Source of the DNA: Sulfitobacter undariae
GTDB lineage: Bacteria; Pseudomonadota; Alphaproteobacteria; Rhodobacterales; Rhodobacteraceae
Assembly: GCF_014196805.1 (NCBI RefSeq)
Contig: NZ_JACIEI010000001.1
Span: 310,001-374,000 of the forward strand
DNA length: 64,000 bases
Direction: 5' to 3'
The notes beneath the pieces were generated by a model. The model saw only the letters and a program-made list of their open reading frames with translations, was not told the origin of the DNA and made no database searches. Shown one piece after another: positions 1 to 64,000 of this stretch; the stretch's first letter is position 1, and each line of letters starts with the position of its first letter. The translations under genes were made by a program, and so were the position numbers.

Positions 1-27
1 AATTACTCACTTTCCGTGAGACGAAAG

Positions 28-59
28 GCCCCGCCACTTGGTGGGGCTTTTTGCTTTTT
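28..59 (+). terminator. Rho-independent terminator of a gene upstream of the window
   Basis: A 9-bp GC-rich stem (28-36 with 39-47, one G:T pair, 2-nt loop) is followed by a run of five T and further T-rich sequence. It lies 60-70 bp before the protease start, so it most likely ends a transcript entering from the left. Confidence 0.7.
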
Positions 60-119
60 GTGGGTATGAACATGACAGAGCGGTTGCATGACAGCCGCAG
101 GCTGCGCATATCATATGGT

Positions 120-1496
120 ATGAGATATTTAGCCCTGATCATCGCCCTAATCGCCAGCCCGCTCACCGCGCAGCAGGTCCCCGAAAATGCAGCCGAGATG
201 CAGATGAGCTTTGTGCCCGTCGTCAAACAAGCGGCCCCTGCGGTCGTGAACATCTATGCTAAAACGATCCGCGAAGTGCGTAAAACGCCACTTCAATCCG
301 ATCCGTTCTTTGAGCGGTTTTTCCGTGACCCGCTGAGCGACCGCAAGCCGCGCGTGCAAAACTCGCTTGGTTCGGGCGTGATCCTTTCTGAGGATGGCAT
401 CGTGGTGAGTAACTTTCACGTCGTTGGCATGGCCACTGAAATTCGCGTGGTCCTGAATGACCGACGTGAGTTCTCGGCACGGGTTCTTTTGGGGGATGAG
501 GAAAGCGATTTGGCCATCCTCAAAATTGATGCCCCTGATGATTTGCCGTTTTTGACTCTGCGCAGCAGTGACAGCGTCGAAGTGGGGGAGTTAGCACTGG
601 CCATTGGTAACCCTTTTGGGGTGGGGCAAACCGTCAGCAGCGGCATTGTGTCGGGTCTGGCGCGCTCTGGCAATTCGGGCGGCAGTGGGCGTGGGTATTA
701 CATCCAGACAGATGCCCCCATTAACCCCGGTAATTCAGGTGGCGCATTGGTAGATGTTGCTGGGCGTCTGATTGGTATCAACACCTCTATTCTCTCCCGT
801 TCAGGTGGGTCTAACGGCATCGGCTTTGCAATCCCTGCTGATCTGGTCTCTGCCTTTGTGGCGCAAGCCCAAGAAGGGCGGAGTGAATTTAACCGTCCTT
901 GGGCGGGTATCAGCGGGCAACCCCTTGATTCCGATATGGCCTCGACGTTGGGTTTTGACCGCTCTGGCGGCATCATCATTTCAGGCCTGCACCCCGCAAG
1001 CCCGTTCCTCGAGGCGGGGCTGGATGTCGGGGATGTGATCCTGACAGTTGGCGGGCAACCTGTTAACACGCCCGCAGAAATGGTCTACCGGATGAGCGCC
1101 ATTGGCCTTGGTGCGCAAGCAGATGTTAGCTTTAGCAGTCAGGGTGCGGAGAAGAACGTGAATGTAGCATTGATTGCTGCACCCGAAATCCCCTCGCGTG
1201 ATGAGGTGACGTTGCCAGAAAATAGCGCCTTTCCGGGTTTGAAACTGGCCCGCATCAATCCGGCTGTCTTGGCCGAACTCAACTTGCCACTGGAAGTGGA
1301 GGGGGTCGCGGTTATGGATACGGGTGCATATGCGGCCCGTGCGGGTCTGCGTGAGGGAGATGTGATCTTGGCCCTCAACGGGACAAATTTGATTCATCCA
1401 AATACCGCGGTCGAATTGCTTGCCGGTCGGGTCCGCCAGATTGAAATGACAGTGCAACGGGGCGCGCAGCGTATTTCCATGCGGTTCAGGGGATAA
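120..1496 (+). CDS. Periplasmic Deg/HtrA-family serine protease (DegP/DegQ-like)
   Basis: Trypsin-like serine protease of the HtrA family, expected to act in periplasmic protein quality control. The chosen ATG at 120 gives 458 residues beginning with a clear signal peptide (MRYLALIIALIASPLTA, then QQ); an upstream in-frame ATG at 51 would put a poor 23-residue extension before it and would lie inside the terminator. The catalytic triad is visible as His about 100 (SNFHVV), Asp about 130 (ESDLAILK) and Ser about 206 (NPGNSGG). Two PDZ-like domains follow at about 260-350 and 370-458. The stop lies three bases before the rarA start, so the two are probably co-transcribed. The NFH context of the catalytic His differs from the more common NNH. 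Confidence 0.9.
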   Translation: MRYLALIIALIASPLTAQQVPENAAEMQMSFVPVVKQAAPAVVNIYAKTIREVRKTPLQSDPFFERFFRDPLSDRKPRVQNSLGSGVILSEDGIVVSNFHVVGMATEIRVVLNDRREFSARVLLGDEESDLAILKIDAPDDLPFLTLRSSDSVEVGELALAIGNPFGVGQTVSSGIVSGLARSGNSGGSGRGYYIQTDAPINPGNSGGALVDVAGRLIGINTSILSRSGGSNGIGFAIPADLVSAFVAQAQEGRSEFNRPWAGISGQPLDSDMASTLGFDRSGGIIISGLHPASPFLEAGLDVGDVILTVGGQPVNTPAEMVYRMSAIGLGAQADVSFSSQGAEKNVNVALIAAPEIPSRDEVTLPENSAFPGLKLARINPAVLAELNLPLEVEGVAVMDTGAYAARAGLREGDVILALNGTNLIHPNTAVELLAGRVRQIEMTVQRGAQRISMRFRG

Positions 1497-1499
1497 TGC

Positions 1500-2804
1500 A
1501 TGGCTGATTTGTTCGGTGCAGCGACCCCAATAGATAGCGGCCATCGACCATTAGCGGATCGTTTGCGCCCCAAGACTCTAGGCGAGGTGATCGGCCAACG
1601 TCAGGTTCTGGGACCGGATGCGCCGTTGACGGTGATGCTGGACGGTGGCGCACTCAGTTCACTCATTTTCTGGGGGCCGCCTGGGGTGGGTAAAACCACG
1701 ATTGCGCGGCTGCTGGCAGATGAAACTGACATGCATTTTGTGCAGATCAGCGCGATTTTCAGTGGTGTGCCAGAGCTGCGACGGGTGTTTGAAGCGGCCA
1801 AGATGAGGCGACAAAATGGGCAGGGCACCTTGCTATTCGTTGACGAAATCCACCGCTTCAACAAGGCTCAACAAGATGGCTTTTTGCCTCACATGGAGGA
1901 TGGCACGATCTTGCTTGTGGGGGCCACAACCGAAAACCCGAGCTTTGAGCTGAACCGCGCTGTCCTGAGCCGTGCTCAGGTGTTGGTGCTGGAACGGTTA
2001 GACGGTGAAGATCTGGAAAATCTGGTTGTGCGTGCGGAGGCCGAGTTGGAAATGACGTTGCCGCTACAGCCTTCTGCGCGTCAAAATCTGTTGGACATGG
2101 CAGATGGCGACGGACGGGCGTTACTGAATTTGATAGAGCAGATAGCATCATGGAAGGTCGATGCACCGCTGGATACGGCGGCGCTTGGTAAACGCCTCAG
2201 CAAACGCGCGGCGCAATACGATAAAGGCGGGGATGAGCATTACAATCTGATTTCGGCTTTGCATAAATCTGTGCGCGGCAGTGATCCTGATGCCGCGATT
2301 TACTGGTTTGCACGGATGTTGGAAGGGGGCGAAGACCCGCGTTATCTGGCACGCCGCCTTGTGCGCATGGCGATTGAGGACATTTCACTTGCTGATCCGC
2401 AAGCACAGGCGGTTTGTCTGCAAAGCTGGGACACCTATGAGCGTTTGGGTTCACCGGAAGGCGAGTTGGCGCTGTCCCAAGCCGTGATTTACTTGGCACT
2501 CGCACCGAAAAGTAATGCTAACTATGTGGCCTATAAAGCCGCGCGTAATGCCGCCAAGGCGACAGGCTCAGCGCCGCCGCCCAAACATATCCTTAATGCG
2601 CCGACGGGCATGATGAAGGAATTGGGCTATGGCACGGGTTATGCCTATGACCATGACGCCGAGGATGCCTTTTCGGGCCAGAACTATTTCCCTGAGGGGA
2701 TGGAACGGCCAGCGCTATACCAACCCGTTGAGCGGGGTTTTGAACGCGATTTGAAAAAGCGGCATGATTACTTCGCCAAACTACGCAAACAGCGCGAAAG
2801 CTGA
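1500..2804 (+). CDS. rarA: Replication-associated recombination protein A, AAA+ ATPase
   Basis: RarA/MgsA family AAA+ ATPase (the bacterial WRNIP1/Mgs1 counterpart), thought to act at stalled replication forks. The 434-residue length is normal. Walker A GPPGVGKTT is at 59-67 and Walker B LLFVDEIH at 111-118, followed by the typical RFNKAQQD segment; the C-terminal clamp-loader-like helical domain (LHKSVRGSDPDAAIYW) is also present. It starts three bases after the protease gene ends, implying one transcript. No defects seen. Confidence 0.93.
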   Translation: MADLFGAATPIDSGHRPLADRLRPKTLGEVIGQRQVLGPDAPLTVMLDGGALSSLIFWGPPGVGKTTIARLLADETDMHFVQISAIFSGVPELRRVFEAAKMRRQNGQGTLLFVDEIHRFNKAQQDGFLPHMEDGTILLVGATTENPSFELNRAVLSRAQVLVLERLDGEDLENLVVRAEAELEMTLPLQPSARQNLLDMADGDGRALLNLIEQIASWKVDAPLDTAALGKRLSKRAAQYDKGGDEHYNLISALHKSVRGSDPDAAIYWFARMLEGGEDPRYLARRLVRMAIEDISLADPQAQAVCLQSWDTYERLGSPEGELALSQAVIYLALAPKSNANYVAYKAARNAAKATGSAPPPKHILNAPTGMMKELGYGTGYAYDHDAEDAFSGQNYFPEGMERPALYQPVERGFERDLKKRHDYFAKLRKQRES

Positions 2805-2846
2805 ACTACAGTTGACTCTGGGCTGCGCTCACGCGATTGCAGGCCC

Positions 2847-3227
2847 ATGATTTCAACTATTTCCCTTGTTGCTTTGGGTGGCGCGATTGGTGCCACGTGC
2901 CGCTATCTTGCTGGCGTTGGCATATTGCGTTTAACAGGTCCGTCAGAGTTTCCTCTGGCGGTGCTTTCGGTCAATATTTTGGGCTCGTTTTTGATGGGCG
3001 TCTTTGTGGTGTTTGCCGCCAACAAAGGCCTTACGCAGTACAGCCCGCTGGTGATGACAGGTATGCTGGGCGGTTTCACAACGTTTTCCACCTTCTCGCT
3101 TGAGGCTGTGACGCTGATGGAACGTGGGCAAATTGCTGCGGCAGGCGCTTATGTTGCGTTGTCAGTTGTGCTAAGCGTGGGTGGATTAATTTTAGGGCTT
3201 TGGATCGCCAGAGGGGTATTCGCATGA
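2847..3227 (+). CDS. crcB: Fluoride-exporting channel CrcB/Fluc
   Basis: Small membrane protein of 126 residues with four hydrophobic segments, matching the Fluc/CrcB fluoride channel family, which forms a dual-topology dimer and protects against fluoride. The N-terminal GGAIGATCRY segment and the GMLGGFTTFSTFS stretch (about 71-83) are family signatures. Its stop overlaps the start of the pseudouridine synthase gene (ATGA), so translation is coupled. A second ATG at 2837 reads a different frame and is not coding. Confidence 0.92.
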   Translation: MISTISLVALGGAIGATCRYLAGVGILRLTGPSEFPLAVLSVNILGSFLMGVFVVFAANKGLTQYSPLVMTGMLGGFTTFSTFSLEAVTLMERGQIAAAGAYVALSVVLSVGGLILGLWIARGVFA

Positions 3228-4273
3228 GCCGTGTACAGACAATTACCGTAGCAGAAGGTGACGGGGATCAACGGCTTGACCGTTGGTTTAAACACCAGTT
3301 TCCACAAATCCCGCAGGGCCGCATCGAAAAGATGTGCCGCAAGGGTGAAATCCGTGTGGATGGGGGCCGTGTAAAGGGCTCCACCCGCGTGGAAGTCGGG
3401 CAAGAAGTGCGTATCCCGCCTCTGCCCACGGGCGAAGCGCCGCCGCCGCCCAGACGCACCACGGTCACGGATGCCGAGGCCAAAATGATCCGCGCCTGCG
3501 TGATCTACCGCGACGATCATGTGATCGCGCTGAACAAGCCACCGGGCTTGCCTGTGCAAGGCGGTTCAGGGCAGGGCGAGCGGCATGTTGATGCGCTGTC
3601 CGAAGCGTTGATGTTTGATCTGGACGAAAAACCGCGCCTTGTGCACCGTTTGGACAAAGACACGTCCGGCGTTCTGTTGTTGGCCCGTACCCGCGAGGCA
3701 GCCAAGGCGCTGACCGCCAATTTCCGTCACCGTGAGACGCGCAAAATCTATTGGGCTGCTGTCGCCGGTGCGCCGCATCCGCGCAATGGTACAATCAAGT
3801 TCGGTCTGGTCAAAGCTGGGGGCCATGGCCCGCGCGGCGAAGGCGAGAAAATGCATGCTGTCCATCCGCGTGATGTTGACAGCACCGAAGGTGCCAAACG
3901 CGCCACAACGGATTATTCCGTATTGGAGCAGGCAGGGACCCGTACCTCATGGATGGCGCTTAGCCCTGTGACAGGCCGCACCCACCAATTGCGCGTGCAC
4001 ATGGCCGAGATAGGACATCCGATCATTGGGGACGGTAAATATGGTGGATCAGGTCAGGAAAATATGGGCGATGGTTGGGGCGCGCAACTGGGTGGGGATA
4101 TCTCTAAAAAGTTGCACCTGCATGCCCGCAGCCTGACAATCCAGCACCCCGCGACCAAAGCAATGTTGAATCTGGTAGCGCCCATTCCCGAGCATATGCA
4201 GCGGACGTGGGATACCTTCGCGTGGCACACGAAATTTGCACCTGACAACCCGTTCGGAGAGGACTGGGGATGA
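3224..4273 (+). CDS. rluC: RluA/RluC-family 23S rRNA pseudouridine synthase
   Basis: Pseudouridine synthase expected to modify 23S rRNA. An N-terminal S4 RNA-binding domain (about 12-75, DQRLDRWFK...GRIEKMCRKGEIRV) precedes the catalytic RluA domain carrying HRLDKDTSG with catalytic Asp about 144. The start at 3224 overlaps the crcB stop by four bases and is preferred over an in-frame start at 3200, which would lie inside crcB. The protein is 349 residues. The gene ends in another ATGA overlap with the HAD phosphatase. The symbol is by family resemblance; exact target uridines cannot be told from sequence. Confidence 0.85.
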   Translation: MSRVQTITVAEGDGDQRLDRWFKHQFPQIPQGRIEKMCRKGEIRVDGGRVKGSTRVEVGQEVRIPPLPTGEAPPPPRRTTVTDAEAKMIRACVIYRDDHVIALNKPPGLPVQGGSGQGERHVDALSEALMFDLDEKPRLVHRLDKDTSGVLLLARTREAAKALTANFRHRETRKIYWAAVAGAPHPRNGTIKFGLVKAGGHGPRGEGEKMHAVHPRDVDSTEGAKRATTDYSVLEQAGTRTSWMALSPVTGRTHQLRVHMAEIGHPIIGDGKYGGSGQENMGDGWGAQLGGDISKKLHLHARSLTIQHPATKAMLNLVAPIPEHMQRTWDTFAWHTKFAPDNPFGEDWG

Positions 4274-4950
4274 GCGACACGCCCTTGCGGCTGGTGATTT
4301 TCGACGTGGATGGCACGTTGGTGGATAGCCAGTCGGATATATTGGGCGCTATGCATTTGGCGTTTTCCAATGAGGGTTTGCCGACCCCGCCTCGCGCCGA
4401 GGTGTTGGGCGTTGTGGGATTGTCGCTGGATGTTCTGATGCCACAGCTTGCCCCTGATGCGGATAGCGCAGCGTTAGCGCGGTTGGTTCAGGGGTACAAA
4501 GACGCCTATATGTCCTTGCGTGCACAGCAGGGCGGCGCGATTTCATCGCCGTTCTACCCCGGTGCTCGTGATGCATTGGCGGCGTTGCATGCCCAGCCTG
4601 ATATCCTGTTGGGCGTGGCCACAGGCAAGTCCAAGCGCGGGCTGGATAAGCTGATTGAGGCGCATGGGCTGGAGGGCATGTTTGTCACGCAACAAGTTGC
4701 TGATTTTCACCCGTCCAAGCCGCATCCTTCGATGATTTTACAAGCGTTGAGCGACACAGGCGTCGATGCCGAAAACGCTGTGATGCTGGGGGATACCAGC
4801 TTTGATATGGAAATGGCGCAGGCCGCTGGCGTGACAGGGATCGGCGTAAGCTGGGGCTATCACACGGCTGCGCAACTGACGGCGGCAAAGCACCGGATCG
4901 ACAGCTTCGATGCGCTGCCCGCGTTGTTAGATACGATTTGGAAGGTCTGA
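4270..4950 (+). CDS. HAD-superfamily (subfamily IA) phosphatase, phosphoglycolate-phosphatase-like
   Basis: Haloacid-dehalogenase-type phosphatase of 226 residues. Motif I is FDVDGTLVDSQ with the nucleophile Asp12 and acid Asp14; motif II is the ATGKSKRGLD segment and motif III/IV is HPSKPHP...MLGDTSFDMEMA. It resembles Gph-like enzymes acting on small phosphorylated metabolites, but the substrate is not deducible. Its start overlaps the stop of the pseudouridine synthase gene, and only three bases separate its stop from the following ATP12 gene start, so all belong to one operon. Confidence 0.85.
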   Translation: MSDTPLRLVIFDVDGTLVDSQSDILGAMHLAFSNEGLPTPPRAEVLGVVGLSLDVLMPQLAPDADSAALARLVQGYKDAYMSLRAQQGGAISSPFYPGARDALAALHAQPDILLGVATGKSKRGLDKLIEAHGLEGMFVTQQVADFHPSKPHPSMILQALSDTGVDAENAVMLGDTSFDMEMAQAAGVTGIGVSWGYHTAAQLTAAKHRIDSFDALPALLDTIWKV

Positions 4951-4953
4951 GAC

Positions 4954-5664
4954 ATGAGCGAGTGGAAAGCGAAACGATTCTGGAAAGAGGCGCTTGTCGT
5001 TCCCACCGAGGGTGGTTTCACGGTTGAACTGGATGGGCGCGGTGTCAAAACGCCCGCTAAACGTGCATTGCACGTCCCAACCCACGCCATGGCCGCCGTG
5101 ATTGCGCAAGAGTGGAGTGCGCAGCAAGATGCGATCAATCCCAATACGATGCCAGCCACAAAAACTGCAAATGCAGCCATCGACAAAGTTTCGCAGCAGC
5201 ATGCGGAAGTGGCAGAGATGCTTGCAGCTTACGGGGATAGCGATCTTTTGTGCTACCGCGCGGATACGCCCGAAGAATTGGTTGCACGCCAAGCAGAGCA
5301 ATGGGACCCGATTCTTGAGTGGGCCGCAGAGGTTCTTGATGCTCCTCTTTTGACTCGGACAGGGGTTATGCATATCCCGCAAGACCCTGTTGTGATAGAG
5401 AAATTAAGCCAACGGACCCACGCATTGGACAAATTCGAATTGGCTGCATTCCATGATCTTGTTGGTATGTCGGGCTCCCTTGTGCTGGGCTTTGCAGCTG
5501 CGTTGGATGTTAAAACGGCTGATGAGCTATGGGCGATTTCGCGGTTAGACGAGTTGTGGCAAGAAGAGCAATGGGGCGAAGACGAAGACGCCACCGCGCT
5601 TGCCGAGACCAAGCGTATTGCCTTTATCCATGCCAAACGCATGTTCGATCTGGCACAAGCCTGA
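4954..5664 (+). CDS. ATP12-family chaperone for F1-ATP synthase assembly
   Basis: Protein of 236 residues matching the ATP12 family, which in mitochondria binds the F1 alpha subunit during ATP synthase assembly; alphaproteobacteria keep homologues of uncertain need. Family-typical stretches are KRFWKEA near the N terminus, LDGRGVKTPAK, IAQEWSAQQ and TKTANAAIDKV, with the C-terminal HDLVGMSGSLVLGFA. Last gene of the crcB-rluC-HAD cluster. Confidence 0.88.
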   Translation: MSEWKAKRFWKEALVVPTEGGFTVELDGRGVKTPAKRALHVPTHAMAAVIAQEWSAQQDAINPNTMPATKTANAAIDKVSQQHAEVAEMLAAYGDSDLLCYRADTPEELVARQAEQWDPILEWAAEVLDAPLLTRTGVMHIPQDPVVIEKLSQRTHALDKFELAAFHDLVGMSGSLVLGFAAALDVKTADELWAISRLDELWQEEQWGEDEDATALAETKRIAFIHAKRMFDLAQA

Positions 5665-5770
5665 CGCCTATCGGGCCGCTATTCTTTTAATCAATGAACT
5701 GCGTTACACCTCTTTTTCCCGCTCTCTACTTGACCTTTATGCGGGAATCCGCCCAAACTCATGACCACTA

Positions 5771-5817
5771 TATGGGCATTGCCCATAGCGTATCACCTCC
5801 GGCGCTCATTGCGCCGG
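5771..5817 (+). promoter_or_regulatory. Two tandem perfect hairpins in the aapJ 5' leader
   Basis: Within the 195-bp gap before aapJ lie two back-to-back perfect inverted repeats: TATGGGC (5771-5777) with GCCCATA (5781-5787), and CCGGCGC (5799-5805) with GCGCCGG (5811-5817). A TTGACC hexamer at 5730-5735 could be a -35 element upstream. The hairpins sit 43 bp before the aapJ start and end before its GAAGAGG ribosome-binding site. A leader-based control or mRNA-stabilising role is inferred only from position. Confidence 0.45.
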
Positions 5818-5859
5818 TACATCCACCCGCAAGTGGTGGAAAATCAGGAAGAGGTAACA

Positions 5860-6876
5860 ATGAAAAAATCAATTATTCTTGGCGCACTAACGATCGCCGG
5901 TCTGTCTGCTGGTGCAGCGGCTGCTGGTACGTTGGATGACGTCAAAGCACGCGGCACATTAAACTGTGGCGTTTCAACTGGTCTGGCCGGATTTTCCGCA
6001 CCTGACGCAAATGGCGAATGGATGGGCTTTGACGTTGCCGTTTGTCGTGCGGTCGCTGCTGCGGTTCTGGGCGATGCGACTGCCGTAGAATTTGTACCTA
6101 CAACCGGCAAGACACGCTTTACAGCGCTGTCCTCCGGCGAGATCGACATGTTGTCGCGTAACACCACATGGACATTCTCCCGCGACACCGACCTAAAGTT
6201 CGATTTCGCAGGCGTAAACTATTATGACGGTCAGGGCTTTCTGGCACCCAAAGCATTGGGCGTTTCTTCGGCAAAAGATCTTGATGGTGCAACTGTCTGC
6301 ATCCAGACGGGTACAACAACAGAGCTGAACTTGGCCGACTTCTTCCGCGCCAACAACATCAGCTATGAGCCAGTGCCAATCGAGACAAACGCAGAAGCCA
6401 TTCAGCAATATCTTGCGGGCGCATGCGACGTCTATACAACGGATGCCTCCGGTCTTGCTTCTTCACGTGCAACGTTCGAAACTCCCGGTGACCACGTTTT
6501 GCTGCCTGAGATTATCTCCAAAGAGCCACTCGGCCCGTTGGTTCGTCACGGTGACAATGATTGGGCGGACATTGTCCGCTGGACTTTGAATGCTTTGATC
6601 GCAGCTGAAGAGCTGGGTGTATCCTCGACAAACGTTAGTGAAATGGCTGCTTCGACCAACAACCCCGAAGTCGCACGTTTGCTCGGCGCCGAAGGCGACC
6701 TGGGTGCTATGATTGGTCTGGATGCTGAATGGGCCAAGCGCGCAATCGAAGCGCAAGGCAACTACGGTGAAGTATTTGCCAAAAACATCGGCGAAGAAAC
6801 TCCAATCGGTCTGGCGCGTGGCTTGAACGCACAGTGGACAGACGGCGGCCTGCTGTACGCCCCACCATTCCGCTAA
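5860..6876 (+). CDS. aapJ: General L-amino acid ABC transporter, periplasmic binding protein
   Basis: Solute-binding protein of the Aap (general L-amino acid permease) type, family 3. The ATG at 5860 is preceded by GAAGAGG and opens a signal peptide (MKKSIILGALTIAGLSAGAAAA). The mature part starts GTLDDVKARGTLNCGVSTGLAGFSAPD, typical of AapJ, and includes VEFVPTTGKTRFTALSSGEIDMLSRNTTWT. Length is 338 residues. It leads the aapJQMP operon and is followed by a hairpin at 6887-6913. Confidence 0.93.
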   Translation: MKKSIILGALTIAGLSAGAAAAGTLDDVKARGTLNCGVSTGLAGFSAPDANGEWMGFDVAVCRAVAAAVLGDATAVEFVPTTGKTRFTALSSGEIDMLSRNTTWTFSRDTDLKFDFAGVNYYDGQGFLAPKALGVSSAKDLDGATVCIQTGTTTELNLADFFRANNISYEPVPIETNAEAIQQYLAGACDVYTTDASGLASSRATFETPGDHVLLPEIISKEPLGPLVRHGDNDWADIVRWTLNALIAAEELGVSSTNVSEMAASTNNPEVARLLGAEGDLGAMIGLDAEWAKRAIEAQGNYGEVFAKNIGEETPIGLARGLNAQWTDGGLLYAPPFR

Positions 6877-6886
6877 ACAAACCGAC

Positions 6887-6920
6887 AAAGGGCGCGCATC
6901 TGCTGCGCCCTTTGTTCTTT
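6887..6920 (+). terminator. Intercistronic hairpin between aapJ and aapQ
   Basis: Perfect 9-bp stem AAAGGGCGC (6887-6895) with GCGCCCTTT (6905-6913), 9-nt loop, then GTTCTTT. It lies just past the aapJ stop. In binding-protein operons such structures usually protect the upstream mRNA or partly terminate, raising binding-protein output over permeases. Confidence 0.65.
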
Positions 6921-6999
6921 ACGACCAACGATAAATAAATGACCCGGCAATGACGTCAAAAGGCGCATAAAACAGACCGGGACCACGGGGATACATATC

Positions 7000-8238
7000 A
7001 TGTCGACACTCTCGGACCCTCCAAAGGGCTCGTTCCGGCTATCTATGCTGTTGAACGACACACGATACAGGTCGATGACACTACAGGTCATCGCAGCGAT
7101 CATATTGGTTTCGGCCCTAGGCTATCTTTACTCAAACCTTGCGACAAACCTGCGCGAAGCCGGATTGAATATTTCCTTCGGCTTTTTGGGAAGTTCAGCC
7201 GGCTATGATATCAACCAGACGCTGATTGACTATAATAGTCAGTCAACGAACCTGCGTGCTGCATTTGTCGGGATTTTGAATACTTTGCTGGTGGCCTTTA
7301 TGGCCTGCATCACCGCAACCATTTTGGGTGTTTTCGCGGGTGTTTTGCGCCTGTCCAACAACTGGCTTGTACGCAAGTTGATGTCTTTTTACGTTGAGAT
7401 TTTCCGCAACATCCCCGTGCTGATCTGGATTATCATCATCTTCACGATCATGACTGCTGTAATGCCCGGCCCGCGGGAATTTCGCGGAGATGAACCGACG
7501 GCGTCCATGTTTATGGATCTTTTCGCATTCACGAACCGGGGCGTTTATACACCAGCACCTTATTTCACCCGCGGTTTTGGCGGCGGTGAGGGGAGCGCGT
7601 TAAACTGGTTGCTTGCTCTGGCTGTGCTGGTTGCCTCTTTCTTTGGCGCGCGGTTTATGACCAAAAGAGCCAACGTTGTTCAAGAAGCCACTGGCATTCG
7701 CCCCAATACACTTTGGACCAATTTGGCGATCTGGCTGTTGCCGATCACTGTGTTCTGCCTGATTCTTGGCCTTGCTTGGGATATTCCCGTCCTCAAAGGG
7801 TTCAACTTTGGCGGAGGGATCAAAATTGGCGGGCCGCTCATCGCTTTGTGGTTGGCCCTTTCTGTTTATACAGGGGCTTTCATCGCCGAAAACGTGCGTG
7901 CGGGTATTCAGGCCGTTTCACAGGGCCAGACCGAAGCTGCTGCTGCTTTGGGCATTCGCCCCCGTCGCGTGATGAGCCTTGTAGTGCTACCGCAAGCTCT
8001 GCGGGTCATCATTCCACCGCTGATTTCGCAATACCTGAACATTACCAAAAACTCGTCATTGGCGATTGTTGTGGGCTATGCGGATATCACGGCCACACTG
8101 GGCGGTATCACACTGAACCAAACAGGGCGTGCGATTGAATGCGTGCTGCTGTTGATGCTGTTTTACTTGGTGATCTCTCTGACGATCTCGACTGCGATGA
8201 ATGTCTATAACTCATCCATGAAACTGAAGGAGCGCTGA
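7000..8238 (+). CDS. aapQ: General L-amino acid ABC transporter, permease AapQ
   Basis: Inner-membrane permease of 412 residues. The N-terminal part (MLLNDTRYRSMTLQVIAAIILV and the ISFGFLGSSAGYDI segment) is characteristic of AapQ/HisMQ-type permeases, and the C-terminal BPD-type transmembrane domain has the cytoplasmic coupling motif GQTEAAAALGIRPRRVMSLVVLPQALR (about 309-335). An in-frame ATG further upstream was not seen. Only one base separates its stop from aapM. Confidence 0.92.
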   Translation: MSTLSDPPKGSFRLSMLLNDTRYRSMTLQVIAAIILVSALGYLYSNLATNLREAGLNISFGFLGSSAGYDINQTLIDYNSQSTNLRAAFVGILNTLLVAFMACITATILGVFAGVLRLSNNWLVRKLMSFYVEIFRNIPVLIWIIIIFTIMTAVMPGPREFRGDEPTASMFMDLFAFTNRGVYTPAPYFTRGFGGGEGSALNWLLALAVLVASFFGARFMTKRANVVQEATGIRPNTLWTNLAIWLLPITVFCLILGLAWDIPVLKGFNFGGGIKIGGPLIALWLALSVYTGAFIAENVRAGIQAVSQGQTEAAAALGIRPRRVMSLVVLPQALRVIIPPLISQYLNITKNSSLAIVVGYADITATLGGITLNQTGRAIECVLLLMLFYLVISLTISTAMNVYNSSMKLKER

Positions 8239-8239
8239 G

Positions 8240-9538
8240 ATGTCAGATACGCATGAACATTCCGTTGCTTTTGTACGGACAACCGAAATCCCCCAACAAA
8301 CGGCACCTTCCAGTGCTGCGGGTCCGGTAAAATGGATGCGCGACAACTTGTTTGCCACATGGCCAAATGCGTTGCTCACTGTTGCTGCATTCTATGTGAT
8401 CTATCTGGTGCTTAGCGCGACGTTGCCTTGGATCCTAGGCGGTCTGTGGACGACATCCTCGCTGTCCGAATGTCGAGAAGTGCTACAAGGACGCTCTGCT
8501 GCGTGCTTCTCGGTTCTGACAGAACGCTGGAACCAGCTTTTGTTCGGGTTCAAATATCCAGCCGAACTCTACTGGCGTCCGACATTGGCTTTTTTGTTGA
8601 TGTTCATCGCCTTGGCACCGGTGCTGTTCTTTGACCTGCCGCGCAAGCTGCTGATCATCACCGGGTTGTTTCCTTTCGCGGCCTATTGGTTGATTTGGGG
8701 CGGTACGGTCTGGATTCCGGTCTTTGCCTTGGTTGGCTTTGTTGCTGGTTACTTTGTCTATGCCCGCTTTGTGGCGCAAAACTTCGCCGCTGGCTTCTTC
8801 GGCGGTATCGTTGCAGCGGCGGTTGTTTGGTACATTGGCGGCTTCGCTGTGGCGGCGCTGGCACCTGCGACCCCCTTCCTCGAAGCTGTGCCGTCGCGTG
8901 ATTTGGGCGGTTTCATGTTGAATATGATGCTGGGCCTCACCTGTGTGTCCCTGTCAATTCCTCTAGGAATCGCACTGGCACTGGGGCGTCAAAGCTCGAT
9001 GCCGTTGATCAAATGGATTTGTGTAATATTCATCGAATTCATCAGGGGGGTGCCACTGATCACGCTGCTGTTTGTGGCCAGTGTGATGTTGTCCTACTTC
9101 TTTCCACCTGATCAGACGGTTGATCTGTTCGTACGGGTTGTGATCATGATCACTTTGTTCTCGGCGGCCTATATCGCCGAGGTGATCCGTGGTGGTCTGG
9201 CCGCTTTGCCAAAAGGCCAATATGAGGCGGCGGACAGCCTTGGGCTGGATTATGCGCAATCCATGCGTTTGATCATCCTGCCCCAAGCGCTCAAAATTTC
9301 GATCCCTGGTATCGTGAACATTGCCGTTGGCTTGTTCAAGGATACCACGCTTGTTTCCGTTATCTCGATGTTTGACATGGTCGGTATGATCCGTGGTCCC
9401 ATCCTCGCCTCCACTGATTGGAACGGCGTGTATTGGGAGCTGTTCGGCTTTGCCGCGCTGCTATTCTTCGTCGTGTGTTACGGCATTTCACAATATTCGC
9501 AGTGGCTGGAACGCCGTCTCGCGACAGATCATCGTTAA
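8240..9538 (+). CDS. aapM: General L-amino acid ABC transporter, permease AapM
   Basis: Second permease of 432 residues with a long N-terminal hydrophobic extension and a C-terminal BPD transmembrane domain whose EAA-type loop reads KGQYEAADSLGLDYAQSMRLIILPQALK. It pairs with AapQ to form the channel. The start lies one base after the aapQ stop; the ATP-binding gene starts 12 bases downstream. Confidence 0.92.
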   Translation: MSDTHEHSVAFVRTTEIPQQTAPSSAAGPVKWMRDNLFATWPNALLTVAAFYVIYLVLSATLPWILGGLWTTSSLSECREVLQGRSAACFSVLTERWNQLLFGFKYPAELYWRPTLAFLLMFIALAPVLFFDLPRKLLIITGLFPFAAYWLIWGGTVWIPVFALVGFVAGYFVYARFVAQNFAAGFFGGIVAAAVVWYIGGFAVAALAPATPFLEAVPSRDLGGFMLNMMLGLTCVSLSIPLGIALALGRQSSMPLIKWICVIFIEFIRGVPLITLLFVASVMLSYFFPPDQTVDLFVRVVIMITLFSAAYIAEVIRGGLAALPKGQYEAADSLGLDYAQSMRLIILPQALKISIPGIVNIAVGLFKDTTLVSVISMFDMVGMIRGPILASTDWNGVYWELFGFAALLFFVVCYGISQYSQWLERRLATDHR

Positions 9539-9550
9539 GGAGCCCGGAAC

Positions 9551-10318
9551 ATGGCTGAAGCTGCAAAACTACAAGTATCCGACGAAATCGCTATTTCGAT
9601 CCAGAAGATGAACAAGTGGTACGGCACTTTCCACGTGCTGCGCGACATTGATCTGACGGTACATCGTGGTGAGCGTATCGTGATTTGCGGGCCATCCGGT
9701 TCGGGTAAATCCACGCTGATCCGTTGTATTAACGCGCTGGAAGAGCATCAAAAAGGCTCGATTGAAGTGGATGGCACGTTGTTGTCCTCAGACCTTAAAA
9801 ACATCGACAAAATTCGCTCAGAAGTGGGGATGTGCTTCCAGCACTTCAACCTTTTTCCGCATCTGACGATTCTAGAGAACTGTACTTTGGCGCCGATTTG
9901 GGTTCGCAAGACACCCAAGAAAGAAGCCGAAGAAATTGCGATGCATTTCTTGGAGAAGGTGAAAATCCCTGATCAGGCTGATAAATATCCTGGGCAGCTT
10001 TCTGGTGGTCAACAGCAGCGTGTGGCGATTGCCCGTTCGCTCTGTATGCGTCCACGCATTATGCTGTTTGATGAACCGACATCGGCGCTAGACCCCGAGA
10101 TGATCAAAGAGGTTTTGGATACGATGATCGAGCTTGCCGAAGAAGGCATGACGATGCTCTGCGTGACACACGAGATGGGTTTTGCCCGTCAGGTGGCGAA
10201 TCGCGTGATCTTTATGGATCAGGGCCAAATTGTTGAACAGAATGAGCCGGAGGCATTTTTCAACAACCCGCAAAGCCCACGCACGCAGTTGTTCTTGAGC
10301 CAGATTTTGGGACATTAA
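9551..10318 (+). CDS. aapP: General L-amino acid ABC transporter, ATP-binding protein
   Basis: ABC ATPase of 255 residues energising AapQM. Walker [10 protein letters not shown] is at 47-55, the signature [13 protein letters not shown] starts at 150, Walker B IMLFDEP is at 170-176 and the switch His is in CVTHEMGF. A ribosome-binding site AAGGAG lies about 9 bases upstream of the ATG. The gene closes the operon and is followed by a bidirectional hairpin shared with the convergent sixA-like gene. Confidence 0.95.
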
Positions 10319-10342
10319 ACAACACTAAGCTGGACAGTTTTG

Positions 10343-10375
10343 AAGGGCGGGGGGAAATCTCCGCCCTTATTTCGT
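10343..10375. terminator. Hairpin between convergent aapP and sixA-like genes
   Basis: Perfect 8-bp stem AAGGGCGG (10343-10350) with CCGCCCTT (10361-10368), 10-nt loop, followed by ATTTCGTT. It overlaps the 3' end of the convergent gene, so it may serve both strands; the T tract is weak. Confidence 0.6.
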
Positions 10376-10861
10376 TAGGTCACGGGGCACTGTGAAATGC
10401 ACGGCTGTCCCTGTCCCGACTTTGAGATCACGCCACGAGCTGATATCAAAATCAGCGATAAGCGTTGCGCAGGTGGGGAAGCGGTCAAATGCTTCATGAT
10501 CGGGCCTTTGCGTCAGCAGCATGTCGGCCAGCATCGCACATCCCGGATTATGGCCGATCATCAATACACAATCCCACTCCATCCGTCGAAGCGCGGCAGC
10601 CATCACATCAGGCTCCGCCAGATAGAGATCTCTGGTGGTTGTGGCAGGCACATCCCCCAAGGCCAGACGGGACAGCGTTTCGGTTGTGCGGGCAGAGTCT
10701 GAACAGAGCGCATGATCAGGGCGGATGGCTAGACCGCATAACCATTCCCCGAGCGCTTCAGCGCCGCGTTGTCCGCGATTATTGAGAGTACGGGCGTGGT
10801 CCGAGGCGGTCAGATCGGACCAATCCGATTTGGCGTGGCGCATGAGTATGAGACGTTTCAT
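10367..10861 (-). CDS. SixA-like histidine phosphatase
   Basis: Histidine-phosphatase-superfamily protein of 164 residues. The RHAKSDW motif places the phospho-accepting His at residue 9 with its Arg at 8; the second catalytic His is His104 in MIGHNPG. This short RHxKSDW type is related to SixA, a phosphohistidine phosphatase acting on HPt/PTS proteins; the partner here is unknown. The start overlaps the stop of the ferredoxin-like gene (ATGA), so they are coupled. Confidence 0.85.
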   Translation of the reverse strand: MKRLILMRHAKSDWSDLTASDHARTLNNRGQRGAEALGEWLCGLAIRPDHALCSDSARTTETLSRLALGDVPATTTRDLYLAEPDVMAAALRRMEWDCVLMIGHNPGCAMLADMLLTQRPDHEAFDRFPTCATLIADFDISSWRDLKVGTGTAVHFTVPRDLTK

Positions 10862-11535
10862 GAATTTCCCTTAAAGGCGCGCATGTGGAATGCGGTTTGT
10901 TCCGTTGGACGGTTGAAGGATTGGCTGACGGGGCAAGCCAGGCGTGTCGCGCAGCCATGGGTCATACAGGCGCTCCCTTGCGGGCTGCGGATGTGGGCCT
11001 TGCAGGCGGGGACATCGTAGAAATGCGTGTCGGATAATGCGCCGATGGGGCAGGCGGGGATACAAGGGCGGTCTGTGCACTGGTCGCAAGGGCTGTGCGC
11101 GCTGGGGGCTGGCAGGGTCAGCCGCCCCTCAAAGATCAACGCACCGCGATAAGAGATCATCAAACCCGCACGGTTATGGACAAGCATCCCTGTCGGGCTG
11201 TCAAAAGCTTGGCCGCTGGCTTTGGCCCACGCAATGAAGGGCGCATAAGGCGGGCCGCCAAAGGGATAGGCCACGTCGATGGCCCCTGCTGCCTTGGCAA
11301 TCAGGGGGATGACGCGCAGGGACCATCGGTCCAGTGCATCAGGCGCACCATCGATGTATTCGGGACTGGCGACAAATCTTTGCCAGAAATCAGGCGCGGT
11401 TCCGATAAGGACATGGGTTTGCGCGGGGGCGTCTGGCGGGCTGTGAAGCCCGCCCATTTCCATCAACCCGTAAGGTGCGGCCATTCCCTGAACCTTCAGA
11501 AGAACCGCCTGTGGGGATGGGGGATTTTGTTTCAT
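10858..11535 (-). CDS. Ferredoxin-like 4Fe-4S cluster protein
   Basis: Protein of 225 residues with a C-terminal cysteine cluster [18 protein letters not shown], a ferredoxin-type 4Fe-4S binding pattern, and more cysteines near the C terminus ([16 protein letters not shown]). The N-terminal two-thirds resembles the soluble part of epoxyqueuosine-reductase-like or related oxidoreductases only loosely; I do not recognise a specific function. The ATG at 11535 overlaps the argB stop by four bases and is preferred over an upstream in-frame start inside argB. A link to the arginine pathway is not implied. Confidence 0.75.
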
Positions 11536-12395
11536 CCGGCGCGGATGATTGAGCCGGCACCGTGTTCCGTGAAGAGTTCCAACAAACAAGCGTTTGGCGC
11601 ACGGCCATCCAGAATAACCGAGGCACGCACACCTGCGTTCAACGCATCCAAGGCCGTTTGCGTTTTAGGGATCATTCCGCCCGCAATCGTGCCATCGGCT
11701 GTCATTTCTTCGATCTGGCTTGGGGTCAGTTCGGTTAACACTTCACCAGCAGCATTTTTAACACCAGACACATCGGTGAGCAGCAAAAGCCTGTCTGCCT
11801 TGAGTGCGCCCGCAATCACACCAGCGGCTGTATCGCCGTTGATGTTAAAGGTCTCGCCATTCATGCCCATGCCAAGTGGGGAAATGACGGGGATTAATTC
11901 CTTTTCGGCCATATCCCACAGCAGGCGTGGGTTGACCTTAACCGGCTTGCCAACCAGTCCCAATGCGGGATCCTCTGGTTCGCAAATGATCAATCCGCTG
12001 TCTTTACCCGAGACGCCAACAGCGCGGCCGCCTTGTGCAGAAATGGCTTGAACGATCTTGGCATTCACAAGGCCCGACAGGACCATCTCAACCACTTCCA
12101 TGGTTGCCGCATCGGTCACACGTTTCCCGTTCAAAAATTCTGATTTGATGTTCAACCGCTTTAGCATGTCATTGATCATCGGACCGCCGCCATGCACGAT
12201 CACAGGGTTCACTCCGACTTGGCGCATCAGAACAACATCACGGGCGAATTCATTCATCGCTTCGTCGCTGCCCATGGCATGGCCACCCAGCTTGATCACA
12301 ACGGTGGCATCATTATAGCGCTGCATATAGGGCAGTGCCTGTGACAGAGTAGCGGCGGTAGCGGCCCAATCGCGGTTCATATCTTGTTTTCTCAT
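11532..12395 (-). CDS. argB: N-acetylglutamate kinase
   Basis: Amino-acid kinase of 287 residues that phosphorylates N-acetylglutamate in arginine biosynthesis. Visible motifs are [10 protein letters not shown] near the N terminus, [11 protein letters not shown] and the C-terminal [18 protein letters not shown] with [15 protein letters not shown] second possible start is Met6. Downstream gene overlap indicates co-transcription; EngB lies 37 bp upstream on the same strand. Confidence 0.95.
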
Positions 12396-12432
12396 ATCCG
12401 TGGTCCCAAGGGTTTCAAGGGATCATAGGCGC

Positions 12433-13083
12433 TTATTCTAGCGTGGCAATCACTGTCCGCAACGTTGGAATTCCCCAGCCTTTTTCAGACGAGGTTACAA
12501 TGATCTCAGGATAGGCGGCAGGGTGTTTACTGAGGGCGCCGCGAACTTGATTAAGAATTTCTTCGCGCTCAACTTCTTTGACTTTGTCAGCTTTGGTCAG
12601 CACGGCTTGGAAGGTCACAGCTGCGCTATCCAGTAGGCTCATGATTTCGTCATCAACAGATTTGACGCCGTGGCGCGCATCAATCAATACAAAGGCACGG
12701 CGCAGGGTTTGGCGGCCTTGCAAGAATTGCTTGAGCAGGCGCTGCCATTTTTCGACAACGGGCAAAGGGGCATTCGCATAGCCATAGCCGGGAAGGTCAA
12801 CGAGGTAGAAATCATCACCAGCGGTGAAATAGTTGATTTCTTGTGTACGGCCCGGCGTATTTGAAGCACGCGCTAGTGCCTTCATACCTGTCAGTGCATT
12901 GATAAGTGATGACTTGCCCACGTTTGAGCGCCCGGCAAAACAAACCTCGATTCGCTCTGCGTCAGGCAGGCCAGACATGGCAACCACACCTTTGACAAAT
13001 TCAGTCGGGCCCGCAAACAGTAGGCGGCCTTTTTCTTCTGATTGTGCGTCAGGTTCTTCGGTGAGGGGGAAGGGCAGTTGCAT
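12433..13083 (-). CDS. engB: Ribosome biogenesis GTPase EngB (YihA/YsxC)
   Basis: GTPase of 216 residues needed for large-subunit assembly. G1 GRSNVGKSS is at 51-59, G3 DLPGYGYA and G4 TKAD follow in order, and the conserved NTPGRTQEINYF segment is present. Its start sits against the stop of the MOSC gene (overlap of a single base), fitting the conserved yidC-MOSC-engB-argB order. Confidence 0.95.
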   Translation of the reverse strand: MQLPFPLTEEPDAQSEEKGRLLFAGPTEFVKGVVAMSGLPDAERIEVCFAGRSNVGKSSLINALTGMKALARASNTPGRTQEINYFTAGDDFYLVDLPGYGYANAPLPVVEKWQRLLKQFLQGRQTLRRAFVLIDARHGVKSVDDEIMSLLDSAAVTFQAVLTKADKVKEVEREEILNQVRGALSKHPAAYPEIIVTSSEKGWGIPTLRTVIATLE

Positions 13084-13823
13084 TAGACAAGCTCCAATTG
13101 GTCGCCGCAGGCAACATCGCCTGACTTAATGATCGAAGCGTAAATGCCGAAATCTTGATGGCCAAGGGTGTTTAGCGCTTTGAGCGTGTCTACATCCCTA
13201 AGGCCGGTTTGGGGGTTTGCTGCGGTCGCCATGCAGCGGCGAATGGGCGCTTCAATCTTCAGAAGAGCAGTGCCGAGGCGCATTTCACGACCGACCCAGT
13301 CAAATTCGTCCCATGCTGCAGCACCGTCAAACCAGAAGTTCCCGCGCCACCGTTCAGATTGTAGCGGGGCTTGAGCGATCTCTTCCAGTGCAGTTTGTGA
13401 TGCGACATTACACAGCGACACCGAGGCAAAGGGACTATCGGTAAAGCCACGACCCTCAAGGCGGAAAACATCTGTGGGCTGCGCGCGGCTTGCGTCACAC
13501 AATGGGGTAATCCAGTTTATCAGGCGGGATTTTTCCGTGTCGGGCTGTACCGTCAGGTCGGGCTGATCTGGATGGTGCAGCGTGATGGTTTCGGTGCGTT
13601 CATCCAACGTTGTGGAAATGGCGGCCAAAGCTGGTGTTTTGGCAACTCTGCCAAAGTTTTGGCAGGCCGCCCACTCGGTTCCGTCAGCTTTGGTCGCTTC
13701 ATGGGCGATAGCCCACAGGCGGTCGTAGGGCATTGATTCGCCTTGAGTGAGCGTGACACGCGTTAGCGCCTCACGTCCGTGGCTTTTGATAGGATGACGC
13801 CAAAGCGCCGTTACCTTCATCAC
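13083..13823 (-). CDS. MOSC domain-containing protein
   Basis: Protein of 245-246 residues with an N-terminal MOSC beta-barrel part (LWRHPIKSHGREALTRVTL) and a MOSC domain. Proteins of this family carry sulfur or molybdenum-cofactor sulfur groups, sometimes as part of N-hydroxylated-substrate reduction; the substrate here is unknown. The catalytic-type Cys lies near the middle/C terminus (CMATAANPQTG). The start (Met1 or Met2) overlaps the yidC stop. Placement between yidC and engB is common in Rhodobacteraceae. Confidence 0.82.
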   Translation of the reverse strand: MMKVTALWRHPIKSHGREALTRVTLTQGESMPYDRLWAIAHEATKADGTEWAACQNFGRVAKTPALAAISTTLDERTETITLHHPDQPDLTVQPDTEKSRLINWITPLCDASRAQPTDVFRLEGRGFTDSPFASVSLCNVASQTALEEIAQAPLQSERWRGNFWFDGAAAWDEFDWVGREMRLGTALLKIEAPIRRCMATAANPQTGLRDVDTLKALNTLGHQDFGIYASIIKSGDVACGDQLELV

Positions 13824-15631
13824 TTCTTCGGCTCTTTTTTGGATTTACGCCCCAAACTGCCTTTGATGTTGCCCAAAAGGTCAGGTTTGGCCCCTTGGCT
13901 GCGCATGATCAGATATTGCTGTGTGAAGGTGATCGTGTTGTTCGCGATCCAGTAAACCACAAGGCCGGAGGCAAAGCTGCCGAGCATGAACATGAAGACC
14001 CATGGCATCCATGCAAAGATCATCTGTTGTGTGGGGTCTGTGGGCGCTGGATTGAGTTTTTGCTGCAACCACATCGAAATACCCAACATCAACGGCAGAA
14101 TACCGATAAAGACCAACGCCATCACGCTGCCCGCTTCGGGTGCGCCCCAAGGGAGGAGACCGAAGAAGTTGTAGAGTGAGGTTGGGTCAGGCGCGCTAAG
14201 GTCTTGGAAAGGCCCAAAGAACGGAGCATGACGTAGTTCGATGGTGACAAAGATAACTTTGTAGAGTGAAAAGAAGATCGGAATCTGTAGCAGGATCGGT
14301 AAACAGCCTGCGGCAGGGTTCACTTTTTCCTTTTTGTAGAGGGCCATCATGCCTTCTTGCATTTTCTGACGGTCGTCGCCTGCTTCTTCTTTCAGCTTTT
14401 CCATCTTCGGTTGAAGCGTTTTCATCTTGGCCATGGAAACGTTGGATTTATAGGCAAGCGGGAAAAGGACTGCTTTGATGAGGAAAGTAAGGCAGATGAT
14501 TGCAATGCCCATGTTGCCAATGATGAGATTGAGTTTGTGCAGGAGCCAGAAAATAGGTTTGGTCAAGAAAGAGAACCAACCCCAATCAATCGCGTCGATA
14601 AAGTTATAAACACCGGCTTCTTCGTATTCTTTCAAAACGGCCCATTCTTTCGCGCCTGCAAAGAACTGTGACGTATTCGAAATGCTTTGGCCGGGTGCAA
14701 CTGTTTGAACTGGGCTAACGGCTTCGGTCTGGTAGATATCGCGGCGCTCGTCATATTTGGCGACGGCTTTAAATGCTGTGCCTTGTGACGGGATCAGAAC
14801 GCTCATCCAGAAGTGGTCGGTAAAACCAATCCAGCCATTTTCTGTGACGTTCTTCTCTTCGGTACGTGCCCCAGCGCGTTGATTGTATTCAAACTCCGGC
14901 ATGTCTTTCCAGTTGGTCTCGGAGTATTCGCCATCGGCCATGGCGACGATACCTTCGTGAAGAATGAAGAAGTTTTTCAAATCCGGTGGTATGCCTTGGC
15001 GTGCAAGTACTGCGTAGGGTGCTACCGAAGCAGTCGTTTCGCTGGTGTTTTCAACGGATTGCGTGATGGTGAACATGAAGTTGTCATCAATTGCGATCTC
15101 TTTAGAGAACGCCAGACCGGCACCATTATCCCAGCGCAGGGTGACGGGCTTACCTACTGATAGGACATCGCCTGCTGCCAGTTCCCATACCGTGTTGGGA
15201 CCGGGTACTGCGGTGGGGTCAACGCCTGCCGCTGCGGCCCAGCCGTGCAGGGCGTATTGGGCATTGTCTTCGTTCGCAGGGAAGAGAATTTCAACGATTG
15301 TTGCATCGTCTTCAAGAGTTGTTTTGTAGTCGACCAGCGAGAGTTGATCGATGCGGCCACCCAAGAGCGAAAGAGAGCCGTCTACACGATCCGTTTTGAT
15401 CGCAACGCGTGCGGCATTGTCCAATGCTGTCGGTTCGGTCTCGGTGCTGGCTGTTGCCGCCGCGGCGATATCAGCACTTGGCGCGGCTGCTGTACCACCC
15501 GCAGGCTCGGACAAGGTTACCTCATCTACTGGGGCCGTCGCCTCAGGAGGTGGAAAAAGTACGAACCACACTAGGATCACAACGAAGCTGAGAACTGTTG
15601 CAATGATGAGGTTTTTGTTCTGATCGTCCAT
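13820..15631 (-). CDS. yidC: Membrane protein insertase YidC
   Basis: Inner-membrane insertase of 603 residues, Gram-negative type: first transmembrane segment at about 7-26 (NLIIATVLSFVVILVWFVLF), a large periplasmic P1 domain, then the conserved five-helix core with IDWGWFSFLTKPIFWLL and PILLQIPIFFSLYKV. The ATG at 15631 gives the usual MDDQNKN start; longer versions up to 15811 add an unlikely 60-residue extension. The MOSC gene overlaps its stop. Confidence 0.95.
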   Translation of the reverse strand: MDDQNKNLIIATVLSFVVILVWFVLFPPPEATAPVDEVTLSEPAGGTAAAPSADIAAAATASTETEPTALDNAARVAIKTDRVDGSLSLLGGRIDQLSLVDYKTTLEDDATIVEILFPANEDNAQYALHGWAAAAGVDPTAVPGPNTVWELAAGDVLSVGKPVTLRWDNGAGLAFSKEIAIDDNFMFTITQSVENTSETTASVAPYAVLARQGIPPDLKNFFILHEGIVAMADGEYSETNWKDMPEFEYNQRAGARTEEKNVTENGWIGFTDHFWMSVLIPSQGTAFKAVAKYDERRDIYQTEAVSPVQTVAPGQSISNTSQFFAGAKEWAVLKEYEEAGVYNFIDAIDWGWFSFLTKPIFWLLHKLNLIIGNMGIAIICLTFLIKAVLFPLAYKSNVSMAKMKTLQPKMEKLKEEAGDDRQKMQEGMMALYKKEKVNPAAGCLPILLQIPIFFSLYKVIFVTIELRHAPFFGPFQDLSAPDPTSLYNFFGLLPWGAPEAGSVMALVFIGILPLMLGISMWLQQKLNPAPTDPTQQMIFAWMPWVFMFMLGSFASGLVVYWIANNTITFTQQYLIMRSQGAKPDLLGNIKGSLGRKSKKEPKK

Positions 15632-15752
15632 TGGCACCGCCACCTGATGTCTGAAAAACTGTCTGGTGGGTACACAACGGAGAGGACCAAAGGTCAAGCG
15701 GATTCGGGGCTGGATACGGTGCAGACTGTGGACAGGGGGAGATATTTTATTG

Positions 15753-17315
15753 TTATTTACCCCTCGTCTTGATGATCTGAGGAACATCTTGGAGCTTTGC
15801 GTTATGGGCAATGACCCAATCTATAGTTTGATCAAAGGGCATGGGGCGTGCAATGCTAAAACCCTGTACGTGATCACAGCCAAGCTGGGCAAGTAGCACA
15901 TGTTCACCCACGGTTTCGACACCTTCAGCAAGCGTTTCGACCTGTAAACGCTCGGCCATTGTCAAAATCGCGCTGATCATACGTTGTTGTTCGGGGTCTT
16001 TATCCGCCTTCATGATGAAACAGCGGTCGATTTTGATCCTGCTTACGGAAAATCGGCGTATCGAAGCAATAGATGCGTTTCCTGTACCAAAGTCATCCAG
16101 ATCAATCCGGCATCCCAGCGCCGCTAGAGCGTTGATGTTTTGGGTGATAATGTCATCCGATGAGCTGGCAACGACCGTTTCCAAGACCTCAATTGCGAGC
16201 CTGTCGGGGGTGAGTTCAAAGCGATCAATATCCCATTTTATTCTTTCCACTAAACGCGGGTTTTTCAAATCCAATCCGGTGAAGTTCACGCCAACCTGCG
16301 GTACAAAAATACCAGCGGCATCCCACTGCTTGAGTGCACGTAGGCTGTGGTAGGTCATAATTTCGGCAAGTCTTTCCAGTAGGTTGCAGGCTTCGATCGC
16401 CGGAAGGAAATCTGCTGGAGAAATTACGCCTCGTGTGGGGTGTGTCCAACGCGCCAGCGCTTCAAATCCCGTAACGCGGCCCGTATCCGTACAGGTTTGA
16501 GGTTGAAACCAAGGCGCGATTTCACCACCGTCCAGTGCGACAACCACGTCATCATGAAGCTCGCGGCGGGTTTTTCGTTCCTCGTGCATCTGTTCTGAGT
16601 AGGCACGAATGCAAGATCCTCCGCGCTTTTGGGCGCTGCGTAACGCGATGCTGGCCGCTTCGAGCCATTTGTTGCTTTTTTGCTCTGGCGTGCGGCTATT
16701 TTGGCAGAATCCGATGCACACATCGACATAGATGACTGTGCCCTCAACAGAAATGGGTTCTTCCGCCACGCTTTGCAGACGTGCAGCCAATTGAATGCAT
16801 AGTTCGAGTGTTAGGGCGCGTGTTGGCTTTGTACAAATAGCAAAACGGGCATCGCCAATTTGACCTATAACATCACCATCAGGCATCATAGCCGAGAGAC
16901 GTTCTCCGACCCGTTGGATCACGACATCGCCTGCAGCGGAGCCATATCTGTCTATCAGATCGGAAAAGCTCTCAACTTCCAAAACATATACACTTGAATG
17001 AAGACCCGTTTCCGTTGTGGCGGTGAATACTTTTTCGCAGTGGGTGAGCATGGGCCAACGGGCGAGCAAGCCGTGTCGCGTTGTTGTGCCCTTGTGTAGA
17101 TGCTCTGCCGCAGCCCCTAAGCCACCAGAGAGTAAATACACGACAGGAATAAAGGCCGCGACAACAATAAGTGCCCCTTCGCCGCCAAACCAGAACGCCG
17201 CGAGCGAAAATGCGGGGACAATCGCAAGTGCTGGAGGGCTGGTCAGCAGGATGAACACGCGTCTTCGCAATGCTATTGCGGCTGGGAAATGGCCTTTGTT
17301 GATTTTGTGCAGCAC
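15753..17315 (-). CDS. Membrane-anchored GGDEF(degenerate)-EAL cyclic-di-GMP phosphodiesterase
   Basis: Protein of 520 residues with two N-terminal hydrophobic segments (about 20-70), a GGDEF-like domain and an EAL domain. The GGDEF site is degenerate (GDARF at 154-158), so cyclase activity is unlikely. The EAL domain keeps EAL at 285-287, Asn344, Glu376, DDFGTG at 407-412, Lys428 and Glu464 (AEGVET), so c-di-GMP hydrolysis is expected. It sits upstream of yidC on the same strand, separated by about 120 bp; no functional tie to YidC is evident. A signal-input role for the defective GGDEF domain is inferred. Confidence 0.88.
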   Translation of the reverse strand: MLHKINKGHFPAAIALRRRVFILLTSPPALAIVPAFSLAAFWFGGEGALIVVAAFIPVVYLLSGGLGAAAEHLHKGTTTRHGLLARWPMLTHCEKVFTATTETGLHSSVYVLEVESFSDLIDRYGSAAGDVVIQRVGERLSAMMPDGDVIGQIGDARFAICTKPTRALTLELCIQLAARLQSVAEEPISVEGTVIYVDVCIGFCQNSRTPEQKSNKWLEAASIALRSAQKRGGSCIRAYSEQMHEERKTRRELHDDVVVALDGGEIAPWFQPQTCTDTGRVTGFEALARWTHPTRGVISPADFLPAIEACNLLERLAEIMTYHSLRALKQWDAAGIFVPQVGVNFTGLDLKNPRLVERIKWDIDRFELTPDRLAIEVLETVVASSSDDIITQNINALAALGCRIDLDDFGTGNASIASIRRFSVSRIKIDRCFIMKADKDPEQQRMISAILTMAERLQVETLAEGVETVGEHVLLAQLGCDHVQGFSIARPMPFDQTIDWVIAHNAKLQDVPQIIKTRGK

Positions 17316-17418
17316 AGGCGCTCCTTTTATCCGGAAGCGTTTTGTGCTCCGTCGTTCGCGAACTTAGCGAAAGACCGAAAAATGTAGAGTTAATGCCTGA
17401 GCGATTTTTCAGATGCAG

Positions 17419-18258
17419 TTATTTCAAATTTTCTGGATCACGTAGTAACCCTGCAAAATCAAATAGTTTTGGGTCAAGTAGGTGAGAGGGGCGGGCGTTT
17501 GTCAAAGCACGAAACATGACCTGACGACGGCCGGGGCTGTTGCGCTCCCATCCGTCTAGAATCGCTTTGACTTGCTGGCGTTGCAGCCCGTCCTGTGATC
17601 CGCACAGGTCACAAGGGATGATGGGATAGTTCATTGCAGTAGCGAATTTCTCGCAATCTACTTCCGCAACATGGGCCAGCGGGCGATAGACAAAGAGGTC
17701 ACCTTCTTCGTTCACCAGTTTCGGTGGCATCGTCGCCAGTCGACCGCCGTGAAAGAGGTTCATAAAGAAGGTTTCCAGGATATCATCGCGATGATGGCCC
17801 AGAATCACAGCAGAGCATCCTTCCTCGCGGGCAACACGGTACAGGTTGCCGCGACGCAGCCGTGAACACATCGCGCAAAAAGTGCGACCAGTGGGGGTTT
17901 TATCCATCACGATCGAATAGGTGTCTTGGTATTCGATGCGGTGGGGAACCCCCATCTTTTCAAGAAACTCAGGCAGAACGGTTGCCGGAAAGCCAGGCTG
18001 CCCTTGGTCGAGATTACACGCCAGCAATTCCACAGGTAGGAGGCCGCGCCACTGCAGTTCATGCAAAACAGCTAGCAGAGTATAGCTATCCTTGCCGCCA
18101 GACAGGCAAACCAGCCATTTTGTTCCGGGCTCGATCATGCCGTATTGCTCAATTGCTTCGCGGGTTTGGCGCACAATTCGCTTGCGCAGTTTTTTAAACT
18201 CGGTCGTAGAGGGGGCGCCGTTGAACAGATCGTGGATGTCTTTCGGTTGATCAAGCAT
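17419..18258 (-). CDS. ttcA: tRNA 2-thiocytidine biosynthesis protein TtcA
   Basis: PP-loop ATPase that thiolates cytidine 32 of tRNA. The PP-loop SGGKDS is at 53-58 and the iron-sulfur cysteines are Cys128 and Cys131 (CAMC) with a third in IPCDLCG. Length 279 residues is usual. It lies between an unknown membrane-anchored gene and the EAL gene, with gaps of about 80-100 bp. Confidence 0.95.
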
Positions 18259-18338
18259 GACGCGGTCCTTTGTTGCTCGGGGCAGGTTATACTATGAGTT
18301 TTGGAAACTAGAGAGGCAATGCAGAAGGCAGTGATAGG

Positions 18339-19052
18339 TTAGTCTTGTGTCGTGACAACCTGCTCCGCAAGCAATTCCCCAGAACGCACATCCAATCGCG
18401 CAATATGTGTCCCACGGGGGGAGTTATAAATCAGGTCCAAGGTTGTGGGGCTGACTGGCGTCGTGGATAGTACAGACAACACATCCTGAGCGATTTTAAC
18501 GGGCGTGCTCCAGAGCGGGCCCGTCACATAGAGGGTTTGCATGTCACGGGCGGATAGGCGTTCATCGCCATTGGTGTCGGCCTCTACAATGGCCAAGAGA
18601 TGGCCCAACTGTATATCTTCGATGCCGCTTTGGCGCAGTGTCAGTTGGGTGGTATTCTGAATCAGACGCTCCCCTTTGTCGAAAAGCCAGCGGTTGGACT
18701 GCGGCTCACTTTCTACGATGCGGAAGTTCACCAGATTGCCGCCGCTACTCTTATAGCTACCGCGATTCTCATACCGTTGCTCGATGTAAAGGGGGAGGGG
18801 GTAGACGCCCTGTGTGTTCGTCGAAAGGGGCGAGCTGAAATATCTTTTGGTTGTGCGGTCTTCGGGGCGGTCGGTAGTCGGGGTTGTCGCGCTAGGGGTT
18901 ACGGCAAGCGTATTGGTCGTTTGCGTCGGGAAAAATGCACGGCTGAGGCTGCTTACAACCTGCGTGCCGATCAAAGCCAGAGCAAGAAGTGTGACAAGGG
19001 CAATTGCAACCGCGTTAAAGCGCCAAACCCATTTGTAAAAACCAGTATCCAC
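18339..19052 (-). CDS. Uncharacterised protein with one N-terminal membrane anchor
   Basis: Not recognised. The 237-residue product has a single hydrophobic segment at about 12-32 (AVAIALVTLLALALIGTQVV) preceded by basic/aromatic residues, so an N-in anchor with a periplasmic C-terminal body is likely. A Thr/Pro-rich linker follows at about 45-70. Near 160-175 there is an EADTNGDERLSARDM stretch that looks like an EF-hand-like DxNxD loop, which could bind calcium. It is four bases downstream of yidD, itself overlapping rnpA, so it may share the rpmH-rnpA transcript. Confidence 0.7.
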   Translation of the reverse strand: MDTGFYKWVWRFNAVAIALVTLLALALIGTQVVSSLSRAFFPTQTTNTLAVTPSATTPTTDRPEDRTTKRYFSSPLSTNTQGVYPLPLYIEQRYENRGSYKSSGGNLVNFRIVESEPQSNRWLFDKGERLIQNTTQLTLRQSGIEDIQLGHLLAIVEADTNGDERLSARDMQTLYVTGPLWSTPVKIAQDVLSVLSTTPVSPTTLDLIYNSPRGTHIARLDVRSGELLAEQVVTTQD

Positions 19053-19055
19053 CCA

Positions 19056-19283
19056 TCAATCCTTTTCTGGAACGGGATCGTAACCATCGCTGCCAAAGGG
19101 ATGGCAGCGCCCAATGCGCCTTGCGGCAAGAATGCAGCCTTTGACTGCGCCATGTTTTTCCAGCGCTTCCAGCGCATAGGCAGAGCAGGTGGGCTGGAAG
19201 CGGCAATTGAAACCTACCCATGGGCTAAAGACTAGGCGATAGCCGTAAACCGGTAGGGCAAGGATGCGGGCGAGGGGGGTCAC
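19056..19283 (-). CDS. yidD: Membrane protein insertion efficiency factor YidD
   Basis: Small protein of 75 residues with the YidD signature: [35 protein letters not shown] with paired cysteines and [18 protein letters not shown] near the C terminus. It assists YidC-dependent insertion. Its start overlaps the rnpA stop by four bases, the usual arrangement. Confidence 0.95.
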
Positions 19284-19699
19284 TTGCGCGGACCGTGCAG
19301 GATGTTCAGCGCTTTTTCCAAATCTGCAAGAAGCTGTGCAAAGGGCAGCGATGCTGTGGCGTCGCGCCTGCCAATCAGCACGTAGTCGTAACCTTGTGCG
19401 CCCAGCTGCGGCAAGACGGCACGTGCAATTTCACGCAAGCGCCGTTTGGCGCGGTTGCGCGCTACCGCGTTGCCGACCTTTTTAGAGCAGGTATAGCCAA
19501 TGCGTATACCAATTGCTTCACCTTTAGGGCGATGCAATGTTTGCAACACAAACCCCGCCATAGCCACACGTTTACCCCGCGCAGCACGCTGAAATTCGCG
19601 GCGTTGGGTAAGTATGGTAAGACGAGGGCATGACAAAACCGCCGGAGCCATATCCCCGTTGGCGGTTGTGCCAATCAGGTCAGTCTCCGGCGGTGTCAT
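19280..19699 (-). CDS. rnpA: Ribonuclease P protein component
   Basis: Protein subunit of RNase P, 139 residues. The RNR-like motif is seen in [25 protein letters not shown] later start (Met17, [11 protein letters not shown]) is possible because the first residues are poorly conserved. Follows rpmH directly, the classic rpmH-rnpA pair. Confidence 0.95.
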
Positions 19700-19720
19700 A
19701 AGGTAGACCTAAAACGCGTA

Positions 19721-19855
19721 TTACGCGCTCAGCTCTTTCCGGCCTTGGGCGCGGCGAGAGTTGATGATCTTGCGACCAGCTTTGGTTGCCATGCGTGCAC
19801 GGAAACCGTGGCGGCGCTTGCGTACGAGGTTCGAGGGTTGAAAGGTGCGTTTCAT
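19721..19855 (-). CDS. rpmH: 50S ribosomal protein L34
   Basis: A 44-residue protein read from the reverse strand: [20 protein letters not shown] followed by [17 protein letters not shown] and ending KELSA, an unmistakable L34. A GGAGACGGAG ribosome-binding region sits just upstream. A different-frame reading of the same DNA is longer but is not coding. Confidence 0.98.
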
Positions 19856-19922
19856 CGCTCCGTCTCCATCTAGTATAACTTGCGTGCAAAGGATTCGCCT
19901 ACACGCATCAATTCAGACCCGT

Positions 19923-19951
19923 CCTCTAAAGCGATGCGGAGGCCAAGTCAA
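19923..19951 (-). promoter_or_regulatory. Candidate housekeeping sigma promoter of rpmH-rnpA
   Basis: On the - strand TTGACT (19951-19946) is separated by exactly 17 bp from TAGAGG (19928-19923), about 67 bp upstream of the rpmH start. The -35 is near-consensus and the -10 weak, a pattern common in alphaproteobacteria. Confidence 0.5.
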
Positions 19952-20147
19952 ACCCTGTGGGGGAGGAAACTGCGCCGATCTGCAATAAAACTGCTCCGTT
20001 CGGCTTTGAAATGTTTCAGTTCGGGGGGCGGGGCGGGTTAAAGCTCTCATTTATCACAAGAATGATCAAGCACCCGTGAGGCGGGTGTCATTGTAGGAAT
20101 CAAAAGCGCATTTATAGCTGACACACGACACCGCTGGAGCGCAGGAA

Positions 20148-20885
20148 ATGGCTACTATGACCGAAATTGAAAACAAGAAATCCCTGATAGCACGGTTCGG
20201 CCCGCTGGCTTTGATTGTGCTGGTGGCGGGGATCGGGGCGTTTGCCCTGCGCGACTACATCAGCTTTGATGCGCTGCGGGATAATCGCGAAGCGCTGATC
20301 GCCTTTCGCGATGCACATTTCGGACTGACCGTGTTGGGTTTCTTCTTAGCTTATATCCTGATCGTCACCTTCTCCTTGCCCGGGGCGTTGATTGCGACGC
20401 TGACGGGAGGCTTTTTGTTTGGCACAGGGCTGGGTGCGGCATTTAACGTTTTGTCGGCAACCACAGGGGCCACACTCATCTTCCTCGCCGCGCGGATGGG
20501 ATTGGGTGACAAGCTCAAATCCCGCTTTGAACAGTCGGACGGGGTGGTTGCGAGGATCAAGGCGGGGTTGGATGAAAACCAGTGGTCGATGTTGTTCTTT
20601 ATTCGTCTGGTGCCTGCTGTACCTTTCTTTTTGGCCAATCTCATCCCCGCTTTTCTGGATGTCCCGCTACGCCGCTTTGTGATTTCGACATTTCTGGGAA
20701 TCATTCCCGGTTCGCTGGTCTATACTTCTGTTGGGGCTGGGCTAGGTGAAGTGTTTGAGCAGGGCGAAACACCTGATCTGGGGATCATTTTTGAACCGCA
20801 TATTTTATTTCCGATACTAGGTCTTTGTGCGCTGTCGCTGCTGCCTGTGTTGATCAAAGCCTTAAGCGGCAAGAAGGAACTGTGA
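20148..20885 (+). CDS. TVP38/TMEM64-family membrane protein
   Basis: Integral membrane protein of 245 residues, VTT/DedA-like (TVP38/TMEM64) family. The central domain contains FSLPGALIATLTGGFLFG and the FFIRLVPAVPFFLANLIPA segment typical of the family; several further hydrophobic helices flank it. Lipid-scrambling or transport roles are proposed for relatives. It is followed after two bases by a flavin oxidoreductase gene, a pairing known in many bacteria and suggesting a shared membrane/redox function. Confidence 0.85.
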   Translation: MATMTEIENKKSLIARFGPLALIVLVAGIGAFALRDYISFDALRDNREALIAFRDAHFGLTVLGFFLAYILIVTFSLPGALIATLTGGFLFGTGLGAAFNVLSATTGATLIFLAARMGLGDKLKSRFEQSDGVVARIKAGLDENQWSMLFFIRLVPAVPFFLANLIPAFLDVPLRRFVISTFLGIIPGSLVYTSVGAGLGEVFEQGETPDLGIIFEPHILFPILGLCALSLLPVLIKALSGKKEL

Positions 20886-20887
20886 AA

Positions 20888-22306
20888 ATGAACCATATCA
20901 AAACAGATATTCTTATTATTGGTGCAGGTTCAGGGGGGTTGTCGGTGGCTGCTGGTGCGGCTCAAATGGGCGCGGATGTGGTTCTGCTGGAAGGCCACAA
21001 GATGGGCGGCGATTGCCTGAACTACGGTTGTGTTCCCTCCAAGGCGCTGATTGCCACGGGCAAAGCGGCATATGGTCAAAGGCATGCTGCGCAGTTTGGC
21101 GTTACCGATACTGAAGGGGCTGTTGATTATGCCGCCGCCAAGGATCACGTAGCGGATGTGATTGCGACAATCGCACCCGTGGACAGTCAGGAGCGGTTTG
21201 AAGGCTTTGGCATCAACGTCATCCGCGAATTTGGCCGCTTCATCTCGCATAATGAAGTTCAGGCGGGCGATACGGTGATTAAGGCGCGCCGGATTGTGAT
21301 TGCGACGGGGTCTTCTCCGTTGGTTCCGCCGATTCCCGGTCTTGAGACTGTTCCATATGAAACGAATGAGACGCTCTTTGATTTACGCGAAGCGCCAGAA
21401 CATCTGTTGATTGTTGGCGGTGGTCCGATTGGCATGGAGATGGCGCAAGCCCATATTCGCATGGGATGTAAGGTGACAGTGATTGAAGGCGGCAAGGCGT
21501 TGGGTAAAGATGACCCCGAGCTTGCAGAGGTTGTGCTGTCTTCGTTGAAAGAGGAAGGGGTGGAGATTGCTGAAGATGCATTGGCCTCTGAAATTCGAGG
21601 CAGCGCAGGCGTAATTGAGATCGAAACCAAAGACGGGCGCATCTTTAAGGGGTCTCACTTGCTGATGGCTGTTGGGCGGAAGTCCAATACAGATAAGCTT
21701 GATCTGGAAGCGGGTGGGGTCAAACCATCACGCGGGGGCATCGAGGTGGATGAAAGCTTGCGCACCAGTAACAAGCGCGTTTATGCGATCGGCGACGTGG
21801 CAGGGGGCCTACAGTTTACGCATGTGGCAGGGTATCATGCGGGAGTTATCATCCGGTCTATGTTGTTTGGTCTGCCGTCCAAGGCAAAAACCGCGCATAT
21901 ACCTTGGGCTACTTATACGGACCCCGAGTTGGCGCAGGTGGGGCTCACCGAAGCACAAGCGAAGGAGTCGCATGGGGATGCGGTGGAGGTCGTACGGTTC
22001 CACTATAGCCATAATGACCGTGCGATTGCAGAGCGTAAGACCAAGGGGTTTATCAAGGTGATGGTGGTCAAGGGGCGTCCGGTGGGGGCCTCAATTGTCG
22101 GGTATCAGGCCGGAGAACTGATTAACCTGTGGGCGTTAGCACTGGCAAATAAGATGAAGATGAGCCAGATTGCGGCAATGGTTGCCCCTTATCCCACAAT
22201 CGGCGAGATCAACAAGCGCGTTGCGGGGGCATATTTCAGCCCTCGTTTGTTCGAGAGTGGATTGGTCAAACGCGTTGTTGGATTGGTTCAGCGGTTTGTG
22301 CCATGA
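20888..22306 (+). CDS. FAD-dependent pyridine nucleotide-disulfide oxidoreductase (mercuric-reductase-like)
   Basis: Flavoprotein of 472 residues. FAD-binding GAGSGGLS lies at 12-19, the redox-active disulfide GGDCLNYGCVPSKAL has Cys43 and Cys48, the NAD(P) Rossmann motif is VGGGPIGMEMAQ, and the C-terminal dimerisation domain is present. It resembles MerA/lipoamide dehydrogenase but lacks the N-terminal heavy-metal-binding domain and the C-terminal vicinal cysteines of true mercuric reductase, so another disulfide substrate is more likely. The ATG at 20888 gives a proper N terminus. Confidence 0.87.
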   Translation: MNHIKTDILIIGAGSGGLSVAAGAAQMGADVVLLEGHKMGGDCLNYGCVPSKALIATGKAAYGQRHAAQFGVTDTEGAVDYAAAKDHVADVIATIAPVDSQERFEGFGINVIREFGRFISHNEVQAGDTVIKARRIVIATGSSPLVPPIPGLETVPYETNETLFDLREAPEHLLIVGGGPIGMEMAQAHIRMGCKVTVIEGGKALGKDDPELAEVVLSSLKEEGVEIAEDALASEIRGSAGVIEIETKDGRIFKGSHLLMAVGRKSNTDKLDLEAGGVKPSRGGIEVDESLRTSNKRVYAIGDVAGGLQFTHVAGYHAGVIIRSMLFGLPSKAKTAHIPWATYTDPELAQVGLTEAQAKESHGDAVEVVRFHYSHNDRAIAERKTKGFIKVMVVKGRPVGASIVGYQAGELINLWALALANKMKMSQIAAMVAPYPTIGEINKRVAGAYFSPRLFESGLVKRVVGLVQRFVP

Positions 22307-22370
22307 CGTCAGTGGCGCGCGTTTTCAACGACGCCCCACCCGCCGTCCCTATCAGGTTTAAGGCTGCATA

Positions 22371-23756
22371 ATGTTTAACTCTCTCTCTGGTCGATTGTTG
22401 GTCCTGACAACGGTGTTTGTCATGATTGCAGAGGTTTTCATTTTTGTGCCATCTGTCGCGCGCTTTCGCGAAGATTACATGTTGAACAGGCTTGAGCGCG
22501 CACAAATCGCCTCTTTGACATTACTTGCCGACGATATGCTGGCGCCCGAACTGGAGGCAGAGCTGCTCCGCAACGCCGAGGTATTTAACGTGGTGCTGCG
22601 GCGTGATGAGGTGCGGCAGCTTGTGCTGGCGTCACCAGTCCCCAAAATGATCGATAGCACTGTCGATTTGCGGGACGATTCGGCACTTGTCTTGATACGC
22701 GATGCCATGCGACGGCTCATCACGCCGCGCAACGAGGTGATCCGCGTGATCGGTGCGCCTGTACGGGATGCGGGGCTGTTGATCGAGGTGACAATGGAAA
22801 CCGCGCCGATGCGCGCTGCTATGATCGACTATGGCTTGCGCATTTTGATTTTGTCTGCGGTGATTTCTGCGTTCACAGCGGTTTTGTTGTTTCTGGCGAT
22901 GCGGGTATTTTTGGTCAAGCCGATCAAAGGCGTTGTGGGCCACATGCAGCGCTATGCCGCGGCGCCAGAAGACGCACGGCGGATCATCACGCCTTCAGCC
23001 GCCGTGACCGAATTACGTGAAGCAGAAGAGGCATTGCAGGCGTTGCAGACGGAGCTAACGAGTGCGTTGCGCCAAAAGGAACGTATGGCGCAGCTAGGCT
23101 TGGCCGTGAGCAAAATCAGCCATGACTTACGTAACATCCTAACTTCTGCGCAGTTATTCACGGATAGGATTGAGATGTCCGAGGATCCAGTGGTTGGGCG
23201 TATGGCGCCCAAGCTGGTGGGCTCTATTAGCCGTGCGGTGCATTTGTGCGAATCAACCCTTGCCTTTGGTCGCGCAGAGGAGCCGGGTCCGAAGCTTACT
23301 CAGGTGCACCTTGCAGAACTTGTCGCGGAGGTTTTGGATGCGGAACGCCTTGCGCTGGGTGAGTTCCCGCTTGAGCTGGCATGTGACATTCCCCCGACAT
23401 TGCGGGTCAGGGCCGATCCCGAACATCTATATCGGGTGATCGGTAATCTTGTTCGAAATGCCCGACAGGCGATCATGGCGGTTCAGGGCGCAGGTAAGAT
23501 CGAAGTTGAAGCTTGGGAGACACCTCAGGCCTGGATGATCGCTTTGCGTGATACGGGGCCGGGATTGGCATTAAAAGCCAAGGAACACCTTTTCGAAGCG
23601 TTTCAGGGATCTGTTCGTAAAGGAGGGACGGGGCTTGGTCTCGCGATATCAGCAGAGCTGTTGCGTGGCCATGGTGGGGAGATTGAATTGGTTCATAGCG
23701 GCCCCGAAGGCACTGAATTTTTGATATCTTTGCCCAAAGGAGATGGGGCTGTATAA
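22371..23756 (+). CDS. Membrane sensor histidine kinase
   Basis: Sensor kinase of 461 residues: first transmembrane helix at about 8-30, periplasmic region to about 150, second helix at 155-178, HAMP-like linker, coiled-coil, then a dimerisation domain with phospho-accepting His251 (KISHDLRNIL) and an ATPase domain with N-box NLVRNARQAI, DTGPGL and GGTGLGLAIS. No response-regulator gene is adjacent, so it is an orphan or works with a distant partner. It starts 64 bp after the flavoprotein gene. The signal is unknown. Confidence 0.9.
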   Translation: MFNSLSGRLLVLTTVFVMIAEVFIFVPSVARFREDYMLNRLERAQIASLTLLADDMLAPELEAELLRNAEVFNVVLRRDEVRQLVLASPVPKMIDSTVDLRDDSALVLIRDAMRRLITPRNEVIRVIGAPVRDAGLLIEVTMETAPMRAAMIDYGLRILILSAVISAFTAVLLFLAMRVFLVKPIKGVVGHMQRYAAAPEDARRIITPSAAVTELREAEEALQALQTELTSALRQKERMAQLGLAVSKISHDLRNILTSAQLFTDRIEMSEDPVVGRMAPKLVGSISRAVHLCESTLAFGRAEEPGPKLTQVHLAELVAEVLDAERLALGEFPLELACDIPPTLRVRADPEHLYRVIGNLVRNARQAIMAVQGAGKIEVEAWETPQAWMIALRDTGPGLALKAKEHLFEAFQGSVRKGGTGLGLAISAELLRGHGGEIELVHSGPEGTEFLISLPKGDGAV

Positions 23757-23836
23757 TAAATATTGCGATAAAGCCATTTTACGTAATTTGAGGGCTTGCA
23801 TTGGCGCGGCGCTACAACTAAACCGCCCCCAAGAGC

Positions 23837-23913
23837 GCACCCGTAGCTCAGCTGGATAGAGTACCTGACTACGAATCAGGGGGTCAGAGGTTCGAATCCT
23901 CTCGGGTGCACCA
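23837..23913 (+). tRNA. tRNA-Arg (anticodon ACG)
   Basis: Complete cloverleaf: 7-bp acceptor stem GCACCCG/CGGGTGC, D arm TAGCTCAGCTGGATAGAG, anticodon arm with loop CTACGAA giving anticodon ACG, T arm with GGTTCGAATCC, discriminator A and encoded CCA at 23911-23913. A direct-repeat copy begins at its 3' end, consistent with use as an integration site. Confidence 0.97.
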
Positions 23914-24190
23914 TTTTCAAATTTGTGAAATGACATATAGTTCTGCATTTCGCGACAGAGCCTTTCCTTTTTCGACGCATAGCTTTGCCTTTGATCGCTT
24001 AAGGTGATGTCTGACATGTTTTCCCTTTCAAAACTGGTTTTGAGCAAAGCGCTTTAGCGCGCCTGCCTCTAAAATCTGCTCTGGGGGTAGCAAGTGCAAT
24101 ACAATTCGACCGGGTTGGTGCGGCCCACAGGCGCAGCCGAGGACACGGCCCTGTCTAATTGTGTTGCAGGCGCGTGGGGACGATGTCCCC
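23911..24190. repeat. Direct repeat copy 1, abutting tRNA-Arg
   Basis: Sequence from the tRNA CCA end onward is repeated in the same orientation at 31305-31616, with only scattered mismatches over most of its length and weaker similarity to about 24231. Shared landmarks are TAGTTCTGCATTTCGCGACA, CGACGCATAGCTTTGCC, GATGTCTGACATG and CACGGCCCTGTCTAATTGTG. It contains an inverted repeat (24096-24114 with 24149-24167, about 19 bp with 4 mismatches). Confidence 0.85.
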
Positions 24191-24361
24191 TAGCTCTTTT
24201 TGTGGAAAAGGGCGGATTGCGGACCTTCGCTGCAGGTGCAGCTAGGCAGGGGCGACAAGCGGGAGCGGACGTTGGATTGCTAGTTTTCGACCTCATTTGT
24301 CCACTGATCTGGAGGTATTCTTCCCGTGTATTAGAAAGTTAGATCTATATTTATCAATCAG

Positions 24362-25826
24362 TTAGGCCGTAAATTTCGTGAGTGCTGGTGTCAAAGCAAG
24401 CGGCCTCTTGAGTTGCGCTTTTCTTACTTCCGCAAGTGTTTTATCAAACTGCGGCGTCCCAATCTGCCGTCCTATGAGCCACCAAAGTGAGTGGTCAACT
24501 AAGCTGGAGCCCTGAAGCGAAACCTGTCGAATTAGTGCTTTTACGACCTCAATTTTTTTGTCAGGTCGTGAGGCCGAAAATGTGTCTAGCACCATGCTCG
24601 CATACCGGTTGCGCAGGTTGACAGACTTGGTGTCTCGCATAACAAGATCGAGAAAAGTTGCAGCTACCCCCATGTTGTTCAAAAGATCCGCATTTTTTCC
24701 ACCAACTACCTCTAACATCTGCTTAATTGTGCTGAGTTTCTCGTAACCGTCTGCCTTTGCTTGGTAAAGAGAGTTTGCGGGTCCATCGATATGTAAGTGA
24801 AGCCTCGGTTAAGGCAATCGACGATAAATTTTGTGTAGTCCTCAGTGGAGATAAGCCCGCGATCCTTTGCAACTAGCATGACCGGCTATAACCAGCTTAC
24901 ACCAACATCAAGAGACAGTCCTGCCCATTGCCGAAGGCCTTGGTCCTCCGACAGAAACAACAAGTCACCACCATCCGCTGCAAGGATGCTGTCCGTCGCT
25001 GCAGACCCAAGCATTTCAGAGATTTCTAGGTTCTGTCCTGCAAGGTCGGTCTTTGGAACTGCCGAAGCGATCCTGCAATGTGCCAGTATGTCTTCTCTCT
25101 AACGACTTTTCTCTTCGCAAAATGACCTGTTTCGCTCTGGAGTAATTTAGACGAAAGCCAAATGGCCGTTTTGCCACGAGGCAATTCCAGTTTGACGGTC
25201 AATATTGTTTTGGCTTCAATTTCACGTTTGGCAAAAACTTCGAGCGTTGATTGCGTAACGTGAATTTGTCTACAAACCTCAGAAATTGTCTTCCATAGAT
25301 GGAAGTCCGAAGCCAATGCAGCAGTAATTGGATCAAGCACACAACCATTTACTTCTCTCGCTTGAATCGAAGTGATCGCAGCATTCCTCTCTTCAAGGCT
25401 CTCAATGCAAACTCTTGGTTGGATGCCTACGCTGGGAAGGCCCGCCCAGCCATCAATGGGGTCCTTTCCAAGTGCTTTCGCAACGAAACTAAAAGGCAGA
25501 GCATTCTTTGCATAGTTGTTCAAGACAGCTTGATCACGGTCATTGGCCGCTTTTGTAATCCGCTCCATGTCTTCTAGTGGGTTTTCGCCACCAGTATCGA
25601 TGGACATTCTTTGCATGCCTGAATTCAAAGGAAACCGCTGATTGAACTCTTCGAGTGACCTATGGAGTAAATCTAGGGCCCTAGATTTTATCCAAAGCAC
25701 CTCAAATTCAAGGTCTTCGAACTGCGTTGATATGGTGAAGGTTTCTCCAACAGCCTTTCCAAGGCACGCTTTTGCGAAGTCTGAGTCTGGGACATGCCTC
25801 TCAACATCAAAATTATGCGCACTGGT
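24362..25826 (-). pseudogene. Decayed PIN-domain-like gene, 5' end cut by an IS3-family element
   Basis: Reading the - strand from the IS edge, an open frame runs through AHNFDVERHVPDSDF, GKDPIDGWAGLPSVG and CVLDPITAALASDFHLW, then shifts frame near 25050-25065 to continue as TDSILAADGGDLLFLSEDQG, hits an in-frame stop at 24886-24888 and shifts again near 24780 before a 119-residue tail ending at 24362. The LAADGGDLLFLSEDQGLRQWA stretch with a following AKDRGLIS segment is like a PIN nuclease fold. The 5' end is missing; its start is not found beyond the IS. It is AT-richer than the backbone. The PIN label is from pattern only. Confidence 0.6.
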
Positions 25827-25853
25827 TGGACCTGTCGCGCTTTAGTGCCGCTC

Positions 25854-26800
25854 CAAGTGCTCGTTTAAGCCACTTTCCTTTCGAAAGCGACGGGGCTTTT
25901 CCAACCCAATGCTGAATGGCGGCGTCATGGATTGTAGAACCCGTTGATGTATTCGAAGACCGCCATCTCAGCCTGTCTGCGGGTGTTCCATGTGTCTCGC
26001 CAGATAAGCTCTGCCTTGATCCTTGCCCGGCAGGGTATTGCGCAGCAATATCCCAAGAGGGGTTTTTGAAGAATGTTTCAACGGCGGCGTTGTCATAGCA
26101 ATTTCCCTTGCCACTCATGCACTGCCCGACAGCACATGTTTACGTGTGTGAGAGGGGATGTCCTGAACCCATGCTGGCGCAGGATCTTCTGATAATCGTG
26201 TGAACAATACTGGCTGCCACGATCAGTATGATGGATGCAGCCCTTGGGTGGTGCCCGGAAAGCGATGGCCATCTTTAATGCTCGGATTGCCAAGTCCCGC
26301 TTCATTCGATTGCTCACGGCCCAGCCGACCACGCGCCGAGAATGCAAATCCAAGATCACAGCCAGATAAAGCCAACCTTCACGCGTCCAGATGTAGGTTA
26401 TATCACCCTCCCACTTCTGGTTTGGCTGACCCACTGAGAAGTTACGATCCAGTAAGTTCGGGGAGATGTTGAACTTGTGATTACTGTCCGTCGTGGCCTT
26501 GTGTTTACGGGTCCTGACAACGGATATACCGTTCTGTCGCATCAGTCTTCCCACACGCCGATGCCCGACATTCAGACCGATCTCCTTCAACTCTTCGGTC
26601 ATTCTTGGTCTGCCATAGCTCCCCAGACTGAGCCGCGACTGTTCCTTGATGTGGGCCAATGTCACCAGATCAGATCGCTGCCTGCGACTGGCAGGGCGGC
26701 TACGGAATGCACGTAAACCACGCGCACTCACGTCCATAACCTTACACAAGCGTTCCGTTGGAAACCGATTTCGGTGCTCTTCAATGAACTTAAACCTCAC
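25854..26800 (-). pseudogene. IS3-family orfB remnant (DDE integrase core)
   Basis: The first part (26800 to about 26120) is open and shows the HTH_21 part YGRPRMTEELKEIGL and the rve core with DITYIWTREGWLYLAVILD and HHTDRGSQY. Near 26115-26150 about 35 extra bases break the frame before MSGKGNCYDNAAVETFFK; further on a frameshift and an in-frame stop interrupt the terminal RRQAEMAVFEYINGFYNP...RRHSALGWKSP part. The element cannot make an intact transposase. Confidence 0.82.
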
Positions 26801-27071
26801 GGCTTTTGGCTCGCGAAGAACACCGTGGCCTTTTTAAGATTTCCCTTTCCTCCTTGAGAATGCGGTTCTCGCGTCGAAGCCGGTCATTCTCTTGAGCGAA
26901 GCTCATATCCTCTTTCGACATCACATCCGTGTCTCGATGCGCTGTCATCCATTTGTTCAGCGTCGACATCCCAACACCCAGATCGTCAGCGACCTGCTTG
27001 CGTGTAAGCCCGCTGGTCAGTGCGATACGCACCGCATCCTGCCGGAATTAGTCTGTCCGTTTTAGTCCCAT
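26790..27071 (-). pseudogene. IS3-family orfA remnant (helix-turn-helix transposase subunit)
   Basis: The original ATG is at 27071 (MGLKRTD), but codon 8 is a stop (27048-27050). The rest reads VRIALTSGLTRKQVADDLGV and a leucine-zipper-like part (ENDRLRRENRILKEEREIL). At the usual C terminus (expected KKATVFFASQKP) a one-base loss in the A-rich run shifts the frame. Non-functional. Confidence 0.8.
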
Positions 27072-27134
27072 AGTTAGTCTCCTTTGGTGCAGTAAATGCT
27101 ATCAAAGGAGCGGCATCAAACCGCGGCAGGTCCA

Positions 27135-27537
27135 AAGCGCCTCTCTAGGGTCGATGCTGTTTTACGGTAAGCTTTGCCGCCAGGGGGTAGCCACACCCCG
27201 TCCTCGATCCTCTTGCCGGAAGAAAGAGCCGCGCGCGAGGCGTTGGCCGAGCAAATCACCGCGCCCCTTGCGGAGACATAAACCTTTGCGTGCATTTCCC
27301 GGTCGGGGAGATGGCGGAGGCGGTCGTTGTTTGGCGCTCCGCCGACGCAGAGCGGACGGTCATGCCCATGCGTAGATCACACACGACGCGCAGATCCTCC
27401 GGCAGGACGCCGTCTTCGAACAGTTCTTCCGCCCATTTTGGCCCGAGAAAAGCGACGCACATTTTGGGTTCGTCACCAGCCATGACCAATCGGATACGGT
27501 TCGCCAGTCGTTTACCGGTGAGATACTTTGTACTCAT
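27135..27537 (-). pseudogene. Frameshifted PLD-like (phospholipase D superfamily) nuclease remnant
   Basis: The - strand frame from 27537 reads MSTKYLTGKRLANRI, then CVAFLGPKWAEELF and LRVVCDLRMGMT, shifts near 27335-27350, and continues in another frame as DREMHAKVYVSARGAVICSA followed by NASRAALSS. The HxK motif (HAK) with the downstream SxNAS is diagnostic of PLD-like half-sites. The frame then runs straight into the IS end at 27135, so the 3' part is lost. The first 93 residues alone would look like a hypothetical protein. Confidence 0.6.
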
Positions 27538-27806
27538 TTTCTCCCCTTATGCTCGCTCAAAAAATGTCACTCCGGATCAGACTGTGTCGAGTATGTTCGG
27601 GATGTTCCGTTCGCCTATGGCCTATTGCAGTGGCCGTTCATATACGGCGCAGCGAAATTCTGCTCTGTCCGTACAGTGAACACTTGATAGGCGTTCAAAA
27701 ACCCTCGTTTGTGAACGGCATGGTAGATGCATATATTCGTAACAGCAGCAGCCTATGATTTTGGCCGCCGCCAGTCTATTGACTTGCAAAAGATCGAGGT
27801 AAAATC

Positions 27807-28094
27807 ATGCGCAGAAGCACATTTCAGGCTGCTCTAATTCTTATGTTCGTAGCAAGTTGTGGCAATTTGGGCTCTGACCGCAATGTAGTCGTGGGTGCCG
27901 GTCCGGACGAGTTGTTGAAGCTGAGGGCAGGCCCAAGTCTCAATTTCAGCGTAATCTTGGGCCTACCTGACGGAACCCGTTTGAACCGCCACAACTGCGT
28001 GACTGAAATTGGACAGCTCTGGTGCGAAGTCTCTCTCGTAGCCTCACCGCAGATCAGAGGCTACGTCTCTGCTGACTACCTCTCAACAGGCTGA
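27807..28094 (+). CDS. Small SH3-domain lipoprotein
   Basis: Predicted lipoprotein of 95 residues. The signal peptide ends with lipobox VASC, giving an acylated Cys at about residue 18. The mature part looks like one bacterial SH3 domain (LKLRAGPSLNFSVILGLPDGTRL ... LWCEVSL ... GYVSADYL), often binding peptidoglycan or protein partners. It is a lone gene followed at once by a terminator. Function unknown. Confidence 0.75.
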   Translation: MRRSTFQAALILMFVASCGNLGSDRNVVVGAGPDELLKLRAGPSLNFSVILGLPDGTRLNRHNCVTEIGQLWCEVSLVASPQIRGYVSADYLSTG

Positions 28095-28115
28095 CCGTTC
28101 CCCAACGGTCGTTTT
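28093..28115 (+). terminator. Terminator after the SH3 lipoprotein gene
   Basis: Perfect 7-bp stem GACCGTT (28093-28099) with AACGGTC (28104-28110), CCCC loop, then GTTTT. It overlaps the stop codon. Confidence 0.65.
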
Positions 28116-28203
28116 GGGAAGGACCTGAAGGACCGCTCCGTGTTCAGTGGACTTGATCGTATGTTGTTGATCAGCGGGTGCTTTGACCTTACCCTATAAA
28201 AAT

Positions 28204-28749
28204 ATGAGACTATTTTTTATTCATGGTGCGCCAGCGACAGGAAAATTTACAGTAGCTCGTGAGCTCTCGTTGCTCACTGAAACGCCGCTGGTCGATAATC
28301 ATGCGGCGATAGATATCGCAAAAATGGTGTTTGGTTTCGCCCAGCCATGCTTTTGGGATCTCGTGCACGATCTACGAATGACAACTCTTCGCGGAGCGAC
28401 GAAAGCCAATCTGCCACGCTTCATAACAACTGCGGCCTACAGCCATCCTGTGGATGCTCCTCTCGTCGAAGATTACGACAGTGTGATCAAAGAATTTGGA
28501 GGCTTCATTGAACCTGTTCATCTTTACTGTTCCGAAGAAACTTTGATGGATCGGGTCTCTGCATCTGAGCGTTTGCAGAAAGGTAAAATTGCCTCGCCAA
28601 AGGGACTAAAGGGCTACTTGGATCGGAACAACTTTGTTGCCATGCCTAGGGATAACTGTCTGAGTCTTTCTACAGAGAGCACGACGCCTGAAGAGACCGC
28701 GATTGCTATCGCACAGCACTTCGAAATACCCATCGTTTCCACAAAATAA
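28204..28749 (+). CDS. P-loop kinase-like protein of unknown substrate
   Basis: Protein of 181 residues with an N-terminal Walker A motif (GAPATGKFT, residues 8-16) and an overall layout like small P-loop kinases of the shikimate-kinase/chloramphenicol-phosphotransferase type: LVDNHAAIDIAK after the first helix, a lid-like SASERLQKGK and a C-terminal TPEETAIAIAQHF. The ATG at 28204 is preferred over an upstream in-frame TTG at 28183. It is more AT-rich than backbone genes. Substrate unknown. Confidence 0.65.
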   Translation: MRLFFIHGAPATGKFTVARELSLLTETPLVDNHAAIDIAKMVFGFAQPCFWDLVHDLRMTTLRGATKANLPRFITTAAYSHPVDAPLVEDYDSVIKEFGGFIEPVHLYCSEETLMDRVSASERLQKGKIASPKGLKGYLDRNNFVAMPRDNCLSLSTESTTPEETAIAIAQHFEIPIVSTK

Positions 28750-28773
28750 GCTATCGCCTTCCAGCAAGCAGGT

Positions 28774-28799
28774 GTTCCAAAAAACTTCGTTTTTGGAAC
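28774..28799. terminator. Bidirectional terminator between kinase-like gene and lrp
   Basis: Perfect 10-bp inverted repeat GTTCCAAAAA (28774-28783) and TTTTTGGAAC (28790-28799) with a 6-nt loop containing CTTCG. A/T runs on both sides suit termination of the two convergent genes. Confidence 0.6.
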
Positions 28800-28835
28800 G
28801 GATGTCTAGATGTAAGGGCGAAAGGGCGGCCGAAA

Positions 28836-29288
28836 TCAGATTGGAAGCTCTAGAGTCGCTTTCTCTGTAGAAATAACGATCGAAGTGCGGAATTTTCGCA
28901 CGGTTTTGTCTGCGAAGAAGAACCGGTGTGTGAAGGTTTCATAGTCTTCAATGTCTTTGGCCACTACGATCATCACAAAATCTACGTCCCCAGCAACACA
29001 ATAAAAATTCATCACCTGTCGATCCTGTCGTGCCTTACGTTTGAAAGCGTTGGTCAGATCCAGCCGGTCGCGTTCCAGCTCCACCGAAACCACCGCCGTA
29101 ATGCCAAACCCCATTTTTTTGGGGTCAACAATAGCAACTTCTTTTTGGATAACGCCATCATCGCGCAAGACCTTTAGCCGTCTTTGAACCGACGCGGTAG
29201 ATGCCCGGATATGGTCCGCCAGCTCTTGTATCGGTGTTCGCGCATTTTGTTGCAACACGGCCAGTAGCTTATAGTCAGACTTATCCAT
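28836..29288 (-). CDS. Lrp/AsnC-family transcriptional regulator
   Basis: Regulator of 150 residues: N-terminal winged HTH (DKSDYKLLAVLQQNARTPIQELADHIRASTASVQRRLKVL) and a C-terminal RAM ligand domain (VVSVELERDR ... CVAGDVDFVMIVVAKDIEDYETF). Family members sense amino acids. It is divergent from azlCD, so it probably controls that pair, as AzlB does in Bacillus. An AT-rich near-palindrome lies in the shared gap. Confidence 0.92.
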   Translation of the reverse strand: MDKSDYKLLAVLQQNARTPIQELADHIRASTASVQRRLKVLRDDGVIQKEVAIVDPKKMGFGITAVVSVELERDRLDLTNAFKRKARQDRQVMNFYCVAGDVDFVMIVVAKDIEDYETFTHRFFFADKTVRKFRTSIVISTEKATLELPI

Positions 29289-29332
29289 GACATACTTCCT
29301 TCTAAATCGGCGGAAAATTGATGTGTTTCGAT

Positions 29333-29354
29333 CACAATATTTGAATATTATGTG
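29333..29354. promoter_or_regulatory. Candidate Lrp operator between lrp and azlC
   Basis: AT-rich imperfect palindrome CACAATATT-TG-AATATTATGTG centred near 29342, in the 100-bp gap between the divergent starts. Lrp proteins favour such AT-rich dyads; assignment rests on position and symmetry. Confidence 0.4.
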
Positions 29355-29390
29355 TATGCTATATCACTTTAGGCCGCTAGTCTGCCCGTC

Positions 29391-30071
29391 ATGAAGCATG
29401 GAGCTATAGCAATTCTTCCTCTCGCTGCTGGTGCAGCCGTTTACGGCTTTGCATTTGGCCTATTGGCTGCTCAAGTCGGGTTCCCGTGGTGGGGCGTTGC
29501 TCTTATGAGTAGCATTGTCCACGCGGGGTCATCCCAGATTGTTGCGGTTGAGCAATTTGCAGGAACATCTGCCGTAGTTGGCGCAGCATTTGCTGGTGCG
29601 GCCCTGAACCTTCGCTACATTGGGATCGTTGCATCGCTATCTGACATTCTAAGCGGTCTGTCTTTACGAATGAAACTGCTGGCCATCCATATCACGGGCG
29701 ATGAAAACTGGGCTTTGACCATGGCGGAACGAGCTAAGAACCCTGCGGTTGGTGCAAGTTTTTTGATCGGTTCGGGGCTTGTGATGATTTCCGTCTGGAC
29801 CGTATCAACAACGCTTGGGGCGGTTGCAGGTTCAACACTTCCGAACCTTGAACAGTTTGGCTTGGGTTTTGCATTTACTGCGGCCTTCATAGCAATGGCG
29901 CGAGGGTTGTGGCGCGGCCCTGCAAATCTCGTTCCGTGGATCATCAGTTTCGCTGTCACAATAGGCGTTGTCACGTTGGGCGCACCAAAGGCTTATGCAA
30001 TCGTCGCAGGAGCCATTTGCGGTCTCGCGGTTTCGCACCTCGTAAGAAGCAAAAAGAAGGTCGTATTATGA
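29391..30071 (+). CDS. azlC: AzlC-family amino-acid exporter large subunit
   Basis: Membrane protein of 226 residues of the AzlC (LIV-E) family, the large subunit of a branched-chain amino acid exporter in characterised systems. Typical parts are the N-terminal ILPLAAGAAVYGFAFGLLA, the SSIVHAGSSQIVAVEQF segment and the NLRYIGIVASLSDIL stretch. Stop overlaps azlD start (ATGA). Confidence 0.88.
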   Translation: MKHGAIAILPLAAGAAVYGFAFGLLAAQVGFPWWGVALMSSIVHAGSSQIVAVEQFAGTSAVVGAAFAGAALNLRYIGIVASLSDILSGLSLRMKLLAIHITGDENWALTMAERAKNPAVGASFLIGSGLVMISVWTVSTTLGAVAGSTLPNLEQFGLGFAFTAAFIAMARGLWRGPANLVPWIISFAVTIGVVTLGAPKAYAIVAGAICGLAVSHLVRSKKKVVL

Positions 30072-30364
30072 CATTTCCGTTTTGGATGTTGATCGTTGTT
30101 CTCGCCGTTGCTGCGTTCACGGTAAGAGTGCTGGGGCTTTTTGCTGGTGATGCGATTAAATCGTCACGGTTGGCATGGATGCTGGATGATTTACCCGGCC
30201 TCATTGTCGTTTCCTTGGTGGCGTCATCACTTGCAGGTCAATCTATAGAAACATGGATCGCCGCTGCCGCTGCGTTAGCAGTGGCATATGTCACCAACCA
30301 TGTAATTTTGACCATGTGTATTGGTGTTGTGGCATATGGCGGACTGGTCTGGTTTGGATTTTAG
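30068..30364 (+). CDS. azlD: AzlD-family exporter small subunit
   Basis: Protein of 98 residues, about three membrane segments, with the AzlD pattern FTVRVLGLFAGDAIKSS near the N terminus and WIAAAAALAVAYVTNHVI. The start at 30068 overlaps the azlC stop; a longer in-frame extension from 29909 lies inside azlC and is not coding. Works with AzlC. Confidence 0.87.
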   Translation: MTFPFWMLIVVLAVAAFTVRVLGLFAGDAIKSSRLAWMLDDLPGLIVVSLVASSLAGQSIETWIAAAAALAVAYVTNHVILTMCIGVVAYGGLVWFGF

Positions 30365-30546
30365 GTCCACCAAAGCTCCATCTTGCTGTCGCTCAGCGGC
30401 GTCCAAACACCCTCCTTTTTGACACGACCGCAAACTATTTCGATTTGCGCTGTCAAAAACCCCGCCCAAAACCCCGATGGTTGAGGAAGATTTCTGACAA
30501 CCACACGGTAGCAAACATTAGCTGCATCGCAGAAATTTGATAATGA

Positions 30547-30774
30547 GGGCTTATTTTGTTGAAAAAGTCGAAAATCTGAAAGGCTCAATTTCTCGCCAGA
30601 TTTGCGCTGATTACAAAAGCCTAACGCACTTGTCGGCGAGCAATCCGGAGACGCGCAACGGGGAGCAGGACGCACTTTCTGCCGACCCCCTCGCCAAAAA
30701 TTCCTAACCCTTCTGTAGCGTCTGGAAAATCTCCAGTCACGCTCCAAAATCGACTTTTTCAACAAAATAGGCTC
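30547..30774. mobile_element. MITE-like element with 25-bp terminal inverted repeats
   Basis: A 228-bp stretch bounded by inverted repeats of 25 bp with 2 mismatches (30547-30571 and 30750-30774), sharing a perfect 20-bp core that ends GTTGAAAAAGTCGA. No transposase inside. It sits in the 540-bp gap after azlD (30365-30906), which otherwise holds no gene I can support; a long - strand frame (30361-30852) spans the element and is rejected. Clear target duplications were not found. Confidence 0.6.
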
Positions 30775-30906
30775 AAACTGGACCTTAGCCGCAATGGGTA
30801 TCAAGGTCCGGTGAGCGGACAAAGTTGCCCTTGGCGTGACGGCCGCATTCATCTAGAGTTGCGGTAATCGGCGCGGTTGAGAATATTCAACAATGAAAGA
30901 GATTGG

Positions 30907-31140
30907 ATGAACAATCATTCTGAAGTTCTGTATGTTCTGAGCATTGCTTTAATTGAAATCAGGGCCACAGGAAACCTAGAAAAGGCACACATCCTTGCTG
31001 ATGTTGTCCACAATGTGCCGACAATGATCTCGGCTGGTAGCTCAGCAGATGAGATTGCCGAAAAGGTCATGCTCAACGCAAAGCGACATGGAGCAGATGA
31101 CTATTTCTCGAAGCTTTTTGAGAAGGCTAAGAAGCAGTAG
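30907..31140 (+). CDS. Small uncharacterised protein
   Basis: Not recognised. From the ATG at 30907 the product has 77 residues (MNNHSEVLYVLSIALIEIRA...), largely helical and soluble, with a conserved-looking KAHILADVVHNVPTMI stretch and a lysine-rich C terminus. An upstream in-frame start at 30877 would add 10 residues. It lies in the accessory segment between the MITE-like element and the second direct repeat. Confidence 0.5.
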   Translation: MNNHSEVLYVLSIALIEIRATGNLEKAHILADVVHNVPTMISAGSSADEIAEKVMLNAKRHGADDYFSKLFEKAKKQ

Positions 31141-31282
31141 GTTTGGGCTCGAAGGAGACCTTCGCTGCATTTTGCACGAACGGCGGCTTTCGGAAAAAGG
31201 TAAATCTATGAGTCGCAAATGGTAAGACTGGTGTGCAGCGCGTTTCACCGATGATTCAAAATCAATGACTTAGCAATCTGAA

Positions 31283-31342
31283 AAATGCAGAACTATGTGT
31301 CGCTCCACACAAATCTGTGAAGCGACACATAGTTCTGCATTT
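31283..31342. repeat. 22-bp perfect inverted repeat at the edge of direct repeat copy 2
   Basis: Arms 31283-31304 and 31321-31342 are exact reverse complements (22 bp, running from AAATGCAG to TCGCT in the left arm) around a 16-nt loop. The right arm is part of direct repeat copy 2, so the left arm is a short inverted duplicate of it. Confidence 0.85.
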
Positions 31343-31616
31343 CGCGACAGAGCTTTTCCTTTTTCGCGACAGAGCTTTTCCTTTTTCGACGCATAGCTTT
31401 GCCTTTGATCGATTAAGGTGATGTCTGACATGTTTTCCCTTTCAAAAGTGGTTTTGAGCAAAGCGCTTCAGCGCGCCTGCCTCTTAAACCTGCTCCCGGC
31501 GAGGGTTGGGGGTAGCAAGTGCAATACAATTCGACAGGGGTGGTGCGGTCCGCAAGCGCAGCAGAGGACACGGCCCTGTCTAATTGTGTTGCAGGCGCGT
31601 GGGGATGATGTCCCTC
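31305..31616. repeat. Direct repeat copy 2
   Basis: Second copy of the sequence that follows tRNA-Arg at 23911-24190, same orientation, with a further weakly similar tail to about 31653. It carries a 22-nt unit duplicated in tandem (31343-31364 and 31365-31386) that is single in copy 1, a short insertion near 31490-31505, and the same internal inverted repeat (31521-31539 with 31574-31592). Confidence 0.85.
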
Positions 31617-31624
31617 AGTTTTTT

Positions 31625-31852
31625 CTAAAGTGGGGCGGGAACCGGACTTTCGCTATGCATTTCCTCGCCCTTCACAGTTGTCTTAAGGCTGCGAAGGACT
31701 TCCGATTTCCCGAATGCGCTCTGATATGCAAAAGGGACATAATATCTCACCTGCCAGTTATATCTGCCCAAGCGTTTGTGACTTTGCATCTTGCGGTAGC
31801 TACCGCCCAGCCCATGACGTTCTTTCCATTGATATGCGCCAACCCGATACAT
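31625..31852 (-). pseudogene. Probable tyrosine-recombinase (integrase) N-terminal remnant
   Basis: The - strand frame reads MYRVGAYQWKERHGLGG and then RYNWQVRYYVPFAYQSAFGK followed by SEVLRSLKTT, resembling the N-terminal arm-binding start of phage-type integrases (W..R..VP...Q..FGK.EV..SLKT). It ends at a stop at 31625, so the catalytic domain is missing. It lies just outside direct repeat copy 2 and reads toward it. The rest of the 31141-31951 gap holds no other supportable gene. Confidence 0.4.
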
Positions 31853-31951
31853 CCACGGTGTGTGGTCTCGACCTACCAGACGGGAAGGGCTAGGTTCGCG
31901 CAGGAACGGGGCGGGTGAGGTCCTGAATGAAGGCTGAAAGATGGAGCAACA

Positions 31952-33343
31952 ATGGCTGGACCGCTGAAGAATTTGCCGCAGATTCAGTCTCTGATAGACG
32001 AGCCTTTGATCTCCTTGATTGTCACGCAATACAGCCACTCAGAGACGGTTGATGCCTTGCGGGCAATCATTGGAGCATTGCGCAGTTCCTTTTTGGCCGA
32101 TGGGGAACTGAGTTTACCTGATTTTTCCAGCGCGGCCTTCGCGGCGTCGGTGGCGGCGCGTGTTGAGTTTGCGCGCAGGCCGTCCCTTCGCGCAGTTATC
32201 AACGCGACGGGGGTCATCATTCACACGAATTTGGGGCGTGCGCCACTGGCACCTTCCGCCATACAAGCGATGCAAGTCACAGCGGAGCTGCCGAGCAACC
32301 TTGAGTTGAATTTGGATACAGGCAAGCGTGGCTCGCGACACGATCATGTTGAGCGCCAGATTTGCAAACTCACCGGTGCGCAGGCCGCTGTCGTTGTGAA
32401 TAACTGCGCAGCAGCTGTACTACTGAGCCTGATGGCGACTGCTTCGGGGCGCAGTGTGATTGCGTCACGGGGAGAGCTGATTGAAATTGGCGGGTCGTTT
32501 CGTCTGCCTGACGTGATTGCACAAAGCGGCTCCGTTTTACGTGAAGTGGGTGCAACAAACAGAACGCGTTTGAGCGATTATGAGGCTGCGATAGATGAAA
32601 CCACAGCGGTTTTGCTGAAGAGTCACACAAGCAATTTCAAAATCGTCGGGTTTACGTCCTCGCCAAAGCGGGAGGAGCTGGCACGGCTTGCGGCCGAAAA
32701 AGGGGTTATTCTGATCGAAGACCTCGGCAGTGGGGTTTTGCTGGATTTGTCGCCTTACGGGTTACAGGATGAACCTGTTGTATCTGACATCCTTAAAGCG
32801 GGTGTGGATCTGGTGATGTTTTCGGGGGACAAATTGCTGGGGGGGCCGCAGGCTGGGATCATCGCAGGCAATCGTGAGATCATTGCACGCCTCAAGTCAC
32901 ATCCGTTGATGCGCGCTGTTCGGATCGACAAGCTGTCGCTCGCGGCACTAGAGGCAACGCTACGGCTATACGCCGCGCCCTTTGATCCATTTGCTCAAAT
33001 CCCTGTTCTTGCCATGTTGTCCGAGGCGGTTGCAGATGTTGAAGGCCGTGCGCAACGGCTTGTCCATGCTTTGGCAGAGGCGCAGTGGGTGCAGGTAGAA
33101 GTACAGCCCAGCATCGCGCATGTTGGCGCTGGGTCTGTGCCAGAGCAGGGGTTGCCCAGTTTTGCCGTGGCTTGCCATGTTGATGGGTATTCCGCTGAAC
33201 AGGTTACTGCAAAATTGCGCGCCTATCAGACCCCGATCATTGGCCGGATTGAACGGGGTCGCGTATTGTTTGACATGCGCACGGTTCGGGAAAGCGAGCT
33301 GAGCATCATCGTAGCGGCGCTGCACCAGATTCAGGACGCATGA
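31952..33343 (+). CDS. selA: L-seryl-tRNA(Sec) selenium transferase
   Basis: PLP enzyme of 463 residues that converts seryl-tRNA(Sec) to selenocysteinyl-tRNA(Sec) using selenophosphate. N-terminal helical domain (LPQIQSLIDEPL), then RAVINATGVIIHTNLGRAPL, the GSRHDHVE segment and the PLP-binding Lys294 in SGDKLLGGPQAG. Full length. Its stop overlaps the selB start, so both are made from one mRNA. First gene of the selenium locus. Confidence 0.97.
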   Translation: MAGPLKNLPQIQSLIDEPLISLIVTQYSHSETVDALRAIIGALRSSFLADGELSLPDFSSAAFAASVAARVEFARRPSLRAVINATGVIIHTNLGRAPLAPSAIQAMQVTAELPSNLELNLDTGKRGSRHDHVERQICKLTGAQAAVVVNNCAAAVLLSLMATASGRSVIASRGELIEIGGSFRLPDVIAQSGSVLREVGATNRTRLSDYEAAIDETTAVLLKSHTSNFKIVGFTSSPKREELARLAAEKGVILIEDLGSGVLLDLSPYGLQDEPVVSDILKAGVDLVMFSGDKLLGGPQAGIIAGNREIIARLKSHPLMRAVRIDKLSLAALEATLRLYAAPFDPFAQIPVLAMLSEAVADVEGRAQRLVHALAEAQWVQVEVQPSIAHVGAGSVPEQGLPSFAVACHVDGYSAEQVTAKLRAYQTPIIGRIERGRVLFDMRTVRESELSIIVAALHQIQDA

Positions 33344-35238
33344 ACAGCTGTTGCATCGTGGTTGTTGGCCATGTGGATCATGGTAAGACGTCTCTTGTTC
33401 GCGCGTTGACGGGAATAGAAACTGATCGCTTGCCAGAGGAAAAGGCACGGGGGCTGTCTATTACCCCCGGCTTTGCGCACCGCAATACAGCAACCAGCGT
33501 GCTAGATTTCATTGACGCGCCTGGACATGAAGACTTCATTCAGGCGATGGTGGCAGGGGCCTCGGGGGCGCAGGCGGCGCTGGTGGTTATTTCGGCCACC
33601 GACAGCATTTGCGCGCAAACGCGTGAGCATCTTGCCATCCTTGAAATTCTAGGGATCACGCAGGGTGTGATTGCTGTGACCAAATCGGATTTGCTACATT
33701 CCGAAGATCATGAAGCACGGCTTGCAGACTTGCGAAATGCAATGTCGGCGACAGCTATGGCACATGCGCCGATGGTGCTGTGCTCAGCGCATAGCAGAGA
33801 GGGGATCGAGACCCTTGATGCGGCGTTGCAAGATTTGGCGTTGGATCGTGATGCGCAAACTGCCGATCATCCACCGATGTTGCCTGTGGACAGGGTGTTC
33901 TCAAAGTCGGGACACGGGACAGTTGTTACCGGTACTTTGCTGGGGGGCGATTTGGCTGTTGGGGCTGGGGTGGTGATACAGCCCCAACAACGCAGTGCCA
34001 CGGTGCGCGGTTTGCAGTGTCGCGGCGCATCAACTGATCTGGTGCGCGCAGGAGAGCGCGTTGCTGTGAATCTGCGCGGCGTTTCCGTGGAGGAGATACA
34101 GCGTGGTTCGGTCATATCTGTCAAAGGTGCAGGGGCTCCGACAACTTGCATCGATGTGCGCATCGAATTGCAGGCAGGCGTGGCAAAAGGATTGCGCCAC
34201 ATGGAGGACGTCCGTGTTTTGTTTGGCACGGCGCATGAAGTGGCCAGCGTCAGGTTGTTCGGCGGTGGCGGAATTGATCCGACGCAGGCGGGGTTTGCAC
34301 AGTTGCGGTTCAAAAAGCCTGTCTTTGGCTATGAAGGGCAACGCGCCGTTCTCAGGCGGTTGTCCCCGTCAGAGACGATGGGAGGCGCGGTGTTTTTGAA
34401 CACACAAGCAAGCCCAACACGGGCGGGCGACAAAACCCGATTAGAGATTTTACAAGCGGTTCACGATGGCTCTGCGTTGGCTATTGCGACAGCCGTTGGT
34501 CGCGCCAATGGCGGTGCGTGCAGCCTTGGCGATCTGGCGCGTTTGGCACGGATGTCGGCCGATGCGGTCCGCAATGATCTGGGTGACGATTTTATGAATC
34601 TGAATGCTGATCAGGTGGCCCCAAAATCGGCCATTCATACGGCTAAGGCCGAATTTTTGGCGGCGCTCATGGCGTATCACGCGAAATACCCGCTGCGGTT
34701 TATGGCCCCCCGTGGGGCAATCGTCTTACGCGGGGTCTGTGATAGTCTGCATGCGCATGTCGAGGCTGTTTTATCCCAAGGGGGTGAAATTCGTCAAAAC
34801 GATACTGGTCTGGCGATGTGTGACCATGATCCGTTTGATAATTTGACTGCGGATCAACAGGCAGATCTCAGGGAGATGGAGGTTGTGTTTCAGGCCGCTG
34901 GCATCGAAACGCTTGCCGCCTCTGAAGCCTTCGATCCTGCCCTTGTTGATGTGCTGTTGGGCATGGGGCGTATTGCCGCGCTCCATAACGTGGCGTTGAA
35001 ACAGAGATTGCTTCTGCACTCGGATACCTTGAATGCCGCTGCCGCCCGTTTGAATGACAGTTTTCCCATGCCTCTTGAATTCACAACCTCACAGGCACGT
35101 ACGGCACTTGGCACCAGTCGCAAGATTATTGTGCCCGTGTTGGAGCATTTCGACAAATGCGGTGTGACGGTACGGCTGGGAAATGCCCGCCAGATGACAG
35201 GGCTGATTCTTGTTTCCCTACCTGCGCTGCCTTGTTAG
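33340..35238 (+). CDS. selB: Selenocysteine-specific elongation factor
   Basis: GTPase of 632 residues delivering Sec-tRNA to UGA codons marked by a SECIS hairpin. G1 GHVDHGKTS is at 10-18, G3 DAPGHEDF and G4 TKSD follow; EF-Tu-like domains 2 and 3 come next and the C-terminal third contains winged-helix repeats that read the SECIS RNA (ending VLEHFDKCGVTVRLGNARQM). ATGA overlap with selA; tRNA-Sec follows 14 bp after the stop. Confidence 0.97.
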   Translation: MNSCCIVVVGHVDHGKTSLVRALTGIETDRLPEEKARGLSITPGFAHRNTATSVLDFIDAPGHEDFIQAMVAGASGAQAALVVISATDSICAQTREHLAILEILGITQGVIAVTKSDLLHSEDHEARLADLRNAMSATAMAHAPMVLCSAHSREGIETLDAALQDLALDRDAQTADHPPMLPVDRVFSKSGHGTVVTGTLLGGDLAVGAGVVIQPQQRSATVRGLQCRGASTDLVRAGERVAVNLRGVSVEEIQRGSVISVKGAGAPTTCIDVRIELQAGVAKGLRHMEDVRVLFGTAHEVASVRLFGGGGIDPTQAGFAQLRFKKPVFGYEGQRAVLRRLSPSETMGGAVFLNTQASPTRAGDKTRLEILQAVHDGSALAIATAVGRANGGACSLGDLARLARMSADAVRNDLGDDFMNLNADQVAPKSAIHTAKAEFLAALMAYHAKYPLRFMAPRGAIVLRGVCDSLHAHVEAVLSQGGEIRQNDTGLAMCDHDPFDNLTADQQADLREMEVVFQAAGIETLAASEAFDPALVDVLLGMGRIAALHNVALKQRLLLHSDTLNAAAARLNDSFPMPLEFTTSQARTALGTSRKIIVPVLEHFDKCGVTVRLGNARQMTGLILVSLPALPC

Positions 35239-35252
35239 GGTCTGCATCATTC

Positions 35253-35347
35253 GGAGGTGACTGGAGTCTGGTGGCTTCCCTGGTCTTCAAAACCATGGAC
35301 GCGTTCTAACGGCGTGTGGTGGGTTCGATTCCCATCCACCTCCGCCA
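35253..35347 (+). tRNA. selC: tRNA-Sec (anticodon UCA)
   Basis: Long tRNA of 92 nt plus encoded CCA. An 8-bp acceptor stem GGAGGTGA-type pairs with CCACCTCC, the anticodon loop CTTCAAA gives UCA, a long variable arm follows (GGACGCGTTCTAACGGCGT region) and the T loop is GGTTCGATTCC. Discriminator G and CCA at 35345-35347. Sits between selB and the thioredoxin-fusion gene. Confidence 0.95.
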
Positions 35348-35413
35348 ATGTTTCGGGGTGGACATTCTACTCCGAGATTTTGCAAGGTGCTCGTGACGTC
35401 GGGGAGGACAGAC

Positions 35414-37003
35414 ATGAGTGACCAGCAACCGCAATTTATGTTGAATGATTTAGCAGGGAATACCCGTAGCTTGTCCACAGGTCGCCCCAGCCTTGTGTGC
35501 TTTGTCAAAGAGGATTGTGAAACCTGCAATACCGCGGCTCCCGTATTGGAAGCGTTCCATAAAGCCTATTCAGATAAAGCTGACGTGATCCTTATTTCGC
35601 AATCCGGCGATGCAAATATGGCTTTTGCTGAACGCCACATCTTGACGGTGCCATTGCTGGATGACCGTTCGTGTAAAACGGCTTTTGCATGGGATATTGA
35701 AAGCGTCCCTTCGGTTTTCTGGATAGACGAGACGGGCAATGTCGTGTCGCGCTTTGAGGGGTTTATCCGCACAGACTGGGAAGCCCTAAGCGCGGATATG
35801 AACCGCCAAACGGCGCTGCCAGCGGCGCAGGTCGCGTGGGAGGATTTACCTGCATGGCGGCCCGGATGCGGCTCTAAACACCTTGATCCGAGTGTCTTTG
35901 ACAAGCTGCAAGCAGAGGCCGAGGGCAGCCCCATCCGCGCCCGCAAAATTGATGTAGCCAGTGGCGATGACGTGGCCGAGTTCATGTTTGACCAAGGGTT
36001 TTCGGATGGCCTGCCATTGGTCCCGCCGACACCGGAACGGGTGCTGCGGATGCTGGGCGGCACGCACCGCGATGCCCAAGAAGTGATTGCGACGGTTCCG
36101 CCGAACATGGGCATCGCCACGATTGAAAAGATCGCGATTAATGCCGTCATGGCTGGATGCAAACCCGAATACTTGCCGGTGGTCATCGCCGGTGTCGAGG
36201 CCGTCTGCACAGATGAGTTCAACATCCACGGCGTCACGGCCACCACAATGGGGGCGGCGCCTGTCATGATCGTCAACGGCCCCATTCGCCATAAAATCGG
36301 TATGGGGATGAAGCTGGGTGCGTTGGGGGCGGGCAACCGTGCAAACGCAACGATTGGCCGTGCTGTGCGGTTGGTGGTGCGTAACGTAGGCGGTGCGACA
36401 ACGGGCGGGGTAGAGCGTTCAACCCTTGGTAATCCGATGAAGTTCACCATGTGTTTTGCCGAGTGGGAAGAACGCTCGCCTTGGCCCGCACTGCATGTGG
36501 AACGCGGGTTTGAGCCAGAAGATTCCGTGGTCACCGTTTTTGCGATGACGGGCGGTCCTGTGCATGTCGTCGATCAGACATCGCGCGCGCCTGATCAGAT
36601 TGCGGGGTCTTTGGGCTTAGGGCTTGAAGGGGTGTTCTTGCCCAAGCTGCGCAACCTTCCTGTGGACGCGCTGCTGGTGGTGTGCCCCGAGCATATCGAC
36701 ACGCTGACCCGTGAAGGTGACTACTCCAAAGACCGTCTGCGTGATCGGATACAAGAGGTTACAACCCGCCCACTAACGGAAATGTTGGTTGATGACAAAT
36801 CTGGCGCAGGCATTTCCGCCGCCGCAGCCGAGGCAATGGGGCCTGAAAAGATGGCGGGTTCTGTACCAAAGTTCGCAGGAAAAGAGTTTATTCATCTTGT
36901 GGTGGCGGGATCGGATGCGGGCAAGTTTTCTTCAGCCTTCCATGGCTGGGCAACGGGGGCTGTTGGATCACAATCAGTTTCCAAAAAGATCGACCTCGGC
37001 TAA
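35414..37003 (+). CDS. Thioredoxin-domain fusion protein linked to the UGSC selenoprotein
   Basis: Protein of 529 residues. Residues about 8-150 look like a thioredoxin/peroxiredoxin fold with a CETC redox motif (Cys35, Cys38 in CFVKEDCETCNTAAP). Residues about 195-520 form a second domain I cannot name: FSDGLPLVPPTPERVLRMLG, VTATTMGAAPVMIVNGP, RNVGGATTGGVERSTLGNP and VFAMTGGPVHVVD are its most conserved-looking parts. The ATG at 35414 follows GGGGAGGACAG; an earlier in-frame ATG (35348) abuts the tRNA-Sec 3' end and is unlikely. The selenoprotein gene starts 24 bp after its stop with a strong ribosome-binding site. A joint redox role is inferred from context. Confidence 0.75.
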   Translation: MSDQQPQFMLNDLAGNTRSLSTGRPSLVCFVKEDCETCNTAAPVLEAFHKAYSDKADVILISQSGDANMAFAERHILTVPLLDDRSCKTAFAWDIESVPSVFWIDETGNVVSRFEGFIRTDWEALSADMNRQTALPAAQVAWEDLPAWRPGCGSKHLDPSVFDKLQAEAEGSPIRARKIDVASGDDVAEFMFDQGFSDGLPLVPPTPERVLRMLGGTHRDAQEVIATVPPNMGIATIEKIAINAVMAGCKPEYLPVVIAGVEAVCTDEFNIHGVTATTMGAAPVMIVNGPIRHKIGMGMKLGALGAGNRANATIGRAVRLVVRNVGGATTGGVERSTLGNPMKFTMCFAEWEERSPWPALHVERGFEPEDSVVTVFAMTGGPVHVVDQTSRAPDQIAGSLGLGLEGVFLPKLRNLPVDALLVVCPEHIDTLTREGDYSKDRLRDRIQEVTTRPLTEMLVDDKSGAGISAAAAEAMGPEKMAGSVPKFAGKEFIHLVVAGSDAGKFSSAFHGWATGAVGSQSVSKKIDLG

Positions 37004-37027
37004 GCTGAGATCAGAAAGGAGGAATGT

Positions 37028-37549
37028 ATGACGATAATTCTCGACCCTACGGATGAGCGCGAACCGGTTGAACGGCAAGTGACCAAGCGCAGTGGCAGCC
37101 TATCGGGCGTGATTGGTTTGCTGGACATCAGCAAGCCACGTGGCAACATCATGCTGGATGAGTTGGAAAAACTACTGGCGCAAAAAGCACCTGACGTGAC
37201 GATACGCCGCTTTACCAAGCCGACTTTTGCAAAACCCTGTCCTGATGCTTTGCGGCATGAAATACGGGACACTTGCGATTTTCTGGTCGAAGCACTGGCC
37301 GACTGAGGATCCTGCACAACGTGCAGTATGCACGACAATGTCTGGTTTGAAACCCAGGGGATCCCCGCAGTTGCGATTGCTTCCAGTGAGTTCGGCGAAG
37401 CCGCCGAAAGCCAGCGAAGTGCACTTGGTATGAACGGCGCGCATTATGTTTTGGTGCCGCATCCGATTCAGGACGCAACCGACGACGAAATGCGCATCAA
37501 AGCCGCGCAAGCCTTGGAGCAGGTCATCGCTGCGCTGACGCAGAACTAA
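37028..37549 (+). CDS. UGSC-family selenoprotein (in-frame UGA read as selenocysteine)
   Basis: An AAAGGAGG ribosome-binding site precedes the ATG at 37028. The frame runs 92 codons to TGA at 37304-37306 and continues open in the same frame to TAA at 37547-37549, giving 173 residues. Around the TGA it reads Asp-Sec-Gly-Ser-Cys-Thr-Thr-Cys, the motif after which the UGSC (seleno)protein family is named; the Cys at 96 could form a selenenylsulfide with Sec93. The N-terminal part (LDISKPRGNIMLDELEKLL, TIRRFTKPTFAKPCP) and the part after the Sec (HDNVWFETQGIPAVAIASSEF) both look coding. A hairpin suitable as SECIS follows the TGA. The function of the family is not known to me. Confidence 0.85.
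37304..37334 (+). promoter_or_regulatory. UGA-Sec codon and candidate bacterial SECIS hairpin
   Basis: Downstream of the TGA (37304-37306) is a perfect 6-bp hairpin CGTGCA-GTA-TGCACG (37320-37334). With the T of TGA as position 1, the loop G and T are at 23 and 24, the spacing known for the E. coli fdhF SECIS loop. A mutually exclusive hairpin CTGCAC-AAC-GTGCAG (37312-37326) is also possible. The bulged U17 of E. coli is a C here, so the match is structural rather than exact. Confidence 0.55.
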
Positions 37550-37558
37550 ACCAATCAT

Positions 37559-37600
37559 CCTCGCCCCGTGTACTAAGCATAGGGCGGGGGTGTTTTCTTC
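37559..37600 (+). terminator. Terminator after the selenoprotein gene
   Basis: Stem CCTCGCCC (37559-37566) with GGGCGGGG (37582-37589), one G:T pair, then TGTTTTCTTC. It separates the selenoprotein gene from selD, so selD likely has its own promoter. Confidence 0.65.
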
Positions 37601-37684
37601 GCGTTTACAGTATCGTGTTTGGACATTACTGCGCCTACAGGGCAGTTGTGATATGATGACGACTTGCCAAGAGGCGCTTTTCCG

Positions 37685-39850
37685 ATGTTACACACTGTCC
37701 CATACACACGTGATCTGGTGTTTGTCGGTGGCGGGCATGCGCACGCCCTCGTCTTGCGCAAATGGGGCATGAACCCTTTGCCGGGTGCGCGGCTGACCCT
37801 TATCAATCCTGGGCCAACAGCACCCTATACTGGCATGTTACCCGGCCACATCGCGGGGCACTATGGCCGTGATACGCTAGAAATTGATCTGGTTCGTTTA
37901 GCCCGCTTCGCAGGTGCGCGCCTGATCCTGAGCCATGCGACGGGCATCGACCGCGCTGCGAAGGTGATACATGTTGAGGGGCGCGGCCCTGTGGCATATG
38001 ATGTGGCTTCTATTGATATCGGCATCACAGCACGCATGGATATTGCGGGGTTTGCACAGCATGCTGTTGGGGCCAAGCCATTGGATACCTACGCCCAGAC
38101 ATGGCGCTTGTTCATCGATGCCGTCAGAGAAGGTTTGAAGCCCCCAAAAGTGGCCGTGATCGGAGGGGGCGTCGCAGGGTGTGAGTTGGCGATGTCGATG
38201 GCCTTTGCCTTACGCGACTGCGGCGTTGACGCACAGGTCACGGTGATCGAGGCGGGACCACAGATTTCGGGTGTCGGGGCAAAAGCGCGAGATCACCTGC
38301 ACCGCGCTATGGCAGGTCTTGGGGTCACCTTTCTGCCTAATGCACAGATCACGGAAATACGTGCGCAAGACGTTTTGATCGCAGGCCAGCCGCCCGTTGA
38401 GGCTGCGCTTTGTGTCGGGGCGGCGGGTGCGTTTGCGCATGGGTGGCTTGGCCAGACTGATTTGCCTCTGCACAACGGGTTCATCGTGACGCAGCCCGAT
38501 TTGCGGGTGAAGGATGACGCGCAGCTTTTCGCTGTCGGGGATTGCGCGCATATGCCTTTTGCGCCGCGCCCCAAGGCGGGAGTGTTTGCTGTGCGTGCAG
38601 CCCCTGTGCTGCTTCACAATTTGCGTGCGGTCCTGACAGGGGCAGCGCTAAAGCCGTTTCGCCCTCAGAAATCCTATCTCAAGCTGATATCATTGGGCGG
38701 TAAATCTGCGATGGCAGAGAAATATGGTTTCGCCCTGTCTGCGCCCTTGCTTTGGCGCTGGAAGGACCGGATCGACCGCGCCTTTATGGATCAACTGGAT
38801 GACCTGCCCGTGATGCAACCGCCTGCGTTGCCGTCGCTGGTGGCGGATGGTGTAGGTGAGGAAGCCCAGACAGTGCCGCTGTGTGGCGGATGTGGTGCCA
38901 AGGTGGGCGGCGCAGTTCTGAAATCCGCCATCGGGGATATGCCTGACGATTTGCCCGCCGAAATAATCGCGGGACCGGGCGATGATGCTGCGATCTTGCG
39001 GCAAACGGATGGTAGCTTTCAGGTGATCAGCACAGATCACTTGCGGGCTTTCATTGACGATCCTGTTCAAATGACGCGCATCGCGGCGGTGCATGCTTTG
39101 GGCGATATCTGGGCTATGGGGGCTATGCCGCAAGTGGCGCTGAGCAGCATCGTTTTGCCGCGTATGTCATCGCCGCTTCAAGAACGCAGTTTGCGAGAAA
39201 TCAGTGATGCCGCCCGCGAGGTCTTTGCGCAAGTAGGGGCCACTGTCGTGGGTGGCCATACGACAATGGGCGCGGAATTGACGATTGGTTTTACCGTGAC
39301 AGGTGTGCGCCAAGACATGCCGATCACAGTCGCGGGTGCACAGGCAGGCGATGTGCTGCTGCTGACACGTCCAATCGGGTCGGGTGTTATCCTCGCGGCG
39401 CATATGGCAGGCAAAGCGCAAGCGCATGTCGTTGCGCAGGTATTGGCCGCGATGGAGCAACCGCAGCACATCGAAAGCCGGATTTTGCGTGATGCGCATG
39501 CGATGACAGATGTGACAGGGTTTGGGCTGGCTGGCCATATCGCTGCAATCTGCAAAGCCTCACATCTGCGCGCCGAAATCTGGTGCAATAAGTTACCACT
39601 ATATGAAGGTGCGCAGAGCCTCTCTGAGCAGGGTGTATTTTCTTCGTTGCTGGCGGCGAACATGGCTGATGCGCCTGCCATGGGTGCGGCTGATCCGCTA
39701 TTGTATGATCCGCAGACCGCAGGTGGCCTGCTTGCAGCACTGCCGCCTGCCTTGGCAGAGGCGGCTTTGGTTGCTTTGCGTGCTGAAGGGTGTGAGGGGC
39801 ATATCATTGGCGTTCTTTCAGAAGGTGTGGGCGCGTTGCAGGTTAAATAA
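37685..39850 (+). CDS. selD: Selenide, water dikinase fused to an N-terminal FAD/NAD(P) oxidoreductase
   Basis: A 721-residue fusion. Residues about 10-365 are a pyridine-nucleotide oxidoreductase of the NDH-2-like type (FVGGGHAHALVLRKWG, VAVIGGGVAGCELAMSMA, LFAVGDCAHM). Residues about 398-721 are SelD, which makes selenophosphate from selenide and ATP: LCGGCGAKVGG holds the catalytic Cys403 and Lys406 (equivalents of E. coli Cys17 and Lys20), while the second cysteine (E. coli Cys19) is Ala. GDDAAIL, GATVVGGHTTMG and AMTDVTGFGLAGH follow. The oxidoreductase may supply reduced selenium; such fusions are known in other bacteria. The ATG at 37685 is preferred over TTG 37664. Confidence 0.93.
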   Translation: MLHTVPYTRDLVFVGGGHAHALVLRKWGMNPLPGARLTLINPGPTAPYTGMLPGHIAGHYGRDTLEIDLVRLARFAGARLILSHATGIDRAAKVIHVEGRGPVAYDVASIDIGITARMDIAGFAQHAVGAKPLDTYAQTWRLFIDAVREGLKPPKVAVIGGGVAGCELAMSMAFALRDCGVDAQVTVIEAGPQISGVGAKARDHLHRAMAGLGVTFLPNAQITEIRAQDVLIAGQPPVEAALCVGAAGAFAHGWLGQTDLPLHNGFIVTQPDLRVKDDAQLFAVGDCAHMPFAPRPKAGVFAVRAAPVLLHNLRAVLTGAALKPFRPQKSYLKLISLGGKSAMAEKYGFALSAPLLWRWKDRIDRAFMDQLDDLPVMQPPALPSLVADGVGEEAQTVPLCGGCGAKVGGAVLKSAIGDMPDDLPAEIIAGPGDDAAILRQTDGSFQVISTDHLRAFIDDPVQMTRIAAVHALGDIWAMGAMPQVALSSIVLPRMSSPLQERSLREISDAAREVFAQVGATVVGGHTTMGAELTIGFTVTGVRQDMPITVAGAQAGDVLLLTRPIGSGVILAAHMAGKAQAHVVAQVLAAMEQPQHIESRILRDAHAMTDVTGFGLAGHIAAICKASHLRAEIWCNKLPLYEGAQSLSEQGVFSSLLAANMADAPAMGAADPLLYDPQTAGGLLAALPPALAEAALVALRAEGCEGHIIGVLSEGVGALQVK

Positions 39851-40122
39851 ACCCTCTGATGCGGTTGCTGGGTTGGAAGCTGCATTTGGTGCGTCAATAA
39901 TGCAGATGTCGTGACCGTCCTTTTGATTCGATTGATACAAGGGAGCGATGCAATGGAGTGCATTGCCGTGCGCAGGCCGGTTTCTCTAAATTGTTTTGCA
40001 GCGATTTCTCGGATTTATGCTGGAAGAACGGCTTGCGGTTTGCTCTGCGAAACGCGGATTACCCAAGGGAAATTAATTTCGTGAATTGGGGGCATAGAGG
40101 ACGGTTTATTTCCTTAACTTTG

Positions 40123-40184
40123 TTGACAGTTCGGCGCGAAGGTTACTAGGCTGTTTTCACATAGTGGAACGCTGTTTCGAAAAC
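40123..40184 (+). promoter_or_regulatory. Candidate promoter and IclR-type operator upstream of the TAXI gene
   Basis: The 400-bp gap 39851-40253 holds no supportable gene. It contains TTGACA (40123-40128), with TAGGCT at 40147-40152 as a possible weak -10, and just downstream TGGAAC-GCT-GTTTCG (40165-40179), close to the GAAAC-N3-GTTTC dyad used by IclR-family regulators; an outer dyad GTTTTC/GAAAAC (40153-40158, 40179-40184) encloses it. No IclR gene is nearby. Confidence 0.4.
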
Positions 40185-40253
40185 GGCAGGGTCCACAACA
40201 CTGGTTTGCCACGTTGGGAGCGGGCAAAAATATGGACATTCTGGGAGGAAACC

Positions 40254-41390
40254 ATGAAATATATCACCTCTACTTTTGCAGTTTTGGCTCTGTCGGCCAC
40301 AACTGTTGCAGCCCAAGATTTGGAACTGCCAAAACAGATGAGCTGGACAGCCTACGGAACAGGTTCTGCTGGCTATAACCAAGCCGTCGCTATTGGCGCA
40401 GCTTTGCAGGACGCCGCTGGCGTGAACCTGCGGGTATTGCCGGGCAAAAATGACGTGTCGCGCACCGAGCCATTGCGCCAAGGCCGTGTGCAGTTCTCTG
40501 CCACAGGTGTCGGCGGCAGCTTTATGGCGCAAGAAGGCGTGTTTGATTTTGGCGCTGAAAATTGGGGCCCGCAAAGCGTTCGCGTTTTGATGGCCAACAA
40601 TGGCGGCGCTATTAACCTTTCAGTGGGTGTTGCTGCTGATGCGGGTATTGAAACCTATGCGGACCTCAAAGGTAAGCGCGTGGCCTTTATCGTGGGCTCG
40701 CCCGCGCTGAACGTGAACACAGAGGCTTATCTGGCCTATGGTGGTTTGACGTGGGACGATGTCGAGCGGGTTGATTTCGGTGGCTATGGTGCCAGCTGGA
40801 ATGGCTTGGTTGAAGGGCAAGTTGACGCGGCATTTGCGGCGACGAACTCAGGCAAGGTCTATGAGGCTGCTGCGGGTCCGCGCGGTTTGTTCTGGCCGCC
40901 AATTGATCCAGAAGACACCGAAAGCTTTGCTGCGATGCAAGCCGTTGCGCCGTTCTTTACCATCAACAAGGCATCGGTTGGGGCGAACATTGATGGCACT
41001 GCCGGATACCAAGGTGCAGGCTATGCCTATCCGGTCTTGACCGCGATGGCGGCGACCGATGAAGCCCTAGTTTATAACATGACCAAGGCGATGGTTGAAC
41101 TGTTCCCACAGTATGACGGTAAATCACCGGGCATTGGGGGCTGGGCGCTGGACAAGCAAAACATGAAATGGGTTGTTCCTTACCATGACGGCTCAATCCG
41201 CTATTTCACGGAAGTGGGTGTTTGGTCGGACGAAGCGCAGGCGCATAATGACAATCTGATCAAACGTCAGGAAGTTCTTATGGCTGCATGGGAAGCAACC
41301 AAAGAAGCCAAGCCGGAAAACTGGGACGCAGCATGGGCCGAGGCCCGTCGCAAGGCCCTTGCTGACGGCGGCTTCCAAGTAACCTTCTAA
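40254..41390 (+). CDS. TAXI-family TRAP transporter solute-binding protein
   Basis: Periplasmic binding protein of 378 residues. The ATG at 40254 (preceded by GGGAGGAAACC) begins a signal peptide MKYITSTFAVLALSATTVAA. The mature part has the TAXI pattern: MSWTAYGTGSAGYNQAVAIGAALQ, LRVLPGKNDVSRTEPLRQGRVQFSATG and TYADLKGKRVAFIVGSPALNV. It partners with the fused permease downstream, from which it is separated by a strong hairpin. Ligand unknown. Confidence 0.9.
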   Translation: MKYITSTFAVLALSATTVAAQDLELPKQMSWTAYGTGSAGYNQAVAIGAALQDAAGVNLRVLPGKNDVSRTEPLRQGRVQFSATGVGGSFMAQEGVFDFGAENWGPQSVRVLMANNGGAINLSVGVAADAGIETYADLKGKRVAFIVGSPALNVNTEAYLAYGGLTWDDVERVDFGGYGASWNGLVEGQVDAAFAATNSGKVYEAAAGPRGLFWPPIDPEDTESFAAMQAVAPFFTINKASVGANIDGTAGYQGAGYAYPVLTAMAATDEALVYNMTKAMVELFPQYDGKSPGIGGWALDKQNMKWVVPYHDGSIRYFTEVGVWSDEAQAHNDNLIKRQEVLMAAWEATKEAKPENWDAAWAEARRKALADGGFQVTF

Positions 41391-41411
41391 GCCTCTCCTA
41401 AACACAGCTTG

Positions 41412-41452
41412 ACCGGCCAGCCTTTTGCGCTGGCCGGTTTGTGTTCTCTTTT
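41412..41452 (+). terminator. Intercistronic hairpin between TAXI binding protein and permease
   Basis: Perfect 10-bp stem ACCGGCCAGC (41412-41421) with GCTGGCCGGT (41429-41438), 7-nt loop, then TTGTGTTCTCTTTT. Strong enough to terminate partly or to stabilise the binding-protein mRNA. Confidence 0.7.
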
Positions 41453-41468
41453 AGATGCGGATCATCAA

Positions 41469-43475
41469 ATGACTGACCAGAATACCCCCCCCACCAATCA
41501 AGTACAGGGTCATGAAGCTGTGGCCATCGACGGCGAAACCCCGTCTGAGCGTCTGGCAGGCCCGGCGCGTTGGGTTGTCATTATCGGCACAATCTTGTCG
41601 TTGGTCTTGGTGATCAACCAACTGTTTAATCTACAGATTGCGGGCATCGTTCTGATTGACGGACGGTATCTGTATATTCTGGGTGGTATGTTTCTGGCGC
41701 TTAGTTTTCTGATTTTCCAAATCCGTGGCGGTAAGGGCGGCGTGCCTTCGCTGTTGGATTGGGCATTATTTGCTGTCGCGCTTGGGTGTACGGGCTATCT
41801 GGCTCAAACGGCGCAGACAAACCTGTCGCAGGGGTGGGAATATGCCGCCCCGCAGATGGCGCAATATGTCTCGGTTGTTTTCTTCTTTCTGGTGTTGGAG
41901 GCAACCCGCCGTGCGGGGGGGCTGGTGTTGTTCCTGATCGTCACGGTCTTTGCCTTTTACCCCACTTTTGCAGGCTATGTGCCTGATCCGTTCTCGGGCT
42001 TTCAGAGCACGTTTATGCAGACGGTCCCTTACCATGTGTTTTCTTCCGAGAGTTCCTTTGGCATCCCGATGAAAGCCTTTGGTGGTGTTGTGATCGGCTT
42101 TATTCTGTTTGGTGCAGTTTTGCAGCGCACAGGCGGTGGGCAGTTCTTTAACGATCTCGCGCTTGGACTTGTGGGCGGATATCGCGGCGGTGCCGCAAAG
42201 GTGTCAATCTTTGCCAGTGGTTTCATGGGCTCAATGTCGGGTTCTGTGATCTCTAACGTATTGACCACGGGCGCAGTATCCATTCCGGCGATGCGCAAGA
42301 CAGGCTTTAGCGCCAAAACCGCCGCCGCAACCGAGGCCTGCGCCTCAACGGGTGGCGTGTTGATGCCGCCGATCATGGGGGCCACGGCCTTTATCATGGC
42401 GTCGTTTCTGTCGCGCCCCTATGTGGAAATTGCGCTGGCCGCCGCCATTCCTAGCATCCTGTTTTACTGGGGCTTGTTCACTGGCATTGACGCCTATGCC
42501 GCCAAACGCGGTTTGCGCGGTTTGCCTAAACCCGATCTGCCACGCCTGAAGGAAGTGATGATTGAGGGCTGGCCCTATATCTTCGTCTTTGCGCTGCTGC
42601 TCTATATGATGATCGGCCTGCGTCAGGAATCTTCTGCGCCGTTCTATTCCACCGCTCTTTTACTGGTGGTTAACCAATTCCGCGCGCGGTTCCGCCTAAA
42701 CCTTAAACGGTTGGGAAATATGATTGTGGGTGTCGGTATGGGGCTGGCTGAGCTGACCTCAATCCTACTGGGTGTCGGGCTGATTGTGGGATCGTTTTCG
42801 GCGACAGGCCTTGCAGGGACGCTGGTGAATGAACTGGTGTTTATGGCGGGTGACAGCACGCTGGTATTGCTGCTGATGGGCGCGTTGACCGCGTTTATCT
42901 TTGGCATGGGGATGACTGTGACCGCCTGTTACATCTTCCTTGCAGTTGTTCTGGCCCCCGCGCTTGAGTCCGGTGGCCTGAATACACTCGCCGTGCATTT
43001 GTTCATCTTGTATTGGGGTATGGTCAGCTACATCACCCCACCTGTGGCATTGGGGGCATTTGCTGCTTCCACCATGGCGGGGTCCAATCCCATCGCAACA
43101 GGGTTTGAGGCGATGCGTCTGGGCGGAGTGATTTATATTGCGCCCTTCTTCTTCGTGTTGAACCCGGCGCTGATTGGGCAGGCCCCCGCATGGGAAGTCG
43201 CTGTGGCACTGTCTTCTGCACTGATTGGGGTTGCGTTGATTTCGGCGGCTTTGCAGGGTTACATCAGCCTTATTGGTCCGCTGGAAGGGCCGTTGGGTAT
43301 GCCGATGCGCGTTCTGGTGTTCTTTGGTGGCGTCCTTATTGCGATGCCCCAAAACGGTTTGATCAATCTCGGGTACGGAGCCTCTTTCCTGATCGGGGCG
43401 GCACTCTGTGCAATCCCGATTGTAGCAGCGCGTAGGGCCCATACTTCTAGTACACTCTTGCAAGGTGAGGCTTAA
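41469..43475 (+). CDS. TRAP transporter 4TM/12TM fused permease
   Basis: Membrane protein of 668 residues in which the small (4TM) and large (12TM) TRAP subunits are fused, as is usual for TAXI systems. About 16 hydrophobic segments can be counted; the DctM-like part contains GGGQFFNDLALGLVGGYRGG, FASGFMGSMSGSVISNVLTTG and STGGVLMPPIMGATAFIMA. The ATG at 41469 is chosen because the longer in-frame start (41409) lies in the hairpin. The acyl-CoA ligase gene begins right at its stop. Confidence 0.92.
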   Translation: MTDQNTPPTNQVQGHEAVAIDGETPSERLAGPARWVVIIGTILSLVLVINQLFNLQIAGIVLIDGRYLYILGGMFLALSFLIFQIRGGKGGVPSLLDWALFAVALGCTGYLAQTAQTNLSQGWEYAAPQMAQYVSVVFFFLVLEATRRAGGLVLFLIVTVFAFYPTFAGYVPDPFSGFQSTFMQTVPYHVFSSESSFGIPMKAFGGVVIGFILFGAVLQRTGGGQFFNDLALGLVGGYRGGAAKVSIFASGFMGSMSGSVISNVLTTGAVSIPAMRKTGFSAKTAAATEACASTGGVLMPPIMGATAFIMASFLSRPYVEIALAAAIPSILFYWGLFTGIDAYAAKRGLRGLPKPDLPRLKEVMIEGWPYIFVFALLLYMMIGLRQESSAPFYSTALLLVVNQFRARFRLNLKRLGNMIVGVGMGLAELTSILLGVGLIVGSFSATGLAGTLVNELVFMAGDSTLVLLLMGALTAFIFGMGMTVTACYIFLAVVLAPALESGGLNTLAVHLFILYWGMVSYITPPVALGAFAASTMAGSNPIATGFEAMRLGGVIYIAPFFFVLNPALIGQAPAWEVAVALSSALIGVALISAALQGYISLIGPLEGPLGMPMRVLVFFGGVLIAMPQNGLINLGYGASFLIGAALCAIPIVAARRAHTSSTLLQGEA

Positions 43476-43479
43476 TCAC

Positions 43480-45048
43480 ATGTTACAAATCAATCCTCCA
43501 ATTACGGATCTGATGACCAATGACACCATTGTTGACCGCTTGCGGAGCAACGCCTTGGCGCATCCTGACAAATTGGCGCTGGTCTGTGGCCCGCAACGCC
43601 TGACATGGGCCGAGTTTGACGCGCGGACCAACCGCGTCAGCAATGCGCTACTGGAAAACGGGCTCAAGAAGGGCGACAACATCGCCGTGATCTCGGCCAA
43701 TTCGGTAGCTTATGCAGAGTTGTTCATCGGGATTTTACGGGCAGGGGGCTGCGTGACGCCACTGTCCTCCATGGCCTCGCCAGATGCCTTGCAAAAAATG
43801 CTGACCGACTGCGGCGCGACAGCGATTTTTGTGGCCGAGCAGTATTTTGGATTGGTCGAAGGCTTTATCACGTCGATGTCGCTGAGCCGCTTTGCGATTG
43901 ATTTTACCCATCCAGATTTTATGGATTACGAAGCAACGCTGGCCCAAGCTCCTGAAACCGATCCGATGATCGCGCTTGAGATGTCGGATGCGTTTAACTT
44001 GATCTACTCGTCCGGCACCACAGGTACGCCAAAAGGCATTTTGCACAACCATCAAATGCGCGCCGCGCAAATGGACCGTGTGACGCCGAACGGCTACGAT
44101 AACAACGCTCGCACTCTGCTCTCGACGCCGCTTTATTCCAACACCACCATTGTGGCGTTTCTGCCCACGCTGTTTGGTGGATCTACTGTATATCTGATGC
44201 CGAAATTCGATGCGCGCGGATATCTGGAAATCGTGGCCGCAGAAAAAATCACCCATACGATGCTTGTGCCGGTGCAGTATAAACGCATCATGGATGTGCC
44301 TGATTTCGATAGCTTTGATCTGTCGTCCATGCAGATCAAATTCTCCACCTCAGCCCCATTGCGGGCTGCGCTAAAGGCTGATGTGCTGGCGCGCTTCCCG
44401 GGTAAGTTGGTGGAATATTACGGCCTGACCGAAGGCGGCGGCGTGACTGTATTGGTTGCGGATGAGCATCCCACCAAATTGCATACGGTGGGCCAACTGG
44501 CGCCGGGCAACGACATCTGTTTGATTGATGGTGAAGGCAACGAAGTCCCGCAGGGCGAAGTGGGCGAGATTTGCGGCCGTGGGCCGACGATGATGGCGGG
44601 TTACTTTGGTCGCGATGATTTGACTGCCGATTACATCTGGCGCAATTCAGCAGGCGATATCTACTTCCGTTCTGGAGACATGGGGTCGTTTGACGCGGAT
44701 GGTTTTCTGATGCTGTCAGACCGCAAAAAAGACATGATCATCTCTGGTGGCCTGAACATCTATGCCAATGATCTTGAGATGGTGCTGCTGCAAGATGTTG
44801 ATGTGACCGATGCTGCCGTGATCGGAGTGCCCTCGGATGCATGGGGCGAAACGCCTTTGGGTATGGTCGTACTACGTGAAGGTGCCTCGCGTGGGGCAGA
44901 AGACATTCTTGCTCAGGCAAATTCTACCTTAGGTAAAAGCCAGCGGTTGTCCGCAGTCGAAATCCGTGAAACGCTGCCGCGTAGTACCATCGGCAAAATC
45001 CTGAAAAAGGATTTGCGCGCACCCTATTGGGAAAAGGAAAACACGTGA
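43480..45048 (+). CDS. AMP-forming acyl-CoA synthetase (class I adenylate-forming enzyme)
   Basis: ANL-superfamily ligase of 522 residues. P-loop SSGTTGTPKG at 177-186, YYGLTEGG, the GDMGSFDADGF aspartate motif and the hinge DRKKDMIISGG are all intact; C-terminal Lys in STIGKILKKDLR is the adenylation lysine. The ATG at 43480 follows AGGTGAGG and sits 5 bases after the permease stop. The substrate is presumably the acid imported by the TAXI transporter, but sequence alone does not identify it. Confidence 0.87.
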   Translation: MLQINPPITDLMTNDTIVDRLRSNALAHPDKLALVCGPQRLTWAEFDARTNRVSNALLENGLKKGDNIAVISANSVAYAELFIGILRAGGCVTPLSSMASPDALQKMLTDCGATAIFVAEQYFGLVEGFITSMSLSRFAIDFTHPDFMDYEATLAQAPETDPMIALEMSDAFNLIYSSGTTGTPKGILHNHQMRAAQMDRVTPNGYDNNARTLLSTPLYSNTTIVAFLPTLFGGSTVYLMPKFDARGYLEIVAAEKITHTMLVPVQYKRIMDVPDFDSFDLSSMQIKFSTSAPLRAALKADVLARFPGKLVEYYGLTEGGGVTVLVADEHPTKLHTVGQLAPGNDICLIDGEGNEVPQGEVGEICGRGPTMMAGYFGRDDLTADYIWRNSAGDIYFRSGDMGSFDADGFLMLSDRKKDMIISGGLNIYANDLEMVLLQDVDVTDAAVIGVPSDAWGETPLGMVVLREGASRGAEDILAQANSTLGKSQRLSAVEIRETLPRSTIGKILKKDLRAPYWEKENT

Positions 45049-46604
45049 CTGAGACGAAAATGAACGGGGCTGAAAGCCTTGTGCACACTCTGCTGGCGAA
45101 TGATGTAGATGTTTGCTTTACCAACCCTGGCACCTCCGAGATGCACTTTGTCGCGGCGCTGGATCACATTCCGGGCATGCGTTCGGTGCTGGTGTTGCAG
45201 GAAAACGTAGCAACAGGCGCGGCGGATGGCTATTACCGCATGGCGGGAAAACCTGCTTCAACTTTGCTGCACCTCGGGCCGGGTTTGGCCAACGGTCTAT
45301 CTAACCTGCATAACGCCAAAAAAGCAGGGTCTGGCGTGGTCAATATCATCGGTGAACATGCCTCGACGCATATCGAACTGGATGCGCCGCTGACCTCGGA
45401 TATCGAGGGTATTGCACGGCCTGTTTCCCATTGGGTTCGTAGCTCAAAATCCGCGCAAGACGTGGGTAAGGATGCCGCAGAAGCTATTCAGGCCGCTATG
45501 GTCGCACCGGGGCAAATCGCGTCTTTGATCTTGCCCAGCGACACGGCATGGAATGAAGACGGCGAAGCCCAAGAGGCGATTGAGATGCCCGTGCCTGCGC
45601 CCTTTGATGAAAGCCAGCTGGAACAGGCCGTTGCAGCGCTGGGCGGCGAAGAGACATTGTTGCTGCTGGGCGGCCAAGCTCTGACAGAGAGCAATTTGGA
45701 AATTGCTGGCAAAATCTCTGCGAAAACCGGCTGCGCGATCCTGTCTGAATGGGCTAACGGGCGGATGGAACGTGGCGTAGGGCGGGTCTATATTGACCGT
45801 GTGCCATACCCTATTGATTTGGCGCTCAAGGCACTTGCGCCGTATAAACGTATCGTTTTGATCGGTGCACGTGCGCCCATCGGTTTCTTTGCCTATCCTG
45901 GCAAACCCGCGATCCTGACCCGTGAAGGTGCAGAGATTACCAAATTGGCAAATGCAGGTGCTGATTTAACAGCAGCCCTTGCGGCGCTATGCAGCGCGAC
46001 GGGTGCGGATGATACGCCGCCTGCGCATGTTTCGGAACCCACCCAAGCGGTGCGTCCGACTGGCCCGATCACTCTAGAAGCCATTGCCGATCTGGTCGCT
46101 CTTTCCATCCCTGAGAACGGGATTGTTGTGGATGAATCCCTGACATCGGGCCGTGCGTTTTCACCTGCCACCAAAGGCGCTGCACCCCATTCGTGGATCA
46201 ACAACTGCGGCGGCTCCATCGGCTACTCTATGCCCACCTCTATCGGGGCGGCGGTGGCGTGTCCGGATCGCAAGGTTATGTGCCTCACGGGGGACGGGTC
46301 GGCGATGTATACGGTACAATCGTTGTGGACGATGGCACGTGAAAATCTGGATATTACAGTGGTGGTCTTCGCCAACCGCAGCTATCAGATTTTGCGCGGC
46401 GAGTTGACGAATGTCGGTGTCGGCAATCCCGGCCCCCGTGCGATTGACATGCTTAGCCTAGATCGCCCTGCGTTGGATTGGGTGCAAATGGCGCAAAGCA
46501 TGGGCGTCGAAGCGCAGCGTGTGGCGGATTGTGAAACCCTTGACGCCGCGCTGGAAGATGCATTGGCCAACAGCGGCCCGAATTTGATCGAAATTGTGCT
46601 TTAA
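45045..46604 (+). CDS. ThDP-dependent enzyme, acetolactate-synthase-like
   Basis: Thiamine-diphosphate enzyme of 519 residues. The N-terminal Pyr domain has the catalytic Glu about 53 in LQENVATGAADGYYRM, and the PP domain has the GDGSAMYTVQSLW ... FANRSY ThDP/Mg motif. Overall similar to large-subunit acetolactate synthases and benzoylformate/oxalyl-CoA type decarboxylases; no small subunit is nearby, so isoleucine/valine synthesis is unlikely. The GTG at 45045 overlaps the ligase stop; an ATG at 45060 is an equally possible start. Likely acts on the same imported substrate as the ligase. Confidence 0.8.
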   Translation: MTETKMNGAESLVHTLLANDVDVCFTNPGTSEMHFVAALDHIPGMRSVLVLQENVATGAADGYYRMAGKPASTLLHLGPGLANGLSNLHNAKKAGSGVVNIIGEHASTHIELDAPLTSDIEGIARPVSHWVRSSKSAQDVGKDAAEAIQAAMVAPGQIASLILPSDTAWNEDGEAQEAIEMPVPAPFDESQLEQAVAALGGEETLLLLGGQALTESNLEIAGKISAKTGCAILSEWANGRMERGVGRVYIDRVPYPIDLALKALAPYKRIVLIGARAPIGFFAYPGKPAILTREGAEITKLANAGADLTAALAALCSATGADDTPPAHVSEPTQAVRPTGPITLEAIADLVALSIPENGIVVDESLTSGRAFSPATKGAAPHSWINNCGGSIGYSMPTSIGAAVACPDRKVMCLTGDGSAMYTVQSLWTMARENLDITVVVFANRSYQILRGELTNVGVGNPGPRAIDMLSLDRPALDWVQMAQSMGVEAQRVADCETLDAALEDALANSGPNLIEIVL

Positions 46605-46609
46605 CAGCC

Positions 46610-47386
46610 TTAGGATGCAGTGCCTTTGAGGTGCTGCATCCATCCCAATCCCGCCTCGGTTGATATACGCGGGCGGTATTCAGCCCCTACAAACCCGTCA
46701 TAGCCAAGGGCGGTGAGATGGCGCATCAGCCAGCCATAATCGACTTCTCCGCAATCTGGTTCCCCGCGATCGGGCACCGCTGCAATCTGGACATGGCCGA
46801 TTTTTGGTAGCAAGCGTTCCAGCGACATCGCCAGATCGCCTTGCATGATCTGCATGTGGTAACAATCAAACATGATCTTTAACTCGGGCCTATCAAGGGC
46901 ATCGATGATGCGTTCTGCATGGGCCGTGTCGGACAGATGATAGCCCGCGACATCGCGTGTGTTGATGGGTTCAATCAAAATGCCGATCTCTTGCGCGGCG
47001 GCCAGATCGCAGGCAAAATTCAGGTTCTCGCGAAAGCAATCCTCGGAGGCGGTATCGCCCTCTGTGCGGCCAGCCATAACATGCACAGCCTCAACGCCAG
47101 CGGCTGCCGCATAATCAACCGCGCGGGTGATCTCGTTGCGGGCTTCTTCGCGCCTATGGGGCAGGGCGGCAAGGCCAAAGTCACCTGCGTCACGGTCACC
47201 GGGCCACGTGTTCAGGCCCAGCATGCGCAGACCAGTCTCTTGCAACGCGCTGCGCATAATCTCAGGTGCGGTGTCATAGGGAAAGTGACATTCAACCGCG
47301 TCAAACCCGCCTGATTTGGCGGCGCGGATGGCGTCGGGCAGGGGCAGGTCCGTGTATAAAAAGCCCAAGTTGGCAGAGTATTTCAT
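46610..47386 (-). CDS. otnI: 2-oxo-tetronate isomerase (hydroxypyruvate isomerase family)
   Basis: TIM-barrel isomerase of 258 residues, Hyi/OtnI family: SANLGFLYTDLPLPDAIRAA at the N terminus, ECHFPYD, ILIEPINTRDVAGYHLSD and MFDCYHMQIM. With OtnK and OtnC alongside, the specific role is 2-oxo-tetronate isomerisation in C4 sugar-acid breakdown. The ATG at 47386 shares its G/T with the otnC stop (TGATG). Last gene of the cluster, convergent with the ThDP gene five bases away. Confidence 0.87.
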   Translation of the reverse strand: MKYSANLGFLYTDLPLPDAIRAAKSGGFDAVECHFPYDTAPEIMRSALQETGLRMLGLNTWPGDRDAGDFGLAALPHRREEARNEITRAVDYAAAAGVEAVHVMAGRTEGDTASEDCFRENLNFACDLAAAQEIGILIEPINTRDVAGYHLSDTAHAERIIDALDRPELKIMFDCYHMQIMQGDLAMSLERLLPKIGHVQIAAVPDRGEPDCGEVDYGWLMRHLTALGYDGFVGAEYRPRISTEAGLGWMQHLKGTAS

Positions 47387-48033
47387 CAGTCGTCCCATTC
47401 CACATCAAATTTGGTCACCAAGGCGCGCACGTTTTCATCCGTTAGCGCCCGCGCATTCATGCCGCGTAGCATCATCGCCAGTCGGGCTGTGTCTTCCAGC
47501 TCTTCAATGGCGTTGCAGGCGGCCTCGATGTCTTTGCCCGCCACAACTGGCCCATGATTGGCCAACATCACCGCGCTGCGTTTCCCAGCAAGGCCACGCA
47601 CAGCATCGCCCATGGCGGGATCACCGGGCATGAAGAAGGGCAGCAGCTTCACGCGACCCAGTTTCATGATGCCGTAGGGGGTGAGCGGCGGTAGAAAGTT
47701 ATCGGCATCCGCATCCGGCATCATCGACAAGGCAACAGCGTGGCAACTGTGCAAATGCACCACGGCGCCTGCGTTGCTGCGTGTATCGTAAAACGCACTG
47801 TGCAGCGGCATTTCCTTGGTGGGTTTATCGCCACTGATCAGCATACCTTTGGCATCAAACCGCGACAGTCGCGCAGGATCAAGCCGCCCGAAACTGGTGC
47901 CTGTAGGGGAAACCAGCAGCCCACCGTCTTCTGTTCGAGCCGAGATATTGCCTGTGCTGCCGCCCGTCAGGCCACGGTCAAACATCGACTTTGCCAACAG
48001 GCAAATCTGTTCGCGCAGTGCGGTTTCACTCAT
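47386..48033 (-). CDS. otnC: 3-oxo-tetronate 4-phosphate decarboxylase (class II aldolase family)
   Basis: Zn-dependent class II aldolase/adducin-type enzyme of 215 residues that decarboxylates 3-oxo-tetronate 4-phosphate to dihydroxyacetone phosphate. Metal ligands appear in VVHLHSCHAVALS; the N-terminal GGSTGNISAR and MLANHGPVVAGKDIEAA are family typical. Overlaps both neighbours by one base. Confidence 0.88.
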   Translation of the reverse strand: MSETALREQICLLAKSMFDRGLTGGSTGNISARTEDGGLLVSPTGTSFGRLDPARLSRFDAKGMLISGDKPTKEMPLHSAFYDTRSNAGAVVHLHSCHAVALSMMPDADADNFLPPLTPYGIMKLGRVKLLPFFMPGDPAMGDAVRGLAGKRSAVMLANHGPVVAGKDIEAACNAIEELEDTARLAMMLRGMNARALTDENVRALVTKFDVEWDD

Positions 48034-49268
48034 TAACCTTGCCCCAAAACAGCCGCGGCTTTTTCAAAGTAATCCTCAGCGCCAAAGTTACCCGATTTCA
48101 GCGCGATCACCAATGTATCACTGGCACGCAGGGCAGGTACGCCCGGATCAATTTCGGGGCCAATGGCCATGGTGCGGATGTTCAGCGCCTCTACCACTGC
48201 GCCGGAGGTTTCGCCGCCTGCGGTCAGGATACGGGTGACGCCCATTCGGGCAAGGCGCACGGCAACATCGCCAAAGAAACTCTCAAGCGCATGCGCAGCG
48301 GCATCGGTACCAAATCGCGCCTGAATACCCGCAACCTCATCAGGATCAGCCGAGCTATAGGCGAGGGGCAGGCCATCCGTTTCAAATAACCACTGGGCCA
48401 CGTCTTGGGGTGTTTGTGTGCCGTCAATCACGGCGGCGGGATCAATTTTCAGGCCAGCATGCCGCGCCAGATGATAGGCAATCTGCCCGCGGGTCGCGGT
48501 TGAGCAGGATCCGGATAGCACAACGGCTTTGCCTGTCTGCAGTTGCCATGGCACAGGCGCAGGGTTGATGCCAAAGTTGGCAGGTAGGCCAAGTGCCACG
48601 CCTGAGCCACCTGTGATCAGCGGCAGGCCTTTGGCGGCTGCACCAATTTCCATCAAGTCAGCGTCACGCAGCGCATCCACCACAATCATCCGCTGTCCAG
48701 CAGTATGGGCGGCTTCCATCTGTGCAGCGATGGCGGCGGCCCCCTTAAAAACAGTCTCTGCGGGTACCAGACCTACGGAATGGTTGCTCTGTGCAGCCAT
48801 CAAGCGGCGCAGGTTGGCGTCTTTCATCGGGGTCAGCGGATGGTTTTCCATGCCGCTTTCATTCAACAACATGTCTTTGACGAAAAGGTAGCCTTGATAG
48901 ATTGACCGCCCCGCACCTGGAAACGCAGGGCAAACTATGACTTTATGCGCATCCAGCGCTTCGGCCAGTGCATCGGCAACGGGGCCGATGTTGCCTTGTG
49001 CGGTGCTGTCGAAGGTGGAACAATATTTAAAGAAAATCTGTTCGCACCCTTGGTCTTGCAACCAGCGCAGCGCCTCTAGGGATTGGCGCACAGCCTCATC
49101 AGGATCAATCGAGCGCGACTTGAGCGAGACAACACCGGCTTGCACCTCGGCATCCGCAGGCCCGTCTGGCACACCGCTATATTGCACGGTACGCATGCCT
49201 GCTTTGGCTAGCGTGTTGGCCAGATCGCTGGAGCCTGTGAAATCATCCCCGATACATCCCAGTAGCAT
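48033..49268 (-). CDS. otnK: 3-oxo-tetronate kinase (four-carbon acid sugar kinase)
   Basis: Kinase of 411 residues in the DUF1537/OtnK family. N-terminal substrate domain CIGDDFTGSSDLANTLAKAGMRTVQY and C-terminal nucleotide domain with VLSGSCSTATRGQI and TAGGETSGAVVEAL. Phosphorylates 3-oxo-tetronate before OtnC. Shares one base with the dehydrogenase stop and the otnC start. Confidence 0.9.
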   Translation of the reverse strand: MLLGCIGDDFTGSSDLANTLAKAGMRTVQYSGVPDGPADAEVQAGVVSLKSRSIDPDEAVRQSLEALRWLQDQGCEQIFFKYCSTFDSTAQGNIGPVADALAEALDAHKVIVCPAFPGAGRSIYQGYLFVKDMLLNESGMENHPLTPMKDANLRRLMAAQSNHSVGLVPAETVFKGAAAIAAQMEAAHTAGQRMIVVDALRDADLMEIGAAAKGLPLITGGSGVALGLPANFGINPAPVPWQLQTGKAVVLSGSCSTATRGQIAYHLARHAGLKIDPAAVIDGTQTPQDVAQWLFETDGLPLAYSSADPDEVAGIQARFGTDAAAHALESFFGDVAVRLARMGVTRILTAGGETSGAVVEALNIRTMAIGPEIDPGVPALRASDTLVIALKSGNFGAEDYFEKAAAVLGQG

Positions 49269-50152
49269 TATGCGTCTCCCGGTAGGGTAACACCGCCTGC
49301 GCGGGCAAAGAATTTGGCGATGGCCGCGTCGTCCTCATCGCCCAACCCTGCCTGTGATGCAGCGCGGAACTGTTCCAGCGCGTTGGATGAAATCGGCACT
49401 GGAAGACCCGAAGAGGCTGCGATGTCGGCGATGATGCCCAAATCCTTTGACCAGATGTCCACCTTGGAGCGGGGTGTGTAATCACCCTCCACCACATGCG
49501 GGCCACGGTTTTCAAACATCCATGATGTCCCAGCCGAGGCCGAAACAACTTCAACAATGCGCGCAGGGTCCAGCCCTTGGGATGCGCCAAAGGCCATGGC
49601 TTCGCCCATCGCGGCGATATGCACACCCGCAAGAAGTTGGTTCACCGCCTTCATCGCGGACCCAGCACCAGCTGCGTCGCCCAAACGGTGCACGGTTTGC
49701 GCCATGGCGTCCAACACTGGGGCCGCAGCGGCGAAGGCATCGGGCGCTCCAGACGCCATGATCGAAAGCTGCCCTGCGGCGGCTTTGATCGCACCGCCTG
49801 AGATAGGCGCATCCAGATAAAGCAGGCCCAGATTTTGGGCCGTGGCCTCCATCTCCTTGGCAAAATCAGGTGCGACAGTTGCACAAGACAGGATCACACC
49901 ACCTTTGCGCATGTCCTTGGCGATGCCTTGTTCGCCAAACAGCACAGCGCGGGTTTGATCGGCATTCAGAACCGCGCTGACGATCGCATCGGCAGGGGCG
50001 GATGTACTGCCCGCTGCCATGCCGCCTTGGGCGCAAAACAGATCAACACGCGTGGTGTTTGGGTCATAGCCGCGCACGTCATGTCCTGCGCGCACAAGGC
50101 TGGTCGCCATGCCCAGCCCCATGGAGCCGAGGCCAACAAAATCAATCAACAT
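49268..50152 (-). CDS. ltnD: L-threonate dehydrogenase (beta-hydroxyacid dehydrogenase family)
   Basis: NAD-dependent dehydrogenase of 294 residues. Rossmann GLGSMGLG at 7-14, substrate motif DAPISGG at 114-120 and catalytic Lys168 in SAMKAVNQLL. Next to otnK it most likely oxidises L-threonate to 2-oxo-threonate. The LtnD assignment rests on context and family; D-erythronate could also enter through DenD upstream. Confidence 0.85.
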   Translation of the reverse strand: MLIDFVGLGSMGLGMATSLVRAGHDVRGYDPNTTRVDLFCAQGGMAAGSTSAPADAIVSAVLNADQTRAVLFGEQGIAKDMRKGGVILSCATVAPDFAKEMEATAQNLGLLYLDAPISGGAIKAAAGQLSIMASGAPDAFAAAAPVLDAMAQTVHRLGDAAGAGSAMKAVNQLLAGVHIAAMGEAMAFGASQGLDPARIVEVVSASAGTSWMFENRGPHVVEGDYTPRSKVDIWSKDLGIIADIAASSGLPVPISSNALEQFRAASQAGLGDEDDAAIAKFFARAGGVTLPGDA

Positions 50153-50155
50153 GAA

Positions 50156-51436
50156 TTATCCTCCAAAGACCCATTCAACTGGCCACAATGTGATCGCAGG
50201 AACGTAGGTGATGACCATCAAGGCCGCGAAAACGGTTAGAACAAACCAGACCAGCTGCGGGATGATCTTTTCAACGCGCAGATCGGCCACTGCGCAGGCG
50301 GCAAACAGGTTCACCCCAAGCGGTGGCGTAATCATACCCAATGCAAGGTTGACCACAATGATCAGGCCAAAGTGTACAGGGTCCACGCCATAGCTGATGG
50401 CGATGGGCGTGAGGATCGGCGCAAGTACCAGAATGGCGGCGGATGTTTCAATGAACATACCCACGATGAGCAGTAGCACATTCACGGCCAGCAAAAAGGC
50501 GATGCGGCTTTCAAAGATGTCACGGAACCATGCGGCGATTTCATTTGGCAGGCCCGAACGTGTGATCAGGAATGAAAACAGCGAAGCGGCTGAGATGATG
50601 ATCATGATGGCCGAGGTCGAGATGACCGTCTTTTTCAAAATCTCGGGCAGGTCGCGGAATTTCAGCTCTCTGTATAAACCCATCCCAACGATGAGCGCGG
50701 CGGCAACAGCGGCGGCGCTGGCCTCAGTAGGGGTGAAAATGCCGGAATAAATACCACCAAGGATCACTACAGGGACCAGCAAAGCAGGCAAGGCAGACAG
50801 AAATGCAGCACCCGGTGAGGCACGGCCGACACCGTCGTCTTTGCCGATGCCGCGCATCCGGCAGATCACCAGAACCAGCGCCATGAGAGAGCCAGCCACA
50901 ACAACACCCGGCCCGATGCCCGCGACAAACAGTTTGCCGACAGACGTGTCAGTGGACACGCCGTAAAGGATCAGTGGAATTGAGGGCGGGATCAGCACGC
51001 CGAGTTCAGCCGAGGAAGCTTGGATAGAGGCGGCAAGCGGTTTGGGGTAGTTGTGTTTGACCATCGCGGGGATCAAGATCGCGCCGATGGCGAATGTGGT
51101 TGCCACGGATGAACCAGAAACAGAGGCGAACAGCATACATGTCAGAACACAGGTACAGGCCAAGCCGCCTTGTACACCGCCTACAAGAGATTTGGCCAGT
51201 TCAACCAAACGGTGCGAGATGCCGCCCGCAGACATCAGATTACCCGCAAGGATAAACAGTGGAATTGCCATCAAGGGAAAGCTGTCGATGCCTGTGAACA
51301 TGCGTTGCGCCACCAGCAGCAGGGGTAGGCGGCCATGGGCCTCAATCCCGATGACAGAGGCAAGCCCGATGGATACCGCAATGGGGATACCAAGGACAAA
51401 AAGGATTGCGAGGGACAGACCAAGTGCGGCGTTCAT
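50156..51436 (-). CDS. dctM: TRAP transporter large permease (DctM type)
   Basis: Membrane protein of 426 residues with about 12 hydrophobic segments and DctM landmarks: LIPAMVKHNYPKPLAASIQASSAELGVLIPPSIPLI and LALGMITPPLGVNLF. The ATG at 51436 overlaps the small-permease stop. Part of the C4 sugar-acid uptake system. Ends four bases before the dehydrogenase gene start. Confidence 0.9.
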   Translation of the reverse strand: MNAALGLSLAILFVLGIPIAVSIGLASVIGIEAHGRLPLLLVAQRMFTGIDSFPLMAIPLFILAGNLMSAGGISHRLVELAKSLVGGVQGGLACTCVLTCMLFASVSGSSVATTFAIGAILIPAMVKHNYPKPLAASIQASSAELGVLIPPSIPLILYGVSTDTSVGKLFVAGIGPGVVVAGSLMALVLVICRMRGIGKDDGVGRASPGAAFLSALPALLVPVVILGGIYSGIFTPTEASAAAVAAALIVGMGLYRELKFRDLPEILKKTVISTSAIMIIISAASLFSFLITRSGLPNEIAAWFRDIFESRIAFLLAVNVLLLIVGMFIETSAAILVLAPILTPIAISYGVDPVHFGLIIVVNLALGMITPPLGVNLFAACAVADLRVEKIIPQLVWFVLTVFAALMVITYVPAITLWPVEWVFGG

Positions 51437-51939
51437 TGTGCTGCCTCCGCGTTGCGGGCTTCGAGCCAATCACCTTGTACGGCGCGGATCATGGCGGCGA
51501 CAATTGCGATGAGGATAAAGAATGAACCGACGGGCAGAGCGGCATAAACCCAACCAATGGAGACCTCTAGCGCGGCCAAGCTTTGAGCTTTGACGCGCAA
51601 GGTCATCAGGTATCCTTGCCACATCAGGACAGAGAAAAAGACAAGAGAGCCGAGATTGGCAAAGAGGTAGAGCGCCAACCCCAGACGGGGTGGCAGAATG
51701 TTCTGGATCACATCAACCGAGATCATCGCACCATGCCGAAAGGCAACTGCAACGCCAAGGAAAACAGACCAAATCATCGCGGAGCGCGTGATCACTTCGG
51801 ACCACGTGGAGGGGGCGCCGAATACAAAGCGGGTGACCACCTGAAACAGCGCCAAAGAGGCCGCAATAATCAGAAATGCGATGGAGAGCCGTAAGGCCGC
51901 GCCTGTCGTGAAGTCTTCGAAACGTAGGAAATAACGCAT
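51433..51939 (-). CDS. dctQ: TRAP transporter small permease (DctQ type)
   Basis: Protein of 168 residues with four hydrophobic helices; WSEVITRSAMIWSVFLGVAVAFRHGAMISVD is the usual DctQ stretch. Works with DctM and DctP. The gap of about 80 bp to dctP contains a hairpin. Confidence 0.88.
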   Translation of the reverse strand: MRYFLRFEDFTTGAALRLSIAFLIIAASLALFQVVTRFVFGAPSTWSEVITRSAMIWSVFLGVAVAFRHGAMISVDVIQNILPPRLGLALYLFANLGSLVFFSVLMWQGYLMTLRVKAQSLAALEVSIGWVYAALPVGSFFILIAIVAAMIRAVQGDWLEARNAEAAQ

Positions 51940-51976
51940 GGCGAGACCTTATGTTTTAGAGAATTAGAAGATGGCA

Positions 51977-52002
51977 TCAGGCGCAGCCGAAGCCGCGCCT
52001 GA
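51977..52002 (-). terminator. Intercistronic hairpin between dctP and dctQ
   Basis: Perfect 8-bp inverted repeat TCAGGCGC (51977-51984) with GCGCCTGA (51995-52002), 10-nt loop, located just after the dctP stop on the - strand. No T tract follows, so mRNA stabilisation is likelier than termination. Confidence 0.55.
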
Positions 52003-52016
52003 CAAAGAAAGAAGGG

Positions 52017-52988
52017 TTACTCGACCGCTTGAATGCGCTCGACCAACTCGGTGCCGTATTGGTCGGTGTAGACCTTGTAAGCTGTCTGGGCCAACTCGGC
52101 GAAAGGCGCCTTGTCGATGTCGGTGATGACTTCCATGCCGTTTTCACGCAGCAAGGCCACGCCAGCATCTTCCAAACGGTTAACTTCGGCACGTGTGGCC
52201 ACAGCAGAGGCTTTGGCCGCTTCATAGAACCAGCCTTTTTGCTCGTCTGTCAGGCCATCAATCAGGATCGGAGAGGCCAGAACCGCAACAGGAGAATAAA
52301 CGTGACCTGTCAAAGAAACGTTGTTCTGAACTTCCCAGAACTTGGAGGCGGTGATGACGGTAATCGGGTTTTCCTGACCGTCAACAACACCTTGCTGAAG
52401 CGCGGTGAACAGCTCGGGGAAGGCCATCGGTGTTGGCGCGGCACCCATTGCCGAGAAGGCTTCCATGTGAACTTTGTTTTCCATGGTCCGCAGTTTCAAT
52501 CCGTCCAGATCCGCAGGTGTGCGTATAGGGCGCTGTGAGTTTGTCACGTGGCGGAAGCCGTTTTCGGACCAAGCCAGACCAACCAATTGGTTTTCGTCGA
52601 TCTTGGCCAGCAGTTCTTGGCCGATCTCACCATCCAGCGTTTTGCGCGCGTGGTCATAGTCACGGAACAGGAACGGCAGGTCCAATGCGTAGACTTCTGG
52701 AACGAAGTTGCCCAACGGTCCTGTTGATGTGATCACCACATCCAGCGAGCCGATTTGCAAGCCTTCGATCATGTCACGTTCGCCGCCCAGCTGGCCTGCG
52801 GGGGCTTGTGTGCCTGTGAATTCGCCGCCTGATAGCTCTTCGAGCTTGGCGATGAAGGCATCAGCGCCAAGACCGTAATGCGAAGTTGGCGATAGCGCGT
52901 GGCCGATCACGATGGATTGTTCAGCATAGGCAGAGCTGCCTGCGATCAGGGCAACGGTGCTTGCGACTGCGAAAAGAGTATGTTTCAT
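52017..52988 (-). CDS. dctP: TRAP transporter solute-binding protein (DctP type)
   Basis: Periplasmic binding protein of 323 residues with signal peptide MKHTLFAVASTVALIAGSSAYA. Mature features include IVIGHALSPTSHYG, LRTMENKVHMEAFSAMGAAPTPMAFPELFTALQQGVVDGQENP (the conserved carboxylate-binding Arg lies here). The ATG at 52988 follows GAGGAAACC. Ligand is probably L-threonate or D-erythronate, by context. Confidence 0.9.
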   Translation of the reverse strand: MKHTLFAVASTVALIAGSSAYAEQSIVIGHALSPTSHYGLGADAFIAKLEELSGGEFTGTQAPAGQLGGERDMIEGLQIGSLDVVITSTGPLGNFVPEVYALDLPFLFRDYDHARKTLDGEIGQELLAKIDENQLVGLAWSENGFRHVTNSQRPIRTPADLDGLKLRTMENKVHMEAFSAMGAAPTPMAFPELFTALQQGVVDGQENPITVITASKFWEVQNNVSLTGHVYSPVAVLASPILIDGLTDEQKGWFYEAAKASAVATRAEVNRLEDAGVALLRENGMEVITDIDKAPFAELAQTAYKVYTDQYGTELVERIQAVE

Positions 52989-53064
52989 TTGGTTTCCTCC
53001 CAAAGGGTGTTTCGTTTTGTCATTCAAACCTGTGCAGATGCACGGTCAGTTTTGGTGCCTCTTG

Positions 53065-54051
53065 TCAGGCACCTTTCAGGGCCGGTTGGCCCATCTCGTC
53101 TTCCAGATAAATCGCGATGATTTCCTGAAATGATTTTTCCGCGACAAAGCCCGCAGCAAGGGCGCGTGCCGTGTCAAAGGCGCGGGGCCAGCCTGCGATG
53201 ATCTGTGCCACAGCCGGATCGGGTGCGCGGCGGATCAGCGCCACGGCGCCATCTCCCGCCACGGCACGCAGGGCTTCGATTTGTTCGCCCACGGTGGCCG
53301 ACACGCCGGGCATGGTCATGCAGCGCTGTGCACCCAGTTGCGCCGTGTCCATGGTGGCGGCATGTTCGATATAGCCTACGGCGGCGCGGGGGCTGGCGAA
53401 CCAGTGGCGCACATCGTCTTCCACAGGCAAAATCGCCTCAACACCGTTCAAAGGTTCACGCAAGATGCCAGAGAAGAAGCTGGACGCGGCTTTGTTCCGT
53501 TTGCCGGGGCGGATGCAGATGGTGGGGAAGCGGATGCCGACCCCGTCCAGAAAACCGCGCCGCGAATAATCGTTCAACAGCAGCTCGCCCATCGCCTTTT
53601 GCGCGCCATAGCTGGTCAGCGGTGTCAGTTGGTGGGTGTCGGGGATGACGTCAGGCAAGGGCGCGCCGAACACCGCCAGCGAAGAGGCATAGATCACGCG
53701 GGGGCAATAGCCTTCAATCGATTGGATGGCTTCCAGCAAGGCGCGGGTGCCGTCTAGGTTGACGCGGTAACCTTTATCGAAATCGGCTTCGGCCTCGCCC
53801 GATACAATTGCCGCCAGATGCACGATGATGTCAGGGCGGTTTGCGATCACACGCTCGGACGTGCCGCTTTGGGTTAGATCGGCGGCGAAAACCTCGCGGG
53901 TGCCTTTGAAATCTGCGGCCACGTCAGGCTCGATCACGTCAACCAGCGTCATGGCATCAACGGGAGTGCCGCCGATAGCGCCTGTTGCGGCAATGCGCTC
54001 GGCCAGTTTGCGGCCAATCATGCCCGCTGCTCCAATGATCGTCACGCGCAT
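53065..54051 (-). CDS. denD: D-erythronate dehydrogenase (NAD-dependent epimerase/dehydratase family)
   Basis: Extended short-chain dehydrogenase of 328 residues: NAD motif GAAGMIGRKLAE at 7-18, Ser123/124 (YASSLAVFG), and Tyr148 with Lys152 (YGAQK). The RFPTICIRPGKRNKAASSFFSGI segment is typical of DenD. It would oxidise D-erythronate to 2-oxo-erythronate, which OtnI, OtnK and OtnC then process. The gntR reading frame overlaps its start by about 10 bases. Confidence 0.87.
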   Translation of the reverse strand: MRVTIIGAAGMIGRKLAERIAATGAIGGTPVDAMTLVDVIEPDVAADFKGTREVFAADLTQSGTSERVIANRPDIIVHLAAIVSGEAEADFDKGYRVNLDGTRALLEAIQSIEGYCPRVIYASSLAVFGAPLPDVIPDTHQLTPLTSYGAQKAMGELLLNDYSRRGFLDGVGIRFPTICIRPGKRNKAASSFFSGILREPLNGVEAILPVEDDVRHWFASPRAAVGYIEHAATMDTAQLGAQRCMTMPGVSATVGEQIEALRAVAGDGAVALIRRAPDPAVAQIIAGWPRAFDTARALAAGFVAEKSFQEIIAIYLEDEMGQPALKGA

Positions 54052-54800
54052 GGCGTTTCCTTTTTGTTAGACGCGGCCAGAAGCGCGCGGGTGGTGTCGT
54101 AAATGCGGTGTTCATGCACGCCAAGCGCATGTGCCAGAGCCGCGCCATCCTGCGCGCGCAGCGCTGACAGGATCAGGCGGTGGTCTTCGATGCTCTGCGC
54201 GATCACGCCGGATTTTCCGACAATATGGCGGCGGTGATCCAGTAGGTAGGAATAGAGAGTGGTGGCGAGGTCTGATAAAACCGCGTTGCCGCAGGATTGG
54301 TAAATCAACGTGTGAAACTCGCGGTCGGTGATCAGGAATTTCACCGGATCATCAGTGGCGCTTTCTTGCGCTTTAATCAACGCGGCCAAATGCTCCAAGG
54401 TCTCGGGCTCTACCTGCTGTGCGGCCAGCACCGCAACGCGGGCTTCGACCATCAACCGCGCTTCGTGCACGTCTTCCAGTTTGTAATCGGTCACCAATCT
54501 GCTGGTCAAAGCGGACATGCCCAGATCACCCACGTCTGCCGAGGCAACTTTGGTGCGTGCGCCCTGCACAACGTTCACGATGCCTTTGTTGGATAGAATC
54601 AGGAGCGCGCCGCGAATGGTTTCACGGCTGACACCCATGGTTGCTGCCAGATCACGTTCGCTAGGGAAGCTATCCCCGACACCTAAAACGCCAGATGCTA
54701 TCAGCGTGGCGAAACGTTCGGCTATGGTGTCTTTGATCGAGTGATGAGTGATCTTTTCCAGCGCAGGATTTTGTGCGGTCAGAAACGCGGCATTGCTCAT
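54042..54800 (-). CDS. GntR-family (FadR/FCD) transcriptional regulator
   Basis: Regulator of 252 residues with an N-terminal winged HTH (LGVGDSFPSERDLAATMGVSRETIRGALLIL) and a C-terminal FCD ligand domain (VHEARLMVEARVAVLAA ... DREFHTLIYQSCGN ... DHRLILSALRAQDG). Likely controls the sugar-acid cluster that it heads and overlaps. Start at 54800; an upstream in-frame ATG at 54827 lies close to the candidate operator and is less likely. Confidence 0.9.
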   Translation of the reverse strand: MSNAAFLTAQNPALEKITHHSIKDTIAERFATLIASGVLGVGDSFPSERDLAATMGVSRETIRGALLILSNKGIVNVVQGARTKVASADVGDLGMSALTSRLVTDYKLEDVHEARLMVEARVAVLAAQQVEPETLEHLAALIKAQESATDDPVKFLITDREFHTLIYQSCGNAVLSDLATTLYSYLLDHRRHIVGKSGVIAQSIEDHRLILSALRAQDGAALAHALGVHEHRIYDTTRALLAASNKKETPCA

Positions 54801-54832
54801 ATCGCGTTCCTCCCAAGCTAGACACAATATAC

Positions 54833-54851
54833 TGGTCTATTTGCTAGTCCA
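54833..54851. promoter_or_regulatory. Candidate GntR/FadR operator
   Basis: Inverted repeat TGGTCTA (54833-54839) N5 TAGTCCA (54845-54851), one mismatch between arms, 33 bp upstream of the gntR start. The GGTC/GTCC-type arms fit FadR-subfamily sites. Suggests autoregulation of the whole cluster. Confidence 0.55.
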
Positions 54852-54919
54852 ATTTGTCTTGGGGTGTCAACTGCCGAAAATTCAGGCAAGACGGCGCAGA
54901 ATTAACTGTTATAAAAATT

Positions 54920-54934
54920 CGTGAAATTATCACG
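54920..54934. promoter_or_regulatory. Short dyad upstream of icd
   Basis: Perfect dyad CGTGA-AATTA-TCACG about 75 bp before the icd start, followed by a repeated CGGTAT (54933-54938 and 54944-54949 region). Possible regulator site; no known binder assigned. Confidence 0.3.
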
Positions 54935-55009
54935 GTATGCAACGGTATACAGTCGACGTGCGCAATTGCATCGGGTAAGAGGGGGCAAACATCACTCAAG
55001 AGGTTTCTT

Positions 55010-57199
55010 ATGTCCGATATCATTTACACCAAAGTAGACGAAGCACCCGAACTGGCGTCCGCGTCCTTCCTGCCCATCATCCAGAAATTCGCCGCCGCTG
55101 CGGGCGTATCTGTCGGGACCAAAGACATCAGCCTTGCAGGCCGTATTCTGGCAACTTTTCCTGAGTTCCTGAAAGAAGACCAGCGCCAGTCAGACGATCT
55201 GGCCGAGTTGGGCCAATTGGTTAAATCTGCCGATGCCAACGTGATCAAGCTGCCGAATATCTCGGCTTCTGTGCCGCAGTTGGTTGCCGCGGTGAAGGAA
55301 CTTCAGGCGCAGGGCTTTGCATTGCCTGACTATCCTGAAGCACCTGCAACAGACGCTGAAAAAGCGGTGCGCGCCAAATATGACGGCCTCAAAGGTTCCG
55401 CTGTGAACCCTGTTCTGCGCGAAGGCAACTCTGACCGCCGCGCCGCCAAAGCTGTGAAAAGCTTTGCCCAGAAAAACCCGCACCGCATGGGTGAATGGAC
55501 CGCTGACAGCAAAACCAAAGTATCCGCAATGTCGGGCGGTGATTTCTTCTCTAACGAAGTGTCCACCACGCTGGCAAAAGAATCCACAGCCAAGATCGTG
55601 CTGGAAACAGCCGCTGGCGAAGCCGTTCTGAAAGACGGCCTGACCTATCCTGCGGGCACTGTTGTTGACGCAACATTCATGAGCGCCGCCGCCCTCAAGT
55701 CCTTCCTTGCGGATCAGATTGAGCAAACCAAAGCAGATGGCACGCTGTTTTCGCTGCACATGAAAGCGACCATGATGAAGGTCTCTGACCCGATCATCTT
55801 TGGCCACGCTGTAAAAGCCTTCCTTGCTCCTGTATTTGAAAAGCACGGCGCGGCATTGGCTGAACTGGGTGTGAACCCGAACCAAGGTCTTGGTGATCTA
55901 CTGGCCCGTGTTGACGGCAACGCGGAAATCAAAGCTGACATTGATGCCTGCATGGCGTCACGTCCGCCGATGTATATGGTTGATTCTGACAAAGGCATCA
56001 CTAACCTGCATGTGTCTTCCGATGTGATCATCGATGCGTCCATGCCTGCGCTAATCCGCGCTGGCGGCAAAGGCTGGGGCCCTGATGGCAAAGAAGGCGA
56101 TTCCAACTGCGTGATCCCTGACAACTCTTATGCGCCTGTCTATGACGAGTCAGTGAAGTTCTTTAAGGAAAACGGCAAACTGAACCCCGTCATAGCCGGC
56201 ACTGTTCAGAACGTGGGCCTGATGGCGCAAAAAGCCGAAGAATACGGCAGCCACCCAACCACATTCGAGATCGCCGAAGCGGGCACTGTCAAGATGATCC
56301 TTGATGACGGCACGGTACTGAGCGAGCTGAAAGTAGAAGCAGGCGACATCTGGCGCTCGGCCTCTGCACGCAAAGCGCCGATTGAAGATTGGGTGAATCT
56401 TGCCATTGATCGCCAAAAAGCCGAAGGCTGTAGCGCGATTTTCTGGCTGGATGCCGCACGTGCACATGATGCCGAGCTGATCGCCTATGTAAAACCGATT
56501 TTGGAAGCCAAAGGCGTGGCCGATAAATTCGAAATCATGGCACCCCGCGAAGCAACACGCGCATCGCTGGAAACCATCACCAAAGGTGAAAACACCATCG
56601 CCATCACAGGCAACGTTCTGCGCGACTATCTGACTGATTTATTCCCGATCCTTGAACTGGCAACATCGGCCAAGATGCTCTCCATCGTCAAATTGATGAA
56701 TGGTGGCGGTTTGTTTGAAACAGGGGCGGGCGGTTCTGCGCCAAAGCATGTTCAGCAGTTGGCTGAAGAAAACCACCTGCGTTGGGACAGCCTTGGCGAA
56801 TTCTGCGCCTTGGGTGAGAGCCTGACCTTCCTTGCGGATGCTAAAGGTAACGAAAAAGCCCGCGTTTTGGGCCAAGCCGTTGATGCAGCGACCCAAGGTA
56901 TTCTGGACAACGATCGTTCGCCATCACGCAAAGTGGGCGAGCCTGACAACCGCGACAGCCACTATTGGTTCGCACGCTACTGGGCCGAAGCCTTGGCGGC
57001 ACAATCTGATGACGCAGAGCTTGCAGAACATTTTGCTCCCATCGCACAGGCGCTTGCAACAGGTGAGGCTGCAATTTTGGCTGAACTGGCTGCGGCGCAA
57101 GGTCCGGCAGTTGATCTGGGCGGCTACTATCACGGCGATGCGGCGAAAACCGCAGCAGTGATGCGCCCTTCTGCGACGTTGAATAAAATCATCGGGTAA
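55010..57199 (+). CDS. icd: Monomeric NADP-dependent isocitrate dehydrogenase
   Basis: Large single-chain IDH of 729 residues, TCA cycle. Starts [23 protein letters not shown] at the ATG at 55010. Landmarks include NLPNIS-like [27 protein letters not shown] (isocitrate/phosphate binding), [17 protein letters not shown] and [17 protein letters not shown]. The usual monomeric-type length is about 740. Stands alone with its own terminator. Confidence 0.96.
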
Positions 57200-57219
57200 C
57201 TGATTGATTTAAAACAATC

Positions 57220-57258
57220 GGGCCGCGCATCTGTAAGGGGTGCGCGGCCCTTTTTGTT
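57220..57258 (+). terminator. Terminator of icd
   Basis: Perfect 10-bp stem GGGCCGCGCA (57220-57229) with TGCGCGGCCC (57241-57250), then TTTTTGTTTG. A textbook Rho-independent terminator. Confidence 0.88.
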
Positions 57259-57335
57259 TGCTGCGGTCACTGTAGGCTTGGCGGCGCTGAGCTGCGGGGG
57301 TATCACGGCGCTCTGACCAACCAAAGGAACTCGCC

Positions 57336-59657
57336 ATGACTGACGTTGCACACCGCATTGCCCGTACCATTGCCACCGATATCGAGGCCCGTGCCGATCA
57401 GGTGACTGCCGCAATTGCCATGCTGGACAGCGGCGATACCGTTCCTTTTGTGGCCCGTTACCGGAAAGAGGCGACAGGCGGTTTGGACGATACGCAATTG
57501 CGTAAACTGGCCGAGCGGCTGGATTATTTGCGCGATCTGGAAAAGCGCCGCGCCAGTATTCTGGGCGAGATTACTTCGCAGGGGAAACTGACCGATGCGC
57601 TGGCTTTGTCCATCGCCAAGGCGGATACAAAATCGGTTCTTGAAGACCTCTATTTGCCATTCAAACCCAAACGCCGCACCAAAGCGATGATTGCGCGTGA
57701 AAACGGGCTGGAGCCGCTGTTGCGTGCCATCCTTGGCGGCCGCTCTGCTGATCCTGTGACCCTTGCCCAAGGGTACATCACCGACGCTGTCGCCACCACC
57801 AAAGACGCACTGAACGGCGCGCGTGATATTCTGGTGGAGGAATTAGGTGAAAGCGCGGGCCTTGTGGGACGTCTGCGTGATGTGATGCAGCGCGAGGCGA
57901 TCATCACTGCCCGTGTCAGTAAGGGCAAAGAAGAGGTCGGTGCGAAGTTCTCGGATTATTTTGACCACTCTGAGAAATGGGCGACGATCCCGTCACACCG
58001 CGCCTTGGCGATCTTGCGCGCCTCCAAAGAGGAAATCGTGACCATCGACATCGCGCCGGAGCCTGAGGCAGGTCTGCCGCGTGTGATCGGGATGATCGCA
58101 GCCGAGATTGGCATTCAGGGCGAGGGGGCAGGGGATGTCTGGCTGCGCGATGTTGCGCGTTGGGCGTGGAACACCAAGCTGAGCCTGTCGATGTTTGTGG
58201 ACCTGATGACAGACCTGCGCCGCCGCGCCCATGACGCTGCGATTGAGGTATTTGCGCGTAACATGCGTGACCTGCTGCTTGCTGCGCCCGCTGGCCCGCG
58301 TGCGACGCTGGGCCTTGATCCGGGGATTAGAACAGGCTGCAAAATTGCCGTGGTGGATCAGACAGGCAAGCTGTTGGATACGGCCACCATCTATCCTTTC
58401 CAGCCACGCATGGATGTACGCGGGGCAACTGACACGTTGATCCAGATGATCCGCAAACACGATATTGCGTTGATCGCCATTGGTAACGGGACCGCCAGCC
58501 GCGAATCTGAAAAACTGGTGGCTGACGTGATCAAACTGCTGCCCGCAGGCAGCCCGCGCCCGACGCCTGTTATCGTCTCCGAGGCTGGGGCATCTGTGTA
58601 TTCTGCGTCTGAATTGGCATCGCAGGAATTCCCCGATGTGGATGTCTCCATTCGGGGCGCGGTGTCAATTGCCCGCCGCCTGCAAGACCCGTTGGCCGAG
58701 TTGGTCAAGATTGAGCCAAAAGCCATTGGTGTGGGCCAGTACCAGCATGACGTTGATCAACGCCGCTTGGCTCAATCGTTGGATGCGGTTGTTGAGGATG
58801 CGGTGAACGCTGTTGGCGTCGACCTTAACATGGCTTCTGCACCGTTGCTGTCGCATATCGCCGGGCTTGGCCCGTCTTTGGCGCAGGCGATTGTCACACA
58901 CCGTGACGCCAACGGGCCTTTTGCCAGCCGTAAGGCGCTGTTGAAAGTGGCGGGCGTCGGGCCCAAAGCCTTTGAGCAATGCGCAGGCTTCTTACGGATT
59001 AACGACGGGACCGAGCCGCTGGATTCCTCCTCGGTCCATCCAGAGGCGTATGGCGTAGCGCGTAAGATCGTACAGGCGTGTGGCCGCGACATCCGTGCAA
59101 TCATGGGCGACAGTTCTGCATTGGCGAACCTAAGCGCGGAACAGTTTGTGGATGACACATTCGGCTTGCCGACCATCCGTGATATTCTGGCCGAGCTTGA
59201 AAAACCCGGTCGTGACCCACGTCCGGAATTCAAAACTGCCACTTTTGCCGATGGGATCGACAGCATTAGTGACCTGAAATCCGGCATGTCGTTGGAAGGC
59301 ACGGTGACCAATGTTGCGGCATTTGGGGCCTTTGTGGATATTGGTGTGCATCAGGATGGATTGGTGCATGTGAGCCAGCTTGCCGACCGTTTTGTCAAAG
59401 ACCCCCATGAGGTGGTCAAGGCAGGTGACGTGGTGCGCGTAAGGGTGACCGAAGTGGACGTGCCGCGCAAACGGATCGGGCTAAGCATGCGCAAAGACGG
59501 TGGAGGTGAAGCCGCGCCGCGTAAGGCGCAAGCAGAGAAGCCAAAACAAGGACGTTCGGCAAAACCTGTCACGTCAGCGGCGCCAGCCGCGCAAAGCCAA
59601 GGCGCGTTTGGCTCTGCTTTGGCAGAGGCAATGAAGCAAACATCCAAGAACACCTGA
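57336..59657 (+). CDS. tex: Tex-family RNA-binding transcription accessory protein
   Basis: Protein of 773 residues. N-terminal Tex helical part (TVPFVARYRKEATGGLDDTQLRKL), YqgF/RNase H-like domain (LGLDPGIRTGCKIAVVD), tandem HhH motifs (ISHIAGLGPSLAQAIV and LKVAGVGPKAFEQCAGFLRI region) and a C-terminal S1 domain (LEGTVTNVAAFGAFVDIGVHQDGLVHVSQL), then a low-complexity Ala/Lys/Pro-rich tail. Widely conserved; affects transcription and gene expression. Confidence 0.95.
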   Translation: MTDVAHRIARTIATDIEARADQVTAAIAMLDSGDTVPFVARYRKEATGGLDDTQLRKLAERLDYLRDLEKRRASILGEITSQGKLTDALALSIAKADTKSVLEDLYLPFKPKRRTKAMIARENGLEPLLRAILGGRSADPVTLAQGYITDAVATTKDALNGARDILVEELGESAGLVGRLRDVMQREAIITARVSKGKEEVGAKFSDYFDHSEKWATIPSHRALAILRASKEEIVTIDIAPEPEAGLPRVIGMIAAEIGIQGEGAGDVWLRDVARWAWNTKLSLSMFVDLMTDLRRRAHDAAIEVFARNMRDLLLAAPAGPRATLGLDPGIRTGCKIAVVDQTGKLLDTATIYPFQPRMDVRGATDTLIQMIRKHDIALIAIGNGTASRESEKLVADVIKLLPAGSPRPTPVIVSEAGASVYSASELASQEFPDVDVSIRGAVSIARRLQDPLAELVKIEPKAIGVGQYQHDVDQRRLAQSLDAVVEDAVNAVGVDLNMASAPLLSHIAGLGPSLAQAIVTHRDANGPFASRKALLKVAGVGPKAFEQCAGFLRINDGTEPLDSSSVHPEAYGVARKIVQACGRDIRAIMGDSSALANLSAEQFVDDTFGLPTIRDILAELEKPGRDPRPEFKTATFADGIDSISDLKSGMSLEGTVTNVAAFGAFVDIGVHQDGLVHVSQLADRFVKDPHEVVKAGDVVRVRVTEVDVPRKRIGLSMRKDGGGEAAPRKAQAEKPKQGRSAKPVTSAAPAAQSQGAFGSALAEAMKQTSKNT

Positions 59658-59677
59658 CAGCGAAAACCATGCGTCGG

Positions 59678-59705
59678 CTGCCCCGGTTTGGGGCAGTTGA
59701 TTGCG
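59678..59705 (+). terminator. Probable terminator after tex
   Basis: Perfect 7-bp stem CTGCCCC (59678-59684) with GGGGCAG (59690-59696), 5-nt loop, followed by TTGATTG; the T tract is weak. Confidence 0.45.
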
Positions 59706-59967
59706 CGATGGTACTGTCAATTTGAAGTTATGACCGGTGTATTTGGGGTCATGCTGAAAAAATAATCACATTTATTTGTTGAAAATAAAGGTGTTGGAAG
59801 ATTTTTCTGAATATATTTTAAGTATAAACTGTTTGGACTTGAAGCGAATCAAGTGCAGTTCTAGCGTTGAGGTCAGAATGCCCAACCGGAGCACCTCATG
59901 CATATTGCCTGCCATTATTCGTTTATTGGGATGACCTCGTGGTACCCAGGGCAGGTATTGGGGCGCG

Positions 59968-60147
59968 ATGTTGGCTGACGCGACCAAGATAGAGGTCATG
60001 CAATTGAGCCGACGGTTTGATGCATTGGACCAGACATTGGCGCCAGATGCCGGGCTGACAAATAATACGTATGGATGTGACAGGTTTGAACTGGTCACTA
60101 CAGCTGTGATCTTTGCACGGCATCCGGCGGGTGTAATGGAAGGATAA
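59968..60147 (+). CDS. Small ORF of unknown function upstream of the CoA ligase
   Basis: Not recognised. A 59-codon frame (MLADATKIEVMQLSRRFDAL ... DRFELVTTAVIFARHPAGVM) ends three bases before the ligase ATG and could be translationally coupled to it. No clear ribosome-binding site was seen. It may be a truncated remnant rather than a real gene. The rest of the 59658-60150 gap is AT-rich with only the tex hairpin visible. Confidence 0.3.
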   Translation: MLADATKIEVMQLSRRFDALDQTLAPDAGLTNNTYGCDRFELVTTAVIFARHPAGVMEG

Positions 60148-60150
60148 TTG

Positions 60151-61764
60151 ATGCTGGGACCGACGGGGCACATAGACACTTACACACGCGATAACCTGCC
60201 GCCGCCGGACCAGTGGCCTGAACTCAATCTGGAGGGTTTTGAATACCCCGAATACCTGAACATCGGGGTTGAATTGACCGATGCGATGGTTGCACGCGGG
60301 TTTGGCGACCACACGGCGTTGATCGGAAACGGGCGGCGGCGGACGTATAAAGAGCTGGCGGATTGGACCAACCGTTTGGCGCATGTGATGGTGGATGATC
60401 TGGGGGTGAAACCTGGTAACCGCGTGATGATCCGTTCTGCGAATAACCCCGCGATGGTGGCGTGTTGGTTAGCGGCGACCAAAGCAGGGGCTGTCGTGGT
60501 CAATACCATGCCGATGCTGCGGGCCGGAGAGTTGGCAGCGATAGTCGATAAGGCCGAGATCACCCATGCGCTGTGTGATATGCGGCTGATGGATGAGCTT
60601 GAAAGCTGTGCGAAATCTTCGGATTATCTTACAGTCGTCACCGGCTTTGACGGAACATCGAACCATGACGCCGAATTGGACCGTCTGGCCCTAGAAAAAC
60701 CTGTGCAGTTAAAAGCTGTGGAAACGGGCCGTGATGATGTGGCGCTGTTGGGTTTCACTTCTGGCACCACAGGCAGTCCAAAGGCGACGATGCATTTCCA
60801 CCGCGATTTACTGATCATTGCGGATGGTTACGCCAGTGAAATCTTGGGGGTCACGCCAGAGGATGTCTTTGTTGGCTCGCCGCCTTTGGCCTTTACCTTT
60901 GGTCTGGGTGGCTTGGCGGTATTTCCGCTGCGTTTTGGGGCTGCCGCGACTTTGCTGGAAAACGCATCACCGCCCCAGATGATCGAGATCATTCAGAAGT
61001 ATAAAGCAACGGTGTGTTTTACTGCCCCTACGGCCTACCGCGCGATGTTATCCGCTATGGAACAAGGGGCGGATTTGTCCTCGCTTCGGGCTGCGGTGAG
61101 TGCGGGAGAGACTTTGCCAGCGCCGGTATATGCCGATTGGCAGGCCAAAACCGGCAAGCCGATGTTGGATGGGATCGGGGCAACTGAAATGCTGCACATC
61201 TTTATATCCAACCGTTTTGACGACCATGCACCCGCCTGTACGGGCAAACCTGTGCGGGGCTATCAGGCCAAGGTCATTGGCGAAGATGGCAAGGAATTAC
61301 CGCGCGGTGAAGTGGGCCGTCTGGCTGTGCGCGGGCCTACGGGTTGCCGCTATTTGGCGGATGACAGGCAGGCGAAATACGTCGTTGATGGCTGGAACAT
61401 CACAGGCGATGCGTTTGCGATGGATGTGGATGGCTATTTGCATTTTGCGGCGCGCAACGACGATATGATTGTCAGTTCTGGCTATAATATTGCAGGCCCA
61501 GAGGTCGAGGCTGCATTGCTATCGCATCCGGATGTGGTTGAATGTGCGGTGATTGGCGCACCCGATGAAACACGCGGTACGATTGTGCAGGCACATGTGG
61601 TGACAGCGGCCGAACCGTCTGATGAATTGGCTAAATCGCTGCAAGATCATGTTAAAGCGACGATTGCGCCGTTTAAGTACCCGCGTAGCATTGTCTTTTG
61701 CGACGCATTGCCCAAAACTCAAACTGGAAAAATTCAACGGTTTATGCTCAAACCACAACTCTAA
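60151..61764 (+). CDS. Benzoate/2-aminobenzoate-type CoA ligase
   Basis: Adenylate-forming ligase of 537 residues. P-loop FTSGTTGSPKAT, DGIGATEMLHIFISNR (typical of benzoate-CoA ligase relatives), WNITGDAFAMDVDGYLHFAARNDDMIVSSGYNI hinge and C-terminal TQTGKIQR lysine are intact. Activates an aromatic acid with CoA, probably one imported by the ABC system just downstream. Start ATG at 60151 directly follows a TTG that is in frame but unneeded. Exact substrate not determined. Confidence 0.85.
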   Translation: MLGPTGHIDTYTRDNLPPPDQWPELNLEGFEYPEYLNIGVELTDAMVARGFGDHTALIGNGRRRTYKELADWTNRLAHVMVDDLGVKPGNRVMIRSANNPAMVACWLAATKAGAVVVNTMPMLRAGELAAIVDKAEITHALCDMRLMDELESCAKSSDYLTVVTGFDGTSNHDAELDRLALEKPVQLKAVETGRDDVALLGFTSGTTGSPKATMHFHRDLLIIADGYASEILGVTPEDVFVGSPPLAFTFGLGGLAVFPLRFGAAATLLENASPPQMIEIIQKYKATVCFTAPTAYRAMLSAMEQGADLSSLRAAVSAGETLPAPVYADWQAKTGKPMLDGIGATEMLHIFISNRFDDHAPACTGKPVRGYQAKVIGEDGKELPRGEVGRLAVRGPTGCRYLADDRQAKYVVDGWNITGDAFAMDVDGYLHFAARNDDMIVSSGYNIAGPEVEAALLSHPDVVECAVIGAPDETRGTIVQAHVVTAAEPSDELAKSLQDHVKATIAPFKYPRSIVFCDALPKTQTGKIQRFMLKPQL

Positions 61765-61801
61765 GGGCCCGCTAGAGGCCATTTCAACAAGGAGAGATAC
61801 C

Positions 61802-62950
61802 ATGAAATTGAGATCACTTGCACTAGTGGCGGCTCTGTCTGCCCTTGCATCGGGGGCTTACGCAGATAGCGATGGAGCCAAAGTCAAAGTCGGCATGATC
61901 ACAACCTTGTCGGGTGGCGGCGCCAGCCTTGGCATTGATGCGCGCGACGGCTTTATGTTGGCGGTTAAGCAATCGGGCAATGAAAACATCGAAGTTGTGA
62001 TTGAGGATGACCAGCGCAAACCAGATATCGCGGTGCAAGTTGCCGACAAAATGATCCAGTCCGAAAAAGTGGACGTGATGACGGGCCTCATCTTCTCCAA
62101 TCTCGCGATGGCTGTTGTGCCTAGTGCGGTTGCACAGGGCAAATTCTATCTGTCAGTCAACGCTGGCCCTTCCGCGCTGGCAGGTAAAGGGTGCAACCCG
62201 AATTACTTCAGCGTTGCCTATCAAAATGATAACCTGCACGAAGCTGCGGGTGCCTATGCAAAAGAGGCGGGATACAAAAAATCTTTCATCCTTGCGCCAA
62301 ACTATCCTGCGGGAGTGGACAGTCTGACGGGGTACAAACGCTTCTATCAGGGCGACTTGGCGGGTGAGTTGCTGACCAAATTGGGTCAGACAGATTACGC
62401 TTCCGAGATCGCGCAAATCCGTGCATCGGGCGCTGACAGCGTGTTCTTCTTCCTGCCCGGTGGCATGGGGATTTCCTTTCTCAAACAATATGCAGACAGT
62501 GGCGTAGATATTCCTGTTGTGGGCCCTGCCTTCAGCTTTGATCAGGGCATCTTGCAAGCCGTTGGTGACGCGGCGCTGGGTGTGGTGAACACATCGCAAT
62601 GGGGCAAAGACCTTGATAACGCCGCAAATGCTGCATTTGTTGAGACGTTTCAGGCCGAATATGACCGTCTGCCATCCCTATATGCGGCGCAGGGTTTTGA
62701 CACGGCCAACCTACTGCTGAGTGCGATGGACAAAGCCAGTGTTACCGATGCGGATGCCTTCCGTGCTGCGCTGAAAGCGGCGGATTTCCCAAGTGTGCGG
62801 GGCAAGTTCAAGTTCAACACAAACAACCATCCCATCCAGAACATCTATGTGCGCGAAGTGATCAAAGAAGGTGACGTCTACACCAACAAGATCATCGGAA
62901 CCGCGCTGGAAGATCACGGCGACGCCTACGCCGCTGAATGTAAAATGTAA
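61802..62950 (+). CDS. Branched-chain-type ABC transporter substrate-binding protein (LivK-like)
   Basis: Periplasmic binding protein of 382 residues, type I fold. ATG at 61802 after AAGGAGAGA begins signal peptide MKLRSLALVAALSALASGAYA. Mature landmarks: KVGMITTLSGGGASLGIDARDGF, VEVVIEDDQRKPDIAVQVADKMI and SVNAGPSALAGKGCNPNYF. With the aromatic CoA ligase upstream the ligand is probably an aromatic acid rather than a branched-chain amino acid. Confidence 0.88.
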   Translation: MKLRSLALVAALSALASGAYADSDGAKVKVGMITTLSGGGASLGIDARDGFMLAVKQSGNENIEVVIEDDQRKPDIAVQVADKMIQSEKVDVMTGLIFSNLAMAVVPSAVAQGKFYLSVNAGPSALAGKGCNPNYFSVAYQNDNLHEAAGAYAKEAGYKKSFILAPNYPAGVDSLTGYKRFYQGDLAGELLTKLGQTDYASEIAQIRASGADSVFFFLPGGMGISFLKQYADSGVDIPVVGPAFSFDQGILQAVGDAALGVVNTSQWGKDLDNAANAAFVETFQAEYDRLPSLYAAQGFDTANLLLSAMDKASVTDADAFRAALKAADFPSVRGKFKFNTNNHPIQNIYVREVIKEGDVYTNKIIGTALEDHGDAYAAECKM

Positions 62951-62957
62951 CCTACCT

Positions 62958-62980
62958 CGGGGCGGCACTGCGCCGCCCCG
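62958..62980 (+). terminator. Intercistronic hairpin between binding protein and LivH-like permease
   Basis: Perfect 9-bp stem CGGGGCGGC (62958-62966) with GCCGCCCCG (62972-62980), 5-nt loop, 7 bp past the stop. No T tract, so probably an mRNA-stabilising structure. Confidence 0.6.
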
Positions 62981-63002
62981 ACCTCCTCTCGCTGGAGCTT
63001 TT

Positions 63003-63923
63003 ATGTCCCCCATCCTTCTCGCTGAACAAGTCCTGAACGGGCTGCAACTGGGCGTCATGCTGTTTGTCATGGCCGCTGGTCTGACATTGGTGTTCGGCGT
63101 CATGGGGTTGATTAACCTCGCCCATGGATCGTTGTTTATGGTCGGCGCCTTTGCGGCAGCGGCGGTTGCTGGGGCCACGGGCAGTTTCCTTCTGGCGCTG
63201 GTGGCGGCATTGGCTGCGGCGGCTGCGGCAGGGGCGTTGATCGAAGTTTTGGTGATAAGGCGGCTGTATGACCGTGATCATCTGGATCAGGTTTTAGCCA
63301 CCTTTGCGCTGATCCTGATCTTTTCCGAAGGCACGCGCTGGATTTTTGGCTCCTTCCCTTTGTACCTCAATGTACCTGACTATCTGTCTGGCCCAGTAAC
63401 TCTGCCGGGGGGGATACAATATCCGCTGTATCGCCTGACGCTGATTGCCATCGGGCTGGCGATTGCGGGGGGGCTGTTTGCGCTGATTTCTAAAACCCGT
63501 CTGGGCATTCAAATTCGTGCGGGCGAAAATGACCGTGAGATGATCGCGGCGCTGGGTGTGGATATATCAAAGTTATATACTATCGTCTTTGCGCTGGGGG
63601 CCGCTCTTGCGGGGCTTGCGGGCGCATTGGTGGGGGCGATCCAGTCTGTGCAGGTTGGCATGGGGGAACCTGTGTTGATTGTGGCCTTTGTGGTGATTGT
63701 GATTGGCGGCATCGGTTCGATCAAAGGCGCTCTGGTGGGGGCGATCCTTGTCGGGCTGACCGACACATTGGGCGGTGTGCTGCTGCCCGAGTTGTTCAAG
63801 CTGTTCATGGATAACAGCACGGCATCCTCGGCGGGATCGGCACTGGCGTCGATGTTAATCTACATCCTTATGGCGGGTGTTCTGATCTGGAAACCTACTG
63901 GCCTGTTCGGAGCAAGCACATGA
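63003..63923 (+). CDS. Branched-chain-type ABC transporter permease (LivH-like)
   Basis: Permease of 306 residues with about eight hydrophobic segments. Family features: NGLQLGVMLFVMAAGLTLVFGVMGLINLAHGSLFMVGAF near the N terminus and the coupling region RAGENDREMIAALGVDISKLYTIVFALGAALAGLAGAL. ATG at 63003; the longer in-frame reading from 62871 overlaps the binding-protein gene and hairpin. Its stop overlaps the next permease start. Confidence 0.92.
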   Translation: MSPILLAEQVLNGLQLGVMLFVMAAGLTLVFGVMGLINLAHGSLFMVGAFAAAAVAGATGSFLLALVAALAAAAAAGALIEVLVIRRLYDRDHLDQVLATFALILIFSEGTRWIFGSFPLYLNVPDYLSGPVTLPGGIQYPLYRLTLIAIGLAIAGGLFALISKTRLGIQIRAGENDREMIAALGVDISKLYTIVFALGAALAGLAGALVGAIQSVQVGMGEPVLIVAFVVIVIGGIGSIKGALVGAILVGLTDTLGGVLLPELFKLFMDNSTASSAGSALASMLIYILMAGVLIWKPTGLFGAST

Positions 63924-64000
63924 AGGCTGAGCGTATTGTGAACACCTCTGTGGTTGCGGCGCTGGTCCTCTTCCCGCTCTGGGCGTGGATGACGGACGCG
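63920..64000 (+). CDS. Branched-chain-type ABC transporter permease (LivM-like), partial
   Basis: Begins with ATG overlapping the LivH-like stop (ATGA). Only 27 codons are in the window (MKAERIVNTSVVAALVLFPL...), a hydrophobic N terminus. Identity as LivM is from position in the operon. Confidence 0.65.
   Translation, partial: MKAERIVNTSVVAALVLFPLWAWMTDA

Follow-up and report, generated by a model that had tools for sequence, protein, structure and literature searches.

The UGSC family was reported in 2008 as a major selenoprotein of the ocean, among the most abundant marine ones, and in the relevant parts of that report it is described as fused to a domain called 'Unknown_1', a thioredoxin-like (Trx-like) fold is suggested for it, and fusions of Ndh with SelD are described (PMC2398784). 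In the parts of that paper and of a later one that deal with the family, no characterised function has yet been given for it (PMC2398784; PMC13188914). The closest described enzymes with a similar active-site motif are GrdB and PrdB of glycine and D-proline reductase (PF07355), the motif of GrdB being stated as UxxCxxC (PMC13188914). According to passages in reviews thioredoxin is the electron donor of glycine reductase, and D-proline reductase is held not to use it (PMC10298544). We compare with these systems a selenium locus from a window of Sulfitobacter undariae DNA, the window being the whole stretch analysed, 64,000 nucleotides long.

Layout of the selenium locus

The first gene of the locus, selA (L-seryl-tRNA(Sec) selenium transferase, 31952..33343, + strand), matches PF03841 (E 2e-144) and TIGR00474 (E 1e-172) and is followed by selB (33340..35238, +), the Sec-specific elongation factor with a C-terminal winged helix, which is recognised by PF00009, PF09107 and TIGR00475, the last with 287 bits against a cut-off of 242. 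The tRNA-Sec at 35253..35347 (+), with anticodon UCA and an encoded CCA end, was detected by ARAGORN and is the single match above the cut-off of Rfam RF01852 in the genome (74.6 bits). The partner gene (35414..37003, +) encodes an N-terminal ResA/AhpC-like Trx domain, matched by PF00578/PF08534, and a region of about 380 amino acids that we call PartC; the UGSC gene (37028..37549, +) encodes a selenoprotein of 173 amino acids with Sec93 in UGSCTTC. The last gene (37685..39850, ATG at 37685, +) is a fusion of a pyridine-nucleotide reductase with a Cys-type SelD; its frame holds no in-frame UGA, it lies over the cut-offs of both TIGR03169 and TIGR00476, and nothing notable sets it apart from other fusions of this type. 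The bacterial Sec decoding set of selA, selB, selD and tRNA-Sec is complete at the locus, and the first-pass annotation was right to see these genes, the Trx-fused gene and the UGSC gene with its in-frame UGA as one block on one strand. The Trx-fused gene does not begin directly at the tRNA-Sec: its likely start is ATG 35414, 66 nt past the tRNA-Sec, on the basis of the starts in relatives and of a ggggagga motif before this ATG. A strong terminator-like hairpin with a T-rich tail lies 3' of the UGSC gene (37556..37592, +; -24.6 kcal/mol, z -4.15), which suggests termination behind UGSC and a separate transcript for selD; the list of a consensus terminator scan does not include this hairpin.

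The place of the pair in a sel cluster could be explained if the pair handled selenium or metal(loid)s itself, for example by passing reduced selenium to SelD. This is in accordance with the contiguity of selB, tRNA-Sec and the UGSC pair in 50 of 80 named loci. Against it, selA, selB and tRNA-Sec are all missing within the available flank in 24 of the 80 (several of these flanks are short), and in seven plasmid loci (L115-L118, L122, L124 and L125) the pair is of Cys type and the stretch covered has no annotated sel gene, the plasmid gene tables being incomplete. We regard a role in selenium handling as very unlikely. The block is best explained as a selenium cassette, made up of selA, selB, tRNA-Sec and in this case also selD, that is retained for a single enzyme consisting of UGSC and its Trx-fused partner.

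The in-frame UGA and the clients of the Sec machinery

Comparison of related genes indicates that the UGA at 37304..37306 (+) is almost certainly read as Sec. Among 92 related loci the codon is TGA in 90 and TGC in two, and protein similarity extends on either side of it. These loci include at least two duplicates: L023/L040 and L030/L052 are probably duplicate pairs, as the contigs within each pair have the same length. The 20 class-level loci that were retrieved with UGSC likewise all have TGA here. A SECIS-like apical stem-loop lies within the coding region at 37320..37334 (+), with six pairs and 210 of 210 cells paired across 35 sequences. One pair varies between GC, GU and AU and the other five are invariant, because of which the covariation test on this stem is weak. 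Codons downstream of the UGA are frozen in a window of seven that was picked by hand: codon +5 is ACG in 77 sequences and ACA in four, +6 is TGC in 81/81 and +7 is AGT in 81/81. We rely chiefly on these frozen synonymous codons, which together with the conserved six-pair stem point to a SECIS-like constraint and to a putative SECIS hairpin just downstream of the UGA.

The UGA could also be a true stop, as in translation table 11, the gene then encoding a truncated protein of 92 amino acids; in agreement with this, single-sequence folding of the 47-nt SECIS region was no better than that of shuffles (z 0.09). Retention of TGA in 90 loci whose protein stays conserved past this codon, TGC in the two remaining loci, the identity of codons +6 and +7 in all sequences and the adjoining selA, selB and tRNA-Sec genes all speak against a stop. 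None of the 92 loci has the UGA replaced by a true stop, the replacement that would have counted against the selenoprotein of the first-pass annotation. We therefore rejected this hardly credible reading on codon retention, the conserved stem and the frozen codons.

The Sec machinery could mainly serve formate dehydrogenase or another selenoprotein elsewhere in the genome, with UGSC as a minor client. In a sample of the order, 15 of the 26 genomes with selA lack UGSC (14 of genus g6 and one of g10), which fits such a client, as does the scope of our search for further Sec clients, which went family by family and covered some families. Formate dehydrogenase had been noted as absent; this holds for the block, and two FDH-type genes lie outside it in the genome. 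Both of their alpha chains carry Cys at what we take, from the active-site motif, to be the Sec position, so formate dehydrogenase was rejected as a Sec client for these two proteins, which lend no support to the idea that selA and selB serve only such an enzyme. The UGSC pair is thus the only client found. Searches of the genome revealed no in-frame stops in four molybdopterin, ten AhpC/TSA (the partner among them) and five CMD matches, and no match to the Rdx or GRDB families. Within the order sample selA is present in 11 of 13 genomes with UGSC as against 15 of 279 others, the two UGSC genomes without it having TGC at the Sec codon, and each of its 15 genomes from the genus has either both selA and UGSC (ten) or neither (five). 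A mainly different client is improbable in view of these results, which favour the proposal that the UGSC pair is a main client of the machinery.

UGSC, its partner and the likeness to GrdB

The UGSC protein is not new: the family was in print by 2008 and stands in both Pfam and NCBIfam. The locus protein is a full member with the same Sec-GSC motif, scoring 164.4 bits against PF24696 (E 4e-48, cut-off 25) and 174.2 bits against NF041046 (E 2e-51, cut-off 125), and its U-G-S-C motif, which defines the family with Sec or Cys at U, is complete. Up to eight copies occur per genome, and the UGSC stretch around Sec is identical in loci L032 and L121. What the present analysis adds to the family is a fold model, the SECIS constraint, a near-constant partner, the Trx fusion, co-occurrence with the cassette and a transporter link. 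The AlphaFold2 model (pLDDT 91.5) has an alternating beta/alpha order and suggests a flavodoxin-like fold, which is new as far as literature searches show; no sequence relatives of UGSC were found in the PDB. The earlier Trx-like fold was rejected on this model, given the alternating order and the absence of any thioredoxin among the 50 Foldseek matches listed.

Of the 80 named loci 79 have PartC next to UGSC, and the remaining one is truncated by a contig end. PartC also neighbours UGSC in 19 of the 20 class-level loci chosen by UGSC, among which the contig of L202 ends about 0.4 kb behind UGSC. It is also present in 16/16 plasmid records with a UGSC match. Eight of 24 listed plasmid records have PartC with no tblastn match to UGSC, and profiles recover UGSC in some of them. 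These plasmid record lists are informative on how often PartC accompanies UGSC; the plasmid loci L115-L125 are not, since they were fetched through PartC. Both proteins form a single chain in V. boronicumulans and, with weaker matches, in Sporomusa and Vibrio plasmid proteins. By sequence UGSC and PartC are thus a near-constant pair, a link that our literature searches suggest is new, and PartC is probably the 'Unknown_1' domain described in part of PMC2398784. PartC alone gave no Pfam match at the cut-off and, in a PDB sequence search, two chance-level matches (E 2.1). The model of the whole partner has a pLDDT of 83.5 and its 50 listed Foldseek matches all look like Trx domains, which leaves PartC without a fold assignment. 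Two cysteines are conserved among 42 aligned members, C249 in 41 and C347 in 39. In viral contigs we found no stretch fitting the partner patterns.

The N-terminal domain of the partner lies above the PF00578/PF08534 cut-offs, has a CxxC-type Trx site (KEDCxTC) and is ResA-like by Foldseek; its match to NF002854 (E 9e-11) is below the cut-off. It thus resembles ResA/TlpA-type oxidoreductases in fold, sequence and CxxC site and differs from them in its fusion to PartC and in having no signal peptide obvious by eye. TrxB-like reductases were found within about 5.4 kb of the pair in 12 of 126 scanned loci, ten of them within about 2 kb, the count including three loci that were themselves the source of the TrxB queries (L116, L118 and L195), and in Arthrobacter trxB, trxA, PartC and UGSC are contiguous. 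By sequence Trx or TrxB is tied to the UGSC pair, a link that we likewise did not meet in literature searches.

With GrdB/PrdB the UGSC protein shares the UxxCxxC motif, as UGSCTTC, and GIP at +18 to +20 after Sec; some distant UGSC members lack the third Cys of the motif. With E values up to 10 allowed, PF07355 did not match UGSC. This model does not cover the region behind Sec, since its matches stop at the Sec codon, though most of the likeness is found from Sec onwards. Two refined profile comparisons of UGSC with the GrdB family aligned Sec on Sec with probabilities of 41% and 51%, and the profile score of 36.2 exceeds the highest values reached by 12 control comparisons (24.3) and by 100 column shuffles (23.1). 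A first comparison, made from untrimmed alignments with two faulty rows, had given 6.6%; L161 (wrong offset, flank cut) and L158 (wrong frame) were dropped from the refined profiles. A probability of 51% is no proof of homology, and we treat this alignment, for which literature searches revealed no precedent, as suggestive only. The proposed UGSC system would also have Trx as electron donor in common with glycine reductase. It differs from the GrdB/PrdB reductases in occurring mostly in Alpha- and Gammaproteobacteria of aerobic type (lifestyle judged from the taxon), and no partner resembling GrdA/C/D or GrdE/PrdA was recognised; PartC has no Pfam match at a cut-off and no named relative. In locus L204 a GRDB-family gene lies directly behind Trx-PartC-UGSC, with selD, selA and selB divergent nearby.

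Neighbouring genes and a possible catabolic function

Downstream of the cassette lie genes for a TAXI-type TRAP solute-binding protein (40164..41390, +; over the TIGR02122 cut-off), a TRAP fused permease (41409..43475, +; over the TIGR02123 cut-off), an AMP-binding acyl-CoA ligase (43465..45048, +; PF00501) and a TPP enzyme of the acetolactate synthase/benzoylformate decarboxylase type (45027..46604, +; PF02776/PF02775, over the NF005760 cut-off), a set that recurs beside the cassette. An orthologue of the TAXI protein, defined by 66% identity or more, is present in 27 of 33 genus genomes with UGSC as against 5 of 29 without it, 32 in all. This comparison is uncorrected for relatedness; in it G706 and G685 (39-46% matches) were counted as lacking the orthologue and G701, whose match to UGSC is fragmentary and lies where a contig ends, as having UGSC. 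In other lineages the neighbours of the pair vary widely and include MFS, TauD, acyl-CoA dehydrogenase, CoA-transferase and amidohydrolase genes.

The best reading of these recurring neighbours and of the sequence links is that the UGSC pair is a thioredoxin-driven catabolic reductase. We give a probability of about one half to the fuller reading that cassette and pair form a thioredoxin-driven selenoreductase of small-molecule catabolism, similar to glycine/proline reductase and acting on a carboxylate linked to TAXI-TRAP. By analogy with the chemistry of GrdB/PrdB, the Sec93 selenolate would attack a substrate held with PartC and its conserved C249 and C347, Cys96 would resolve the adduct by forming a selenenyl-sulfide with Sec93, the CxTC Trx domain fused to PartC would reduce this Sec93/Cys96 bond, and the TrxB/NADPH of the cell would recharge the Trx domain. 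For Sulfitobacter a carboxylate is the probable substrate or substrate precursor; it would enter through TAXI-TRAP and then be converted by acyl-CoA ligase and TPP enzyme.

The first-pass annotation had proposed a new thiol/selenol redox system, which is too general a description given recurring neighbours that suggest a Trx-dependent enzyme in the catabolism of small molecules. In its general form, as peroxide or disulfide repair with incidental neighbours, this reading draws on the ResA/AhpC-like domain fused to the partner, on the TrxB-like neighbours, on the occurrence of the TAXI/TRAP/ligase/TPP module without UGSC and on the expectation, voiced in part of PMC2398784, of redox functions for most such families. 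It is at odds with the predicted fold of UGSC, which is not Trx-like, and with the repeated linkage of import, CoA-ligase, CoA-transferase and dioxygenase genes, and the many UGSC copies of some genomes fit different substrates better than one repair function; we find it rather unlikely. The catabolic reductase could be taken further: UGSC, PartC and Trx would make up a second branch of the glycine/proline-reductase superfamily, one that tolerates oxygen. Its members would be selenoenzymes driven by thioredoxin that split carbon-heteroatom bonds reductively in organic acids taken up by the cell, with several substrate types, and in Sulfitobacter the branch would be a cassette of gain and loss with its own Sec machinery. 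This extension is tentative and we hold it to be doubtful. If the link to GrdB is true, the reductive selenoenzymes of the Stickland type would gain a broad aerobic counterpart.

The locus supplies UGSC with a partner (PartC), an electron donor (Trx) and a possible import route (TAXI-TRAP), and since the cassette is present or absent between relatives in a genus with named strains, its function can be tested genetically. The recurrence of the TAXI-TRAP/acyl-CoA-ligase/TPP-enzyme module beside the cassette is new to the extent of the literature searched. Its genes adjoin the cassette in several arrangements. Counting against the catabolic reading, the complete four-gene module occurs also in two genus genomes without UGSC (L213 and L214), and four genomes with UGSC (L209, L212, L215 and L216) carry the TAXI/TRAP pair without ligase and TPP enzyme.

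Selenium cassette and in-frame UGA

All six features that the first-pass annotation had read at 31952-39850 on the + strand, namely selA, selB, tRNA-Sec, the thioredoxin (Trx)-fused gene, the UGSC selenoprotein gene and selD, were found there. The selA and selB genes overlap by 4 nt, and tRNA-Sec, with its CCA end encoded, lies 14 nt behind selB. Judging from the starts of its relatives and from its sequence, ATG 35414 is the most likely start of the Trx-fused gene. UGSC starts 24 nt 3' of it, preceded by an aaaggagga motif, and is followed by a strong hairpin (z -4.15) that has a T-rich tail and is absent from the list of the consensus terminator scan. From this terminator-like hairpin we infer that the reductase-selD gene is probably on its own transcript. 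The nearest named relatives belong to Sulfitobacter, and the sample of the own genus comprises 62 genomes.

The in-frame UGA of UGSC is almost certainly read as selenocysteine (Sec93). Its replacement by a true stop in relatives, which would speak against this, was not seen: of 92 related loci (L023-L114, including at least two pairs of probable duplicates), 90 carry TGA there and 2 carry TGC, and TGA also stands in 20/20 class-level loci fetched by UGSC. In the window and 80 named loci (81 sequences) Thr at codon +5 is encoded 77 times by ACG and 4 times by ACA, Cys at +6 always by TGC and Ser at +7 always by AGT; synonymous choice is frozen at the expected SECIS apical stem, whereas flanking codons vary. 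Among 50 seven-codon windows only the hand-chosen one, +4 to +10, reaches such low synonymous variation. A six-pair stem can be formed in all 35 aligned sequences, with five pairs invariant and the sixth being GC, GU or AU. This invariance of five pairs speaks against the reading, as does single-sequence folding of the hairpin region, which gave nothing better than shuffles.

Clients and distribution of the pair

In the order sample UGSC was found in 13 of 292 genomes and selA over the cut-off in 26, both being present in 11; in the two UGSC genomes that lack selA (G014, G187) the Sec codon is TGC (L033, L034). The suggested check of selA/UGSC co-occurrence gave no mismatch among the genus genomes of this sample, own genome included, with both in 10 and neither in 5. 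Since 15 of the 26 selA genomes have no UGSC, selA alone does not imply UGSC. Formate dehydrogenase as the sole client is not borne out: the two FDH-type alpha chains of the own genome, of which one exceeds the TIGR01591 cut-off and the other falls short of it, both have Cys at the active-site motif. No in-frame stop was found in 10 AhpC/TSA (including the partner itself), 5 CMD and 4 molybdopterin matches, and the search of the own genome for Rdx and GRDB (PF07355, GrdB/PrdB family) proteins found none. UGSC and PartC, the ~380-aa C-terminal domain of the Trx-fused partner, had been proposed as a main client; this pair is the only one detected in the own genome in a search made family by family.

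Within the flanks examined of the 80 named loci, selB is present in 56, tRNA-Sec in 55 and selA in 50, and selB, tRNA-Sec and Trx-PartC are contiguous in this order in 50. In 24, mainly MAGs of gammaproteobacteria and several of them with little flanking sequence, none of these three selenium genes was seen. PartC adjoins UGSC in 79 of the 80, the remaining one being cut by a contig end, and was found in 19 of 20 class-level loci picked by UGSC; in the twentieth (L202) it is not upstream, and the contig ends ~0.4 kb downstream. On plasmids, PartC was matched too in all 16 records where UGSC was, and tblastn found UGSC in 16 of the 24 PartC-bearing records listed. In Variovorax boronicumulans UGSC and PartC form a single chain, and in Sporomusa and Vibrio plasmid proteins a weak UGSC match is fused to PartC. 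The plasmid loci read have Cys at the Sec position in seven cases and TGA in two, L121 from Paracoccus versutus and L123 from an IncP conjugative plasmid of Acidovorax sp. T1.

UGSC gave 97 matches in 38 of the 385 genomes of the class sample, with as many as 8 copies in one genome. One TGA is contained in 92 of the 97; a check of its position, confined to the loci read, put it at the Sec codon in 28 out of 29, the last being an offset artefact. Two genomes, G476 and G646 (L189-L199), carry up to 8 copies in differing catabolic surroundings and are good candidates for substrate finding. In L195 and L206 PartC is matched twice behind UGSC, together with a TrxB-like reductase, and the TGA lies within the motif GMGC-U-GSC. 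UGSC of G014 (L020/L022/L033) looks broken or frameshifted: its Sec position reads TGC, a TGA occurs at another place in the match, and a further fragment adjoins. Four contigs titled Acidobacteria or Sulfopaludibacter (L067, L068, L071, L078) have a cassette layout close to that of Hyphomonas loci and are possibly mis-binned.

Transporter module and other neighbours

A module of TAXI-TRAP transporter, acyl-CoA ligase and TPP enzyme recurs beside the cassette in Sulfitobacter and relatives. It lies behind selD in the window, L027, L035 and L036 (ligase and TPP enzyme only in L039); before selA, TRAP permease, ligase and TPP enzyme were seen in L030, L031, L051 and L052, and a second TAXI/TRAP variant in L023, L037, L040 and L046. 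At other places in further genomes, TAXI/TRAP alone was found in L209, L212, L215 and L216, and the full four-gene module in L210, L211, L213, L214, L217 and L218. As L213 and L214 come from genomes lacking UGSC, the module can exist without the cassette; four UGSC genomes without a TAXI orthologue (at least 66% identity) have the cassette without the module (L219-L222). In the genus sample this orthologue is present in 27/33 genomes with UGSC and 5/29 without (Fisher p 5e-7, uncorrected for relatedness), at 15 kb or less from the cassette in 15 genomes, whereas in 12 it is more than 190 kb away or on a different contig.

Next to the UGSC pair there is also a more distantly related TAXI/TRAP pair in L192, from another alphaproteobacterium, and a TAXI gene in L124, from a haloarchaeal plasmid. 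Neighbours in other lineages are MFS, TauD, acyl-CoA dehydrogenase, CoA-transferase, dimethylformamidase-like and amidohydrolase genes. What these neighbourhoods share is the theme of taking up and degrading organic compounds, the substrates probably differing. Behind the TPP enzyme of the window (46610-51469, - strand) are genes for a TIM-barrel isomerase, class II aldolase, SBD_N/NBD_C kinase, hydroxyisobutyrate-type dehydrogenase and TRAP permease, a group that resembles a four-carbon sugar-acid set.

Fold, likeness to GrdB and possible chemistry

A Trx-like fold was suggested for UGSC in PMC2398784. The high-confidence UGSC model (pLDDT 91.5), with five alternating strands and helices, does not show one, and no thioredoxin is among the 50 Foldseek matches listed. 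Flavodiiron proteins, azoreductases and other flavodoxin-like proteins lead that list (TM ~0.5), which also mixes in TIR domains, lumazine synthases and others. Sec93 is placed between strand 85-91 and helix 94-109. The partner is ResA-like at its N-terminus; PartC matches no Pfam family at cut-off and has two near-invariant cysteines, C249 (41/42 aligned members) and C347 (39/42).

The UGSCTTC motif fits UxxCxxC, given for GrdB in PMC13188914, where PrdB is termed a GrdB homologue. A GIP-like stretch 18 residues behind Sec is common to UGSC and the GRDB-like groups. When the two were compared as profiles, alignments that were untrimmed and included two erroneous rows gave 6.6% probability; trimming and dropping these rows raised it to 41%, with 0/200 shuffles as high. 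A broader UGSC set reached 51% and a score of 36.2 with Sec aligned on Sec, where twelve control comparisons gave no more than 24.3 and 100 column shuffles no more than 23.1. PF07355 has no direct match to UGSC, and its model stops at Sec. In L204, Trx-PartC, UGSC and GRDB follow on one strand, with ~44 nt between the UGSC and GRDB matches, and selD, selA and selB are nearby on the opposite, divergent strand. On these grounds we propose that UGSC may work like GrdB and is perhaps a distant relative, not itself a GrdB. PF07355 was found in 43 of the 385 class-sample genomes, 26 of them among the 38 with UGSC, an overlap that could come from shared Sec machinery alone.

While the residues, how far they are conserved and how the genes are linked were observed directly, we infer the class of substrate and each chemical step: the selenolate of Sec93 would attack a substrate bound with PartC, Cys96 would resolve the adduct to a selenenyl-sulfide, the fused Trx domain would reduce it, and TrxB with NADPH would recharge this domain. 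Of the 126 loci scanned, 12 have a TrxB-like reductase no more than ~5.4 kb from the pair (10 of them within ~2 kb); three of the twelve supplied TrxB queries, and in L095 and L100 the neighbour resembles housekeeping trxB and is on the opposite strand. The gene order in Arthrobacter is trxB, trxA, PartC, UGSC.

The selenoprotein itself is not new: its family, motif, fusion to an unnamed domain and abundance are already in print in PMC2398784, PMC9312934, PMC13188914, PMC5330540, PMC5029168 and PMC7539508. A literature search leaving out most subscription papers found no functional proposal for UGSC, link to GrdB or report of the selenium/UGSC cassette; for Sulfitobacter, the available text of PMC12016528 reports tRNA-Sec only.

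Of 30 fetched loci, 27 have a PF07355 match that stops at a TGA with a P--[TH] motif behind it, UPxC in most, and the alphaproteobacterial GRDB-like genes (L130-L159) form a widespread UPxC-type selenoprotein group. The GRDB-family gene of L204 (6758-7930, - strand) is a possible second client in one operon.
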